NCBI GenBank assembly: GCA_021018995.1
Contig: CM037588.1
Location: forward strand, 87,518,765 to 87,582,764
Direction of reading: 5' to 3'
DNA length: 64,000 nucleotides
Origin: Chloranthus sessilifolius
Lineage: Eukaryota; Streptophyta; Magnoliopsida; Chloranthales; Chloranthaceae
Shown here piece after piece: positions 1 to 64,000 of the stretch. Every line of letters starts with the position of its first letter. The stretch's first letter is position 1. The notes under the pieces are model-generated. The model saw only the letters and a list, made by a program, of their open reading frames with translations. It did not search any database and had not been told where the DNA came from. Made by a program: the position numbers and the translations under genes.

Positions 1-1070
1 AGATTCAGATCTGATGTTATGAAAATCCTGTCCAATGGCTACATTATCACCAAAGAGGAGGAAGAATTCAACTCATCCCTGTGCCATGATCCAATCCCTT
101 AAGGTTATAACCTGTCCACTTAAATGGTCACAGACTATCCCATAGGCGAACCACAGTCCAGAGATGGGTCAAAACAAATTAATCATTATAGGCACTACTT
201 CATCCAGGCTACAAAAGCTCAGGAATCCATAGGGAACCTCAACCTCTAAAGCTCTATGTGTGGGGCTAAGGCTGTATAGGACCATGATAGCCCAAACACA
301 TAGAACCAGCAAGAGGTTGAGTACCACCTTAGATCCAGCTGTCCATTGCTTGAGTGGGGCTGTAATGGTCTAGTCATAAGCCTACAATCTCCATAACCAG
401 ATCAGATCTAACATCTGATGGTGGGTCTATACAAATATATGGGGAGTCTGCTTCTGCACAATCTCCTCCCAGGCTTAACAGCTCTGGCTCGGGGAAGAAG
501 GATCCATCTTGGATCGGCGGGTTGGATTCCCCCTAAGGCTATAACCTATCCACTTAAATGGTCACAGACTATCCCAGAGGCTATCCTCCTCATGGAGCCC
601 ATGACAAAACAAGTTAATTGTTGCTACCACCATGGTCACAAAGCTACCAGCTAAGGCTTCCATGGGGATTTCAGATCTAGTGGGCCCTATGGTGGGGCTA
701 AGGCTGTAAAGGACCATGATAGCCCAGACACACAGGTCACTTGGATCTGAATGGGTCCTTAGAATCATTCCTCCATTGCTTTGAAACATAGCCAAAGCAA
801 TGGCGGATCACAAGGCAGCAGCCTTGCACAGAACAGCTCACAAATACACAAATCCCATAAGAGTACAAATCCTATTACACAAACTCCATTAATCTAATCT
901 CAATAAACATACAAAGGCATGGCCAGCAAGTGCTGAGCCATGGAGAGAAGAAAAAGAAGAAAAAGAAAACTACTTACAGCTATAGAGAAACAGAAAAGAA
1001 AACGATCTCCGATCAAAAAGTCTCAAGGATTCTCAAAAGAAAGATCCCCCCTAAACCTAACCAGGCTTAG

Positions 1071-1173
1071 GTTTATATAGCAGTGGTTGTGGCGGCGCAT
1101 TAGGGTTAGGAAACCCTAATTTTAGCGATGCCACGTGGCACATTAATGATCCTTGGATGCCTCGGGGCACGTG
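1071..1173 (-). promoter_or_regulatory. LTR core promoter: TATA box with two upstream G-boxes
   Basis: On the minus strand a CTATATAAAC box lies at 1071-1080. Upstream of it are two CACGTG palindromes, at 1132-1137 and 1168-1173. CACGTG is the plant G-box, bound by bZIP and bHLH factors. Its function here is inferred from spacing only. Confidence 0.5.
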
Positions 1174-1309
1174 CATAGAGATTTGAGCATGGAAGTGCGT
1201 GCCCTAATCCTTGGAAATCCCCAGTAAGTCCTTTACAGAATGTTGGAAGTTGGAGTTCAGAGCTTTGCTAGGTTGCATTTGATTCCCAGACTTGTCGCGT
1301 GGTAGCTCC

Positions 1310-1865
1310 AGTCTTCGCGTGGTTTAGTTTAACATTAAAGCTTCAGACGTCGTGTTGTTGCAGCTTCCTGATGCTTTTAGCAGTCGCGAGGTAGACAGTT
1401 AAGCTCTCGCTGGGTTGGGCTTCGCGCAGTTGGATTGATAATTTGTGAATAGCGTGGGAACTACGCGAGCTTTCCTCTTCACATCACGAGGCTAATTCTA
1501 GCTTTCGCGAGACTGCTTTCTTTCTGAACAGCGCGAGAACTGCGCGACAGGTTCTCTTGATATTTGCATCCCACGGCGACTGCGCGACAATTGCGCGAGG
1601 TAGGATTCTGAGGCTCTCTCTCCTCTGCTGTTCTGAGTGAACCACGCGAGGGTGAGAGGGGTCATCTTGAACTGTGTGGGAGCTGCGCGACCTTTAACTT
1701 CTAAACTTCGTGAGAGCTGTGCGACTCAAGGCTTCTGAAGTTCTTCTGTCACTCTACAATGCGAGAACTTGTTTGTGAAGTCTTGGGACTTCGCGAGGAC
1801 TGCGCAAAGTTTATTTTTTTAAATCCTCTGGAGCTTTGTCAGCTGCGCGAGGCTCTTCTATGGTC
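1310..1865 (-). repeat. CGCGA motif cluster in LTR U3
   Basis: About twenty degenerate copies of CTGCGCGAG / ACTGCGCGAC, in both orientations, are scattered over roughly 550 bases directly upstream of the LTR TATA box and G-boxes. The surrounding sequence is not CG-rich, so the CG dinucleotides are concentrated in the motif itself. Confidence 0.7.
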
Positions 1866-2052
1866 TGGATTCATGGTTCATTCTTCTGAGAGACTTCTGG
1901 TGCCAGAACAGGCTCCTTAGTAGAATTCATGGCCTTATTGCCCTGCTGTTTATTACCTACAGAAAACACTTAACAAGCATTTATTAGATGGCTAAGGGTC
2001 TAATCAAAGGCTAAGTTAAGGGGTGAAAAGTGGTACTTTTCAGGTCTTAACA

Positions 2053-2700
2053 AGAAAATACAGGTTACATTTGAATCCATAAAAGTGTACATTTGGTGTG
2101 ATGTCAGGGAAATTGTTGGGATTCATTGTCAGCAGGAGAGGGATCGAGGTCGACCCAGTCAAAGTCAAAGCTATCATAGAAATGCAGCCACCGTCTACCG
2201 AGAAAGAAGTTAAAGGGTTCTTAGGTAGAATAAAGTATATCAGTTGGTTCATTACACAGCTAACGCCTATCTGCAAGCTGATCCTCAGGGTGCTAAGGAA
2301 GAACTTGCCTATTGAATGGAACGATGATTGCTAGGCAGCGTTTGATAAAATCAAAAGCTACCTCCTTAACCCACCTGTGTTGGTGCCACCCGAGTCGAGG
2401 AGACCACTTTTGATGTATCTCTCCACAATAGATGTTTCGATGGGATGTGTCCTAGGGCAGCATGACGAAATAGGAAGAAGAGAGCAGGCCATCTACTATC
2501 TGAATAGGAAGTTTACTAATTATGAGATGCGCTATTCTCATATGGAGAAAGCATGTCTGGCCCTTGTATGGGCTACCCAGAGGCTCTGCCATTACTTGTT
2601 ATCCCAAGTCGTTCTACTTTTGGCCCGAATGGACTCATTGAAATACCTGTTTGAGAACCCGGCTTTCACTGGACGAACCGCATGATGGTAGCTTTTATTG
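2053..2700 (+). pseudogene. Tat-1 pol: end of reverse transcriptase and first RNase H
   Basis: Starts inside RT, at the KKYRLHLNP / KCTFG segment that follows the catalytic domain. It continues through GFIVSRRGIEVDP and the FLGRI thumb region (2098-2334), then the Ty3-type RNase H (2377-2685, with YLSTIDVSMGCVLGQ). An extra A near 2058 shifts the frame, TAA replaces a codon in NP-KC, and further stops separate the ORFs. Everything upstream (5' LTR, gag, protease, RT fingers and palm) is missing from the window because the Athila-type LTR is inserted at 2052/2053. Non-functional remnant. Confidence 0.85.
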
Positions 2701-3351
2701 TCTGAGTTTGACATCACCTACGTCACTCAGAAGTCGATCAAGGGGCAGGCACTCGCCTATCATCTGGCCAACAATCCTTTACCTGACTATGAGCCATTAA
2801 GGACTGAATTCCCAGATGAAGATATCTTGCTCATTACAGAAGATGATATAGAAGAAGCAGAAGAATCATGGATAATGTACTTTGAGGGGGCATCAAATTT
2901 CGAAGGTCAGGTAGTCAGTGCTATCCTAATCTCGCCAAAAGGATCACATGTACCAGTTTCTATCAAGCTCAACTTCCCCTGCACAAACAACATGGCCGAA
3001 TATGAATCTTGTGCCGTTGGACTGCAGGCAGCTTTGGACTTAAAAGTGACTCACTTTCGAGTATTTGGTGACTCACAGCTGATCATATGCCAAACGATCA
3101 GAGATTGGAAGATGAAAGATGAGAAACTGATCCCCTACCATGTGCACCTTGAGGATCTGATAGCTTGCTTCGAGAATGTCACTTTCTCCTATGTCCCACA
3201 GATAAGGAATCGCTTCACTGATGCATTAACAATTTTGGCATCAATGGTAGAAATCTCGTATGGAGTTGAGATGAAGATGATCATGATCGAACAGAGAAAT
3301 GAGCCGGCCTTCTGCCTCCAAATTGAGGAACCTACCAAGCCTGATGATTAG
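2698..3351 (+). CDS. Tat-1 second (archaeal-type) RNase H, open 217-codon segment
   Basis: The longest open segment of Tat-1. It opens with the FDITYVTQKSIKGQALAYHL tail of the first RNase H and then carries the extra RNase H that defines the Tat/Ogre lineage: WIMYFEGAS (2869-2895), NNMAEYE, GLQAALDL, FGDSQLII and a closing NRFTDALTILASM. In this family the first motif is normally FDGA; here the aspartate is glutamate (GAG at 2884-2886), so activity is doubtful. It lies in line with the first RNase H upstream and the integrase downstream, as expected for gag-pro-RT-RH-aRH-IN order. It was part of a polyprotein, so its ATG is not a true start. Confidence 0.8.
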   Translation: MSEFDITYVTQKSIKGQALAYHLANNPLPDYEPLRTEFPDEDILLITEDDIEEAEESWIMYFEGASNFEGQVVSAILISPKGSHVPVSIKLNFPCTNNMAEYESCAVGLQAALDLKVTHFRVFGDSQLIICQTIRDWKMKDEKLIPYHVHLEDLIACFENVTFSYVPQIRNRFTDALTILASMVEISYGVEMKMIMIEQRNEPAFCLQIEEPTKPDD

Positions 3352-3379
3352 CCACCTTGGTTCTCAGATATCAAGAATT

Positions 3380-4619
3380 TCCTCGAGACACTAACTTTTC
3401 CTGAGGGTACATCTAAGACGGACCAATGAACCATTCAATGTCTAGCAGCTGGCTACGTCATTTGTGGGGAATGCCTTTACAAGCGGTCTTATAATAACAT
3501 TTTGCTCAGGTGCCTTACAGAAGGTGAAGCGACCAATATCATGAACGAGATCCACGAGGGAGTATGCAGAGCCCACGTCAGCGGTCTAATGCTTGCTAAG
3601 AAAATTCTACGACAGGGATATTTTGGACCACTATGGAATCAGATTGCTACAAACATATTCAAAAATGCTATAAGTGTCAGGAACACTCCAATTTGATACA
3701 CGCTCCTACCATCGATCTTCACTGCATGACCACTCCTTGGCCATTTGCTACCTGGGGCCTTGACGTCGTCAGAATGATTAATTCAAAAGTATCAAACGGA
3801 CATCGGTTCATCCTTGTCGCCATTGAATATTTCACCCAGTGGGTAGAAGTGGCGTCATATGCCAATATTACGGCCAGTCACGTCAAGATGTTTTTCAAAA
3901 ATAATATTGTGTGCTGATTTGGAGTACCCAAGGATATTATCATGGACAATGGCACTAACTTTGTGAATAAGCGCATCCGAGCCTTCTACGAGCAATACAA
4001 AATCAAGCACCATCACTCGTCACCTTATCGACCTCAAACTAATGAAGCTGTGGAAGCTGCGAACAAGACGATCGTCTGCATCCTAGAGAGGATGGTTGTC
4101 ACTTACTGAGATTAGAGCGAAATGCTGCCATTCACTTTATGGGCCTACACAAAGTCGATCTGTACTGCTATAGGGGCAACACCATTCTCCCTTGTGTTTG
4201 GAACCGAGGCCATCCTACCGGTTGAGGTTGAAGTACCCTCGCTCCAAGTCCTTATAGAATCAAGATTACTCGAAGCAGAGAAAGAGAGATCCCACTTCGA
4301 ACAATTGAATCTACTAGACAAAAAGAGACTCCTAGCCTTGTCTCACACTCAAGTTTACCAGGGGTGAATCACACGCGCTTACAATAAAGGTGTCCTTTGT
4401 CGAGATCTAAAGATAGGAGACACTGTGTTGAAGAAGATCTTCCCATCACTCCACGCCGATCCGAGAGGGAAGTTCAAGCTTAACTGGGAGGGACCTTATG
4501 TCGTTCGGGAGGTGCTACCGAGATACGCCATCTGCCTCACCACCATGGACAGAGATCATCTTCCTAAGCACGTCAACATTGGATACGTCCGAGGTTCTAC
4601 GCTTAGTCTATCACGATAA
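3380..4619 (+). pseudogene. Tat-1 integrase
   Basis: Zinc-finger segment at about 3553-3690 (IHEGVCRAHVSG, then KCYKCQEH after a frameshift near 3640-3690). In the catalytic core all three acidic residues survive: GLDVVRM (Asp 3762-3764), IIMDNGTNF (Asp 3955-3957) and AVEAANKTI (Glu 4053-4055). The C-terminal module has FKLNWEGPYVVREVLPRYA, ending at TAA 4617-4619. Stops occur near 3915, 4107-4113 and 4364, so the protein cannot be made. The order and motifs match Tat-lineage integrases. Confidence 0.85.
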
Positions 4620-6006
4620 GGTAAGTATTGGTGAAACAGATACGTAACTGCTTAAGAACCACCCAAAAGAGGCTATCATTCCAAGCACAGTAGCCAAAAA
4701 GCATCCCTAAAAATAATGATATCCTTTGCTATCCCATTCGAGCTTGGGCCTTTCTTTCAATGAACCCCTTCCCCCCAAAAAAAAAGTGTACATATACAAA
4801 AAAGGGAAGTAAAGTTACCATCAAAATCTTAAAAAAATTAGAAAAGCAAACCCCTAAAAGAGATTGCCTGAAATGGAGCAAAAAGAATAAAAAAAATTAT
4901 ACAAGAATCATGGGGCATGTATAGTAAAACCCCCAAGGAAGTATGTTGAGAAAACTGAAGCCGTATCAAGGAAACCCTTTTAGCCCAGCATACCTTCAAA
5001 TCTTAACCTAATCCATGGCCAAGCTACACCTTGAAGGAAGCCCTCTTTTTAAGGTTCACAAGCAGTCATAGTATCTGTTAAGTCAACACAAGCCAAGTTG
5101 TGGGACGACGCCAGACCCCGTCCAACTAGCTATGACAGAATCAATGTCTATGTCGTGGCTTTTAAAAAAAAATGAAAGAAATAAATAAAATAAAAATACA
5201 ACCTCAAAGTAAGATGGACGTGGTGAAAACCTGAAAGGGCATTACGGGTAAAAACAACGAGTTTGTGTGGACCAGGTAAAAACTCTAAAGGACGCTTGGG
5301 GTAAGAGAGCTAAACCCATGGACGTGGTGAAAACTCGAAAGGACACCACGGGTAAAATGAGGGAAAAAATGGGCATGACGAATCCACCTTGGGCGTTGTG
5401 AGTAAAAGAGTTTTAAAAGAAAAATAACTGTTGGAATGGGTCGATAAGATTAATGTTTGAGGAGCCCTCTTGGTTACTCTCCCTGATCCCCTCTTCTGGG
5501 CCACTCATGCTAGTTCAAGTCGGGCCCCAACCAGAATTGTCTCCGTGAAGTAGCTTCATCAAATATATGACCCAAGGTAAGGAGAAAGGTTTGACTCAGC
5601 CCAAAGGGATTGATGTTCCAGTCTTGGTAAGGCTGCTAAAACTCCCTCAGATCCGACTACTTATGGAGGGGTCTGACCATGCTCAAAAGGGGACCTGATA
5701 TCTCACCCAGTGATAAAGGCACCACACCCAAAAAAAAGAAGAAAAGAAGCACATAAAACAAAAAAAAGAGAGAGTCTATATATAATAACTTTCCTTTTTT
5801 CTACACCGCTTACACCACATCCCAAAAAAATAGCCAGTGTGGTGTCTAGCGTTCCTTCTTCCCTTTTCTTTTCTATAAAAAGTATAAAAAAAATAACATA
5901 AAGAAAATATGTATACCAAAAAGACATGTGTATCTGTAAAGGGGTTTCTTACGCCCCATTTTTTATGTATCTGATCTGTGTAAAAAGTTATATGTGCAAG
6001 AAGGGA
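4620..6006 (+). other. Tat-1 spacer between integrase and antisense genes, no gene seen
   Basis: About 1.4 kb with A-runs. It contains the 'acgtggtgaaaac..gaaagg..acgggtaaa' block that commonly follows integrase in Tat elements, in four related copies (5218-5408). Short ORFs here have no recognisable domain. 5700-5930 is A-rich low-complexity sequence. Confidence 0.6.
5218..5408 (+). repeat. Four ~52-bp tandem units (two A/B pairs)
   Basis: Units start near 5218, 5270, 5322 and 5371. The first and third (ACGTGGTGAAAAC...CACGGGTAAAA) are closest to each other, and the second and fourth pair likewise, giving a 104-bp higher-order period. Confidence 0.65.
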
Positions 6007-7545
6007 TCAACAGCCTAGCTCGCGCTTCAAAGCACTAATCTCAGCACGAAAACCATCCTCCCGGACATTCCGCTCAGTCAGCCAACGACCATGCAGGCTC
6101 TTGTACCTCTTTCGAGAAGTATCAGCGGCTCCAAGGGCAACACATAGAGATCATTTCAGGCGAAGGACCTCGCTCTCTGGTATCTTTACTTTAACTTTTT
6201 CCTGTGCCAAAAGCTCATGCAGGACCCTCTTCTCATCAGTCAACAACTCAATACGGGCTCGAAGTGCCATCTCCTTCTGAGGCCAAGGGCCTCCCGTATC
6301 TACACTCTTCGGCTGATCCAGATGATCAGCAGTAGACTACTCAGTCAATAACCCAGCCTCATAATCAGGAGAGGACTGAACCGAATCTCCCTGCTCCATG
6401 TCACACATCAGCGTCGACTGGCGCGTCTCCCAAAGAGCAGCAATTCGATCTATCTCCCTAGAGGACCCCCTAGAAAAGATCAAGTCACATAGAGGGGGTT
6501 TTGTCTCACAAGGCAGCTGCTGAGAGCAGCCAAATTGACGCAACACCCGAAATGGGAAGTAGAAGGTGCTGCCAGTCAATCCTAAGAGGGTGATGCCCTC
6601 ATAATCTCTTAAACGAACTATGGGAAGGGTCTGGTCCAACCAGGGAAGCCTCCATATCAACTCGGCATCAGCCCACCAAAGCTTCAAAGCTAATGAATCG
6701 CCCTGCGGAAGCAAGTGACACCTACCTAAAAAGTATCAACCCGCCTCACCTCGAACAATATAAAAGTGGGGCACGGGCCCCAAGATAGCAAGATGCTCGC
6801 CTAACTAGACCTAAAGCAGTAAGGGGCATCACCGAAGGCTCTCCACCTTGCCTAGAGCAAATGCATCAAGGCATCGATGTAGTTCAGCAAGGACCAGGTG
6901 CATCACTGATCGACCCTCCACTAACTTAGTCAAGACATCGCAAAGAGCTAGGGAGAAGCTCTCTCCCCCAGTGAATAAAAGGGCTTCTGAGATGAGTCCG
7001 AGAGCGAAGGCTTTCATGTTAAAAATGTTCCTAACCGGCAATTTTTGAAGACTTTCATCACCGAAAAGTTCATTGAGGAATTTTAGCGAACACCTTGTGG
7101 GTCCCCCAACGACACTTTTCTCATACTCAAGTTTCTTTAAGCCAAGGGTGAGATGAACGGATTTGGAGTAGCCCGACCTCAGCATGACTCTTGCAAGGGC
7201 TCTACGAAGCTTCAGGCCGGACAAATTGAATAGCTCCTCAAGGGTTGGAGTTAGCTCCCACTTCCCAAAATGGAATACAAGGACATTTGTATCCCAAAAT
7301 GAAGCGGTAGCGTGAAGAAGGTCCCATTGTGGAAGAGCATCGAGGAAGAAGGGAAGGTGTGATAGGCCAAGCCACTCAAGATCAACAAGCTCGCTCTCAT
7401 TTAAACTCCCAAGCCAACTTTTAAGAAAATTGGGCCCCAAGCCCAAGGAGATGATGAGTAAATTGGTTTCAAACCCTCCATGTAAGGGAGGGTTGGAAGG
7501 CGGGTCCCTAGACGTATAAAGACCTTTGAAGAATATAAAATTCAA
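6007..7545 (-). pseudogene. Antisense DUF7745-like plant gene carried by Tat-1
   Basis: On the minus strand a 238-codon open segment (7545-6829) has FWDTNVLVFHFGKWELTPTLEELFNLSGL, the PTLEE-type block of plant DUF7745-like proteins found in transposon-rich genomes. Then comes a short gap with frameshifts or an intron (6828-6715). A second open segment (6714-6337) has LIWRLPWLDQ and GLTGSTFYFPFRVLRQFGCSQQLP; the RVLRQFG-x-Q-x-(I/L)P signature is shared with plant mobile domain proteins. A coiled-coil-like tail rich in Leu, Glu, Arg and Lys follows (6330-6007), with a stop in its middle and another at 6337. The family assignment is from memory of motifs, so moderate. It runs opposite to Tat-1 pol, downstream of it, as do the extra antisense ORFs known from some Tat elements. 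Confidence 0.5.
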
Positions 7546-8153
7546 TGTACGTTGATGGATCCACCCCTAGGAAAGCAAGAGGAGAAAGAATCAGTAAAAA
7601 AGATAGTCAAACAGAAAAGAGAAGGATTTTGGATTGTCCCAGGTAAATAAGGACCCACAGCTCCCCAGGCTAAAACTGGTGCAACTATTAGTTGCGCCAG
7701 TGCATTTGTCCCAAATTATTGCCTGGCGCAACTAATAGTTACGCTAGCACAAAATCCCACCTCCATGCCTTCCTTTTTTGAATTTTTTGGAATTTTGGGG
7801 AGCCATTGTTGGTTTCTTAGCCTGCTGACCTGATTCGCATGCTTTATGAAAATAGTTGCACCTAAGAAATTAACAGGGCACCTAACATTGAAATAATTTC
7901 ACTTTTGGTGCAGGAGAAACTCCCACCAAGACATGCGGCATCAAGGGCTTTTTTTTATGAGCGATCATCAAGGATCTTCCTGTGAGTAGGTGGATATGTA
8001 CAAGAGAGAGATAACATTGCAAATCAAAGAGAGACACTGAGCATATCTAACCAAAACATCATCAGAAAAGTGCCATTAATATCTGTTACAAAGGAAAAAT
8101 CCCAATAAAGTTGTTTCAAAAGTCCCAAAATGTTTGAACGAAGAAACTGAGGC
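7546..8153. other. Interval between the two antisense genes
   Basis: No coding sequence seen. It would hold the promoter of the DUF7745-like gene (minus strand) and the 3' end of the PMD gene. The only striking structure is the paired palindrome at 7678-7745. Confidence 0.5.
7678..7745. promoter_or_regulatory. Two inverted copies of a 21-bp palindrome
   Basis: 7678-7698 and 7725-7745 are each near-perfect palindromes built of arm GGCGCAACT, centre AAT, arm AGTTGCGCC (first copy in the reverse sense). They lie 27 bases apart, about 130-200 bases before the first ATG of the antisense gene at 7545. Related copies are at 11431-11451, 13597-13617 and 26879-26899. Role unknown; the position suggests a promoter element. 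Confidence 0.6.
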
Positions 8154-10632
8154 CTAATCCTCGTTCGCGCCCTTTGACTTCTTCAGCCAACGAGAGGAGC
8201 CCTGGTAAGTCCGCATATCCCCCACCCGGGACTAGGCCTGAGAAATTCTGCTAAGCAAAGATCGCGACTCCTTGGCATGTGCATGCTGGAAGTCATGGCC
8301 AAAATCAGAGATTAGGACCAATTGGGGGACAAGAATAAAAGGTGGTGGAACCAATAGGAAAAGCAGAGCAGTAGAATACTCACTGTCTCCACATCCCGAA
8401 GCTCCGCAAGGTTATGATGATACGCCGAATACTCCATAGCCAAATCAAAGTTCTACATTCAGAGGGATACAACGTCAGCTACCGGGGCAATCATAAAACA
8501 TATGCAAAAGGAGGCCAAAACAAAAGAGAGATGGGTCGTCAGAGAGCTTACCCCTAGGATCATCTTAGGAGGAGGGACCCGGGCCACTTCAACAGAGATG
8601 CGCCTGCCTATCCACATCGGCACACAGGTCCGAGAGAAAGCTATCGTTAAGGCATCGAAAAGTCCCATAGACCACGGCTGGGTCACCACCAGGAGCACCC
8701 GCATGAGAGATACCCGACAGACCAGCTCCGGATGAGCCCTCACCTGAAGAGCCAACACCAGAGGAGCCAACACCTGAAGGGCCAGCACCTGAAGGACCTG
8801 ACTTTGAGGAGTCACCGATACCCGTCGCTACCCTGCCTTCATTATCCGAGCCATCCTCTTGAGCAAACTGTGAACAAAATAAAAATCTGCTCAGAAGGAA
8901 AAAAGGCCGAATCAAAAGAAGAGGAGACTAATTTGAAAAAGAAAAGGGAGTTACCTGCCCGCGTGGGCCACCAAATGAAAGGAAATTGGCGCTAGGGATG
9001 AAGCACGACAAGATGAACTGATACGGCAGGCACTTATACCATATGTGATAATCTCCAGGCATGAGAAGGGCATTGATGGAGAGCCCATTATTGAGGAAGG
9101 ATGCGGTGAGCTCCTTAACACTGCCAATAGGGTCCATGACATCGACAGGAGGGTCCATGGGTATGGCGTGGTAGCCTTGATACTGGTGCACCACTCTCTC
9201 CCCCAGATAGTAAACCCTCACCCATGCACCATAAAAGAGAACAGTGCGGCGGTTGTTGAGGAGGCACGACGGACCTACGGCTGCTCGATCTTAGAAGACG
9301 GAGTTGAGGTACGGATCATGGAGGATCTGTCCAAGCCAAGAGGTGGCCAATCAATCAAATAGGCGGCATAACAAATCAAGGAGAATTTTTGAGTTGAAAT
9401 AATCAAAGTTGAAAGGGGCTTTACCTGCTCAGGGACCATCAAGTCAACCGGGGACCTCAAGCCCATCTCTAAGTGCTTCAGGCCCACATCACGATGCCGG
9501 GCATGGTTCCAGTTACTAAGAAGAGGGTAGGTGAACGCGTCTAGATGAAGAAGTGGGCGCCCAGGATGAAAATGATGGTACCCCCATACCTGAGAAGTGT
9601 AGTGCACATGGGAGCAAGTCAGTGGGATATAGAGATCATCCAATTGAAACTGATAAGAACAAAAGGTTAGGGGTTACCTCCAATGTCGCCCAAAAGCCAA
9701 TGACGGATTTGGCTTCCCCAATAACGGCTCGGGCTACGCTGTACATCAACCAGGTGTATCTAGCTCTGCCCCAATCACACCTATGGATGTCTCCCCAATT
9801 GTCCATAACGCTCAGCAACACTATGTTGACTCAGCCACCACTCACATTAGTAAAAAGGGTCTTACCCAATAGAAGCAGGAGAGTGATGCGGGCCAGGATG
9901 ATCGCCCGCTCAGGCATAATATAAAGCACCCTATCTGGCTGCCCAAAATCCACCAACTCATGAGCCGTATAGAGTGTGGATAACTAGGTCATCTTGACCT
10001 TGGTGCCATGTATCTGCCCACGAGGGGGATACACCCCTATCATCCGAATAATGTCCTCCTTGCTCGGCACTGTGAGACTAGTGATCGGTAGGCCCCCCAT
10101 CCTAATACCCATAATCATTGCCCAATCAATGGGCCTCAAGGCCATCTCAGCATACGGCATATGGAAGGTCATAGTCTTGGGGTGAAATCGCTCAATTAGC
10201 GCCTTCAAGTACACCGTGTTGGCTCTCATAGGCAGACAGGATAAAAACTCCCCAAAGTCCACCTGCGCCAATAAGAACTTCACCACGGGGGGGACATAGA
10301 GCTAGAAATCATGAAAATCTAGCCATCCCCAACGGAATATGATAGAGGGAAGGTCCTGCATCCAAAGGAAAGTGCATCAGATCATAAAAATAAATCAAGG
10401 CCACACAAAAGAGAGAAATTGAATCTACCTCTTACCCTGCCTACTATACCAAAGTTTGAAATGTGACTATATTGTTGATGAAGGAGACCGACTCGGGCAG
10501 CCTCGCTCTGCATTTCAAGCCAGGGGCCCACTTTCCGCTCTACCCAAAAGAACTGCACCCCCATGGACCATAAACTATCTCGGGCCCCTCCACATGGCCC
10601 TCCTCGGGAACATACTCATCACCACCAGACAT
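8154..10632 (-). pseudogene. Antisense plant mobile domain (PMD) gene, eight exons, carried by Tat-1
   Basis: Minus-strand exons bounded by GT/AG: 10632-10436, 10355-9866, 9820-9678, 9649-9425, 9326-8955, 8867-8552, 8452-8394, 8285-8154. Exon 1 opens MSGGDEYVPEEG and needs a one-base shift near 10565. Exon 2 carries the PMD core: RFHPKTMTFHMPYAEMALRP then IDWAMIMGIRMGGLPIT. Exon 4 has VWGYHHFHPGRPLLHLDAFT. Exon 5 has DPYLNSVF, GPSCLLNNRRTVLFYGAW and VRVYYLGERVVHQ. Exon 6 has a Gly/Ser linker (GPSGAGPSGVGSSG type, about 8720-8810). The last exon ends RTYQGSSRWLKKSKGANED. Nonsense codons lie in exon 2 (9984-9986 and one near 10303), exon 5 and exons 6 and 8, so it is dead. PMD proteins (MAIN/MAIL1 family) are nuclear proteins linked to silencing, and the domain is also carried by transposons. 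Exon limits are read by eye. Confidence 0.65.
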
Positions 10633-11430
10633 TTTGGGGTAACAGGAAACAACTGCATCAGAGCGGATTAGGGATAAAGAACCGTTCTACACCATGCTAC
10701 AAGGGAAGGTAAGTATGCTCACCCTCGTTCTATTCATTTTCATAAAATAAAGACAAAAAAAAAACCCCTTTAGATTAAAAATGCAAAAAATCCCTCCTCT
10801 TTTCCGAGAATAAATAAAGGAGAAATAAAACTTTCTTTTTATGTTTAAAAATAAAACCTGCTAAAACACAAAAAAAATCATCACCATCGTCATTTCTTTA
10901 GGCTCCTAGAAAAAAAAAACAATCAAAACCCAAAACAAACCAAAAAGTTCCTTCTTTTTATAAAAAAAACAAAAGTTAAAAGAAAAAAATCCCTCTTTTA
11001 GGTTTAGAGAAGCAAGAAAATCCTTTCTAAAAATAAAAATATATATATATTGAGTGTTCTTCTTTTCTATGTTTATAAAAACAAAAACAAAAAAATCCCC
11101 CTCTTTTCATAAAACCGACAAAAAAATAAAACAATGCCTTAGGTAGTTTTAAAAAAAAAAACCAAAAGCAAAAAATCATTTACCATTTCCCTTAATTAAT
11201 CTTCAAAAAAGAGAAACAAAAAATCCCCCCTTTTTTCTAATTAATGTTCAAAAAATAAATTGATGAAAAAGACCAAAAATCCTTGCTTTACTTTCCAAAT
11301 AAAAACACAAAAAATGTATAAACCCCTTCCTTGTATGTACAAACAAAAACAACAAAAAAAGAGTATCTAAAAATGCATACATATTAGGCATCAATAAAAT
11401 CTTGAAGAAGATTGGGCCTTTTTTTGGCTT

Positions 11431-11451
11431 GGCGCAGCTAATAGTTATGCC
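11431..11451. promoter_or_regulatory. Tat-1 palindrome copy upstream of antisense PMD gene
   Basis: GGCGCAGCT, centre AAT, AGTTATGCC: the same palindrome as at 7678-7745 and in the 3' LTR, with two changes. It is placed upstream of the PMD gene that starts at 10632 on the minus strand. Confidence 0.55.
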
Positions 11452-11714
11452 AGCCACTTAGAAGCAGGTCTTGGGCCTGGTGCGGGTCAGCTACATGGCC
11501 CAGCTCCCCCTCACTTTGTTTGTTCCCTCCGGCAGATGCACGTGCCTCCCAACGGTGTGTCGATCCTCATTCGACTTACCCAGGAAGCCGTGCTAAGAAT
11601 AAAATGGACGAGAGCAATAGGCGTCCTGATCCTACATAGAAAAACATGAGAAAGTCTAAAAAATGATAAAAAGAAAAAAATTCCATAAAAAAGCCAAAAA
11701 TAATAGAACAACTC

Positions 11715-11925
11715 ACATAAATGGTAGAATAATTCACATAAAATAATAGTTCTAAAAAAAACAAAAAAAATCGCATAAAATAATGGCTTCAAAATCAAAA
11801 AATCACATAAAATGATAACTTGAAAATACCAAAAAAATCACATAAAATAACAGTTTCAAAATTCAAAAAATCATCACATAAAATGATAGAAATATCACAA
11901 AAATAAAACACATAAAATAACAACA
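11715..11925. repeat. A/T-rich minisatellite, about six units
   Basis: Units of 32-42 bases built on CACATAAAATAATAG followed by TTCAAAA and an A-run. Diverged but clearly tandem. Confidence 0.65.
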
Positions 11926-12916
11926 TATTTGTGTTTCCCCACAGAGTACGCACTTGTGTGCTTTCAATGCGATAAAATGTCAATTTTTTATCAGCAATGC
12001 AGTTGTGCCATATTAAAGTCTTGAGTCTAGGGCTCACCTTGGATCTTTGGATCCTACTTCAAAGTAGGAGCAACAGCGTCAATCCCAATCAAACGATCAA
12101 TATTTCGATCAGGTTGACTCCACTGCTAAATCTTTACGTTGAGCGCTCCGTTTCAGATTCATGTGAACTCTAGTATCTTTAGCTTCAGATTCATCTAAAA
12201 AGGTCAATCGTTGGTTGAGACCAGCCTGTTAAGAATGAGATAATGCATCAATCAAACTATGTGTAACCATGCATCCAGAAGGGTTCATTTCTCTTTTATT
12301 TTTCTACAGGCTTAAAACTTGTATCGGCAACGGTATCCCTGTAAAGTGTATGCCATGCGTCCAAGTATCCGTATGATGGTCATTTGTTCTCGTAAATTAT
12401 ACCCGCGTAGGTTCGAGTCGAGGCTTCCATTGCCTTTATTGCTTATCGCCCCTAATGAGTGCATGTTTATGCATAGTTAAATGTGGTATAAAATTATTAT
12501 TGGCAGAGACCAGGACTAGATGTCTCTTTTGGTAGATACCCAATGTTTGGTTAGACCTGATCAAGGTAGTTGAAGTTGAATGCTCTAGGTCATGTTGATC
12601 TGGGGCACATTTTCAAAAATGGCACGTACTCCCCAAAAAGCGTTGTGATCTCTATTCGCTCCGCTCGGGTAGTCATGCTAAATAAACTTCGGGATCGATG
12701 GGTTCGCCCAAAGATTTTGAACCCTGCCTCAGGTAGGGGCACCCATGAATAGTCAGATGGGGCAATCAAATGCCTCGTAGGATTGGACGCAAACTGTGGA
12801 GCCTTGCGTATGTTTACTTCGCATCTATCTTTGAATGTTGGTCGATCACCCCTCTTACTTGCAAAGTTGTTGTATTCAGAATGAATCTTAAACATCAAAT
12901 ACCTTCAAATCATCTT

Positions 12917-13055
12917 GAGAAGTGAATGTTTGGCCTAGCATACAGGGCTTTCATAACTTGTTCCACCTCGGTTATGCCCAGTAATGTTGCGAAGCGCTTG
13001 GGGACTGATTACCTTGAGAAATGGATGTTTAGCCTAGCATACATGGCTTTTATTT
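12917..13055 (+). repeat. Direct repeat, ~40 bp, period ~98
   Basis: GAGAAGTGAATGTTTGGCC... at 12917 and GAGAAATGGATGTTTAGCC... at 13015 both continue with TAGCATACA-GGCTTT. It belongs to the 3' untranslated region of Tat-1. Confidence 0.6.
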
Positions 13056-13178
13056 TCTCACCATGTTACCCGTCTGATGTTTGAAGATCATTCTAAATGT
13101 AGCGAACCTGTCAGTAATGCCTTGGGCCTCTTTGGATGTCTCTTTTCTTTGGCATTCGATCATTAGTGATCGGATACC

Positions 13179-13191
13179 AAAGAGGGGCATC
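13179..13191 (+). other. Tat-1 polypurine tract
   Basis: AAAGAGGGGCATC immediately before TGTAGACACCC, the start of the 3' LTR. This is the usual site for plus-strand priming. Confidence 0.65.
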
Positions 13192-13691
13192 TGTAGACAC
13201 CCAAATTTGGCCCAAGGCTCGATCGAGACACATTTTGAGAGAGGCGTACCTCTGAGCTTTTGATGGCGTGTATGGAATCCTTAGGACCCTTTTGCAAACC
13301 CTTAAGAATCATCCTAATTCCCTTAGGAACCTTCCCGAACCCTTAGAAACCAATCCCAACCCCTAGAGACCCTTTCGAACCCCAAACCTAACCTTCTCGG
13401 GCAATGGATGAAGAGTGGTGCATCGAGACTAACCACGGACTTCTACTATGATCGAATCTCATACCATTGAAAAGTAGAAGTCGTCAGCTTTCCAACGGGC
13501 TAAAAATCACCCCAATAGGGGCTGTGTACGCAAAGATATGGCGGCCCGAACCTGAGGGGCAAAACTATAATTTTGGAAAAGTCTCCTTAGGGATTTGGCA
13601 CAACTAATAATTGTGCTAGTTCAAAGTGTGAACCCCACTTCGACGAGCCAACTTCCCAGCACTGTGCATGCACTATTTTACTATGCATATT
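13192..13691 (+). mobile_element. Tat-1 3' LTR, left part
   Basis: Begins TGTAGACACCCAAATTTGG right after the polypurine tract. It includes the 'ctttccaacgggctaaaaatc' type U3 block and one palindrome copy (13597-13617). It is interrupted at 13691/13692 by Athila-A; the rest is at 26871-27912. Confidence 0.75.
13597..13617. promoter_or_regulatory. Tat-1 palindrome copy in LTR U3
   Basis: GGCACAACT, centre AAT, AATTGTGCT. It lies about 80 bases, after removing Athila-A, from the second U3 copy at 26879-26899. Confidence 0.55.
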
Positions 13692-13962
13692 TATTAAGTG
13701 GTGAAAAATGCCACTTTTCACCCTATAACCTGACCATTGATAGACCTATGAGCACACTAATAAGCTTTTGTCAAGTGCATTTTGTAGACAGCAACAAAAG
13801 AAGATACTAATGCAGAAAAGCACTCAAGAATGCCTAAAAAGGAGTTATCTCTCAGCACAGGACAAACCCAGTTATAGCACACCAGAGGGTAGCACATCAC
13901 TGAACCCTCGGAGCGTGTGGCTACAACAGGGCAAGGTGAAGGAAGTGAAAACAGGCTGAGAA

Positions 13963-14500
13963 CGTCCTATCGATTGGTCACCTGAAGACTTCGATAGGAG
14001 CTAAAAGCAAAGAAAGGAAGAATTCATGCAGTTGAAGAGGTCTTCGATAGGTTCTGAAGGCAGAAGAAGGATGAATTTATGTTGATTAAGGAGTTCAATA
14101 GGATCTCAGAACCTATCGAGCAACTGAAAGGAAAGAAGAAACTATCCTATCGAAAACCTGCCTGAAGTATCAAAGGAACCTATCGAATGGTTTCTTGAAC
14201 CTATCGAGATGAAAATGCTGGAACATAACCTATCAAAGGGTGATTGAGCCTTTCGATAAGACTGAAAGCAAACCTAACGAAATGGCGGAATGTAGAGCGG
14301 AACCCGTCAAAATGGTTTTCCAACCTGTCGAAGAGTTTCTCCCACCTGTCGAATACTCCAAACAAAGGACTGAGAAGGCTGGAACTCTAAGCGAAGATTC
14401 ATCCTATCGGAACCTATCGAACGGATCTGAGAACCTATCAAAATGACCAAAATGCTCAATTCCAACCTGTCGAAAGCTTCCTGAACCTGTCGAAATCGTG
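13963..14500 (+). repeat. CCTATCGA motif cluster in Athila-A U3
   Basis: At least seventeen copies of CCTATCGA / TCGATAGG and close variants (CCTGTCGA, CCTATCAA) within about 540 bases, in both orientations. The same array is in the 3' LTR (about 25000-25540) and an independent cluster is at 21912-22310. Confidence 0.85.
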
Positions 14501-14625
14501 TGCAGAACTTCTCAGAAATTTAGTTATGCACACATTGTGATTCAGTGACCTGCTACACGCAACCCAAGACACTTGGTGACTGACATGATAGTTCTCGAAG
14601 ATGCCCTAAAAAGAACTAACCGACC

Positions 14626-14711
14626 CACGTGCTTTAATAGAACTCTAACAAACTCTGACGACCTTCTGGAAGGGATTTTTGGTGGGAAAAATAGAGGAGA
14701 AAGCTATATAT
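14626..14711 (+). promoter_or_regulatory. Athila-A LTR core promoter
   Basis: CACGTG at 14626-14631 and TATATATA at 14704-14711, downstream of the motif cluster. The 3' LTR has the same order (CACGTG at 25673-25678, TATATATA near 25742). Confidence 0.6.
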
Positions 14712-15843
14712 ACAGACCCCCAATTGCAATTAGAGAGGAATCGAGATCTGAGCCAAAATTTTGGAGATTAGAGCTTGCAGAGAAATTCCATTTCCCTCCT
14801 TTAGCCGAACCATGGTTGGCTAAGTCCCTTGGAGTAACGAGGAGCGAAGTTAGATCTGTAATTGGGTAAGGTTAAGAGTGCTATTGTAGGTTCCTAGCTG
14901 CACAGACAACAAATCTGAGAGTATTTCCATTGTAGAGTGACCTTGTTTGCAATGATAATGCTATTTTTAATGCTTTAATTAGATTTAAATTTCCTTTGGT
15001 TCCATTTGGTGATCGATTGGATCTGTGTAGAGGAGTTGGTATATCAGCTCACCCACTTAACTGGTAGACCTATTGGATACCATATGATCTCTCTGGATCT
15101 GATGCTCCTGTGATTCCTTGAGTCTGTGACCTGAGAATTGCAACATCTGTAGTGGTTTTAATTGTTCCAATTGATGCTTTGACTTTGAAGGAGATCCCTA
15201 GGATGGTCTGTGACCATTAAAGTGGACAGATCATAACCTTAAGATAAATCTAAGCTCAGGCTCCAATTGGATTCATCTGCTACAATCCATGGATTCGATA
15301 AAGTCTATAGGATGGTCTGTGACCATTAAAGTGGACAGATTATAGCCTTAAGACCAGGTGGATCCTGTGATTTGGAGTAGAATTTATACCCTGCAGCTGT
15401 GCTTATAGCCAGTTGAGGGAATTGTGCGCTTTGAACCTCTGTAGCATGATTAATCAAATCCGATTTCAGTGAAAACCAACCTCCAAGCTACTCTTCTCCA
15501 TTTTCTACTTTTTACTCTCTTCCCCTGCAAGATCTATGCTCCTAAACTCGATCCAATTTAGTTTATGTTTAATTTTAGCTTAGTTTAAGTGACAATCCAT
15601 TTCAAACCTCTCCCCTGTCTTTTAGCTAAATTAGTAATAGTTAGGGTGCCAGATCTGACACAGATCTGGAGATTTATCATATTTCTAACCAACCTCCCTG
15701 TGGACATTCCCTTACTCACCATTCTTTTAAAGCTTGCTACAACAGATCCTGAATACTTGCAGGTCTGTATGAGTGTGTCTGCCTAGTTTTATTGATGATT
15801 TTAGACCCTCATTTGAGGGAAGGCAAACATGCCAACAAGTTTT

Positions 15844-15860
15844 TAGCGCCGCTGCCGGAG
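15844..15860 (+). other. Athila-A primer-binding site
   Basis: TAGCGCCGCTGCCGGAG, six bases after the LTR end. It matches the tRNA-Asp-type Athila primer site (TGGCGCCG-TG-CGGGG) with a few changes. Confidence 0.75.
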
Positions 15861-16157
15861 AGGCATGTTTAGAAATTGATAGATCTAAGTTTTGATAATA
15901 GATCTATAGTTTTTATTTGATTCTACTAATTGCATTTGTAAGTTTTGTTATTTTTCAGTAGTTTGTGTGCATTTCATCATATTTAAGGATACCAGTGAGA
16001 GGAGAATCGTGCTGGAGACTGCTCTGTAGTTTGCATCCCTCTACTCCTCTGTTATTTTTCAGTTCTATTGATAATTCGTGTTAGAGTAGTTAGAAAATTT
16101 GGTTGATTCTGCTTGTTGTGTTGAGGATCGATTCTGCATTCGAAATCTGAGTGTTGT
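15861..16157 (+). other. Athila-A leader between primer site and gag
   Basis: Untranslated leader of about 300 bases. No feature seen. Confidence 0.5.
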
Positions 16158-17560
16158 ATGTTTGGAAGGAGAACTCTGCAACCTCAAATTATCCCACTAA
16201 ATCCAGAGGTTGAAAGACTTCTCATATCCAGACCAACTACACCCACTTCTGTTGCATTTGATTCTATAGAAATGGGTGAGCAATAGCATCCGAGGACACT
16301 TAAGGAGTTTAATGCACCAGGGGTCTATAATTCCCCCTTCTGCATTCAATTCCCAGCTGCTCAGGGAAACTATGAGATAAAATCATCCATCGTTCAAATG
16401 CTGCCCTCATTTCATGGCCTGACCAAAGAAGACCCCTATAAGCACATTGATGAGTTCTTAGGACTGTGCACTACATTTAATATCACAGGTTTGGGGGAGG
16501 AGGCCACCAGGATGAGACTCTTTCCTTTTTCATTAAAGGACAGAGCTAGGACCTGGTTGTCCTTGCTTCCATCTAACAGTATTTAGTCCTGGAGTGATCT
16601 CCAATGTCAATTTCTGGCCAAATTCTTTCCTATGTCAAAGACCAGCCAGTTGAGGAAGGTTATTATCTCTTTTACCCAAGATCCAACTGAAGACTTTCAT
16701 CAATCTTGGGAGAGATTTAAGGAACTCCTCAAGAAATGCCCCCACCATCAAATCCCTGAATGGCAATTGGTTCAAAGCTTTTATCAGGGAATTGATGCTA
16801 AAAGCAAGATATGATAGATGCCTCCTATGGTAGCACCTATCTCCATAAAACTGCTGAGGAGGCATGGGAGCTCTTTGACATCATTAGTGAGAACTCTATG
16901 CAAAGGGAAACCTTAGCAAGAGATCTAGAGCCTCCTAGATTGATGACGGAGAACACCTCAAGGGGAAAGATATATGAAGTGAGTGTGCCAAGTGAGTTAG
17001 AAAGGAAAGTGGACAGCTTAACTCTAAAATTTGATAGGCTGATGGGAGAAATGCAGTCACCTGTGGCTGCTAGAGTGGAGGCATGTGCCATATGCCAGTC
17101 CCCTGCTCACCCCTTGGAAGAATGCCCATCTACTGACCAATTTCTTGATTTTATAACATAGCATGTGGCTGTAGCTTAGACTTATGGACAGCAACCTGCT
17201 GTTCGGTATCAATGGAGGAACCACCCTAATCTGAGGTGGAGACAAGATGCATACCCAGTGATGACCAGCCAGCCCATGCCTATCGAGAAGGTTATGCCCT
17301 AAGGCCTCAATATCAGCAACCCATGGCCCAACCTATAGCTCCTCCTGTGCAGCAATCTGCACCCCCTCCAATTGTGAGAGCACCATCCTTTGAGCAACAA
17401 GTTCTATCTTCACTATAGAACTTAAACACCTTAACCCAAATTGTGCACTCTCACAACCAGAGCATCAAAAAAATAGAGGACCAACTTGGTCAACTGTTTG
17501 ATGCTCTGACTAGGAGAGAGGGAAGAAGGTTGCCTAGCCAATCACAGGATAATCCACGAG
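16158..17560 (+). pseudogene. Athila-A gag
   Basis: The start ATG at 16158 is supported by alignment with the two other Athila gags in the window (M-x-GRR-x-x-x-P opening). The core capsid runs from NAPGVYNSPFCIQFP through MLPSFHGLTKEDPYKHIDEF, CTTFNITGLGEEATRMRLFPFSL and MSKTSQLRK. A zinc knuckle of form C-x2-C-x4-H-x4-C is in CAICQSPAHPLEEC (about 17083-17124). The tail has the SIKKIEDQLGQL segment. TAG stops at the MGEQ position (near 16288) and after LPSNSI, a stop near 16812 and a frame change near 17280 disrupt it. Confidence 0.85.
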
Positions 17561-17576
17561 GTAGTTTGTAGTGGGT

Positions 17577-18812
17577 AAAGTTTCCTCCACTTATGAGGAA
17601 GCTAAAGCTGTTACAACTTTGAGAAGTGGTAAGTCAGTGGACAACCAAGTGGGCTATGAGCCTGTGAGGAACTTGGATGAAGAAAATGAAGTAATTTCTA
17701 CCAAGACACAACAAAGACCACCAATGGTGAACTTGAAGGAATAGTCAACTGTGAATAAAGAGGATAATGTGGATCCTCAAGAAAGGAAAAAACTCAAAAA
17801 GAAAGAGGCCCCATTGGCTAAGGCTGCAAGTGAGGGAGCAATCCCACACTTGCCATTTCCTAAGGCACTGCAAGCACCTTCCCCTTTTGATAAAGGGTAA
17901 GTAAAAATTGAGGAAATGATGGAGACTTTCAAGCAAGTAAAGATCAATTTGCCTTTACTTGATGCCATTAAACAAGTCCCAGCCTATCCCAAGTTTTTAA
18001 AAGACCTGTGCACCCATAAAAGACAGTCTAGGATACACCTATCCAAGAAAGTCTTTTCTGCAAAAAAAGTTAAGCATGTCCTGTCCATTGCAACTCACCA
18101 CAAACTTCAAGACCCTGGACTCCCCACCATCCCCTGCATCATTGGGGATTATGCCATTGACAAAGCCCTATTAGATCTTGTAGCCAGTGTAAATTTGCTT
18201 CCATATTTAGTATATGAGAAGCTGAGCTTAGGCAAATTAAAGCCCACACATATGGTTATCCAGCTGGCTGACAGATCTGAAAGGAAACCTGTGGGGATAA
18301 TCGAGGATGTTTTGGTTGGAGTTAACAAATTCTTTTATCTTGCTTACTTTTTAGTGCTAGATATGGAACCAGGTAGGAATGCCACTTCCATACCTGTGAT
18401 TTTAGGCAGACCCTTTTTGGCCATAGCTAATGCTTGTATTCAATGCAGGTCTGGAATCATGGAAGTGTCATTTGGAAATATGAAAGTCAAATTGAATGTG
18501 TACAATGCAGCAAATCAACCTCATCCTGATGAGGATTATTTTTCTCTTGATATAATAGATGAGGTTGTCCAGGAAAATGTGAATATGCTGCTACATGGTA
18601 AGGAATGGTGTAATGAATTAGCCGAAGTATGGAAGGAAACAGAGGTAGAGCAGGGTCTCACCTCTGAGATCGAGCATGCGAAACTTGTCTCTTCTGAAAC
18701 TCCACCAGCACAGCACCATCCATGGAGGCCTACTTTGTTACCCCTACCACCCCCCTCCCAGACACCCCTATTGCCCTCCCTCATCAGTCCCCCAGAGGTG
18801 GAGTTAAAGTAA
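17577..18812 (+). pseudogene. Athila-A protease region
   Basis: Starts with the AVTTLRSGKS segment. Then come HLPFPKALQAPSPFDKG and, in one open segment from 17916, the retropepsin-like domain. The active-site block normally reads DLGAS in Athila; here it is LLDLVASVNLLPYLVYEKL with the glycine replaced by valine (GTA at 18180-18182). VILGRPFLA follows, the conserved Gly-Arg-Pro-Phe-Leu end of the fold. It ends in a Pro-rich linker before RT. Stops occur near 17743 and 17900. Confidence 0.82.
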
Positions 18813-20548
18813 CTCCCACAATCTTTGAAATATGCCTTTTTAGGAGACAACACCAAATTGCCTGTGACAATCTCTTCTTCCCTCACTCTCGAGCAGGAAA
18901 AAAACTACTGTGTGTACTCAAAAGGCATAAGAAGGCAATAAGATGGACTATTGTAGACCTTGGGGGAATAAATCTTGCTATTTGCATGCATAAAATTCAT
19001 CTCGAGGAAGGATCCAAACCTTTCAGAGAGATGCAGAGAAAACTCAACCCACACATGCAGGAGGTTGTGATGAAGGAGGTGGTCAAACTCCTAGATGTTG
19101 GGATAATTTATCCCATCTCGGAGTCACAATGGGTAGCACTTACCCAGGTAGTACCCAAGAAATCTGGCATTACAATTGTTAAAGCAGATTCAGGAGAGCT
19201 GATCCCAACAAGACAGACCACTGGTTGGAGGGTATGCATAGACTACCGAAAACTCAATGAAAAGACCAGCAAGGATCACTTCCCACTGCCCTTCATAGAC
19301 CAAATCTTGGACAAGCTAGCAGGCAAGGCCTATTACTATTTTCTTGATGGATATTCAGGGTACAGTCAGATCCCTGTGTACCCCCAGGACCAAGAAAAAA
19401 CCACATTCACTTACCCATTTGGAACATTTGCATATAGAAGGATGCCATTTGGGTTGTGTAATGCACCTGCCACGTTCCAAAGATGCATGTATGCTATCTT
19501 CTCTGATATGATTGATAAGTTTTTAGAGATCTTTATGGATGATTTCTCTAGTTATGGAGATGATTTTAGCCAATGCCTACACCACCTCAACTTTGTACTG
19601 CAAAGGTGTGAGGAGTCCAATCTAGTTCTGAGATGGGAGAAAAGTCACTTTATGGTGACTCAAGGCACTATTCTAGGACATGTTGTCTCTCACAAAGGAA
19701 TCGAGGTTGATCAAGCTAAGATCGATTTAATTGCCCACTTGCCCCCTCCAAAAACTGTCAAACAAGTTAGGTCATTTTTGGGTCATGTTGGCTTCTACAA
19801 AAGGTTCATCAAGGATTTTAGCAAAATCTCCAAACCCCTCTGCCACCTGTTGTGCTAGGATGTCCCTTTTGACTTTAATGCTAAATGTCAAGTTGCTTTT
19901 AAACTGTTAAAAACTTGTCTAACCACAGCCCCCATCTTGCAATCCCCTGATTTTTCTCTGCCATTTGAGTTGATGTGTGATGCATCAGATTTTTCCATTG
20001 GAGCAGTGTTGGGGCAAAGAAAAGATAAGACACCTTCTGTGGTAGCATATGCCAGTAAATCAATGGTTGATGCTCAATTGAATTACACTACAACTGAGAA
20101 AGAGCTATTAGCCATTGTTTTTGTCTTAGAAAAATTCAGGTCTTATGTGCTGGGATCAAAAATTATTGTGTTCACTGACCACTCAGCCTTGAAATACCAC
20201 TTATCCAAAAAAGAAGCTAAAGCACGACTAATCAGATGGATTCTTCCCTTGCAGGAATTCAATTTAGAGATTAAGGACAAGAAGGGAGTTAAGAACGAGG
20301 TGGCTGACCATCTATCAAGAATCCAAACAACTGACACAGCAAGCTTGCCCATCAATGACTCCTTCCCAGATGAGCAGCTTTTGACTATCCAGATAAGTAT
20401 GCCCTGGTTTGCCAATATTGTCAACTACCTTGTTGTACGTAGGATCTCCCCACATTGGAGCAAGGATGACAAAAATCTGTTCTTTACACAGATTCGACAT
20501 ACATGTTGGAGGATCCTTACCTTTTTAAGCATTGTGCAGATGAGGTGA
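18722..20548 (+). pseudogene. Athila-A reverse transcriptase and RNase H
   Basis: RT blocks in order: GWRVCIDYRKLNEKT, DHFPLPFIDQ, FLDGYSGYSQIPV, MPFGLCNAPATFQRCM, and the catalytic box IFMDDFSSYG with both aspartates intact (19538-19543), then GHVVSHKGIEVD. A single TAG at 19856-19858 separates this from RNase H in the same frame: [49 protein letters not shown] frameshift near 20490 precedes integrase. This is the best preserved enzyme in the window. Confidence 0.9.
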
Positions 20549-21690
20549 TCAGACATTGTGTACCTAAAAATGAGTTTCAAAACATCCTAACCATGTGTCG
20601 TGAACAGGCTTGCGGGGGCCACTTCAGTGGGAACAAGACTACGGCTAAGGTCCTTTAAAGTGGCTTCTACTGGCCTACCTTATTCAAGGATGCCCGACAG
20701 CACTGTAAAGCTTTTCATCGATGCCAACAAATGGGCAGTATTACAAGGAGAAACTCTATGCCCTTGCAACCTATACTTGTTGTTGAACTGTTTGATGTCT
20801 GGGGAATCAACTTCATGGGACCTTTTCCCCCTTCTGCTAGATACAATTTCATCCTTGTCGTTGTAGATTACGTCTCCAAATGGGTCGAAGCCATAACTAC
20901 AAGAACAAATGATCACAAAGTTGTCATTCAATTCCTGAAAGACAACATCTTCTCCAGATTTGGCTTTCCTAAAGCTATTATTAGTAATGGGGGAAACCAC
21001 TTCTGTAACAAACCTTTTGACAAACTGATGGAAAGATACTCTGTTACCCACAGAGTAGCCACTCCCTACAACCCACAAACCAGTGGGCAGGTAGAGATTT
21101 CCAATAGGGAAATCAAACATATTCTCGAGAAGACTGTGAGATCCAACAAAAGAGATTGGTCCAATAAGTTGACTGATGCCTTATGGGCATACAGAACAAC
21201 CTAAAAAACCCCCATAGGCATGTCCCCATTCAGATTAGTCTATGGCAAGGCATGTCATTTGCCTGTTGAATTGCAACACAAGGCACATTGGGCCATTAAA
21301 GCAGTGAACTCTGACTTACACTCTACTAGAATTCACAGTAAACTCCAGTTATCCGAGCTGAATGAACTGCGAATAGAGGCTTATGCAACTGCCCGGAGTT
21401 ATAAAGAGAGAACCAAAGCTTTCCACAACAGACATTTGCTCCGCAAAGAGTTCAAGCCTAATGACAAGGTATGGTTGTTCAACTCCAGAATGAAATTCTC
21501 TCCAAGGAAGTTACAGTCCAGATGGGATGGACCTTTCACAGTGGTACACGTTTCCCCATCTAAAGCTGTCGAAGTCATGCATCCTACAGATGGCAGAACC
21601 GTTAAGGTCAATGGCCAGAGGCTAAAACTTTGCGTTGACAATATTTGTGAGCCTGAAGAGACCATTGATCTTCAGGATCCTCCAGGTTAA
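20490..21690 (+). pseudogene. Athila-A integrase
   Basis: Zinc-finger region with CREQACGGHFSGNKTTAKVL and FHRCQQMG. The core has [11 protein letters not shown] (first Asp, 20794-20796). The second acidic motif, normally S-D-G-G, reads [10 protein letters not shown]: Asp changed to Asn at 20996-20998. The glutamate in [10 protein letters not shown] (21093-21095) is kept. The C-terminal module is [22 protein letters not shown], then [12 protein letters not shown], with stop after 21690. Stops near 20658 and 21202. Confidence 0.88.
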
Positions 21691-21911
21691 TACCTGACTT
21701 CGATTTGTATCATATGTATTTTATTTGATTTATACCTCTTTCCAAAAATTTTCTTTGCAATAAAATGGCCATGTTAAGTTCCAGCAGTCTAGAAATCAAA
21801 GGCATAAGGTCAGCGGCCAATTTGCTAACTGGTAGCGCCGCAGAGAAGTTGCTGGGTACTAAGGCTCAATGCTTTGCACACACTGGCCATATTATTGAGC
21901 TCTTTCAACTT

Positions 21912-22310
21912 CTCGATAGGTCATTGGGACCTTTCTCTAGGTCAGTCGATGATGTTGATAGGATTGGTGAGGATTTTGATAGGTGTTGTGACCTCTCGAT
22001 AGGTGAGAATAACTTTGTGATAGGTTCTGGACTCTTACCTAGAACCTACCGACAAGAGTGCAAATGTAATACCCCATCTATCGAAAGGATGTTCGCACCC
22101 ATCAACATCCTAACGAAGTGAATATCAACCCTCCGTTCAACAGGACACCAACCTATCGCAAGCAGCCAACCTAGCCTATCGAATGCATGTTTATTCTATT
22201 TGATAGGATGGGTTAAACCTATCGAGAGCTTTTAACTGCCTATCCCACACTTGTTCGACTTCGATAGGAAGCCTTAACCTGTCGACACTCTACACTCATC
22301 CTATTGAAAT
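21912..22310 (+). repeat. Second CCTATCGA / TCGATAGG cluster, downstream of pol
   Basis: About fourteen copies of the U3 motif in 400 bases of otherwise unrelated sequence, between the end of integrase and a small ORF. CACGTG at 22373-22378 and a CTTAAATAG box at 22551-22559 follow, in the same order as in the LTR. Confidence 0.8.
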
Positions 22311-22372
22311 CGACTTTCCTCCCCTCACTCCTTCCATGCTTACTGTGCAATTGCACTGCGCGGAAATTTTAC

Positions 22373-22559
22373 CACGTGTACCATGTACAACTGCGTACAG
22401 CACGAGCCTTAAACTCCTCGTGCTAAATATAGGCTGCCAGTTAATGCACGTTTTCATTCCCCGTGCTGATTGTTCGAAGTCACCATTCATTCCTGGTCAT
22501 CTACGGCGGCGATATTGAATGCACTGTTTCATATTCCCTCACACTTTCACCTTAAATAG
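22373..22559 (+). promoter_or_regulatory. Candidate internal promoter for the downstream ORF
   Basis: G-box CACGTG (22373-22378) and TATA-like CTTAAATAG (22551-22559), placed about 60 and 240 bases after the motif cluster. The TATA-like box lies about 64 bases before ATG 22623. Inferred from parallel with the LTR promoter. Confidence 0.4.
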
Positions 22560-22622
22560 ATGCAGATAGCTCGACTTCGGCCCATCCCTTCCCTTCTACC
22601 CTCTGCCCTCCTCCTCATAACT

Positions 22623-22958
22623 ATGGCAGATGGCAAGCCCACGCTCACCCCTGCACAACTCTATCTCTTCTGGCAGGAGCCATTACCGCCCAAGGAACCA
22701 GACCCGTTGCAATTCCTCTGGGATGAATATGAGGAGGTCCAGCGGATCCTCGCTAAGGAGGAAAAGGACAAAGTTAGGAAAGAGAAGAAGAGGCTGAAGA
22801 CTGTACCACCTGTGTCTCCGCCACCATCCTCCTCCACCAACCATCCCCTGCCCCCTAAACTTCTTCTTTTTCCTTTTCTTCCTCCCTTCCTGGCTTACAG
22901 TTCCTCTTCCACCCAATGTAGGCTGGGGATTTCCCTGAGCCAGGGGGCGATTTCTTGA
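22623..22958 (+). CDS. Small Pro/Lys-rich ORF in the env-like position of Athila-A
   Basis: 112 codons from ATG 22623, chosen because it lies at a plausible distance from the TATA-like box; an in-frame ATG at 22560 overlaps that box. The N-terminal half has FWQEPLPPKEPDPLQFLWDE then a strongly charged helix-like EEVQRILAKEEKDKVRKEKK; the C-terminal half is Pro/Ser-rich and then hydrophobic (LLLFPFLPPFLAY). No domain recognised. Athila elements often have an env-like ORF here, but nothing in the sequence shows an envelope protein. It may be chance or a remnant. Confidence 0.35.
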   Translation: MADGKPTLTPAQLYLFWQEPLPPKEPDPLQFLWDEYEEVQRILAKEEKDKVRKEKKRLKTVPPVSPPPSSSTNHPLPPKLLLFPFLPPFLAYSSSSTQCRLGISLSQGAIS

Positions 22959-24715
22959 ACTGTCTGGAATATTTTGTCCACCAGCCTACTTTTCACATCC
23001 TTTCTGCTTGCACATTGTAATCATGTCATTTACCTGTCTTAATAATAATTTTGTTTCTTACTAGCTTCTATTTTTGGTCTGTAAAAAAAAAAAAAAAAAT
23101 GCTCCACCCCCTATGATGGAAACAGTGAGGACACTGTTTAGTTTAGGTTTGGGGGTATGGCATGTATGTATGCCAATAAATTAGTTACTTTTAGTACAGC
23201 TAGGCTAAAATGAAGTGTTTGGAATTAATTAGAGTAAATTCTCACTGGAATTTTTGTAAAAAGAGGATATTAAGAAAACAACTATTTGAAACTGAAATAA
23301 GTTGTAGTCTAACAAACTTCATGAGGCAAATGTCAACAATTTGTGAAAAATAATTTTTGATGTGCAGTAAACCTGAAATGAGAGGAAATTATGAAGACAC
23401 ACCCATGAAAATTAGATGAAAGGCCATACCCAGTGAGATTTGGGCCTGAGAAATTTTTCTTTGAAGAGTGCCTGGGCAATTCTTCTATGCTATGGACTGA
23501 TTGGATCTAATTCTAATCACTAGAAGTTAGGCAATTCCAAGTTGAAACAGCTTGACAGCATTCACGACGTTTAAGACATGAAGTAAGGCCATCCCTTGGT
23601 CAGCTTGAGCTTAAAATGCCCCACCTTTGAACTGCCCTCGATGCACACCACTTGAAGTCTCAACTTTCTTTGAGGAAAACCATAAATGTTAAACCCAAAA
23701 CCTTTTGACCTAATTCAGTTCACCCCCAATCTGAGAAATCAGGAAGAGGAAGGAGAAGTGAGATTAAAGGAAGATGTTAAATCTGGTTGAAAGAAAGGAG
23801 AACACATTCTGTGGTGTTGTGGTATTCCATAAAAATAAAAATAAAAATAAAACAGAGTAAAAATGATGAGAAAGAGAAATCACCTCACTTGAAAATCTAC
23901 AAGAAGTTAAGAAGCTGATTACTTCAAGTCTGAAAATTAAAAAAAAAAAAAAGTGAAAAGGTGCTGAAATGAAGAAGGTGCTGTCTAGACTACCTCCTTA
24001 CCTTTACTGATTTCTCAATTTGAATCCCTTTTACTCTTTCATTCTTTTACAAACCTCAACCATAAGCCATATTACAAAAAGACCTGACTGATCTGGAATG
24101 GATTGAGCTGTCATGTGTAGATAAGGATCTGTCTAATCTATGGTGAAAAGTGCTAGAAAATTTTAGAAATTAGAGCAATGCTTATGCTCATGCTTACAGC
24201 CCTATTTGAGGACTGTAATTGCTCTTGAGCTGTGTGAAATTCTACACCCTTCATTGCTGTTGTGAGTTAACAGCCCGGGTGAGACTTGGGCCTGAAATCC
24301 AATTTGATGGGGGTAGTATCAAAACAGAATTCTCAAATGAAAGGTGAGCCATGGATCGATCTTCAGACACAATACCTTGACATAAAGTGATTGATGATGA
24401 AGGAATTACTGCAAAATGTCATGTTTTAAGCTGGTAATTTTTCTGCTGAAAACCTTTTAGAACCGAAAAGACATGATGAGAATTTATCCTAGTTTACTGA
24501 AACTCTGTTTAGCAAGATGCACTATTATTAAATAACTTTATTGGGGAAGTTTGTGGGTACCTTCACTGAAAACCCTCAGGAGACTTCACTCCTCCACTAG
24601 GGATCACCTCGGGGTTTAAAAGGCTTGGTGCATATGCTAAATACATCCGTGCTCCCTATGCAAGTGGCATTTTTATTTTCTTTGAATGCTCCTTTGCTCA
24701 GGGACTAGCAAAGCT
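22959..24715 (+). other. Athila-A 3' untranslated region
   Basis: 1.75 kb, no gene. It contains GAGGACACTGTTTAGTTTAG then GTTTGGGGGTATGG (about 23126-23160), an upstream copy of the polypurine end. The last 200 bases (CTTTATTGGGGAAGTTTGTG, then CACTCCTCCACTAGGGATCA) match the reverse complement of 36.06-36.25 kb in the minus-strand Athila array, so this untranslated region is conserved between Athila subfamilies. Confidence 0.6.
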
Positions 24716-24729
24716 TAGGTTTGGGGGTG
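24715..24729 (+). other. Athila-A polypurine tract
   Basis: TTAGGTTTGGGGGTG directly before TGTTAAGTGG of the 3' LTR. The minus-strand array has AGGTTTGGGGG at the equivalent place. Confidence 0.75.
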
Positions 24730-26870
24730 TGTTAAGTGGTGAAAAATACCACTTTTCACCCTCTAACCTGACCATTGATAGACCTGTGAGCACACTAATA
24801 AGCTTTTGTCAAGTGCATTTTGTAGACGCAATAAAAGAAGATACTAATACAGAAAAGCACTCAAGAATGCCCAAAAAGGAGCTATCTCTCAGCACAGGAC
24901 AAACCCAGCAACAGCACACTAGAGGGTAGTACATCACTGGACCCTTGGAGCACGTGGCTACAGCAGGGCAAGGCGAAGGAAGTGAAAACAGGCTGAGAAC
25001 GTCCTATCGATTGGTCACCTGAAGACTTCGATAGCAGCTGAAAGCAAAGAAAGGAAGAATTCATGCAGATGAAGAGGTCTTTGATAGGATCTGAAGGTAG
25101 AAGAAGGATTAGTTCGTGTGGATTAAGGAGTTCGATAGGATCTCAAAACCTATCGAGCAGCTAAAAGGAAAGAAGAAACCATCCTATCGAAAACCTACCT
25201 GAAGTATCAAAGAAACCAATCGAATGCTTTCTTGAACCTACCGAGATGAAAATGTTGGAACAGAACCTATCGAAGGGTGATTGAGCCTTTCGATAAGACT
25301 AAAAGCAAACCTATCGAAATGGCGGAATGCAGAGCAGAACCTATCAAAATGGTTTTCCAACCTGTCGAAGAGTTTCTCCAACCTGTCGAATACTCCGAAC
25401 CAAGGACTGAGAAGGCTGGAACTCTAAGTGAAGATTCATCCTATCGGAACCTATCGAACGGATTTGAGAACCTATCGAAAGGACCAAAATGCTCGATTCC
25501 AACCTGTTGAAAGCTTCCTGAACCTGTCGAAATCGTGTGTAGAACTTCTCTGAAATTCAGCTGTGCACACGTTCTGATTCAATGACCTATTGCATGCAAC
25601 CCGAGGCACTTGGTAACCGACACGACGATTTCAGAAGATGCCCTAGAAAGCCCTAACCGACCCACGTGCTTTAACAGATTTCTAACAAACTCTGAACACC
25701 TTCTAGAAGGGATTTTTGGCGGGAAAAACAGAGGAGAAAGCTATATATAGAGACCCCCAATTGCATTTAGAGAGGAATCGAGATCTGAGCCAAAATTTTA
25801 GAGATTAGAGCTTGCAGAGAAATTCCATTTCCCTCCTTTAGCCCAACCATGGTTGGCTAAGTCCCTTGGAGTAGCGAGGAGCGAAGTTAGATCTGTAATT
25901 GGGTAAGGTTAAGAGTGCTATTATAGGTTCCTAGCTGCACAGACTACAGATCTGAGAGTATTTCCATTGTAAAGTGACCTTGTTTGCAATGTTAATACTA
26001 TTTTTAATGCTTTAATTAGATTTAAATTTCCTTTGGTTCCATTTGGTGATCGATAGAATCTATGTAGAGGAGTCTGTATATCAGCTCACCCACTTAACTT
26101 GTAGACCTCTTGGATACCATCTGATCTCCCTAGATCTGATGCTCCTGTGATTCCTTGAGTCTGTGACCTGGGAATTGCAGCATTTGTAGTGATTTTAATT
26201 GTTCTAATTGATGCTCTAGCTTTGAAGGAGATCCCTAGGATGGTCTGTGACCACTAAAGTGGACAGATCATAACCTTAAGATGAATCTAAGCTCAGGCTC
26301 CAATTGGATTCATCTGCTGCAATCCATGGATTCGATAAAGTCTATAGGATGGTCTGTGACCATTAAAGTAGATAGATCATAGCCTTAAGACCAGGTGGAT
26401 CCTATGATTTGGAGTGGAATTTATACCCTGCAGCTATGCTTATAGCCAGTTGAGGGAATTGTGTGCTCTGAACCTCTGTAGCATGATTAATCAAATCCGA
26501 TTTCAATGAAAACCAACCTCCAAGCTACTCTTCTCCATTTTCCACTTTTTACTCTCTTCCCCTGTAAGATCTAAGCTCCTAAACTCGATCTAATTTAGTT
26601 TATATTTAATTTTAGTTTAGTTTATGTGACAATCCATTTCAAACCTCTCCCCTGTCTTTTAGCTAAATTAGTAATAGTTAGGGTGCCAGAACTGACACAG
26701 TTTTGGAGATTTATCATATTTCTAACCAACCTCCCTATGGACATTCCCTTACCATTCTTTTAAAGCTTACTACAATAGATCATGAATACTTGCAGGTCTG
26801 TATGAGTGTGTCTACCTAGTTTTATTGATGATTTTAGACCCTCATTTGAGGGAAGGCATACATGCCAACA
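24730..26870 (+). mobile_element. Athila-A 3' LTR
   Basis: Starts TGTTAAGTGGTGAAAAATACC and ends GGCATACATGCCAACA. It aligns end to end with 13692-15837, including the CCTATCGA cluster, G-box and TATA. Confidence 0.88.
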
Positions 26871-27912
26871 ATATGCCTAACGCAACTAATAGTTGTGCCA
26901 GGCTTATGAATAGTAGCCTCTGGTTTTTACCCTAAAATTTGTGATTGGAGTTTGACTTGTTGACCATCTTGATCTTTGAAGTGTGTTTTGATAGTTCTAT
27001 GGCACCCTTTTAATGCCTATTGACAACCCTTAAGTGATTTGAAACACTAACCTATCATCCACCATTAAAACCTTTCCCTCACATCTCCAAGCTCTCAAAA
27101 TCCTAGGAAACCTTAGATTAGAGATTACCTAATTGCTAACCCTAATTAGCATCTAAGTAATTTCCTAACCTACCATTTTCCTATAAATAGAGCCCCCCTC
27201 CCCTTGGATTAAAGGTTAGAGAAATTGCTTAAGAGAGAATGAGCTTAGAGTGAGAAGATCTTTCTCCCTTTGGTGCTATTTTTTTCACACAAATTCCAGA
27301 TTTCCCATCTTTCTTTCAAGCCTTATCCTTCATCTAAAAACCTTAGTTTAGGTATGTGCTACCCCTTTGCCTTCCTTCTATACATCCTAGCCATCAAGCC
27401 CTAGGATTTACAACCCAATTTTTCATCACACAAGCCATTAAGAGCTCATCAAAGCAAGCCTACGCAAGGCTCTCCAATGGTGCAACAAGGGCCCGAGGGA
27501 TCCGACTCTCCCCTTTCTTCTCCTATCTCTTTTAGTTATTCTCCCATCCTCACATTTGTGCCGTTACGCCACCGACTTTTCGGTAGGGACGGAGGGGCAC
27601 AAATAGTATTTTAGGGCCCTTTGGGCAAGAAGAAAACCTGTGTTATTTTCATCTTATTTTTGTTTTGGCCATAAGTAGTGACCGCATTAAGCAGGTTGAT
27701 TGGGTGCCTAACACCTTCCCAATCGATAACCGAAGCCCCTACCAAAGAACCTTTGGTGTGGACCGAATTCAGAGTCGTATTTGTGATACTTTGGTGCTTA
27801 TAAAAAATGATCTAGGTTTCCTAGGACACCAAAAGCTTCAGGTGGCGACTCTATATTTTTTGTTAGCGAGTGCATCGCCACGACGAGATCCCCAAAAAAT
27901 CCCACGGTTGCA
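26871..27912 (+). mobile_element. Tat-1 3' LTR, right part
   Basis: Continues the LTR begun at 13192. It has the second U3 palindrome (26879-26899), the TATA box CTATAAATAG (27181-27190), and a Tat-type U5 with 'aggtggcgactct', 'gcgagt' and 'cgacgagatcccc'. It ends CACGGTTGCA at 27912. Removing Athila-A gives an LTR of about 1.54 kb. It is followed directly by the + strand PMD gene, so Tat-1 is itself inserted in that gene. Confidence 0.75.
26879..26899. promoter_or_regulatory. Tat-1 palindrome copy in LTR U3
   Basis: AACGCAACT, centre AAT, AGTTGTGCC, about 280 bases before the LTR TATA box at 27181. Confidence 0.55.
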
Positions 27913-28261
27913 TAGTCTTAATGATGGTTTCAATGTTTGTGTGTTTAGTTCTAGGCATATGACCATTTCGCTTTCCTACACCCGCAGGTTCCGACGAATA
28001 TCACAGTTACATTCCCATGGATGCACGTGTGGCGGAGGGCGTTGGGGTGTCGTCGTTAGTCTTCAGACTTGTAGACTGCACGAGGTCTATTTGACGACAT
28101 GCATGCAGGGTAGGTACGTGTTATCTGATTTGGAGGCCCTCTGTAGTTGGGGGGGACACCGAGCAGCCAGTGATATAGTCTGGCCAGCCCTTCTTCAACG
28201 TGGACATTTGGGTCCATTGCTTTTAGAAGGTGGAGCGTATCAACCTTTCTCAGGCAGTTCG
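27913..28261 (+). pseudogene. PMD-type gene on + strand, fragment 1
   Basis: After 75 bases of probable intron, 27986-28197 may be exon or intron (no motif recognised). A clear exon starts at 28198 after the acceptor GGCCAG: PFFNVDIWVHCF, a stop, then KVERINLSQAVR. The third PMD gene (59.7 kb) has FFDVDIWIHCFDRVERI and RVVRQLGLAQRVP, showing this is the PMD segment that ends in R-V-x-R-Q-x-G-x-x-Q-x-(V/I)P. It is cut at 28261 by a Del-like LTR and resumes at 31240. Confidence 0.55.
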
Positions 28262-31239
28262 TGTAACACCCCACTAAATTCTGATTCGTAACCACACCAT
28301 GATCTGACTAATGTGCACCTGATGGGCATGACACATCAGTTCAAATATTTTAACTAGGTGTGAACCAAGCCAGTAGGTAAATAGACCTGGTGTGTGCGGC
28401 CAATAGATAGCACCAAGGCTTAGACCCATTAGTCAATAGTATAAAGTAGAAGCCATTAGTTGAAGGCTAAGTATGAAAGTTGTGATATTATAAAGCCCAT
28501 GGTCTGGACCCAATAGTGAGGACCTGATGCTAAGACTCACAGGCTGGACCTATTTGGGAGTGGATCGTGGTTGGGAGAGGGCCAAATCTAGGGCCCTTGA
28601 GTTAAACTCATATATCTAAATGAGTGTATAAGTTCCACACTTGAACCAACCCAAAGCGGGGATCCATTCGTTAAAGACCCTAACATAAGGTCCATTAGAT
28701 CACAAAGCCAACGTTTTAGATCTAGCAGAGGAAACCCCATGCCAAGACCCGTTTGAACTCCTTAGAGAATGGACCCACAACTTATATGGGGCCAAATCTA
28801 TGGCCTTTAATTAAACTTGTACACCAAGATAGGTGTATGAACTTCACATGAGAGCCAACCCACCACATTTCAAGCCCATGCACGCTAAGTCTATGCATGG
28901 GGATTTAATGTCGGGTAAGAGCAATGCAGGAGGACTTCTTCTTCTCCTCGTCCCACTTCAGGAAGCCTCCAAACCTGTTAATCTAGACAAATCCGACCGA
29001 TCAAACCAACCGTAGAGGCGGGAAGATTATTCTGCAATGACTAACCGTCGATTTGAGAGCTCATGCGGGCAGGGATCGGAGTGATCAAATGCATCCTCTT
29101 GGGTGAAATCATATAGAGGCTCGGAAGCCCTGCATGCAAGAGCTTCATTGAGGTAAGCGCACACTAACCTACTTGTAAATCCTAGTATCTGTAGAGGAAT
29201 AGAGCCCATGCATGAAGTTGGAGAGAATAAGACATGTGAGGGGCTTTGTAGCCAAAATCATGGAGATCGATGCTTTAGGCTGTGTGCACGATTTACCGTG
29301 CTAATGTCTAAAGGCTCAATCCGCCTTAGGCTGACCCAATTGGGTCACATTCTAACAATGTAAGCCTCGAAACCCCACAAAATCGAATTCATGACCAACA
29401 AGGGAGTCAAATCCTTTGATGTCCGAGGGGGTTCAGATCATGTTTCATGAGAGTTAAATGTGATAAGAGACTAGGGATTAGCAAGAATTTGCATTAGGTG
29501 ATGGGATATGTCCTTCAACGAAGAATGTGCATGAACTTTAGGAACAAAGGCTCAAAGGACAAAACATAAGAATGGAGAGTCTGTCCTTGCCGCGGCAAAA
29601 TGGAACCTCGTTGAGGAGAGAATAAAAGGCAATTTTGCCTCTTGAAACCCTCACCGTGGTGGCACCCGATGTGGCTTCTGGTGACCCTATATTTCATTTG
29701 CAAGTGAGATACCCTGTTTTGCTGAGTTTTGGGATGTATGACCTAGTGTGCCTTGCGAGCCTATGACTTATGAATAGCAAGGTTATGTAACATCTAAGGA
29801 CGCGTGTGATGTGTATTCTAGGCTATACATGAAGGGAATTTGACACGAGTCTAGCTTCGATCCGAGCATGTTTACTCTTAAGGTCCGACACTTGAGGTAG
29901 GGAAAATACCTTGCCGATTTTACGTTTCTCGAAATCATGTTTATATGTAGTTATCATGTATATTATGTTTTTTGAGATTTTGCATATATGTATTTTAAAA
30001 TTCTGGAATGTTAACATGTGATCTCTCGTTTATGCATACACCTTGCATGATTGTTGTATGGATACTTTGATTATCTTGTACACGACCTGTAGTACTCTCA
30101 TCTCTGAAACTTGCTTGATCCATGTGTATTCAATCCATGCTATGTGATGTGGATTCCTGTGAACATATGCAATGAGGAGTGGAGCCTCCATGAGAGGGGT
30201 GGAGTCCTCGGGGTTACTACCCTGTGTCCTAATACGGGCTGCTCAATTCCTTAATATGGGATGCCTTGCCATGTGATTTGCTTTGTGTGAATTAGTTGTA
30301 AGGGGAGTGGAGTCTCCAAGAGAGGGGTGGAGTCCGCGGGGTTACGACCTTGTGTCCTATTACGGACTACTTTGTTCCCTACTTCGGGATACTTACTCTA
30401 ATGCCTTGTGATATGATATGTCTCGATTCATGATATGTGACATGCCCTGCTTAAAATTCCGTCCTTGTTACATGTGTTCATGATTTACTCAGTTGACGTG
30501 TTTCGATTCATGCTCGATTTCGATCTCGCTCTACATTATTTCAACATGTTGATCCATTATCATGATTTGACTCATTTGAGGTTTGTATGCATATTTTGAC
30601 TATGCAGTCGATATATTTTGATATAATATGATTTTCATCTATTTTTTTCTATGCATCAAGAACATGAATTAGAATGATAAGGTATGATTTAGCACTATAT
30701 TTTTTCTATTGAGCTTCGATGAAAGCTCACTGTCTACTATACATCACAGTTGCAGGAGCTGAATTGGAGCGTGATCCGAAGAGGGAAGAGGACTCGGATT
30801 ATCACCTAGAGGAAGAGGAGGACCTGCCTGAGGGGCATTTCCCCTAGCTGCTTGTTGGGACACTGGGATAGTTTTTTTGGGTTTTAAGCGAATGGTATAT
30901 GAACGAGTCTTGTGATTAAATACTAAGTATATTTGATCCACTGTTTAGATGGAGGTCGGCCTTCAACGATGGATGTTTACTTTTCTGCATATGATAGTTA
31001 GTTCTGTAGTTTATGCTGTTATTGATGTATGCTTTGTATTTATTTCCGTTTTGCGCACTTTGTTTCCTCATTGTAAGCTTACCATATGGAAGATAGCTCA
31101 ATCCTTCCTAGTGTTTACTGTGAGGAAAGATCGAGCTGTCAGGTTGTGATGCTTACCTTTGATACCATAGCATCATTGTATTTCGGATCTTTCGCATGAT
31201 TCGAAGATGCGGGTTTTGGGTGAAATCCGAGTCGTCACA
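28262..31239 (+). mobile_element. Del/Tekay-like long LTR, probably solo
   Basis: Begins TGTAACACCCCACTAAATTC and ends GAAATCCGAGTCGTCACA, in the style of Del/Tekay chromovirus LTRs. It interrupts one exon, which reads on from 31240. No gag or pol codons are inside, hence a solo LTR. The two 5-bp flanks (GTTCG and ACTCT) do not match, so the duplication is eroded or the ends come from different insertions. It holds two internal duplications: 28570-28680 with 28780-28890 (the GGCCAAATCTA block) and 30175-30250 with 30300-30375 (the GAGTGGAG-CTCC block). The family call is inference. Confidence 0.55.
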
Positions 31240-31463
31240 ACTCTGCAGCTTAGGCTCCCTCAGGGGGTCCCCTCGAAGATTCTCCAAAGAGTGGAGAAGA
31301 GGATGACTGGTCCCCCTAGTCGAAACATCGTGTCGAAGATGGAGACTCAGAATGCTGATTTCATAGCCAGGGGGACCAGGTGATAGTGACACACGATGAG
31401 GTGGATGCCCGGTAGTTTATGAGGTGGTTTCAGGAGCTTGGCGGTGGCCACCTCTTTACATGT
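31240..31463 (+). pseudogene. PMD-type gene on + strand, fragment 2
   Basis: QLRLPQGVPSKILQRVEKRM continues the exon of fragment 1, then TGPPSRNIVSKMETQNADFI, then in another frame HDEVDAR, a stop, FMRWFQELGGGHLFTC. The homologous 59.6 kb gene reads RECLRWFSALGGRHLFTCPFHG. The Athila array splits the gene exactly between LFTC and PFHG; the second half resumes at 42701. Confidence 0.6.
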
Positions 31464-31466
31464 GGT

Positions 31467-31616
31467 TGGTTGCTTATATTTGGCTTGTGTTCTTTATTAC
31501 AAAGATGGTCAAAATATGGCAGAAATAAAGAAGGATAAAAATAAAACAAAGGAGAAAAAGATTGGAATAGAACACAAACAACACCTGCAAGATACAGGGC
31601 TGTTGCAGTAAGTTTT
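31467..31616 (-). mobile_element. Truncated LTR end of the Athila array
   Basis: Matches 34220-34373, the terminal ~150 bases of LTR-B. It is joined at 31616/31617 directly to the end of pol, so the 3' UTR and about 1.65 kb of the outer LTR are deleted. Confidence 0.7.
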
Positions 31617-32233
31617 AGATAAGTTCATGAAAGAGAATAGTCTTAGAGGGCTCCACAACATTTTCAACATATAGTTTGAGCCTTTGGCCATTGACCTTCA
31701 TGACCCTTCCAGAATTAGGGTCCATGATCTCAACATCTCTAGATGGGGATGTATGAATGACAGTAAATGGGCCATCCCATCTGAATCTCAACTTACCTGG
31801 AAAGAACTTTACTTTAGAATTTAAAATCCATACATTTGCATAGGCATACAGCCTAAGTTCATCCAGCTCAGAATTTTGCAGTTTCTTAAGAGATTCTAGG
31901 AGCAGCTTCAGCTCCACATCAGGTGGACACTCAACAAAAGGCAACAAAGGTGCCTTAGATGGCTAAGGGGGGGGGAGGCATAGTAGGTCTCAAAGTGGAA
32001 TTCTGCACTAGCCCCACTAAAGAGTCCAAGGTGTTCAAACTCCTCACATGCCTCATCCCAGTCCAGCAGCTTGAGCAAGGTTTTCTTCCACCATCTCAAC
32101 AATGACATCAACTGCAAAACAATCCTCATTTCCTCCATCTATCATTCCCCTTGTTAAAAGGAGAAGGTCCTTTTAGAGCTTGAGGAAATGGCAGATGAGG
32201 TACTGCTGGTAACTCATCTGCTGCCTTAATTAG

Positions 32234-32296
<63 letters not shown>

Positions 32297-32300
32297 AATG
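31617..32300 (-). pseudogene. Athila-B pol remnant (linkers plus integrase C-terminus)
   Basis: From high to low coordinate: PHLPFPQALKGPSPFNKG (start of the protease region), then directly CFAVDVIVEMVEENL (after protease), then ECPPDVELK (RT leader), then NSELDELRLYAYA joined to VWILNSKVKFFPGKL and [14 protein letters not shown], then [12 protein letters not shown]. Protease, RT, RNase H and most of integrase are missing. A (TA)n/T tract (32234-32295) lies near its start. Confidence 0.75.
32234..32295. repeat. (TA)n-Tn microsatellite
   Basis: About 30 bases of TA followed by about 32 T. A shorter version is at the same place in the second unit (38936-38983). Confidence 0.9.
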
Positions 32301-32485
32301 AAACATTGGGGCTTAAGAGCAGCCCTTTTATTTAACTCTTGCTGCTTAATGACAAGCATCGGGTCCTTCCTTTTTGCACTTCATTTTGTTTCAAAAATTT
32401 CTTCGCTGGCCAACACTCTACCACTCCTCAAGGTAGTGATGGCCTTAGCTTTCTCATGAGTTAAAGAAGTTTCACCTATCATGAA

Positions 32486-33901
32486 TTACCGCTTGGGCTT
32501 GGTCAATGTTTGATTCTGGAGCCTGCCCTCTTCCCCTTTTGTTAGAGCATTTGAGAGTTGACCAAGGTGGTCCTCTATTTTCTTGATGCTTTGGCTGTGG
32601 GAGTTCACTATTTGTTTAGGGAGCTGAGGTTTTGTAATGAAGACAACTTGCTCCTCAAAGGAGGGGGATATGGTTTGTGGAGGTGGCAGAGTTAATTGAC
32701 TTGGCTGTGCCACTGACTGTGAGAACTGATGCCTTGGAAAATACTCTCGATGGTATTGCTGGTTTGGTCTGTAGGGCAATGCCTGCTGTTGCTGGGGTTG
32801 ATGAAAATTATCTTGTCTCCACCTCAAGTTAGAGTGGTTCCTCCAAGCAAACTCACCAGGTTGTTGCCCATAAGATTGGGTAGCATTGACATGCTCCATT
32901 ACTAACTCTGGGTATTGACCAGCAGAGGGACTGTTTAGAAGTGAGTGTGTTGGGGATTGGCATATTAGACATGCCCCCCCAACCTGTACAGCTATTTGGG
33001 GTTGCATCACACTCATTAATCTATCAAATTTTTATGACAAACTGTTCACTTTCCTCTCTAGGTTATTGTATACATTAAGTTCATAATATTTCCCTTTTAA
33101 AGAGGGTTCTTTTTCAGCTCTAGCAGATTGCTCAATATCATTTCTTGATAGAGCCTCCTGCTGCATAGAGTTTTCACTTATAACATCAAATAAATCTCAT
33201 GCTTTCTCATCAGTTTTGTGAGATATGTGCCTCCAGAAGATGCATCCACCATGTATCTACTTTTAGAATCCAACCCTTGGTAAAAGCTTTAAACAAGATG
33301 CCATTTGGGTATTTGGTGGTGTGGGCATTGTCTCAACAGTTCTTTAAATCATTTCCAGGATTCATGGAAGTCCTCAATTGGGAGTTGAGCAAAAGAAATA
33401 ACACTCTTTCTCAACTGGCTTGTCTTGCTCATTAGGAAGAATTTAGCCAAGAATTTACTTTGTAAGGCATTCCAAGATGTAATGCTATTTGCCGGGAGCA
33501 TGTTTAGCCAATTTCTAGCTTTATCCTTTAATAAAAAAGAAAACAATCTCAGTTTAGTGGCCTCATCTCCCAAACTAGCAATCTTAAAAGTAGTGCATAA
33601 AGAAAGAAACTCATCTATGTGCTTCTAAGAGTTTTTTTCTCAGCCCATAAAAAGATGGTAACATCTGGATGGTCTGAGGCTTAATTTCATAATTACCCTC
33701 TGCTGTAGGGAATTAAATGCAGAAAGGGGAAGAATATGCTCCTGGTATATAATAATCCCTAAGGGGTCTAGGCTGCTCGCCCATCTCAAATGTCTCAAAA
33801 TATTCAGCAAGGGTGTGTGTTGCTGTCCTAGGTCTAAGAACCCTTTCAATTTCAAGATTCAATAGTTCAATCTCAGGATTGAAGGACCTTCTACCAAGCA
33901 T
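32486..33901 (-). pseudogene. Athila-B gag
   Basis: Starts at ATG 33901 on the minus strand (MLGRRSFNPEIELLN). It continues MGEQPRPLRDYYIPGAYSSP, KDKARNWLNMLPANSITSW, MSKTSQLRKSVISF, a knuckle CLICQSPTHSLLNSP in which the last cysteine has become serine, WRNHSNLRWRQDNF, a Gln-rich tail, then SIKKIEDHLGQLSNAL. Frameshifts break it into three open parts (33949-33713, 33573-33349, 33016-32486), the last of 176 codons. Confidence 0.82.
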
Positions 33902-34196
33902 ACAATGCACACAATAAAGAAAATGACAACTTACAGCAAGTAGAAACAAAAAATACTAAACACTACTGCTGAAATTAAAGAAAAAAGAAATGAAACTATA
34001 GCAAGGGAGAAAGACATGCAAACTAAAGTAGAGTTTGCTCCAATTGTAAGCTATTGTCTCCCCTCTTTGCTACTGCTCCAAATCTGCACAAATTAAAAGA
34101 CTGCAACAATACTTTATTCAAACACAACAAAGACAAAAAATAGATCTAAATCCTAACATAAAAAAAAACTCAAATCTACTACTTAGATAAAAAACA

Positions 34197-34213
34197 CCCC
34201 GATAGTGGCGCCA
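34197..34213 (-). other. Athila-B primer-binding site
   Basis: Minus strand TGGCGCCACTATCGGGG, next to the LTR-B end at 34220. tRNA-Asp type with two changes from unit C. Confidence 0.75.
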
Positions 34214-34219
34214 AAAACT

Positions 34220-36025
34220 TGTTGCTCCTATAGTTGGCTTGTGTTCTTCTATTAAAAAGATGGTCAAACTATGGTAGAAATAAACAAGAATAAATATAAA
34301 ACAAAGGGAAAAAAAATGAGAATAGAACACAAACACCACCTGTAAGATACAGGGCTGTTGCAGCAAGTTTTAGATAAGTAAGGGTAGTCCCACAGGGAGT
34401 TATGGATCTAAAAATAATAAATCTCCAGATCTGCTACAGATCTGACAACTCTAAACCAAATCTATCTTAACCAATAAATAGGGTAGAGAGAGGGTGGCTT
34501 TGGGGTTGTCACTAACTAACTAAAAACAGAAATACAAACAAGATCTTAAATAAAAGAAAGGGGTTAAAGAAGAGTGAAGATGGGTTGGTAATATAAACAG
34601 AAAATGGAGAAGTAGGTTGTTAGGGACTAGTTCTCAATACAAAAAACATTGCAAAGTAGAGTAAGAGTTGGATCTATAGAAGTCCCTCATTTGGCTACAA
34701 GCACAAATGCATGGTAGAACAATCCAACTCAACCTTGAGATATGGACTAGTCTTAGGGCTATAGCCTATCCACTGAAATGGTCAAAGGCTATCCCATGGA
34801 TATAATCCAGTCATGGGGGTAAAAGATGGAATAGTTAAATCACTACAAGCACTATGTTTGCAAGGCTACAAGATCATGCATCCATAGGTTCATAAAATTC
34901 ATAAAGATCTTAATGAAAATTACAAGAAATTACAGATTGAATGAAATAATATAATCAGCTTTTCATCGCTAAAAGGAACTTACAATGATTTTACCCTCAA
35001 GTTTGCAGTCTCTGCGAGACTCCAATCTTCACCATGCTAATATAAATCCCTTTTACAATGAAAACTAACCCTAGCTGCTACAAAGGCTTAGCCAAACAGC
35101 AGATACCTAAGGAAAGAAGAAAAGTAAAAAGGAAAAAGATAAATTAAACCCTAAAACTAATCTAAATCCTAAAAGTGAGCTCAGGCCTATCGGCCTTCCT
35201 GGCTGCTCTTACAAGTGTTTTGTTTTTCTCTTTATACACACCTAAATAGCACTTTATGCTTTGGCCAATCAGAGAGAAAGAGAATTAACATAGTTGGGAT
35301 CTGCTGATGTGGCTTAATTTCAGCCATATATTGCTCCAGGTTGTTAGGGAGAGCATAACACACTTGGACAGGTGTCCCAATGTGTTGCAGAAGTTCCAAA
35401 ATTGCCCCTGAATTCATAAATTCATGTTGGGTCCCGAGCCTCAAGTGGATAAGGCTTCAAACATATAATCCCAAGTAGATGGACTTCTTCCTAAAGGAAT
35501 CATGAGTGGCTAAAGTACTGAAGTCTAGAACTGCTCGATGGGTGCTATTCAGGCTGCCCGACAGATTGCTGCAGGCTTCAAAACCTCGACAGCCTGCCCG
35601 ACAGGTTGCTGCAGGCTTTTGAATTGCTCGACAGGTTCTCGAGAGGCTGCTCGACAGGTTGTTGCACTCTTCTGAACTACTCGAGAGTGTAGTTTCTGCT
35701 TCTCAGTTGGTTTGTCTAGTCAACTGCTGCACTCCTTTAGGCATGAGTCCCACTTTTCTCTCATTGCAAGACTTCTAGAAGTCTAAGGCATGCTGAATAA
35801 CCCATATGGTGGGGGCCACCATTGTTCGATCTCAGTATTTCCATCAGCTCCAATGCTTCACTCTCATTCTTCTCTTCTTGGCACTTATTACATGGATTGC
35901 TGCACCAATTTGCATATTATTGCTAACTATAAAATCACAACTAAAAGTCAATTATTAAATAGCTCTAAGGTCTAGTAAGGGCTAGGTTAGGAGGTGGAAA
36001 GTGGCATAATTTAGTGATTAAAACA
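34220..36025 (-). mobile_element. Athila LTR-B (central LTR of the array)
   Basis: 1806 bp. On the minus strand it starts TGTTTTAATCACTAAATTATG after the polypurine tract of unit C and ends GGAGCAACA before the unit B primer site, so it is shared by both units. U3 has the CTCGACAGG/CTCGAGAGG cluster (35540-35700). A TGTATAAA box lies at 35231-35238. Confidence 0.85.
35540..35700 (-). repeat. CTCGACAGG / CTCGAGAGG motif cluster in LTR-B U3
   Basis: About ten copies of CTGCTCGACAGG, CCTGCCCGACAGG and CTCGAGAG within 160 bases, interspersed with GTTGCTGCAGGCTT. The same cluster is in LTR-C (42205-42365). Confidence 0.8.
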
Positions 36026-36036
36026 CCCCCAAACCT
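36026..36036 (-). other. Polypurine tract of Athila unit C
   Basis: Minus strand AGGTTTGGGGG directly before the start of LTR-B, proving that LTR-B is the 3' LTR of unit C as well as the 5' LTR of unit B. Confidence 0.8.
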
Positions 36037-38340
36037 ATTCTTTACTAGTCCTCGAGCAAAGAGAGAATTAAACAATTATTCTAAAAATTAAATGCCACTT
36101 TCGTAGGGAGCACAGATGCTTTTAGCCTATGCATCACGCCCTTTAAACCCCTAGGTGATCCTTAGTGGAGGAGTGAAGTCTCTTGAGAGTTTTCAGTGAA
36201 GATACCCACAAACTTCACAATAAAACAGTTAAGCTTAGTGCAACATATGACATATTAGATTTCAACAAATAAAGGTTCATTCCACACCCTATTCTTTCAA
36301 ATTCAGAGGAATTAAAATAGTAATGCAGTCAATTAAATCATAATGAATTTCTATCATAGTCAATCAACTTACATCAAGAGTGTAGTGTGTGAGAATTTGT
36401 GCTAAGTTCACTATTAATTCAAGAATCAGGTTTAGATAATGCCCTAATGAATTTAATTTCAGACCCAATCCTTACCACAGCTATCACTGAAGAATGAAAT
36501 TCCAAGGTGTATCACTTTGACTACAGCTCAAGATCAATTACAAACTTCAAATAGGCCTGCAAGAATGAGCATAGGCATTGCTGCTAATTCTTGAAATTCT
36601 CATATTCTTCCCACCATAGATTACACATCCTCTGATCTCCACATAATAGCTCACTTCACTTTGGATCAATAAGGTCTTTTTGTTGGATTGTAATGTGGCT
36701 TAGGGTTGAGGTTTAAAAAGAATAAAGGGTAAAAGGGATTCAAAAATGAGAAATCAACTAAGAGGAGGAGGTGGTTCAAGACTTCACCTTCTTCATTACA
36801 TCACAGCTTCATCTTCTTTTATATTTTTCAGATTTGAAGTGGCCAGCTTCTTCTCATCATTTTAATTTTTCAAATGAAGGGCTTCTTTTGACTTCTCTCC
36901 TTTTTTTTGTATGAAATGCCACAAATATACAACCATACACTATTTTTTACAGACTTCTCTTCTCCCTTCACCAAATGTTGAACCCAGCTCAACTTTCTTC
37001 AACATCGTCTCCTTTACCTTCTGAAATCTTAGAGTGAGGGTAAGGCTGAATCAAGTCAATGAGGTTTAGGTTCAATTACTTTAGTGTTTGTCAAAGAAAA
37101 ATAGATTTTAAGGCTCAAACAGTATATATAAAGGGCAATTCAATGGGTAAGTATTTTAAAGCTCAAATTGTCCAAATGAGGGCCTTACATCATATCCTTA
37201 GGGTCATGAGTTCTGCTAAATAGTTTCAATTTTGGGTGCATAACTTCTGGTGAAAAGATGTTGATTCAATCATTCCTTAGAGCAGAATTTTTTTTGCCAA
37301 GACACTCTTCAAGAGAAAGTTTGATAGACTCAAACCTCACATTTTTCTCTCCTTTCAGGTTCACTAAGCACTAATTATGAAAAATATTTCTTGAAGTTTG
37401 CTTCTTGGAAGTGTTAGATCTTCATCAGATTTCAGTTTTAAAATGGTTGTTAAATAGTTTTAATTTCCTCTTTCGTGAATGGTTAGGTGGGAATTGACTT
37501 TATTTCATTCCATTTAACTTATAATGCTACACTACAATTAACTATTCTATTGGACCACCCTACCAAATCCCTAAAAGTAATATAAACATTGTCCTCAATG
37601 TTTCAACAAAGAGTATATTTAGGGGCAGCATGGTTAAGAAAAGAAAAAAAAAAAACAAAATAATGCAGAAAACAATGAGAAAATTATACTAAGACAGAAC
37701 AATTATAAAAATTTCTAAAACAGAAGATTCCTAAAACAGAAAACTCCTAGCAATGGTCTGAATCTGAATCAAGATTAGTGGCAGAGATATTGAATGCATG
37801 GTGTGGGGTGGTGGAGTGTGAGTGTTTAGCACAGCGGTGGAATGAGAAAATGGGCCTCACAAGAGATTATAAGCTCAGGTACCAAAACTTCGACAGGATG
37901 GGGCTCCAAAAATATTGGCTTGAGCAGATCTCGAGCAGCTGGATTTGAGCGCAGGATCCTATCGAGGCTCGATGTAGCCTCAGAACAATTGTCCCAAGAG
38001 GATGATCTAAGGCAAATGATCCACTTGAGGGACAGCTAGTTCACCTAAAAAAGATCTCGAGAGGATGTCTGAAGATCTCTGATCCTCTCGAGAATGCAAC
38101 ACGCTTGGGTAAACTTGTGTACTGACACACACTCATGCAAATAAGCTCAGTGGTCCTAATGCTAAACAGATCCACTCACAATCAACAACACATCAACAAT
38201 TATGGCACACATCAATATTAATTAAAATCAGCCAATTGAAAACACAATATTTACAAAAAATTTAAATAGTCTAACAGTTATGTTATACATGATACAAAGG
38301 TGAGATCATATATCAGGTGGGAGGTTCGTGAAAGTGAATA
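36037..38340 (-). other. 3' untranslated region of Athila unit C
   Basis: 2.3 kb without a gene. The part nearest the LTR is homologous to the Athila-A 3' UTR. An ACATTGAGGACAATGTTT block at about 37590 matches GAGGACACTGTTT of Athila-A. The part nearest pol (37880-38095) holds a second cluster of the U3 motif. Confidence 0.65.
37880..38095 (-). repeat. CTCGAGAGG/TTCGACAGG cluster downstream of pol in unit C
   Basis: Copies include CTTCGACAGG, TCTCGAGCAG, CCTATCGAGG, TCTCGAGAGG and CCTCTCGAGA. Same position relative to pol as the 21912-22310 cluster of Athila-A. Confidence 0.65.
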
Positions 38341-38939
38341 GCCTCGGGGGGCACCACAACATTTTCAACATATAGTTTGAGCCTCTGGCCATTGACCTTC
38401 ATGGGACCTTCTAGAATTAGGGTCCATGATCTCAACAGCTCTAGATGGGGATGTATGAATGATAGTAAATGGGCCATACCATTTGGATCTCAACTTACCT
38501 AGAAAGAACTTTACTTTAGAATTTAAAAGCCATACCTTTGCATAGGCATCCAGCCTAAGTTCCTCCAGCTCAGAATTTTGCAGTTTCTTGAGAGATTCTG
38601 GGAGCTGCTTCAGCTCCACATCAGGTGGACACTCAACAGAAGGCAACAAAGGTGCCTTAGATGGCTAGGGGAGGGGCAGCATAGTAGGTCTCTAAGTGGA
38701 ATTCTACACCAGCCCCACTAAAGAGTCCAAGGTGTTCAAACTCATCACACACCTCATCTCAGTCCAGCAACTTGAGCAAGGTTTTCTTCCACCATCTCAA
38801 CAATGACATCAACTATAAAACAGTCCTCATTTCCTCCATCTAGCATTCCCCTTGTTAAAAGGAGAAGGCCCTTTTAGAGATTGAGAAAATGACAAATGAG
38901 GTATTGCTGGTAACTCATCTACTGCCTTAATTAAAAATA

Positions 38940-38978
<39 letters not shown>

Positions 38979-39170
38979 TTTTTGAATGAAACATTGGGGC
39001 TCAACAGCAACCCTTTTATTTACCTCCTGCTATTTAATGACAAGCACTAGGTCCTCCCTTTCTGCACTTCATTTTTTTTCAAAGATTTCTTGGCTGCCAA
39101 CCACTCTACCACTCCTCAAGGTAGTGATGGTCTTAGCTTCCTCATGAGTTGAAGAAGCTTCACCTATCAT
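38341..39170 (-). pseudogene. Athila-C pol remnant
   Basis: Same layout as 31617-32300: start of the protease region, an A-rich/(TA)n tract, post-protease linker, ECPPDVELKQLPESLKKLQ, then NSELEELRLDAYA joined directly to KVWLLNSKVKFFLGKL, KWYGPFTIIHTSPS. The frame is lost after DPNSR. Confidence 0.75.
38936..38983. repeat. (TA)n-Tn microsatellite in unit C
   Basis: Counterpart of 32234-32295, shorter and with one interruption. Confidence 0.85.
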
Positions 39171-39179
39171 GAATTACCC

Positions 39180-40595
39180 CTTGGAATTGGTCAATGTTTA
39201 ACTCTGGAGTCTGCCCTCTACCCTTTTTGTCAGAGCATTTGAGAGTTGACCAAGGTGGCCCTCTATTTTCTAGATGCTCTGGCTATGGGAGTTTACTGTT
39301 TGTGATAGAGAGCTAAAGTTTTGTAATTAAGATAAAACCTACTCCTCAAAGGAGGAGGATCTGGTTGGTGGTGGTGGTAGAGTTAATTGACTTGGCGGTG
39401 CCATTGACTGTGAGAACTGATGCCTTAGGAAATACACTTGATGGTACTACTAGTTTGGTCTGTAGGGTAATGTCTGCTGTTGTTGGGGTTGATAAAAATT
39501 ATCTTGTCTCCACCTCAAGTTAGGGTGATTCCTCCAAGCAATCTTAGTAGGTTTTTTCCCATAAGATAGGGCAGCATTGGCATGCTCCATTACTAACTCT
39601 CGGTATTGACCAACAGAGGGATAGTTTAGAAGGGAGTGTGTTGGGGATTGGCATATCAGACATGCCTCCCCAACTTGTGCAGTTGTTTGTGGTTGCATCA
39701 CACTCATTAATTTATCACATTTTTGTGACAAATTGTCCACTTTCTTCTCTAGGTTATTGTATACATTAAGTTCATATAATTTCCCTTTTGAAGTGGGTTC
39801 TTTTTCAGCTCTAGTAGATGGCTCAATGCCATTTCTTGACAGATCCTCCTGCTGCATAGAGTTTTCACTTATAACATCAAATAAATCTCAAGCTTCTTCA
39901 TTAATTTTGCTGAGATATGTGCCTCCACAAGATGCATCTACCATGTATCTACTTTTAGAATCCAACCCTTGGTAAAAGCTTTGAACAAGTTGTCATTTGG
40001 GTATTTGGTAGTGTGGGCATTGTCTCAGTAGTTATTTAAATCTTTCCTATGATTCATGGAAGTCCTCAGTTAGGAGTTAAGCAAAAGAAATAATGCTCTT
40101 TCTCAACTGGCTTGTCTTGCTCATTGGGAAGAATTTAGCTAAGAATTTACTTTGTAAGGCATTCCAAGATGTAATGCTATTTGCTGAGAGCATGTTTAGC
40201 CAATTTCTAGGTTTATCCTTTAATGAAAAAGGAAACAATCTCAGATTAATGGCCTCATCTCCCAGACCAGCAATCTTAAAAGTAGTGCATAAAGAAAGAA
40301 ACTCATCTATGTGCTTGTAAGGGTCTTCCTTACTCGGCCCATGAAAAGATGGAAACATTTGAATGATCTAAGGCCTAATTTCATAATTACCCTCAGGTGT
40401 AGGGAATTGAATGCAGAAAGGGGATGAATATGCCCCTAGTGCATAATAATCCCTAAGGGGTCTAGGCTGCTCACCCATCTCAAATGTCTTAAAATATTTA
40501 GCAGGGGTGTGTGCTGCTATCCTAGGTCTAAGGACCCTTTCAATTTTAAGATTCAATAGTTTAATCTAAGGATTGAGGGACTTTCTGCCAAGCAT
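39180..40595 (-). pseudogene. Athila-C gag
   Basis: ATG at 40595 (minus strand, MLGRKSLNP, then a stop). It continues MGEQPRPLRDYYALGAYSSP, MFPSFHGPSKEDPYKHIDEF, LCTTFKIAGLGDEA, MSKTSQLRKSIISF, a knuckle CLICQSPTHSLLNYP lacking the final cysteine, and DNFYQPQQQQTLPYRPN. Several stops and frameshifts. Clearly the sister of the 32486-33901 gag. Confidence 0.82.
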
Positions 40596-40890
40596 ACAAT
40601 ACACACAGCAAAGAAAAAGAAAACTTACAGCAAGTAGAAACAAAAAATACTAAACACTACTGTTGAAATTAAAGAAAACAGAAATGAAACTATAGCAAGG
40701 GAGAAAGAGATGCAAACTAAAGCGGAGTTTTCTCCAACTGTAAGCTATTGTCTCCCCTCTTTGCTACTGCTCCAAATCTGTACAAATCAAAAGATTACAG
40801 TAGTACTTTATTCAAACACAATAAAGACAAAAAAATATCTAAATCTTAATATTAAAAAAAAACTCAGATCTACTACTTAGATCAAAAGCT

Positions 40891-40907
40891 CCCCGACAGC
40901 GGCGCCA
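40891..40907 (-). other. Athila-C primer-binding site
   Basis: Minus strand TGGCGCCGCTGTCGGGG, the canonical Athila tRNA-Asp-type site, directly after LTR-C. Confidence 0.82.
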
Positions 40908-40913
40908 AAAACT

Positions 40914-42700
40914 TGTTATTGCTATAGTTGGCTTGTGTTCTTTTATTATAAAGATGGTCAAAATATGGTAGAAATAAACAAGGATAAAAATAAAATAAAG
41001 GGAAAAAAGATGAAAATAGAACACAAACACCACCTACAAGATATAGGGCTGTTGCAGCAAGTTTTAGATAAGTAAGGGTTGTCCCACAGGGAGTTATGGA
41101 TCAAAAAATAATAAATTTCTAGATCTAATACAGATCTATCAACTCTAAACCTAATCTATCTTAACTAATAAAGAGGGTAGAGAGAGGGTGTTTTTGGGGT
41201 TGTCACTAGCTAACTAAAAATATAAATACAAAGAAGATCTGAAATAAAAGAAAGGGGTTAAAGAAGAGTGAAGATGGGTTGGTAAAATAAACAAACAATG
41301 GAGAAGTAGGTAGTTAGGGACTAGTTCTCAATACAAAAAGCATTGCAAAGCAGAGTAAGAGTTGGATCTGCAGCAGTCCCTCATTTGGCCACAAACACAA
41401 ATGCAAGGTAGAACAATCCCACTCAACCCTAAGATATGGACTAGTCTTAGGGCTATAGCTTGTCCACTCAAATAGTCATAGGCTATCCCATGGATATAAT
41501 CCAGTCATGGGGGTAAAAGATAGAATAGTAAAATCATTGCAGACACTATATTTGCAAGGCTACAAGCTCATGCATCCATAGGTGCATAAAATATATAAAG
41601 ATCTTGATGAAAATCATAAGAAATTACTGATTGAATGAAACAATATGATCAATTTTTCATCGCCAAAAGGAACTTACAATGATTTTGCCCTCAAGTCTGT
41701 AGTCTCTGCAAGACTCCAATCTTCACCATGCTAATACAAATCCCTCTTACAATGAAAACTAACCCTAGCTGCTACAAAGGCTTAGCCAAATTGCAGATAG
41801 TTAAGGGAAAAATAAAAGCAAAAAGGAAAAAGATAAACTAAACCCTAAAATTGAGCTCAGGCCTTTCGGCCTTCGTGGCTGCTCTTACAAGTGTTTGCTT
41901 TTCTTTTTGTACAAACCCAAAAAGCACTTTATGCTTTGTCCAATCAGAGAGAAAGAGAATTAAAACAGTTGGGATCTGCTGATGTGGCTTAATTTCAGCC
42001 ATATATTACCCCAGGTTGTTAGGGAAAGTAGAACACACTTGGACATGTGTCCCAATGTGTTGCAAAAGTTTCAAAAATGCCCCTGAAGTCATAAATTCAT
42101 GTTGGGTCCCAAGCCTCGAGTGGATAAGGCTTCAAACATATAATCTCAAGTGGATGGACTTCTTCCTGAAGGAATCTCGAGTGGCTGAAGTACTGAAGTC
42201 TAGAACTGCTCAATGGGTGCTCGACAAGCTGCCCGACAAGTTGTTGTAGGCTTCAGAACCTCGACAGGCTGCCCGACAGGTTGCTGCAGGCTTCGGAACT
42301 GCTCGACAGGTTCTCGAGAGGCTGCTCAATATGTTGATGCACGCTTCTAAACTACTCAAGAGTGTGGTTTCTGCTTCTCAGCTGGTTTGTCTAGTCTGCA
42401 GTTGCACTCCTTTAGGCATGGGTCCCACTTTTCTCTTATTGCAAGACTTCTAGAAGTCTAAGGCATGCCAAATAACCCCTATATGGGGACCTCCATGGTT
42501 CAATCTCTGTATTTCTATCAGCTCAAATGCTTGACTCTAATTCTTCTCTTCTTGGCACTTATTACATTTATTGTTGCACCAATTTGCATATAATTGCTAA
42601 CTACAAAATCACAATTAAAAATCAATTATTAAATAGCTCTAAGGTTTAGTAAGGGATAGGTTAGGAGGTGGAAAGTGGCATAATTCAATGATTAACTCAC
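40914..42700 (-). mobile_element. Athila LTR-C (5' LTR of the array)
   Basis: 1787 bp, homologous along its length to LTR-B. It starts TGAGTTAATCATTGAATTATG on the minus strand. The TATA box of LTR-B (TGTATAAAGAG) is here TGTACAAAAAG, so this promoter is probably weakened. Motif cluster at 42205-42365. Confidence 0.85.
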
Positions 42701-44126
42701 GCCCCTTTCATGGGAGTGGATCTTTCGCAGTCGGTGGTCCTGAGTCGGCCTTGGCATTAAGGGAGAGGTTTGCCACGCTAGAGCAGGGCCACCTCAGTGC
42801 ATGCATTCCCTGAGTGTTGGATGCCCTCCATAGGGTGATGGAGCAGACAGGGTGCGCTCCTCGTCCCAATGAGGAGATGTTGCACTCCTTGTCGACCTCA
42901 GTCTTCAAGGCCAGGATGGCAGAGGACGAGATGAGGGCTCAGCTGGCAGGGGCTCAGCGATCTCTGGTGAGTTGGTTTATTGGCTTCAATTGTTAGGGTA
43001 TTCATTTGGTTTCTAGTTATTTTAACATCATTGCTTTGTTTGGTTTCCCTTGTGCTTGCCAGACTAAGAGGGAGAGTGAGGTCGTCAGCCAAACGGTGAA
43101 GATTGAGCTGCTATGAGGTCAGCAGCAAGCTGGTTGAGAGGTAGAGGTTAGCCTACGTTCTGAGATCGACCGACTGGTAAGTGTTTGTATTGATTTGGTT
43201 TTATTAATCATTAGTATCATTTATTTTTGGTGTTTCTGACGCATATGTCTTGTGTCATGTTTGTAGAGGTCAAAGCTGTCAAGTGCTGGGGTATCCGCTT
43301 CAGCATTTGATCCTTCTTTGGCTTCGTCATCCAGTCGGGAGGATCCTATGATAGATCAGCTTCAGGGTGAGCTGGAGCATTGGATGAGCTTCTTATGTCT
43401 TCTGAGTTGTTGCTCCATTTAGTTCATCTAGCTATTTGCTAATATGGTGTTGTATATTTCCAGCGTCAGGTTGCTGAGGACTTTCAGATGAGGGAGGCGA
43501 TAGCTGCCTCTTTATGCCCTAAGAGTTTGGTATAGTATATTGGTTTATGTGCATATTTCATTTATTTTTATTTCATATTATCTAACAAGTTATGTGTTTG
43601 TTTGCTCTTTTCTTGTGCAGACGGTACCTGACTCTACTCCCGAGGCTCCCCCTCTGGAGTCTACTCCTATCCCTACTCAGGGATATTTGGTTAGTGTAGT
43701 TATATTTCTTGCTTCAATTTTTCAGTCGTAACATCATCTGATGTGTCTATTTCTTTGCGTTGTAGGCATCCACATCCAAGGCTCCTCCGGCACCAGTTAC
43801 TAATTCGATAACTACTGCGACGGTCGAGGGCCTTCTTCAGGAGTGCGTTGAGCTGGTATATCATCATTACCTTTGACTTTGTCATATATGTGCTTTTTCT
43901 TATCTTAGTTTTGTGCTTGGATGTAGGTGCGTGAGCTGGAGCAATCGTGCCTGGAGACGCATCGCACCTTGGCTCGTCAGGAGGACCAGGAGATTCCATC
44001 CAACCTCGCTGATCGTCATCTACAGGAGGTGACTGTGGAGTTGTTGGTCAAGTGGCAGACTCGAACGACTGAGTTAAAGAGTGCTCGAGCCGTAGCTCAT
44101 GCTGAGATGCAGGCAACGGTCGAGCT
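42701..44126 (+). pseudogene. PMD-type gene on + strand, fragment 3: seven exons
   Basis: Exons: 42701-42966 (PFHGSGSFAVGG, LRERFATLEQGHL, a stop, LDALHRVMEQTGCAPRPNEE), 43063-43176, 43267-43383, 43464-43529, 43621-43680, 43766-43855, 43927-44126. Lengths of the internal exons are 114, 117, 66, 60 and 90, all multiples of three. The products are coiled-coil-like (GQQQAGREVEVSLRSEIDRL) then Ser/Pro-rich. Two splice donors are broken: AT for GT at 43384 and GG for GT at 43681. The last exon is cut by the Tat-2 LTR at 44126. Matching exons occur in the gene at 57500-60471. Confidence 0.65.
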
Positions 44127-44204
44127 TGTAGACACCCCCATTTTGCCCTCTTGGAATATACAAATTTGTTCGGTCAACCTTTGACCTCGCAACCCTAATT
44201 GAGA

Positions 44205-44678
44205 CCATATGCTGAAACAATAGTATATGGCTGAACACAGGTTGAAATAATAGCTCTATGGCTTAGACCCCATGACCCTAACGCAGGGACCATGCACTGA
44301 AACAATAGTACATGGCTGAACACAGACTGAAACATTAGCTTTGTGGCTCAAATCCTGACATAGGGAGACTATATACTGAAATAATAGTATATAGTCAGAA
44401 TGCAGACTGAAACATTAGTCTTGCATTTCAGACCCCTTTGCCCTAATATTGAGATCATATGCTGAAATAATATTATATGGCTGGACACAGGCTAAAACAA
44501 TAGCTCTGTGGCTCAAGCCCCATGACCCTAACGCGGGGACCATGCACTGAAACAATAGTACATTGCTGAACACAGGCTGAAACAATAGCTCTATGGCTCA
44601 GGTACCAATGTAGGGAGACTATATACTGAAACAATAGTATATAGTCGAAATGCTGACTGAAACAGTAGTCTGGCATTT
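44205..44678 (+). repeat. Array of twelve hairpins with a constant loop (two sets of six)
   Basis: Two tandem 250-bp units, each with six inverted repeats. Starts: 44205, 44236, 44290, 44321, 44367, 44399 and again 44455, 44486, 44540, 44571, 44617, 44648. Every hairpin has the loop GAAACAAT or a close variant, closed by ACT/AGT or GCT/AGC. Stems differ: GACTATATACT with AGTATATAGTC (perfect 11 bp), CCATATGCT with AGTATATGG, AATGCAGACT with AGTCTTGCATT. No coding potential. Confidence 0.85.
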
Positions 44679-44714
44679 CAGACCCGGACAGCCCTGAATT
44701 AAGTGCCTACAACC

Positions 44715-45110
44715 ACGCGCGTAATTAGATTGCATGCCAAACCACACATGAGAAATCCGTTCCCCTTTCAGACCAGTCCCCTTTCCCAGACCACTTCGAG
44801 ACTTGATCACGCACTTCACAGGTCGCGCGTGATCGGATTGAGCGCTTGACCACCAGCGCGCAATTGGCCTACGCCCGACCTAGTCTTATAGTCCTTGACC
44901 CCTAAGTTTTCTCGATTAAACACTTTAGAACATATGCTTAATCAGATTGCGCACCCCACATTGGGCACACAATTAGTTCTAACACTGGTAGGACTAGGAA
45001 ACTTGCTGAGCAAGTCAGTTGGTCGCTCACTGAGTCGGTGATCGATTCAAAGCGATTAAGCACCGGGAGACCGGCACACAATTCGATTAAATGCCTAAAA
45101 TAGGGCGTTT
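44715..45110 (+). promoter_or_regulatory. GCGCG-type motif series in Tat-2 U3
   Basis: CGCGCGTAATTAGATT (44716), TCGCGCGTGATCGGATT (44823), AGCGCGCAATTGG (44855), then weaker GATTGCGCACC and GGGCGTTTAATTAG forms, leading to the TATA box at 45125. Confidence 0.55.
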
Positions 45111-45124
45111 AATTAGAAAAAAAC

Positions 45125-45133
45125 CTATAAAAG
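45125..45133 (+). promoter_or_regulatory. Tat-2 LTR TATA box
   Basis: CTATAAAAG, about 20 bases after the last GCGTTTAATTAG motif. Confidence 0.55.
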
Positions 45134-45299
45134 ATTTTTTTCTTAATTCGCCCAAGAGATGCTGACAATTTTCGAGAGAACGGATTTTTTTTGGGATTTC
45201 AAAACCAGAAAACCCTGAGAATGAATGCATAGAGCAACTTAGCCATGATTTCGAAATTCAAGCTTAGAATCATCGGGATTTCTCTCCGCAGCCTCGACC

Positions 45300-46560
45300 T
45301 TAGGTAAGAATTTAACCTTTAATTTCTGATCGTAGCTCTTAGCTTTTAGACGTAGGACTTCTCTTAGTTTTTAATTATTAATATTAGTTCGCAGTATTAG
45401 ACTGTAGCACTTTTTTTTAGACCGTAATCTCTTATATCTAGTTCTAGTTCTTCGTTTCTAGAACCAGCCCTTAATCTGACGGTCTAATTTACCGACCCTA
45501 GGCTTTAATTTCATTCTAAAATCTTAATTTTCAGACCTATCATTAATCTCTGGATCTAGTCCTTAGGTTCTAGAACCAGTCCTTAATCATACGGTCTGAT
45601 TTTCTAATTTCGGACCCGAATTCAAGCCTAGAATTTTAAAGTTTGGTTTTAATTTCTTAATTTGATACTTTTAAAAAAATCCAAATATTATTTTGGTTTT
45701 TTATAATTATAGTTTCTCAATTTAATTCATAATTATTACCCCGAAATTGACTTTGAAAATCCAAATACTATTTTTATAATTAAAATTTTAATTTATCATT
45801 AATCTCAGCCACCCGATTTGCCCAAGGGAGCTTACGAAGGGTACTCGGGAACGGGGCCAATCCTCCTTAGCATTGCTGGCCCAAAACCCCCCCTTTTTTT
45901 AGAATTATTTTGTCGCTTTAATTAGAATTAGAAAATCGAGTCCATAATTTTCTTAGATTTTTAGTATAATTAATTTGCATGCTTTATTTTGATTAGATCC
46001 TTAGAATAATTGCTTTGATTAGAATTCTATTAAAATTAGTTCCTTTATTTTAATTAGATAATTCTAGTATAATTAGTTTATTTGTTTTAACTAGATTTTT
46101 AATAAAATTAATTCATCGCTTAGATTTGAGTACTAGTAAAATTAGTTCCCTATTCCAATTAGAATTCTGGTAGGACTATTATAATTGCTCTAATTAGAAT
46201 TTCAGTCAAATTATTATATTCGTTTTAATTAGAATTTCAATACAACTAGTATACTTGATTTAAGTAGAATTTCAATACAATTAGTATACTTAATTTGATT
46301 AGAATTTTGATATAATTAGTATACTTGCTTTACTTAGAATTTCAATATAATTAGCATGCTTGATTTAATTAGAGTTTCATTAAGAATTAATATACTTGCA
46401 TTCCTAGTACAATTAGGAGACCGATATTAATTGAACTTTTAGTAGTATTAGGACACTATATTAATTAAAATTCTACTAGTATTAGGAAACTAATATTAAT
46501 TAGACTTCTAATAGGATTGCAACACCTAAAATTAATTAGACTCCTGACAAAATTAGAATA
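45300..46560 (+). repeat. Repeats in Tat-2 U5/leader
   Basis: A ~110-bp direct repeat (TTCTAGAACCAGCCCTTAATC at 45456 and its copy at 45567). From about 45900 to 46560 there is a minisatellite of roughly 35-45-base units built on TTAATTAGAATTTCAATACA and ATTAGTATACTTG. No gene in this stretch. Confidence 0.65.
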
Positions 46561-46963
46561 CTAAATTAACTCACTATTATAAATTCCCACACAACTAAAC
46601 TCACAATAGAATTGAGAAATCTAAACTGATTAGAACTACAATAATAACAGGGAAAGGAAGGGAAAATTAAACTATCTAAATTATAAGAAGATACATTGCT
46701 ATTGGTATTCGCAGGCTGACGATTCAGTAAAGAAGTAACCCACACCTGCTCTAAAACGTGATCATTGATGTGTTGCAGCATCGTTAAATATCTGCAGCTG
46801 GCGATCGCAACCAACTAGGAATCTTCATAGAAGGCCCCCCCCCTTTTTTATTTTAACCTCCACTATTCCAAATGTCGCATCGCTAGAGTCCACTTGGACA
46901 GAATTAGAGCCATTGATTCAATGGGGACCGAGAGGAACCCAGAAAAAGCGTGCACCAATAGAC

Positions 46964-46980
46964 TGGCGATCGTGATGGGA
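46964..46980 (+). other. Candidate Tat-2 primer-binding site
   Basis: TGGCGATCGTGATGGGA, starting with TGG as expected for the complement of a tRNA 3' CCA end. The tRNA is not identified. Confidence 0.45.
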
Positions 46981-47071
46981 CCCTTTTACAAACTTTTTCC
47001 TAGATAGTTAGTTTTTATCTTATTTCCCTGCCTTTCTTTCCTTCACATCATTTAGATCCCCTTTCAAATAT

Positions 47072-48832
47072 ATGAGTCTTCGTCAAAGACTCGAGATGTC
47101 TGGCATACGAACAGTGAGTTTAGGAGGCCCACCATTGTGGGGATATCATAACAACCCCATGTACGAAGAAGAACCACTTTATAATTCTGGCCTATGACAA
47201 CTTGAGTTTAACATGGTTGGCGAACAAGAGAATCCCTTCTCTACCGCACACACCAGTAATAATCATAATGGGAGAGATGGTAACGCTAGATAAAACCTCA
47301 CTGCTCAACAAATCATAGAGCTTAGTATTCAAAGAATACAGAGAGGAGATAACGACTCTGAGGAATTGCTTCGAGGATTGGCTGTCGTATACGAAACCAT
47401 TAGGTCACGACAATTTTCAAAAGAACAAGAGCGACAAGAAAGGCCACCTCCTACCCCAAGCACGGTGACAGCCCGTGCCACACCATTGAGACAACCTGCT
47501 CACACATTCTTCAACGATGACTCTCTCGACAAGGTTCGATCACGGGTCGCTCCAAAAGATAGCACCATTAAGATCGAAGATCTCCCTAAAATGCTCAATG
47601 AGTACATGGCCAAGAGAGAGCGCCCCGGTCACTCATTCAGATTCAACAAATCTTGTCGAGACGTCAAGTTTAACTTACCAATAGGATTATAGTCATCAAA
47701 ATTTACCAAATATAATGGCACAGGAAATCCGAATCATCACTTGGCCCTCTTTTGTAACTATTGTCGGCCCATACGTAATAATCAATGACTTCTCATTCAC
47801 TATTTTCAATGCCTATTAGAAGGAGAAGCTTTAGATTGGTTTGCAGGACTCCCGCTTTATAAGATAGAAACATTCGACGAATTAGTCGGTCAATTCCTAG
47901 ACCAATACAAGCACTTAATTCAAGAGAAAGTCAGTCTCAGCAATATGATGGTGGCCAAGCAAGGGCCCGATGAAGAATTTACTGACTTCGTCGCCAGATG
48001 AAGGAAACTCGCTGCCAGGACCGGCACTTTAATGAAAGAGAAGGATTCGGTGCACATTATCATCGATAACACTAGAGAACCGCTAAAGAGTGCACTTGTC
48101 ATAAGTGATTGCCCTGACTTCACTGCACTCCACTCCCGAGCATCCCGACTAGCGCGACACATTAAAGGTGGAGACCTTGCTCTATCCATAATCACATCGA
48201 AAGTAGGCTCTTCCAGTGAATAAAAATTGAAAAACAATAAGAAAGCCTCAGGAATAGAGCAGGTCAACAATATTGTCAACCAAGGATAAAACTCTAGTAA
48301 CGAGAATTTCCAACCACGAAACTTCGGGCAAAATCAAAACCAACAATGATACACCAACCAAAACGAAGGCATTAATCAACAAAGATACACAAACCTAAAC
48401 CAAGACCAGAATCAGAATCAGGGCTAATATCAGAATAGAAATCAATATCCCAACACCTACCAGAACCAGAACATGACGCAGAATCAATCGGCCCACGCTC
48501 CAAACTATGATAACGTACCTCCACCGTAAAACTTCAACCCAACTAGAGGCCTCTACCAATCGAGACGGGAACACTATCCCCCTTTACTGGATACGATTTC
48601 CAACATCTTCCATCTCCTCAACACTCAGAGCCTCCTCCAATTCTTGCAAGAAAGACCTCGCCCATGGCTGGCAAATCTAGACTATAGTAAATACTGTGCC
48701 TTCCATAAATACATGGGACACAACCTAGAAGACTGTTGGGTCCTCAGGGACGTAATCTATGACATGCATGACCGAAATCAGATCCATTGGAAAGCGCTTA
48801 TGAAATCTAACCCTAATAATAACCAACCCTAA
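47072..48832 (+). pseudogene. Tat-2 gag
   Basis: ATG at 47072 (MSLRQRLEMSGIRTVSLGGP). The middle has FTKYNGTGNPNHHLALFCNY, LEGEALDWFAGLP, ELVGQFLDQYKHL and EFTDFVAR, the usual plant gag capsid block (47700-48010). An Asn/Gln-rich stretch lies at 48280-48500. A zinc-finger-like YCAFHKYMGHNLEDC (C-x2-H-x4-H-x4-C) at about 48689-48736 is followed by DVIYDMHDRNQI. Several stops (for example after 47186, 47690, 48000, 48223) break it. Confidence 0.8.
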
Positions 48833-49900
48833 CAAAATTAAATGATCGTTAATAACCCCATGCCCAACCACAACCAAGCAACACCGACTCAGGTCACCAC
48901 CGTAGATCTCACCAGTCGATCCTCCTTCCAGCATTCCACCTTAATCACTCGCATTCAACCCTCCAATACTTTCGCCATATTCCTTCACCCCCACATCCCT
49001 CGGCTTTGATCACTCGCATCGTCCCGCTGAGCCCTCCTCCCTATCCAAAATTCACTCAAATACGAGTTTATTCCTTTAAGGCCAGGAGACCATTCCTCCA
49101 TAGTCACCCACCAGAACCTTCGACCCCTCCAATTCCTGAACCAATGCCATTACCACTCCCTTTGTCCAATTCTGAACCCGAGTACGGAGATCACATTCTT
49201 CAAATTGCTGCCCAAATTGTTGCATGGGTAGAAAGTGTCACCCGAAAGACTCCAAGCCGAGAGAATGAAACAAAGACTGAGTGTTTGTTGAACGTAGAAG
49301 AAAGTGAGCATGAAGAACATCCCGACCCATGCGAGACACTGGTCTCTGCTTTCCTAGAAGAAGAGGATTACACATAGTATCTCCCACCTTGGAGTGGCAC
49401 CATTCAGATACGCACTCTGACCTTAAATTTCACTCACTTCACAAGAACATTCGCGTCGAGCCACGCCGGGTTCGGTCAACAACCGACGTGCCTGATTCTC
49501 AAGTCAGGAACCAATTATCCACCTCTGCCTTTCCCTCGAAGTAAGGATTTCACTAACACACAACCACTAGAGGGGAGCGTAAGAGAAAGAGAGTTTAACT
49601 TGCCACTCCCACCTCATGCTATTCCTCCCCCAATTCTCGCACCTCAACCAATCTAACCACCTACACCCAAGGCCCATTAGTTAGGCGAAGAAATGGCACT
49701 CGAGCCAGCACAAGAATATGACCTTCTATGACATCTCCAAAAGATCTCGACCTAGATATCCATACTAAAACTCATCAAAAAATTGCTTGACCATCACCGG
49801 TTATTGATAAGGACACTTGAAGATACACAAGTAGATGTGGATAAAACATTAGATAAGCTTCATCAAATCACCTTGGTCATGGCGCAACCTCCAGCGTTCA
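48833..49900 (+). pseudogene. Tat-2 gag-protease linker
   Basis: Pro-rich open stretch 49006-49377 (SPPPYPKFTQIRVYSFKARR, then acidic EESEHEEHPDPCETLVSAFL). It then degenerates, with LHQITLVMAQPPAFTFIDAD just before the protease. No domain recognised. Part of the polyprotein. Confidence 0.5.
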
Positions 49901-50400
49901 CTTTCATAGATGCAGACATGCCTAAAGAGTCAATCCGCGGGGCCCCATATATCTTACAATCATAATTAGAGGTTTCTCCGTACCCCATGCGTTGGTTGAT
50001 ACGGGAGCAGGACTCAATATTTGCCCTCTCACAATATTAAAGACGCTCAAATACATGGAGTAGGATCTCAGGCCCTCGACACTATCACTCATAGCCTATG
50101 ATTGATCACATCGCTTTATCAAAGGAGCTATTATACTCTAGGTTTACCTTGGACCTATAATGAAAGACGTTACCTTCCATGTTTCTGATTCTGTTAGTAC
50201 GTACAATCTTATTTTAGGAAGAAAATGGCTGGAGTCAATGAAGGCCGTCGCATCCACATGCCATCAATGGTCAAATTCCCATATGAGGAATCCATCGTCC
50301 GTATATACGTTGATGCACCACTCCAGGAGATGGATACTGATTTCGCGGCAAGTATTCCAACAGCCCATGATTCTGTATTGAACACGGGCCACATTTAAAT
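49901..50400 (+). pseudogene. Tat-2 protease
   Basis: Retropepsin-like: GFSVPHALVDTGAGLNICPL with the active-site Asp-Thr-Gly at 49998-50006, then DLRPSTLSLIAYD, FIKGAIIL, VYLGPIMKDVTFHVSDS and YNLILGRKWL. The catalytic triad is intact, but stops flank it on both sides and the frame changes near 49965. Confidence 0.78.
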
Positions 50401-51916
50401 GACTCGAATCCTTAATGAGACAACCATTGCGAAAGTCCGTCCCCCTACCCCTCCTAGTTCTCCCTCAATGCGTCAACAAAAATAATGAGGAGAGAGTTTG
50501 ACCCAGACCTCTGCAAACTTTATGACATCAACTCTACCGCGACAAAAGGGTGGGATCTTATGTACCAACTCGGATGCGTCCCCACACTGGACTCGATAAA
50601 AGCAAGGTCATGTAGGACCTGTCATCCTAATAAAAATACGCAAGCACATAGGGTTAGGTTATCAATCGGATGGTCCACAAGCCGACTTGCTCCCTACCTC
50701 ACCAAAATGGTCTCTATATGACCACTTAGTCTATGGAACGACTGAGAAAGTGGATGTACCAAAGCAGATGGAAGTCTCCTTCACTAGATCCCAAGAAATA
50801 GAAATCAAGCGAATGACTAAAGTATTCAATGATTTAACTAATTTGAATGACGATATTGATAAATCGCTCAAAGGAGTCAAACCCTTGTTTGACACTAAGG
50901 AGCTTACAGAAGAAAGAGAGAAAGAACCTCTAAAACTCAAACCACGAGTAAAAGATTAAGAATCCACTGATGATGAAGATTTTCATATAGCAGCCTTGCA
51001 AGAGGATGAAGATTACCTGCACTCAACATGGGAAGATGACACCCCTCAAGAGGATTTTAACTCGTATAGCATCCGCCTCGGCCTTGGCCTTGGGGGATGA
51101 GAATGCCCTTGGGAGTCCCCTTGTATCACTTACCCATACCAACCCCGCTGTAGGGCATGCACCAGCATATTAGAGCGCTTCGCTAGTTGGACCCAACATT
51201 CTATGATAGAAGAATCGAATCACTCCAACCTTGTGACTACCGAAACAAGTAATGACCTACCTGCTCGGCCACCGACACAAGAAGCAGAAAATCTCAATAG
51301 TCATCTTGTTGACCCAAGGGGAAACACTCATGCACCCTCATAGAGTTTGAAGAGAAACTTGAACTAGACACTTCTTCTTCCCCAGATGCGCCACAACTCC
51401 AAATACTCTGGAAATCTCTAGAGGAAGAGCGGCAACCTCCCCCGAGTGATGACGAGGACTACTGGATAGACCTCCCGACACTCTAGTTAGGAGAGCAAGC
51501 TAATCTAGGACTTCAAGCACTATCAAATCAAGAAGATAAATTCGATACCATCTTCGACTCTAACCTAGAAGGATGGGAATGTCCTTGGGGATCTCCCTGC
51601 ATTTCTCACCATTATCAACTTTGCTGCCAAGCATGTGTGCTCATCTTAATATATTATAAAGATCAAGGAAAAGAACTCGCTACCCCTGAGGATCCTTAGG
51701 AGATCACCCTCGGTGGGAAGAACAACCTTATTACAACTCAGAGGAGGATAATTCGATCGACTATGATCTCCAAAGTTTCTTTGAAGAAGAAGCAATCAAT
51801 GTGGTAGAAGAAATCCGAACGTCAGTGCCAGTGTCGCCAACGTCGCTTATTCAAAAAATCTTGTCAGATGAGGACTCAAAAAAAAAAATGCCAAAATCAC
51901 AATAAGTCCATGTTTC
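50401..51916 (+). pseudogene. Tat-2 protease-RT linker with two Cys modules
   Basis: Holds RLGYQSDGPQADLLPTSPKW and a charged 90-codon open stretch (50687-50959). Two copies of the module W-E-C-P-W-x-S-P-C-I-x3-Y-Q-x2-C-x-A-C follow, at about 51095-51183 and 51571-51660. In the first copy the leading Trp is a TGA stop. Function unknown; long linkers between protease and RT are seen in Tat elements. Confidence 0.5.
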
Positions 51917-53480
51917 TTGAAGAATCACCTGAACGGCCCCAGCAGTTGTCTCTCTCCCTCAATTAGAGGAAGCAACTCTCCCGGCACCGCCCCTTGTGGC
52001 GACCTACCCTGTACCATATTTATTATCAAAAATCAAAAAAATAGAAAAAGAAAAAGACTTCAAAAATTTAGAAATACAAAATTCGAAAAAATCATAAAAC
52101 CTCAGAAAAGAAAGGGAACCCTCGTCCCGAATCAAATTTGCGGCCAACAAGGAGACTTTTCTCCTAAGATTTCTATCCCATCTCCCGCACAAGGACGCAA
52201 AGCATCTAGGCTCAACAACAAGCCAGTGATCATACCGGACGAGATACTTTGTAACTTTGAGAGAAAAATTAGTAGTCTTGACCTTCACCTTACCAAAGAT
52301 CTCTCAGTCATAGATTACGCCGATGAAGGGCTACCTCTTGCAAAATCGAATCCCCAGTGCAGCAATTTTGTAGTATATGAGCTTACCGAGGATGAAGAAG
52401 GAACACCAGTCATCGAGGAGACACCAGACTTCCAACGGGTTATCAAGTTTTTCGACGAGCAAACCCAAGCAGTCTCCAAACCCATAGAAGACCTTAACTT
52501 TGGCACTAAAGAGAAATCCAAGAAGCTAGTGATTAGCGCAACGCTCAATGCCAAGGAGTGTCAACAAATCGCACAAGTCCTACAAGAGCACCTCGATTCC
52601 TTTGCGTGGTCCTATGAGGATATGCCTGGTTTAGACTTAAGTTTAGTAGAATATCGCCTCGTCTTAGAACCCGATACAAAGTTCGTTAAGCAGAAACTCT
52701 TTAGGATGCACCCACAAACTGCCCTTCAAGTTAAAGAGGAAGTTGGAAAATTGCATAAAGCCAAATTCATCCGAGTCATCCCCTACCCCAAGTGGGTCGC
52801 CAACATAGTACCTATTGCTAAGAAAGATGGCAAGGTATGGGTTTGCATTGAGTTCTGAAACCTCAACCAGGCATGCTTAAAAGATGACTTCCCACTTCCA
52901 CACATTGACACTCTAGTCGACAACACTGTTGGACATGAGATTCTATCCTTTATGGATGGTTTCTCTGGATATAATCAAATTAGCAGAGTCCAACCAAGAG
53001 AAGACTTCTTTCACCACACCATGGGGAACATACTATTACGTCGTCATGTCTTTTGGGCTCAAGAACACAGGAGCCACGTATCAATGTGCCATGATGGTTA
53101 TCTTTCACAATATGATGTATAAATATGTAGAAGTCTACGTCAATGACATATTAGTGAAGTACCAAGTGCGAGTAGGACATGTTGAAGCCCTCCGACTGGT
53201 ACTACAAAGAGCTAAAAAGTATCACCTGAAAATGAACCCAAAGAAATGCGTCTTCGGAGTCACCTCCAAAAAATTACTCAGTTTCATAGTCAGCAAGCGA
53301 GGGATCGAAGTTGACCCTGCAAAAGTCAGAGCCATTCTTGAGATGCCCCCTCTCAGTAATATTAAAAAATTATGAGGCCTAATAGGAAGATTGCAATTCA
53401 TCAGAAGATTTATCCCCCAACATTCAGACAAATGAGATCCTTTCTACAAACTACTTAAAGGAGGAACTTAGTACAAATGG
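51917..53480 (+). pseudogene. Tat-2 reverse transcriptase
   Basis: 313 open codons from 51917 with LNAKECQQIAQVLQEHLDSF, AWSYEDMPGLDL, KQKLFRMHPQ, EVGKLHKAKFIRVIPYPKWV, NIVPIAKKDGKV. After a TGA the frame continues FPLPHIDTLVDN and SFMDGFSGYNQI (about 52950), then shifts to TPWGTYYYVVMSFGLKNTGATYQ. The catalytic box YVDD reads YVND: first Asp to Asn at 53142-53144. FIVSKRGIEVDPAKVRAI and GLIGRLQFIRRFIPQ follow. Confidence 0.85.
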
Positions 53481-54400
53481 GATGATCAGTGTCAGCAAGC
53501 CTTTGACAATATCAAGAAGTACCTCCTTAATCTGCCAGTACTATCACCCCCAGTTCTCGGAAGACCCCTAATTCTATACCTCTCAGTGAACGATAAAGCA
53601 ATGGGAGTGATTTTGAGACAATATGAAGAAGACGGCAAAAGAGAGGGCTATCTACTACCTCAGTAGGATGATGGTCGAGTACGAATGAAAATACATTTTG
53701 ATGGAGAAGACCTGCCTCACATTAGTGTGGGCCTCAACCAAATTATGACACTACTTTAGAGCACATAAAGCCTGAATGTTCCCTCTGAAGTACATATTCG
53801 AGAAGCCCGCAACATCAGGAAAGATCGCTCGCTGGCATATGCTTCTGTAAGAATTCAATATCACATACGTCACGCAGAACTTGATCAAAGGACAAGCAAT
53901 CGCCAATTACCTCACAGAGCTCCCACTCTCGAGCAATGAGCCCATACACGCGGATTTTCTCGATGAAAACCTACTCACGATTCCTAACGAAAAGCCCAAT
54001 AAGACCTCATGGACCCTTTATTTCGGCGGTGCTCTAAATCATAAAGGAAAAGGCATCGGAATAGTCCACCTAAGCCCAGAAGGAGTAGTCATACCTAAGG
54101 CTTTTTAATTAGACTTCTTTGTCACTAATAACATCACTGAATACGAAGCTTTTATAGTTGGACTACGAGCAGCATTACAATTAGGGGTTAAACAGTTAAA
54201 AACCATCAGTGATTCAAAGCTAGTAATCTCGCAAGTTATAGGAGAATGGAAAACTAAGGAAAGGAGACAAATAACATACCTAAAAGCCACTCAATATTTC
54301 GAAAAGAAATTTGAAAGAATCTCTTTCACACACATCCCTAGATTAGAAGACGAGCTCACAGATTCCTTAGCCTGTTAGCTTCGGTCACCAAATACCCATC
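53481..54400 (+). pseudogene. Tat-2 RNase H and second (archaeal-type) RNase H
   Basis: First RNase H: LILYLSVNDKAMGVILRQ, then heavily frameshifted to about 53880. Second RNase H: SWTLYFGGALNHKGKGIGIV, where the FDGA aspartate is glycine (GGC 54025-54027), NNITEYEAFIVGLRAAL, SDSKLVISQVIGEW, ERISFTHIPRLEDELTDSLA. The dual arrangement fixes the element as Tat lineage, matching Tat-1. Confidence 0.82.
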
Positions 54401-54689
54401 AGCCAAAGTACCAAAATATTTTACGTCGAAAAACTGACAGTACCCCGCCCATGAGGTAGCATGGACTATTAAGAGAGAATTACCAATCCTCCCCACCAAT
54501 ACAGGACCAAACGAAGTAATCTCTCTGAAAAATCATGTCAACACAGAAACTGAAGTTGCTATGTTCAGATTTGAGAAATCATCGACCAATGATGGATAGC
54601 CGTGGTATTTCAACATCTGAAACTTCTTAAAGCATCAGCAAATCCCTCCATACACCACAAAGATCGAACGGAAGACTATAAGAATCCGA

Positions 54690-55860
54690 TGCGCCCAATT
54701 CTGCATACTCGGTGAAATGTTATACAAAGAAGCCTTCACTAAAGGAGTACTACTACGATGGGTCACAACTGTCAAAGGACAATACATCATTCGAGAAGCA
54801 CATGCCAGTACTTGCTGAACCCCTTCCGGTAGACAGAGGCTCGTCGATCAAGTTACACGACAAGGCTACTTCTGGCCGAAAATGATCAGAGATTGCCACC
54901 TCTACATCCAATCCTGCAAGCAATGCTAAGAACATGCCGCACTCATCAAAGCTCCATCAGTTACATTGAACACTATGACCTCACCGTGGCCATTTTCGAT
55001 GTGATCATTCCTTTCACAGACACAGTTGGGAACACTCACAAGCACGTGTTCATACTTACAGCAACCGAATACTACACCAAATGGGTAGAAGCTGAATCCT
55101 TTATCAAAATCACCGCTTCAACACTCATAAGTTTTATCATTTAGAATATCATCACTAGGTTTGGAGTACCTAGGATGTTTGTCATCGACAACAGACCATA
55201 GTTCATCGCAGAGAAAATGAAGAAGTTATGTAAGAAGTACGGCATCGATCTACACCACTCATTACCGTTCTACCCTCAAGGAATGGACAGGCATAAGCTA
55301 CGAATAAAATATTGATTAAAATTTTAAAGCACACAAAAGAAATAAGCAATGGAGTCAACTGGCCTGAGCGGCTATCAAAAGCACTCTGGGCCTATAGGAC
55401 CTCTATTCATACTGCCATTGGCCAAACTCCCTACCTCCTTATCTACAGGATGGAGGCAGTCCTACCATATGAGATACAAGTACCATCCTTAAGGATTCAA
55501 CTTGATGATGATCTATCCTTAGACGAGAGGAGGATTGCCCTACTCACGCAGCTAGAGCAACTCGATGAAACACGTCTAAGGGCAGCTGATCACGCTCAGG
55601 TATATCAGGGGAGAATGGCTAGAGCTTACGATAAGAAAGTCCTTGAACGAACCTTTAAGATTGGAGAATTAGTCTTAAAGAAAATCATGCCTTCCAAACA
55701 TGCGCATTCGAAAGGAAAACTAAAATCGAACTAGGAAGGCCCTTATGTCATAACAACCGCATACCCTAGAAATGCATACAAACTGGCGAATGAGGATAGG
55801 AAAGAACTCCCAAGCCCCTTGGAACGCCATGTACCTTAGAAAATACTATCCTTAGCCCTG
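54690..55860 (+). pseudogene. Tat-2 integrase
   Basis: RQGYFWPKMIRDCHLYIQSC and KQC of the zinc finger. Core: FDVIIPFTDTVGNTHKHVFI, TEYYTKWVEAESFIKITAST, then FGVPRMFVIDN. 140 open codons (55312-55734) give LSKALWAYRTSIHTAIGQTP, VYQGRMARAYDKKVLERTF and LVLKKIMPSKHAHSKGKL, followed by a stop in place of Trp before EGPYVIT. The polyprotein ends near 55860. Confidence 0.82.
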
Positions 55861-57499
55861 TGATCATCACATCTCGTGGTTAAATATTTATACTTATCAC
55901 CCCCGTAGTTGTCACAACCCATTCATTGGTCATACACTTTTAATTCTCATAATATCCTTAAGACCTTCGATTTGTCGCCCACTTTTTTTTCCCACTCGAG
56001 CAATCTGATTAAAGAACTAGTGACTTACCTAACCTCTTCCAAAAGCATAAGTAACACTCGATCCTCATTTACCTTTCTCCCGCCATTGGAGGAGATGTTA
56101 GAGTAAAAAAAATGAAGATGTTAGGTTCAATCAAAACTCATTATTCTTGTGCTAGTAGGATGCTTTCAAAAAATACCTTTACATATCAAAAAGCGGGTGA
56201 GAGCATTACGACGAATGAACAAGCCAATGAGCTCAAGGAAGTATAAGCAGGCCGTGAGGACATCTCTGATGACTTTACTAGAAGTGTATAAGTAAGCTAC
56301 GAGGGCATCCCTGATGTTTCCATACTACTAGATGTCGTTGTAAGGTGGCGAGAGGAGGACAAACCCCTGCTAACCATAGAATGTGAGAATTTGATGGTAC
56401 TAAAACATGACGGAGAAGCTCGATCATGCCATCCCGTATCCCTTTGAGAAAAAGTTTTGTTATTCATCCCTTTTAGAAAGTGTTAGTTACAAACTATTCC
56501 CCACATCACTGAGCCTTACCTCCCTCTTCTATATTTATTTCGGACAATAAATCAGAAGCCTTATAGGATGCTCCTAGAAATGAAACTGAAAACCGATGAA
56601 TGACGATTGATGCAATCACCCATTGTACTTACCATACTTCTCTCTGATGACCGCGGGATAGGATGACCACCACCCTAAGATAGACCATGTATACAACTGA
56701 CCTAATCAAAATGACCTCCCCCCCGGTTCGATGACAGTACTGATGAGCTTTTCTTCAAAACTAATTCACCAAATGCCCATGACTGCATATAGACCCAAAG
56801 TGCTCATCTCAAAACCCAAAAAAGCTCCATTACATCTTGACGCTGGGGCATTTTTTGGATTAGAAAAAGAATCATATCAGAAGCACCAGCTTGTCCACAA
56901 AGAATACGAGGAACGACGAAGCTACCATTAGGAGAATGCTACCGAAGATGCTATACTGCCAATTCTACCACGCTTCTACACTGGGGCATCATTTTTTTAA
57001 ATATTTATTGTTGGTTCAGTTATTTTCTTTCCATGTTGCATTGTTTTCATTTCAAAAAAATAGAAAAAAAAAAGAAGAAAAAGAAAAAAAAAAAGAAAAA
57101 AAAAAAAGAAAGAAAAAAAGAAGAAAAAAATATCCACCTTTATTACCAGACCTCGGTCTGAGATACTCACCCCCCTTGACAATTAGCAAGGGAGAATTAA
57201 ACTATTGATAGCATTACCTTCAAATGTGTAGATACGAAGCAACCTTCAACCATCACCGGGACAGCTCAGGAAGCATCCAAGTCCCAATGACGCTCGACGG
57301 CGCCACAGAAATTAAAAAAGGTAAAAGTAGACGCAAGAGGTAACTAAAAGAAAAGGAGCCAATCAGGAACATCTAAACCAAAAAATCTATATATATACAT
57401 CAAAATTTTCTTTTTATTTTACACTTGTCACTAGGGGACATCCCTCCTATATATACAACGTACACATGCAATGAATATAAAAAATACACACACGCACCC
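55861..57499 (+). other. Tat-2 spacer after integrase, no gene seen
   Basis: Contains two CACTGGGGCA/CGCTGGGGCATTTTTT blocks (near 56841 and 56980), a Tat 3' region hallmark; a ~55-bp imperfect duplication near 56240 and 56290; and a long purine tract of A with scattered G at 57052-57130. 57420-57499 is the 3' end of the minus-strand gene. No LTR start (TGTAGACACC) is found here. Confidence 0.55.
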
Positions 57500-58831
57500 C
57501 TACTCCCTACGCTGCCACTGGAATGAACGAGTATTGTTGTCCCCAGTATCATCCGCTCAGTGATTCATAGACTGATCCACTGAAAACAAAATCCTAGCAC
57601 CCGGAGTCCTCGGAACCTTTAGATGATGAGGCCCCGCCACAGAACCCCCCTCACTCGCCTGATTAACAGATCGCCTCGATCACGGATGAGGAGGATACCT
57701 CGCAAGAACCTCACGAATAACAGAATCCTCAGGAGCATCACCCCTGACATGATCACGAGATGTGTGATGAGACTGCCGAGTCGAGGAACCCATAGCCCTT
57801 GACTCCGATCCACCAAGCTGACTAGACAGCCTATGTATCCCTCACTCACTCCTCGCCAGACGATACTGCAGCTAATCTAGGGTCACCTGCATATCTGCCT
57901 GCATTGTCTGACTCGCAACCTCTAATGCCTCAGCGTGAGTCTTTTGTGCAGCCATCATCTCAATAAACTGGTCGTCGTGACTCTGCATCTCCCTAAGGAT
58001 CCGTCGCGCCTTGGGAGTGGCACACGCTGGCATCGCCTCTAGACGTGCCTCCTCAAGCTGACGAACCTGCATAACCACACCAAGTCAAAGAAAACTAATA
58101 TATACATGAACACAAAAAGAAACTTTAAAAAGGAAAGAATTATACCAAATCCAACCTCTCATGCAGAAGTCACCCAACCGTCTCAGCGGTCACTGAATTG
58201 GCAGGAGGCACGAAAGGGACAGCAAACGTAGGCGGCTGCAACAAGAACAAACAAATACTTCATAAAAATATTACGATGACAAATGAACCACGAACACAAT
58301 AACTAAAGCATACCTGAGTAGGGATAGAAACAGACCTCTGAGGGGGAGCCTCAGGGGCGGAGCCCGGAATAACCTGCATAAAGAACCAAACAAGCCAACA
58401 CAAGATATGTCAGAATAAATTAAAAATGAAATAGCCTAAACAGAATTACTCCACACCAAAAAAACTATACCTGGCTATCGAGATGTAGAGAGGTAGCAGT
58501 CGCCTCCCTCATCTGAAGATCCTTGACGACTTGACACTGAAATGCCACATGATATTAGTAAACTATTAAGAAAGCAAAACAATAACACCCAACAAACTAT
58601 GATAATTACACAAACGAGTCAAAAGATTGAATGGAAACTTACCCAATGATCTAGCTTGGCCCGAAGCTGAGCCATGGCTGGATCCTCTCGACTGGAGGAA
58701 GCAACTGAAGATGGATCAAATGCTAGAACAGGGCCACCATCAGCGAGCACGGCTCTCTATGAATAACAATGAATACATCAGTTGGCAAGCTCACAATGCT
58801 AACAATTAACACAACCTAGGAAGACACCTAC

Positions 58832-59338
58832 CAATCAATCAATCTCAGATCGCAAACTGGCCTCCACCTCTCGGCCAGCCTGCTGCTGACTACATAACAA
58901 GTCGATCATCGTCGCATGACTAGCGACCACGGTCTCCCTCTCAGACTGTCCAAGATAAAAAAAATGAGACACCACAACTATGTTAGAGCAACTGAAAGAT
59001 AAGTCAACATAATGCATAAACAATTAAACCAATAAATCAACTCACCATGAGCTAACGAGTCTCAACTAGCTAAGCCCCCACCTACCAATCAATCAATCTC
59101 AGATCGCAAACTGGCCTCCACCTCTCGGCCAGCCTGCTGCTGACTACATAACAAGTCGATCATCATCGCATGACTAGCGACCACGACCTCCCTCTCAGAC
59201 TGTCCAAGATAAAAAAAATGAGACACCACAACTATGTTAGAGCAACTGAAAGATAAGTCAACATAATGCATAAACAATTAAACCAATAAATCAACTCACC
59301 ATGAGCTAACGAGTCTCAACTAGCTGAGCCCCCAACTC
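58832..59338 (-). repeat. 254-bp tandem duplication containing one 114-bp exon
   Basis: Copies at 58831-59084 and 59085-59338 differ at only a few bases (for example CGTCGCATG against CATCGCATG). Each holds a complete exon with its own acceptor (GGACAG) and donor (GTAGGTG). Confidence 0.88.
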
Positions 59339-59658
59339 ATCCTTCGCTACCCTAGCCTAAGAAACTGAGAGAGCTAAGGAGTGCAGCATCTCCTCATCTG
59401 GACGAGGAGCACACCCCATCCACTCCATCGCCCTATGGAGGGCGTATAATGCCCCCCACACACTCTCCGTGAGATGGCCCTGCTCCAGTGCAGCCAACCT
59501 CTCCCTCAACGCCGACGCCAACTCTAGCCCACCAATCGCAATGGAACCACTCCCATGGAAGGGACATGTGAAGAGGTGCCTGCCACCTAATGCACTAAAC
59601 CATCTCAGACACTCCCGGGGCGTTCGCCTCGTCATGCGCCCCTGTAACCCTAGTCCCC

Positions 59659-59818
59659 CCAGGAGTAGGCCCTTCTTTGATGTGGACATATGGATCCATT
59701 GTTTTGATAGGGTGGAGAGGATCCACACATCTCGAGTGGTACGGCAGCTGGGGCTTGCTCAGAGAGTCCCTCCAGATATTCGCCACAGAGTGGCAAAGAG
59801 GATGACCGACCCTCCTGG
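59659..59818. other. Micro-inversion bounded by 7-bp inverted repeats
   Basis: CCAGGAG at 59659-59665 and CTCCTGG at 59812-59818 flank 146 bases that read FFDVDIWIHCFDRVERIHTS and RVVRQLGLAQRVP on the + strand, while the exon on both sides reads on the minus strand. In the paralogue (28198-31463) the same peptide is collinear with its neighbours. Confidence 0.75.
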
Positions 59819-60640
59819 CATAAACGAAATACAAGCGACAAAAAAAATAAGACTAACACACACCTATGACAAGCAGACCAAGAGCTAAAAGTGAATAAGG
59901 TATACCCAGACACCCATTAACAACTCATACCTAATACGTAAAATATGATAAGAACAGCAGGATAAAAACATGACCTATCTCTAGATGCCATCATGATGCA
60001 TGAGTGAGCATATGACAAATGATTAATGCAGGTTTGACATAAATTAGAAGGGTTTCCAAATCCTAATAAGCCTATGTCTTAACCTAAATGCCTAAGAAAA
60101 TGAAAGAACTCTTGCTCACGAGTACTTACCCGGCCTTGAGCGAAGAAATCCTCCAGCAGGAAGTTTCTACGATCTCGATGCTCCTCACCCTGATGCTCCT
60201 CAGCCGCATCCTCAACTCTCTCACCCTCAGGTATCTGACCCTCAACCCTCTCACCGTCCTCCACAGCTACACCCTGCTCAATCTCAGGCACCTTCTCCCT
60301 GACCTCCACCTGGTCAACCTTCAGTACCTCCTCTCTAGCCACCTCCCCAACATCCGCCTCCCCGATGACAATGTCAGTCCGAGCCACAGAGGTCTCACCT
60401 ATCTCCCCCATCATCATCCTCTCTAACCCAAAAATAGTAAGAGAAGGTCTACCACCACCCTCAGACTCCATCCTAGATGAAAGAGCTCAAAAAATTGAAA
60501 AGAATGGAAGAAACGGTGCCTAAAATGGACGGCTGGATCGCAAGATATTACGAAAACATGAAAACTCAAGCACAAAGATACAAGGAAACTAGAGAATCTA
60601 GGACCAAAATGGATAGCGCGGAAAAATAAAAAATTTTGAA

Positions 60641-60740
60641 CTATATATAGAACACACCCAAATCGCGCGTGTAAACTCACACGTGCAACTGAATCGCGCA
60701 CCACTGTTCCCGCACTTAATCTAGATCAAACGCTCGTAAT
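60641..60740 (-). promoter_or_regulatory. Promoter-like segment of the antisense PMD gene
   Basis: CTATATATAG at 60641-60650, 170 bases before ATG 60471 (minus strand). Directly upstream are GCGCGATT (60660 region), GCACGTGTGAG and GCGCGATTCAG (60690 region), similar to the GCGCGTAATT series of the Tat-2 LTR. Confidence 0.5.
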
Positions 60741-61439
60741 AGGGCGTGCAAAAAGGATTGTCACCCTCTCACACTAACCCCACCGTCTGGTTGTAAGCCG
60801 CCCACCAGATGCGTAATCATATCTATGCCCAAACTAGCGTGCGTGAATGCTAACAGTCACTTCAATAGTGACTGGCCACCACCATAATCCTGTACTCTAA
60901 GCACTGCGCTTGACTCAATTAAACGACCAGAAGCCGGCGCTTAATGACCTTCCAACATTCTGAAACACACGCAATTTGTTTTTACGCCCGAAGCAAAGCT
61001 CGCAATTTCCCAAAATCCATAAAAATATGCCCAAAACAGCCGGCCCAAGCCTAAATTGAGAAACTTCTAACACTCGCTATCAACCCCAAACTACGCTCAT
61101 GTTAAGATCAATCCAAAAACACTCCTAACTTAAAGAATAAACCAAACAAAATTAAACTAAAAGGTGCCCAACATCGCTCACACGCTCCAACTAAGACCAA
61201 ACTAAACAAACGAAAAATGCCCCCATCATTTATATACTCCAACTATGCCCAAACTAAATCAAAACAAAAAAATCTCTTAGCATGCCCCGATCCAAAATAA
61301 ATAAACTAAATCAAACCAAACTCAAACAAATAAACCTCGCACTCAAAACAAGTCAATTAAGCTACAAAGTCAACTAAACCAAAAGTTGCTAAATATAAAC
61401 AATCACAAACGAAATTAAAAACACATAATCACTTCATAA

Positions 61440-63000
61440 ATAGATAAAATAATTACATAATACACCGAGGGCTTACCCTCTGAATATACAACTTGAAATA
61501 AGAAACTTAAAAAAACCAGCACGTTTAGGCAAGCCCGAATCCGGATTTATTCGGGAAACTAGAAATCTTGGAGAAGCTCGGAGGGGGAAGCACCCTGAAC
61601 GAATTCTAACTGTGATAACCTCTTTCCCTTGCCTCGAACCGACAAAAAAGATAGAGTGGCTCATAGAAAGCCACCCAGGACCTACGGGACCCACCCTTAG
61701 AAGCTCACCTTAGGAACCATAAAAAGAAGGAGCAACTAACACTGACTCCGCAAAGCCTACCAAGGAAAAATAGGCACCGGTCACGAGAACTTTGACCCTG
61801 CCTTATCCTTAGGTTTCCTTTTTACCACCTTTTTCTCCTCCACCCCTTCCCTTAGCATGGTAGCAATTCAACTGCTACCCTGCATTCCCAATCCCGTTCA
61901 TTCCTAATAATCCACTCAATAAACATAACTCTTCGGGTTCAGTACCTTAGAAAATAAAAGAGAAAGGAAGAAAAGACATCAACAATCAAAACAAAAATGC
62001 CCCAGGACTTCTAATTCTAAAATTCAAAACAACAAGAACTCAAAGCTTTTAGCTCACACATTTATAAACTATACCTCCTAAATGACCAAATGACAAGTGT
62101 CACACCTTTAAACCCTTCCAATCTAATTAAATCTAAAGCAAACACATACCCCTTTGAAAGACCACAATCCATGACAAACCTAGATGAACCAATAATCACA
62201 CGGCACATACCCCTTCAAGGAAACATAGATCCAAAGCAAAGTAAACAAGCCAATAAGATTTAAACACTTAACACCTATCTAGAACTTTTGAAAACTCACC
62301 TTTTTAACAAGTGTCACCTCAAGTCAAACAAAAGACTACAATAAAATACCTTAAACCAGACAAATCCAACAAAAAAAACTCTCTAAAATGAGATCCCGAC
62401 ATGTGAGGGGCCAAGAAAAATGCCCAACCAAACCCATCGGAACCAAGTAAACCCCATAAAAACAAACTAATCTCAAGCTAAATTAAATCCTAAAATAAGT
62501 CAAACAATCAAAAAAATCCAACTAATCCGTTAATAAGTTTAAGCGAATAAATGAGCACAATAAAAAAAATGCCTCCTTATTTATAACTCAAAAATTTTTA
62601 CAAGTATCACCAGAGGCATACCTCCTGAATTTACAATCCAAAACGAAAACCTAGAACTGAACCTACAACCCAAAATGAAGACTGGGTCAAAACTGAGACA
62701 GAGCGGGGAGCAGATTCCGCTCATAGCGTCCAATTGGAGGCTTCAGGGAGGACTGGTTTGGAAACACATCCCTCCACTTTTTACTCTTTCCTCTTCTGCC
62801 ATCTTCACCGCCTCCGCCTCCGCCTCCTCAACGCTGCCTTCATTGCTCTCTAAAAGGGATCGATGTGAAGACTAACGCCCTCATTCCCAATACCGCCCAT
62901 TCCCAGAATAATGCTGCCTCCAAGCATCACATCAGGGTGAAGATCATGCGAAATAACGAATATAGGAAGAAATGGCATCCCAATCGGATGGTTAGATCAT
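61440..63000 (-). repeat. Two paralogous ~500-bp segments resembling the PMD gene 3' end
   Basis: On the minus strand 61960-61440 and 63000-62570 share GGGATTGGGAATG / GGTATTGGGAATG, a GGAGGAGAAAAAGG-type stretch and a closing 'aggta-gcctc-ggtg' block before an AT-rich tail. The real gene has the same closing block at 57440-57420 (GGAGGGATGTCCCCTAGTGA). They look like copied transcript ends. Confidence 0.4.
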
Positions 63001-63100
63001 CCGATATCACTAAAACACAAATTTAAGAACACAAAATATCTAGAAAAGGTCAAAACTTGAAACTAAACTAGAGAATGAAAAAACAAATGAAAGCTCTCTA

Positions 63101-63260
63101 GCTTATATAGAGTACAGACTCAATCATGTGCCAGAGCACATGCATTTAACTCAATCACGCGCTAGGCACACTACACATAATCCAAAACATGCGCTCTAAT
63201 CCAAGCGCGTAATGAAACCATCGCCTGTGCCAACGGCACGACACTTCGATCACGCGCACT
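63101..63260 (-). promoter_or_regulatory. Second antisense promoter-like segment
   Basis: TATA box CTATATAAGC (63101-63110, minus strand) preceded by TGATTGAGT, GCGCGTGATTGAGTTAAA and further GCGCG forms up to 63260. An ATG with a 26-codon reading frame follows near 62920. The downstream gene appears truncated. Confidence 0.4.
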
Positions 63261-64000
63261 CTATAGACCACATAATCGCTTTAAACGACACACTGCAGTT
63301 GCGCAATATGAAAGGTCACCCGTACACTGACCTGGTGACACCTCGATCACACACTACGATTATAGCGCATATTCCGATCACACACAAACTCACATACGAG
63401 TAAACAGCCCCTCAATCCTGAGATCGCATGCCCTAAAATAGGTGCACAATCATATTGAGCGACCTAAAGCAGATGCACAATACCTTACTTCGAACAAAAT
63501 CTACACCCTCACACCTTTTTAACACATCGCGGCCAAAATTCACCTATCCCATCGCGTACCCTTACATGAGAAGGAAGCATTGACAGCGTCCCCATGCCCC
63601 CTAGCGATAACATGTACACACACGATATCATCTCAATATCTAGTCCCATCACAATAAATTAGCCGTGCCCTCATGTCCCATTGCGAGACGCCAAGAGCAA
63701 ATCTCCCGAGAACGCGAGCATGCCGCCAAAAAGCTACGCTCAGCCAACATCCCATCCCAAACATCACTACCTGAGAAGCTCAGACCACACCTGTCACACC
63801 ACATGAAAAGAGGGAAAGCTTGATCATGTCCCATCACTAAAGCAAAGAGCTCCCTCTCTCCCGAATTGATCACCACATCCTCCAGGACTCGTCCAGCATG
63901 CAACCAAAGAAAGAAAAGTCACTAAGGTCCCATCATGACATCACTTCTACAAGACATTACAGCACAACTGCCAAGCCCTGCCATAGCAGACCTGAAGAAA

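Follow-up and report, generated by a model that had tools for sequence, protein, structure and literature searches.

The hairpin array and its element

The window analyzed here is a stretch of 64,000 nucleotides of Chloranthus sessilifolius DNA that includes much of a gypsy-type element of ~24 kb. The 5′ LTR of the element (~2.83 kb) extends from 44127 to ~46960 on the forward strand, and the partner 3′ LTR (L074:1354-4191) is in the genome sequence that adjoins the window, outside the window itself. The element is flanked at both ends by GAGCT, and AAAGAGGGG is positioned directly 5′ of the 3′ LTR. The hairpin array begins 74 bp inside the LTR, at the head of U3; the location at the start of U3 proposed in the first-pass annotation thus is borne out by the LTR start at 44127, with which GAGCT and the 3′ LTR agree. 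A TATAAAA motif, which by motif alone we take to be the likely LTR TATA box, is situated such that the array is ~440-920 bp upstream of it. The two LTRs are ~9% divergent and therefore the element is old. The features are as follows.

44201..44690, + strand: whole hairpin array, comprising two units of 250 bp, each made up of three ~85-bp modules with an A and a B hairpin apiece (tandem repeat, cores, folding)
44205..44230, + strand: hairpin 1A
44236..44260, + strand: hairpin 1B, weak in the window copy (-3.1 kcal/mol)
44290..44315, + strand: hairpin 2A, stem with one C-A mismatch
44321..44345, + strand: hairpin 2B
44367..44396, + strand: hairpin 3A, perfect 11-bp stem
44400..44426, + strand: hairpin 3B
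44455..44480, + strand: hairpin 4A, CT...AG closure lost in the window copy (-3.4 kcal/mol)
44486..44510, + strand: hairpin 4B
44540..44565, + strand: hairpin 5A, weak in the window copy (-2.7 kcal/mol), C-A mismatch
44571..44595, + strand: hairpin 5B
44617..44646, + strand: hairpin 6A, perfect 11-bp stem
44650..44676, + strand: hairpin 6B
45126..45132, + strand: TATAAAA (sequence motif)
52929..53375, + strand: reverse transcriptase piece (Pfam RVT_1)
57500..60500, - strand: region of antisense ORFs situated after pol and before the 3′ LTR, of which only short pieces are open (ORF list)

The reverse transcriptase of the element matches the Pfam family RVT_1 (PF00078) with an E value of 1.6e-13. 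Copia elements match RVT_2, not RVT_1. The plant names among the 120 listed of 293 homology matches to the reverse transcriptase include Cryptomeria, Taxus, and Victoria. The last pol ORF is separated from the 3′ LTR by ~9.5 kb, and the antisense ORF region that follows pol recalls Tat elements, of which the element is likely to be a member. Five antisense ORF pieces, the region being open in short pieces only, matched no Pfam family at an E value of 0.1, Transposase_28 (PF04195) included. Like the Tat, Retand, and Ogre elements of a published survey, the element is of gypsy type, contains antisense ORFs and tandem repeats, and has a long region downstream of pol (PMC11963269). The Tat identity given in the first-pass annotation fits and is likely. 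In dimensions, the Retand elements of that survey, which are recently active ones only, have LTRs of 315-1,194 bp and a pol-to-3′ LTR distance of 2,933-6,566 bp (PMC11963269), as against ~2.83 kb and ~9.5 kb here. Two further observations concern the element and its surroundings. Inverted similarity of 70-74% was detected between 43458-43684 and 58310-58542 and, judged by this similarity, the element is placed in or beside part of a related element that resembles the antisense ORF region. The antisense ORF region also contains a 254-bp tandem duplication with 98% identity (58825-59334) that seemingly is younger than the divergence of the LTRs.

Two 250-bp units with six hairpins each and a constant core had been described, and this layout was confirmed by a tandem period of 250 bp (87% matches over 2.0 copies) that encloses a shorter period of 85 bp, and by twelve cores with 0-2 mismatches at 44212, 44242, 44297, 44327, 44376, 44407, 44462, 44492, 44547, 44577, 44626, and 44657. 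All hairpin types share the core, which is asymmetric and reads CTGAAACAATAG or nearly so. The purine-rich loop is GAAACAAU, which possesses a single cytosine (GAAACAAT). The CT...AG closure attributed to all hairpins applies in general, with the exception of 4A which has lost it in the window copy, and the perfect 11-bp stem noted earlier is present twice, at 44367-44396 and 44617-44646. The six different stems that had been counted reduce to ~5 types, 1B and 2B being one type and unit 2 repeating unit 1. A bulge of one base interrupts the stem of the B hairpins. Rfam models gave no match over 44000-46900 at E values up to 1. A scan of the window for hairpins with the exact loop also returned no match, but missed the array itself, the criterion being too strict. 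A kissing-loop arrangement was considered and dropped, as the loop complement ATTGTTTC is absent from 44127-64000 and L074:1-4191.

Folding and pairing of the stems

The array folded as RNA of the + strand gave a z value of -6.2, with none of 100 shuffled sequences folding as well, compared to -4.8 for RNA of the - strand and -4.5 for the array folded as DNA. The window was also scanned in 261 segments of 490 nt with 15 shuffles each, one segment having been set on the array deliberately. When z was calculated with a common spread, the array ranked first of the 261 (-7.2) and the next two segments overlapped it. With the spread of each segment itself, the segment at 45326 was slightly ahead of the array (-8.1 vs. 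-8.0). This AT-rich segment, 45326-45815, is within the same LTR, and its z was -8.1 with its own spread and -4.9 with the common spread. The raw folding energy of the array is unremarkable within the window.

The dependence of the fold on the correct partnering of arms was assessed by exchange. In each unit, the assignment of every 5′ arm to its own 3′ arm was the best of 720 permutations, with the swap of arms between 1B and 2B nearly tying. In 20 LTRs collected independently of the array, 212 hairpin sites had a mean energy of -9.33 kcal/mol with their own arms vs. -5.13 kcal/mol with swapped arms, and -6 kcal/mol or lower was reached by 169 of the 212 own-arm sites vs. 35% of swaps. The hairpins are kin by descent and these swap tests accordingly do not yield probabilities; likewise, the number of hairpins is not the number of events, and the paired changes described below correspond to ~3 divergence events.

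Stem pairs were numbered outward from the core (k), the bulge of the B hairpins was placed for best pairing, and states were taken from 28 copies. Five predicted pair positions are altered on both sides between hairpin types. In most of the 28 copies, the A-T pair at k4 of the A hairpins is replaced by G-C in 2A and 5A, and the C-G pair at k7 by T-A in 3A and 6A; in the B hairpins, A-T at k6 is G-C, and C-G at k7 is T-A, in 3B and 6B. The fifth position, k2 of the B hairpins, is G-C in 1B, 4B, and 5B, A-T in 3B, and mostly G-T in 2B and 6B. Five of six changes of the 5′ arm were compensated, for which P ranged from 0.0008 to 0.006 by the assumed share of transitions in a simulation that scattered the 3′ changes, with arms typed from the 28-copy pair table.

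A pattern left open at k4 and k7 matched 6,344 hairpins, and the 100 listed ones that were examined, all on contig C1, showed the same tendency. Position k4 was A-T in 69, G-C in 17, G-T in nine, and A-C in five, and k7 was C-G in 55, T-A in 31, T-G in 10, and C-A in four, such that the bases were matched in 86 of the 100 listed hairpins at each position. Pairing nevertheless is incomplete. The C-A mismatch at k3 is uncompensated in 26 of 28 copies of 2A and 25 of 28 of 5A, and the list of 100 hairpins has it uncompensated in 26. Four of the six A hairpins have A-C at k9. Moreover, other (pyrimidine-purine) inner pairs around the exact core were rarer than in a reversed control (10 vs. 42). 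The inner pairs are not free and a freely changing stem was not seen. A G-U signature that might single out RNA is weak: among the 100 listed hairpins, wobble pairs numbered 19 vs. nine for A-C hybrids, and the fixed pairs include 18 G-T vs. two C-A, with 12 of the 18 G-T apparently being the shared core. The core is nearly constant, positions 3-5 and 7-10 being unaltered in 207-212 of the 212 sites at which cores were taken at up to two mismatches.

Occurrence and divergence of the array

A search with the array produced 6,281 candidates, 40 of which were scored. For a sample independent of the array, a search with part of U3 (44720-45240) yielded 40 matches, and the sequence upstream was fetched for 20. 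All 20 of these LTRs hold at least six cores with up to two mismatches, at 6 to 14 each, so that the expected presence of the array in other members of the family was upheld. Two exact cores 18-48 bases apart were matched 5,675 times genome-wide vs. zero times for the reversed pattern, these being overlapping matches with several per array. The number of 250-bp units ranges from ~1 to 3, with three in four of 28 copies. A pattern scan of viral contigs produced 23 single matches, and a pol scan revealed no relative. The array is not universal to LTRs of this kind: a second LTR head in the window (13180-13800), which has the same start (AAGAGGGGCATC followed by TGTAGACACCC at 13192), contains no hairpin core.

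Covariation among related LTRs had been set in advance as the test of the fold, and failed to emerge. Among copies within one hairpin type, seven cells were changed on both sides vs. 4.9 in shuffled alignments, a value reached in 101 of 500 shuffles; this test employed local pairs from RNAalifold, which represent other helices for 1B, 2B, 3B, and 4B and none for 5A. In the hairpins proper, whose pairs were tabulated without a shuffle control, C-G had decayed to wobble (T-G) in 76 cells and to C-A in 81, which is alike. When the whole array was analyzed, RNAalifold paired the units with each other because they are repeats. The changes among copies of one type look like neutral decay in these alignments. 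Since the copies show this decay without covariation, any constraint on the fold, if real, belongs to the active phase of the family. The proposal of selection on the fold thus survives in part: own arms surpass swapped ones and double changes separate the types, but no covariation is evident among copies, and the fold, if it was maintained, was so during that phase.

Column conservation in the array appears to exceed that in most of the LTR, but is without weight as the copies were picked by similarity to the array. Divergence was partitioned in six elements with both LTRs. Post-insertion identity within the six LTR pairs was 0.892 for the array and 0.861 for the rest of U3, and identity between the elements was 0.870 and 0.803, respectively. 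The excess of between-element over within-pair divergence, which accrued in the active lineage, was 0.022 (0.012-0.033) for the array and 0.058 (0.037-0.079) for the rest of U3, and for transversions only was 0.0033 and 0.0177. The six elements were found via the array, a bias that favors it; in the sample fetched via U3, whose bias is the reverse, the array units and U3 resemble the window to about the same degree, as judged by eye. On these alignments, divergence in the active lineage is likely to have been slower in the array than in the remainder of U3.

The divergence data bear on the possibility that the array is a functionless by-product, in which a chance palindromic repeat was duplicated and its arms were matched by quasi-palindrome correction through template switching during replication or reverse transcription. 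Such correction would produce paired changes without selection, the range of ~1 to 3 units per array indicates active turnover, and tandem repeats are common in elements of this type (PMC11963269). However, correction should perfect the arms, whereas most of the 28 copies retain bulges, G-T pairs, and the C-A mismatch, and the process leaves both the nearly constant core and the likely slower divergence of the array unexplained. We consider an origin of this type unlikely.

The loop cytosine, known systems and candidate roles

The loop cytosine at 44218 and its 11 homologous positions were compared between the LTRs of individual elements. A C/T difference was present at 34 of 61 scorable sites compared to 23 of 136 other CAA sites of U3, six of 34 CAA sites at other points of the array, and 194 of the 563 CG sites in U3. 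The loop cytosine is a hotspot of C-to-T change after insertion, above CG sites and ~3-fold above other CAA sites. The sample consists of seven LTR pairs, of which the window pair is proven by the duplication and the others were paired by strand and by the distance between them. One of them, the seventh, is an incomplete pair that adds loop sites (4/6) and no control sites outside the array, and without it the count is 30 of 55. States counted by hand were CC 27, CT 35, and TT 15, close to the 25.7, 37.6, and 13.7 that independence predicts, as though no trace of the state at insertion remained. Thymine occupies the position in 78 of 212 sites of the 20 array-independent LTRs. Differences at the loop G also were frequent (24/80), but not above those at CHG sites (74/258 outside the array). 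The share of T by hairpin varied from 3 to 15 of 28 (1A, 3/28; 3A and 1B, 15/28; 6A, 10/28) and did not follow stem strength. The hotspot has two possible readings: exposure of the loop as single-stranded DNA with faster deamination, or special methylation of the loop cytosine. It points to DNA over RNA.

The array might act at the DNA level as a cis-regulatory element, its dyads being protein sites in the duplex or extruding cruciforms upstream of the promoter. The closest parallel is in the LTRs of Sireviruses (Ty1/copia), which contain arrays of palindromes mostly with a CGG-CCG core (12 of 13 listed motifs) and a variable middle (PMC2829016). In both cases many short dyads that can form hairpins are clustered, in variable copy number, within the 5′ half of the LTR, ahead of the TATA box (PMC2829016). 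The same source recognizes these arrays by at least eight copies in the LTR and linker, most in the upstream half, and twelve cores are present here in front of a TATA box assigned by motif only. This shared position in upstream U3, the loop-cytosine excess, as would follow from a loop that is intermittently single-stranded in DNA, and the folding of the array as DNA speak for a DNA-level role. Nevertheless, the element is of gypsy type (RVT_1) and not copia, and the organization is reversed: the Sirevirus palindrome or stem is constant and its middle varies (PMC2829016), whereas here the asymmetric CTGAAACAATAG is the constant part and ~5 stem types vary with paired changes in the arms. A protein bound to a 12-mer duplex gives no reason for paired arms, and the hotspot, whose strength does not track that of the stem, may instead be due to targeted methylation. 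A DNA-level function is judged rather unlikely.

In maize, structured regions of Sirevirus LTRs have been proposed as a source of small RNAs (PMC10760457). Dicer-like processing of the hairpins could in the same manner seed silencing by the host. Windows of 110 nt were folded at every fifth position with the cut-off of -40 kcal/mol applied to maize (PMC10760457), and 10 of 28 copies had at least one window below the cut-off. By contrast, none of 384 windows on either strand of the window copy reached it, compared to eight of 1,162 elsewhere in the 64 kb. The stems of 7-11 bp are short, and a target of the host should be lost rather than kept. A role as small-RNA source appears improbable.

Other known systems are more distant. 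The arrays of Tat, Retand, and Ogre elements are located between pol and the 3′ LTR in the survey mentioned above, but here the array is inside U3; the main text of that survey is without the terms hairpin, inverted, and stem-loop, and palindrom- occurs in its reference list only (PMC11963269). Hepatitis B virus has dispersed packaging-signal stem-loops that share an RGAG loop motif (PMC7612645). The likeness is in manner of working only, namely, many stem-loops that display one loop motif; the viral stem-loops are non-homologous and dispersed, whereas the present array is tandem and is known from sequence alone. A constant-loop hairpin array in a gypsy LTR was not found in a literature search of openly licensed papers, Sireviruses being nearest. 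The earlier statement that no described family of the kind was known needs restricting to the loop-constant form in a gypsy LTR, as palindrome arrays occupy the same place in Sireviruses (PMC2829016). Dyad arrays in the upstream LTR already are known, and the inside-out form in a gypsy element appears to be undescribed in the literature searched.

The interpretation that we favor, tentatively, is that the array serves its gypsy-type (Tat-like) retrotransposon as a putative multivalent site of stem-loops, acting in cis and read in U3 RNA. A constant asymmetric loop on a varying but paired stem is what a factor that reads the single-stranded loop would select. U3 is at the 3′ terminus of the genomic RNA, and the transcript would thus contain the array once. 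The hairpins would present the purine-rich loop GAAACAAU in open form to a candidate loop-reading protein, possibly the Gag of the element or a host RNA-binding protein, at a candidate step such as packaging, export, or stability, and the tandem copies may add avidity. As stems would need only to pair, they could drift by compensated steps, perhaps through G-U. To our knowledge, the cis-acting RNA signals of plant gypsy retrotransposons, whether for packaging, export, or dimerization, are hardly known. The ~12 repeats per LTR and the thousands of genomic core matches provide ready natural material on which structure, binding, and covariation could be tested.

A more doubtful, composite history would accommodate the hotspot: the array of constant loops and covarying stems may have evolved as an RNA-level recognition device in U3 of the active element, and the same hairpins may open in the DNA of dead copies, scarring the loop cytosine, such that thousands of fossil LTRs would record extrusion. 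If the hotspot truly reflects extruded DNA, the single-stranded exposure of DNA hairpins would be readable from sequence alone in a plant genome.

Palindromic sequences of other types also are found in the window. The second LTR head at 13180-13800 holds the palindrome GGCACAACTAATAATTGTGCTA. The palindrome GGTGCAACTATTAGTTGCGCC and one of opposite sense, GGCGCAACTAATAGTTACGC, are located at ~7675-7750 where they fold together, and they resemble the palindrome found near 13600 in that LTR head. The segment 21806-22295, which belongs to another of the elements in the window, has many GATAGG/CCTATC repeats in both senses and folds well.
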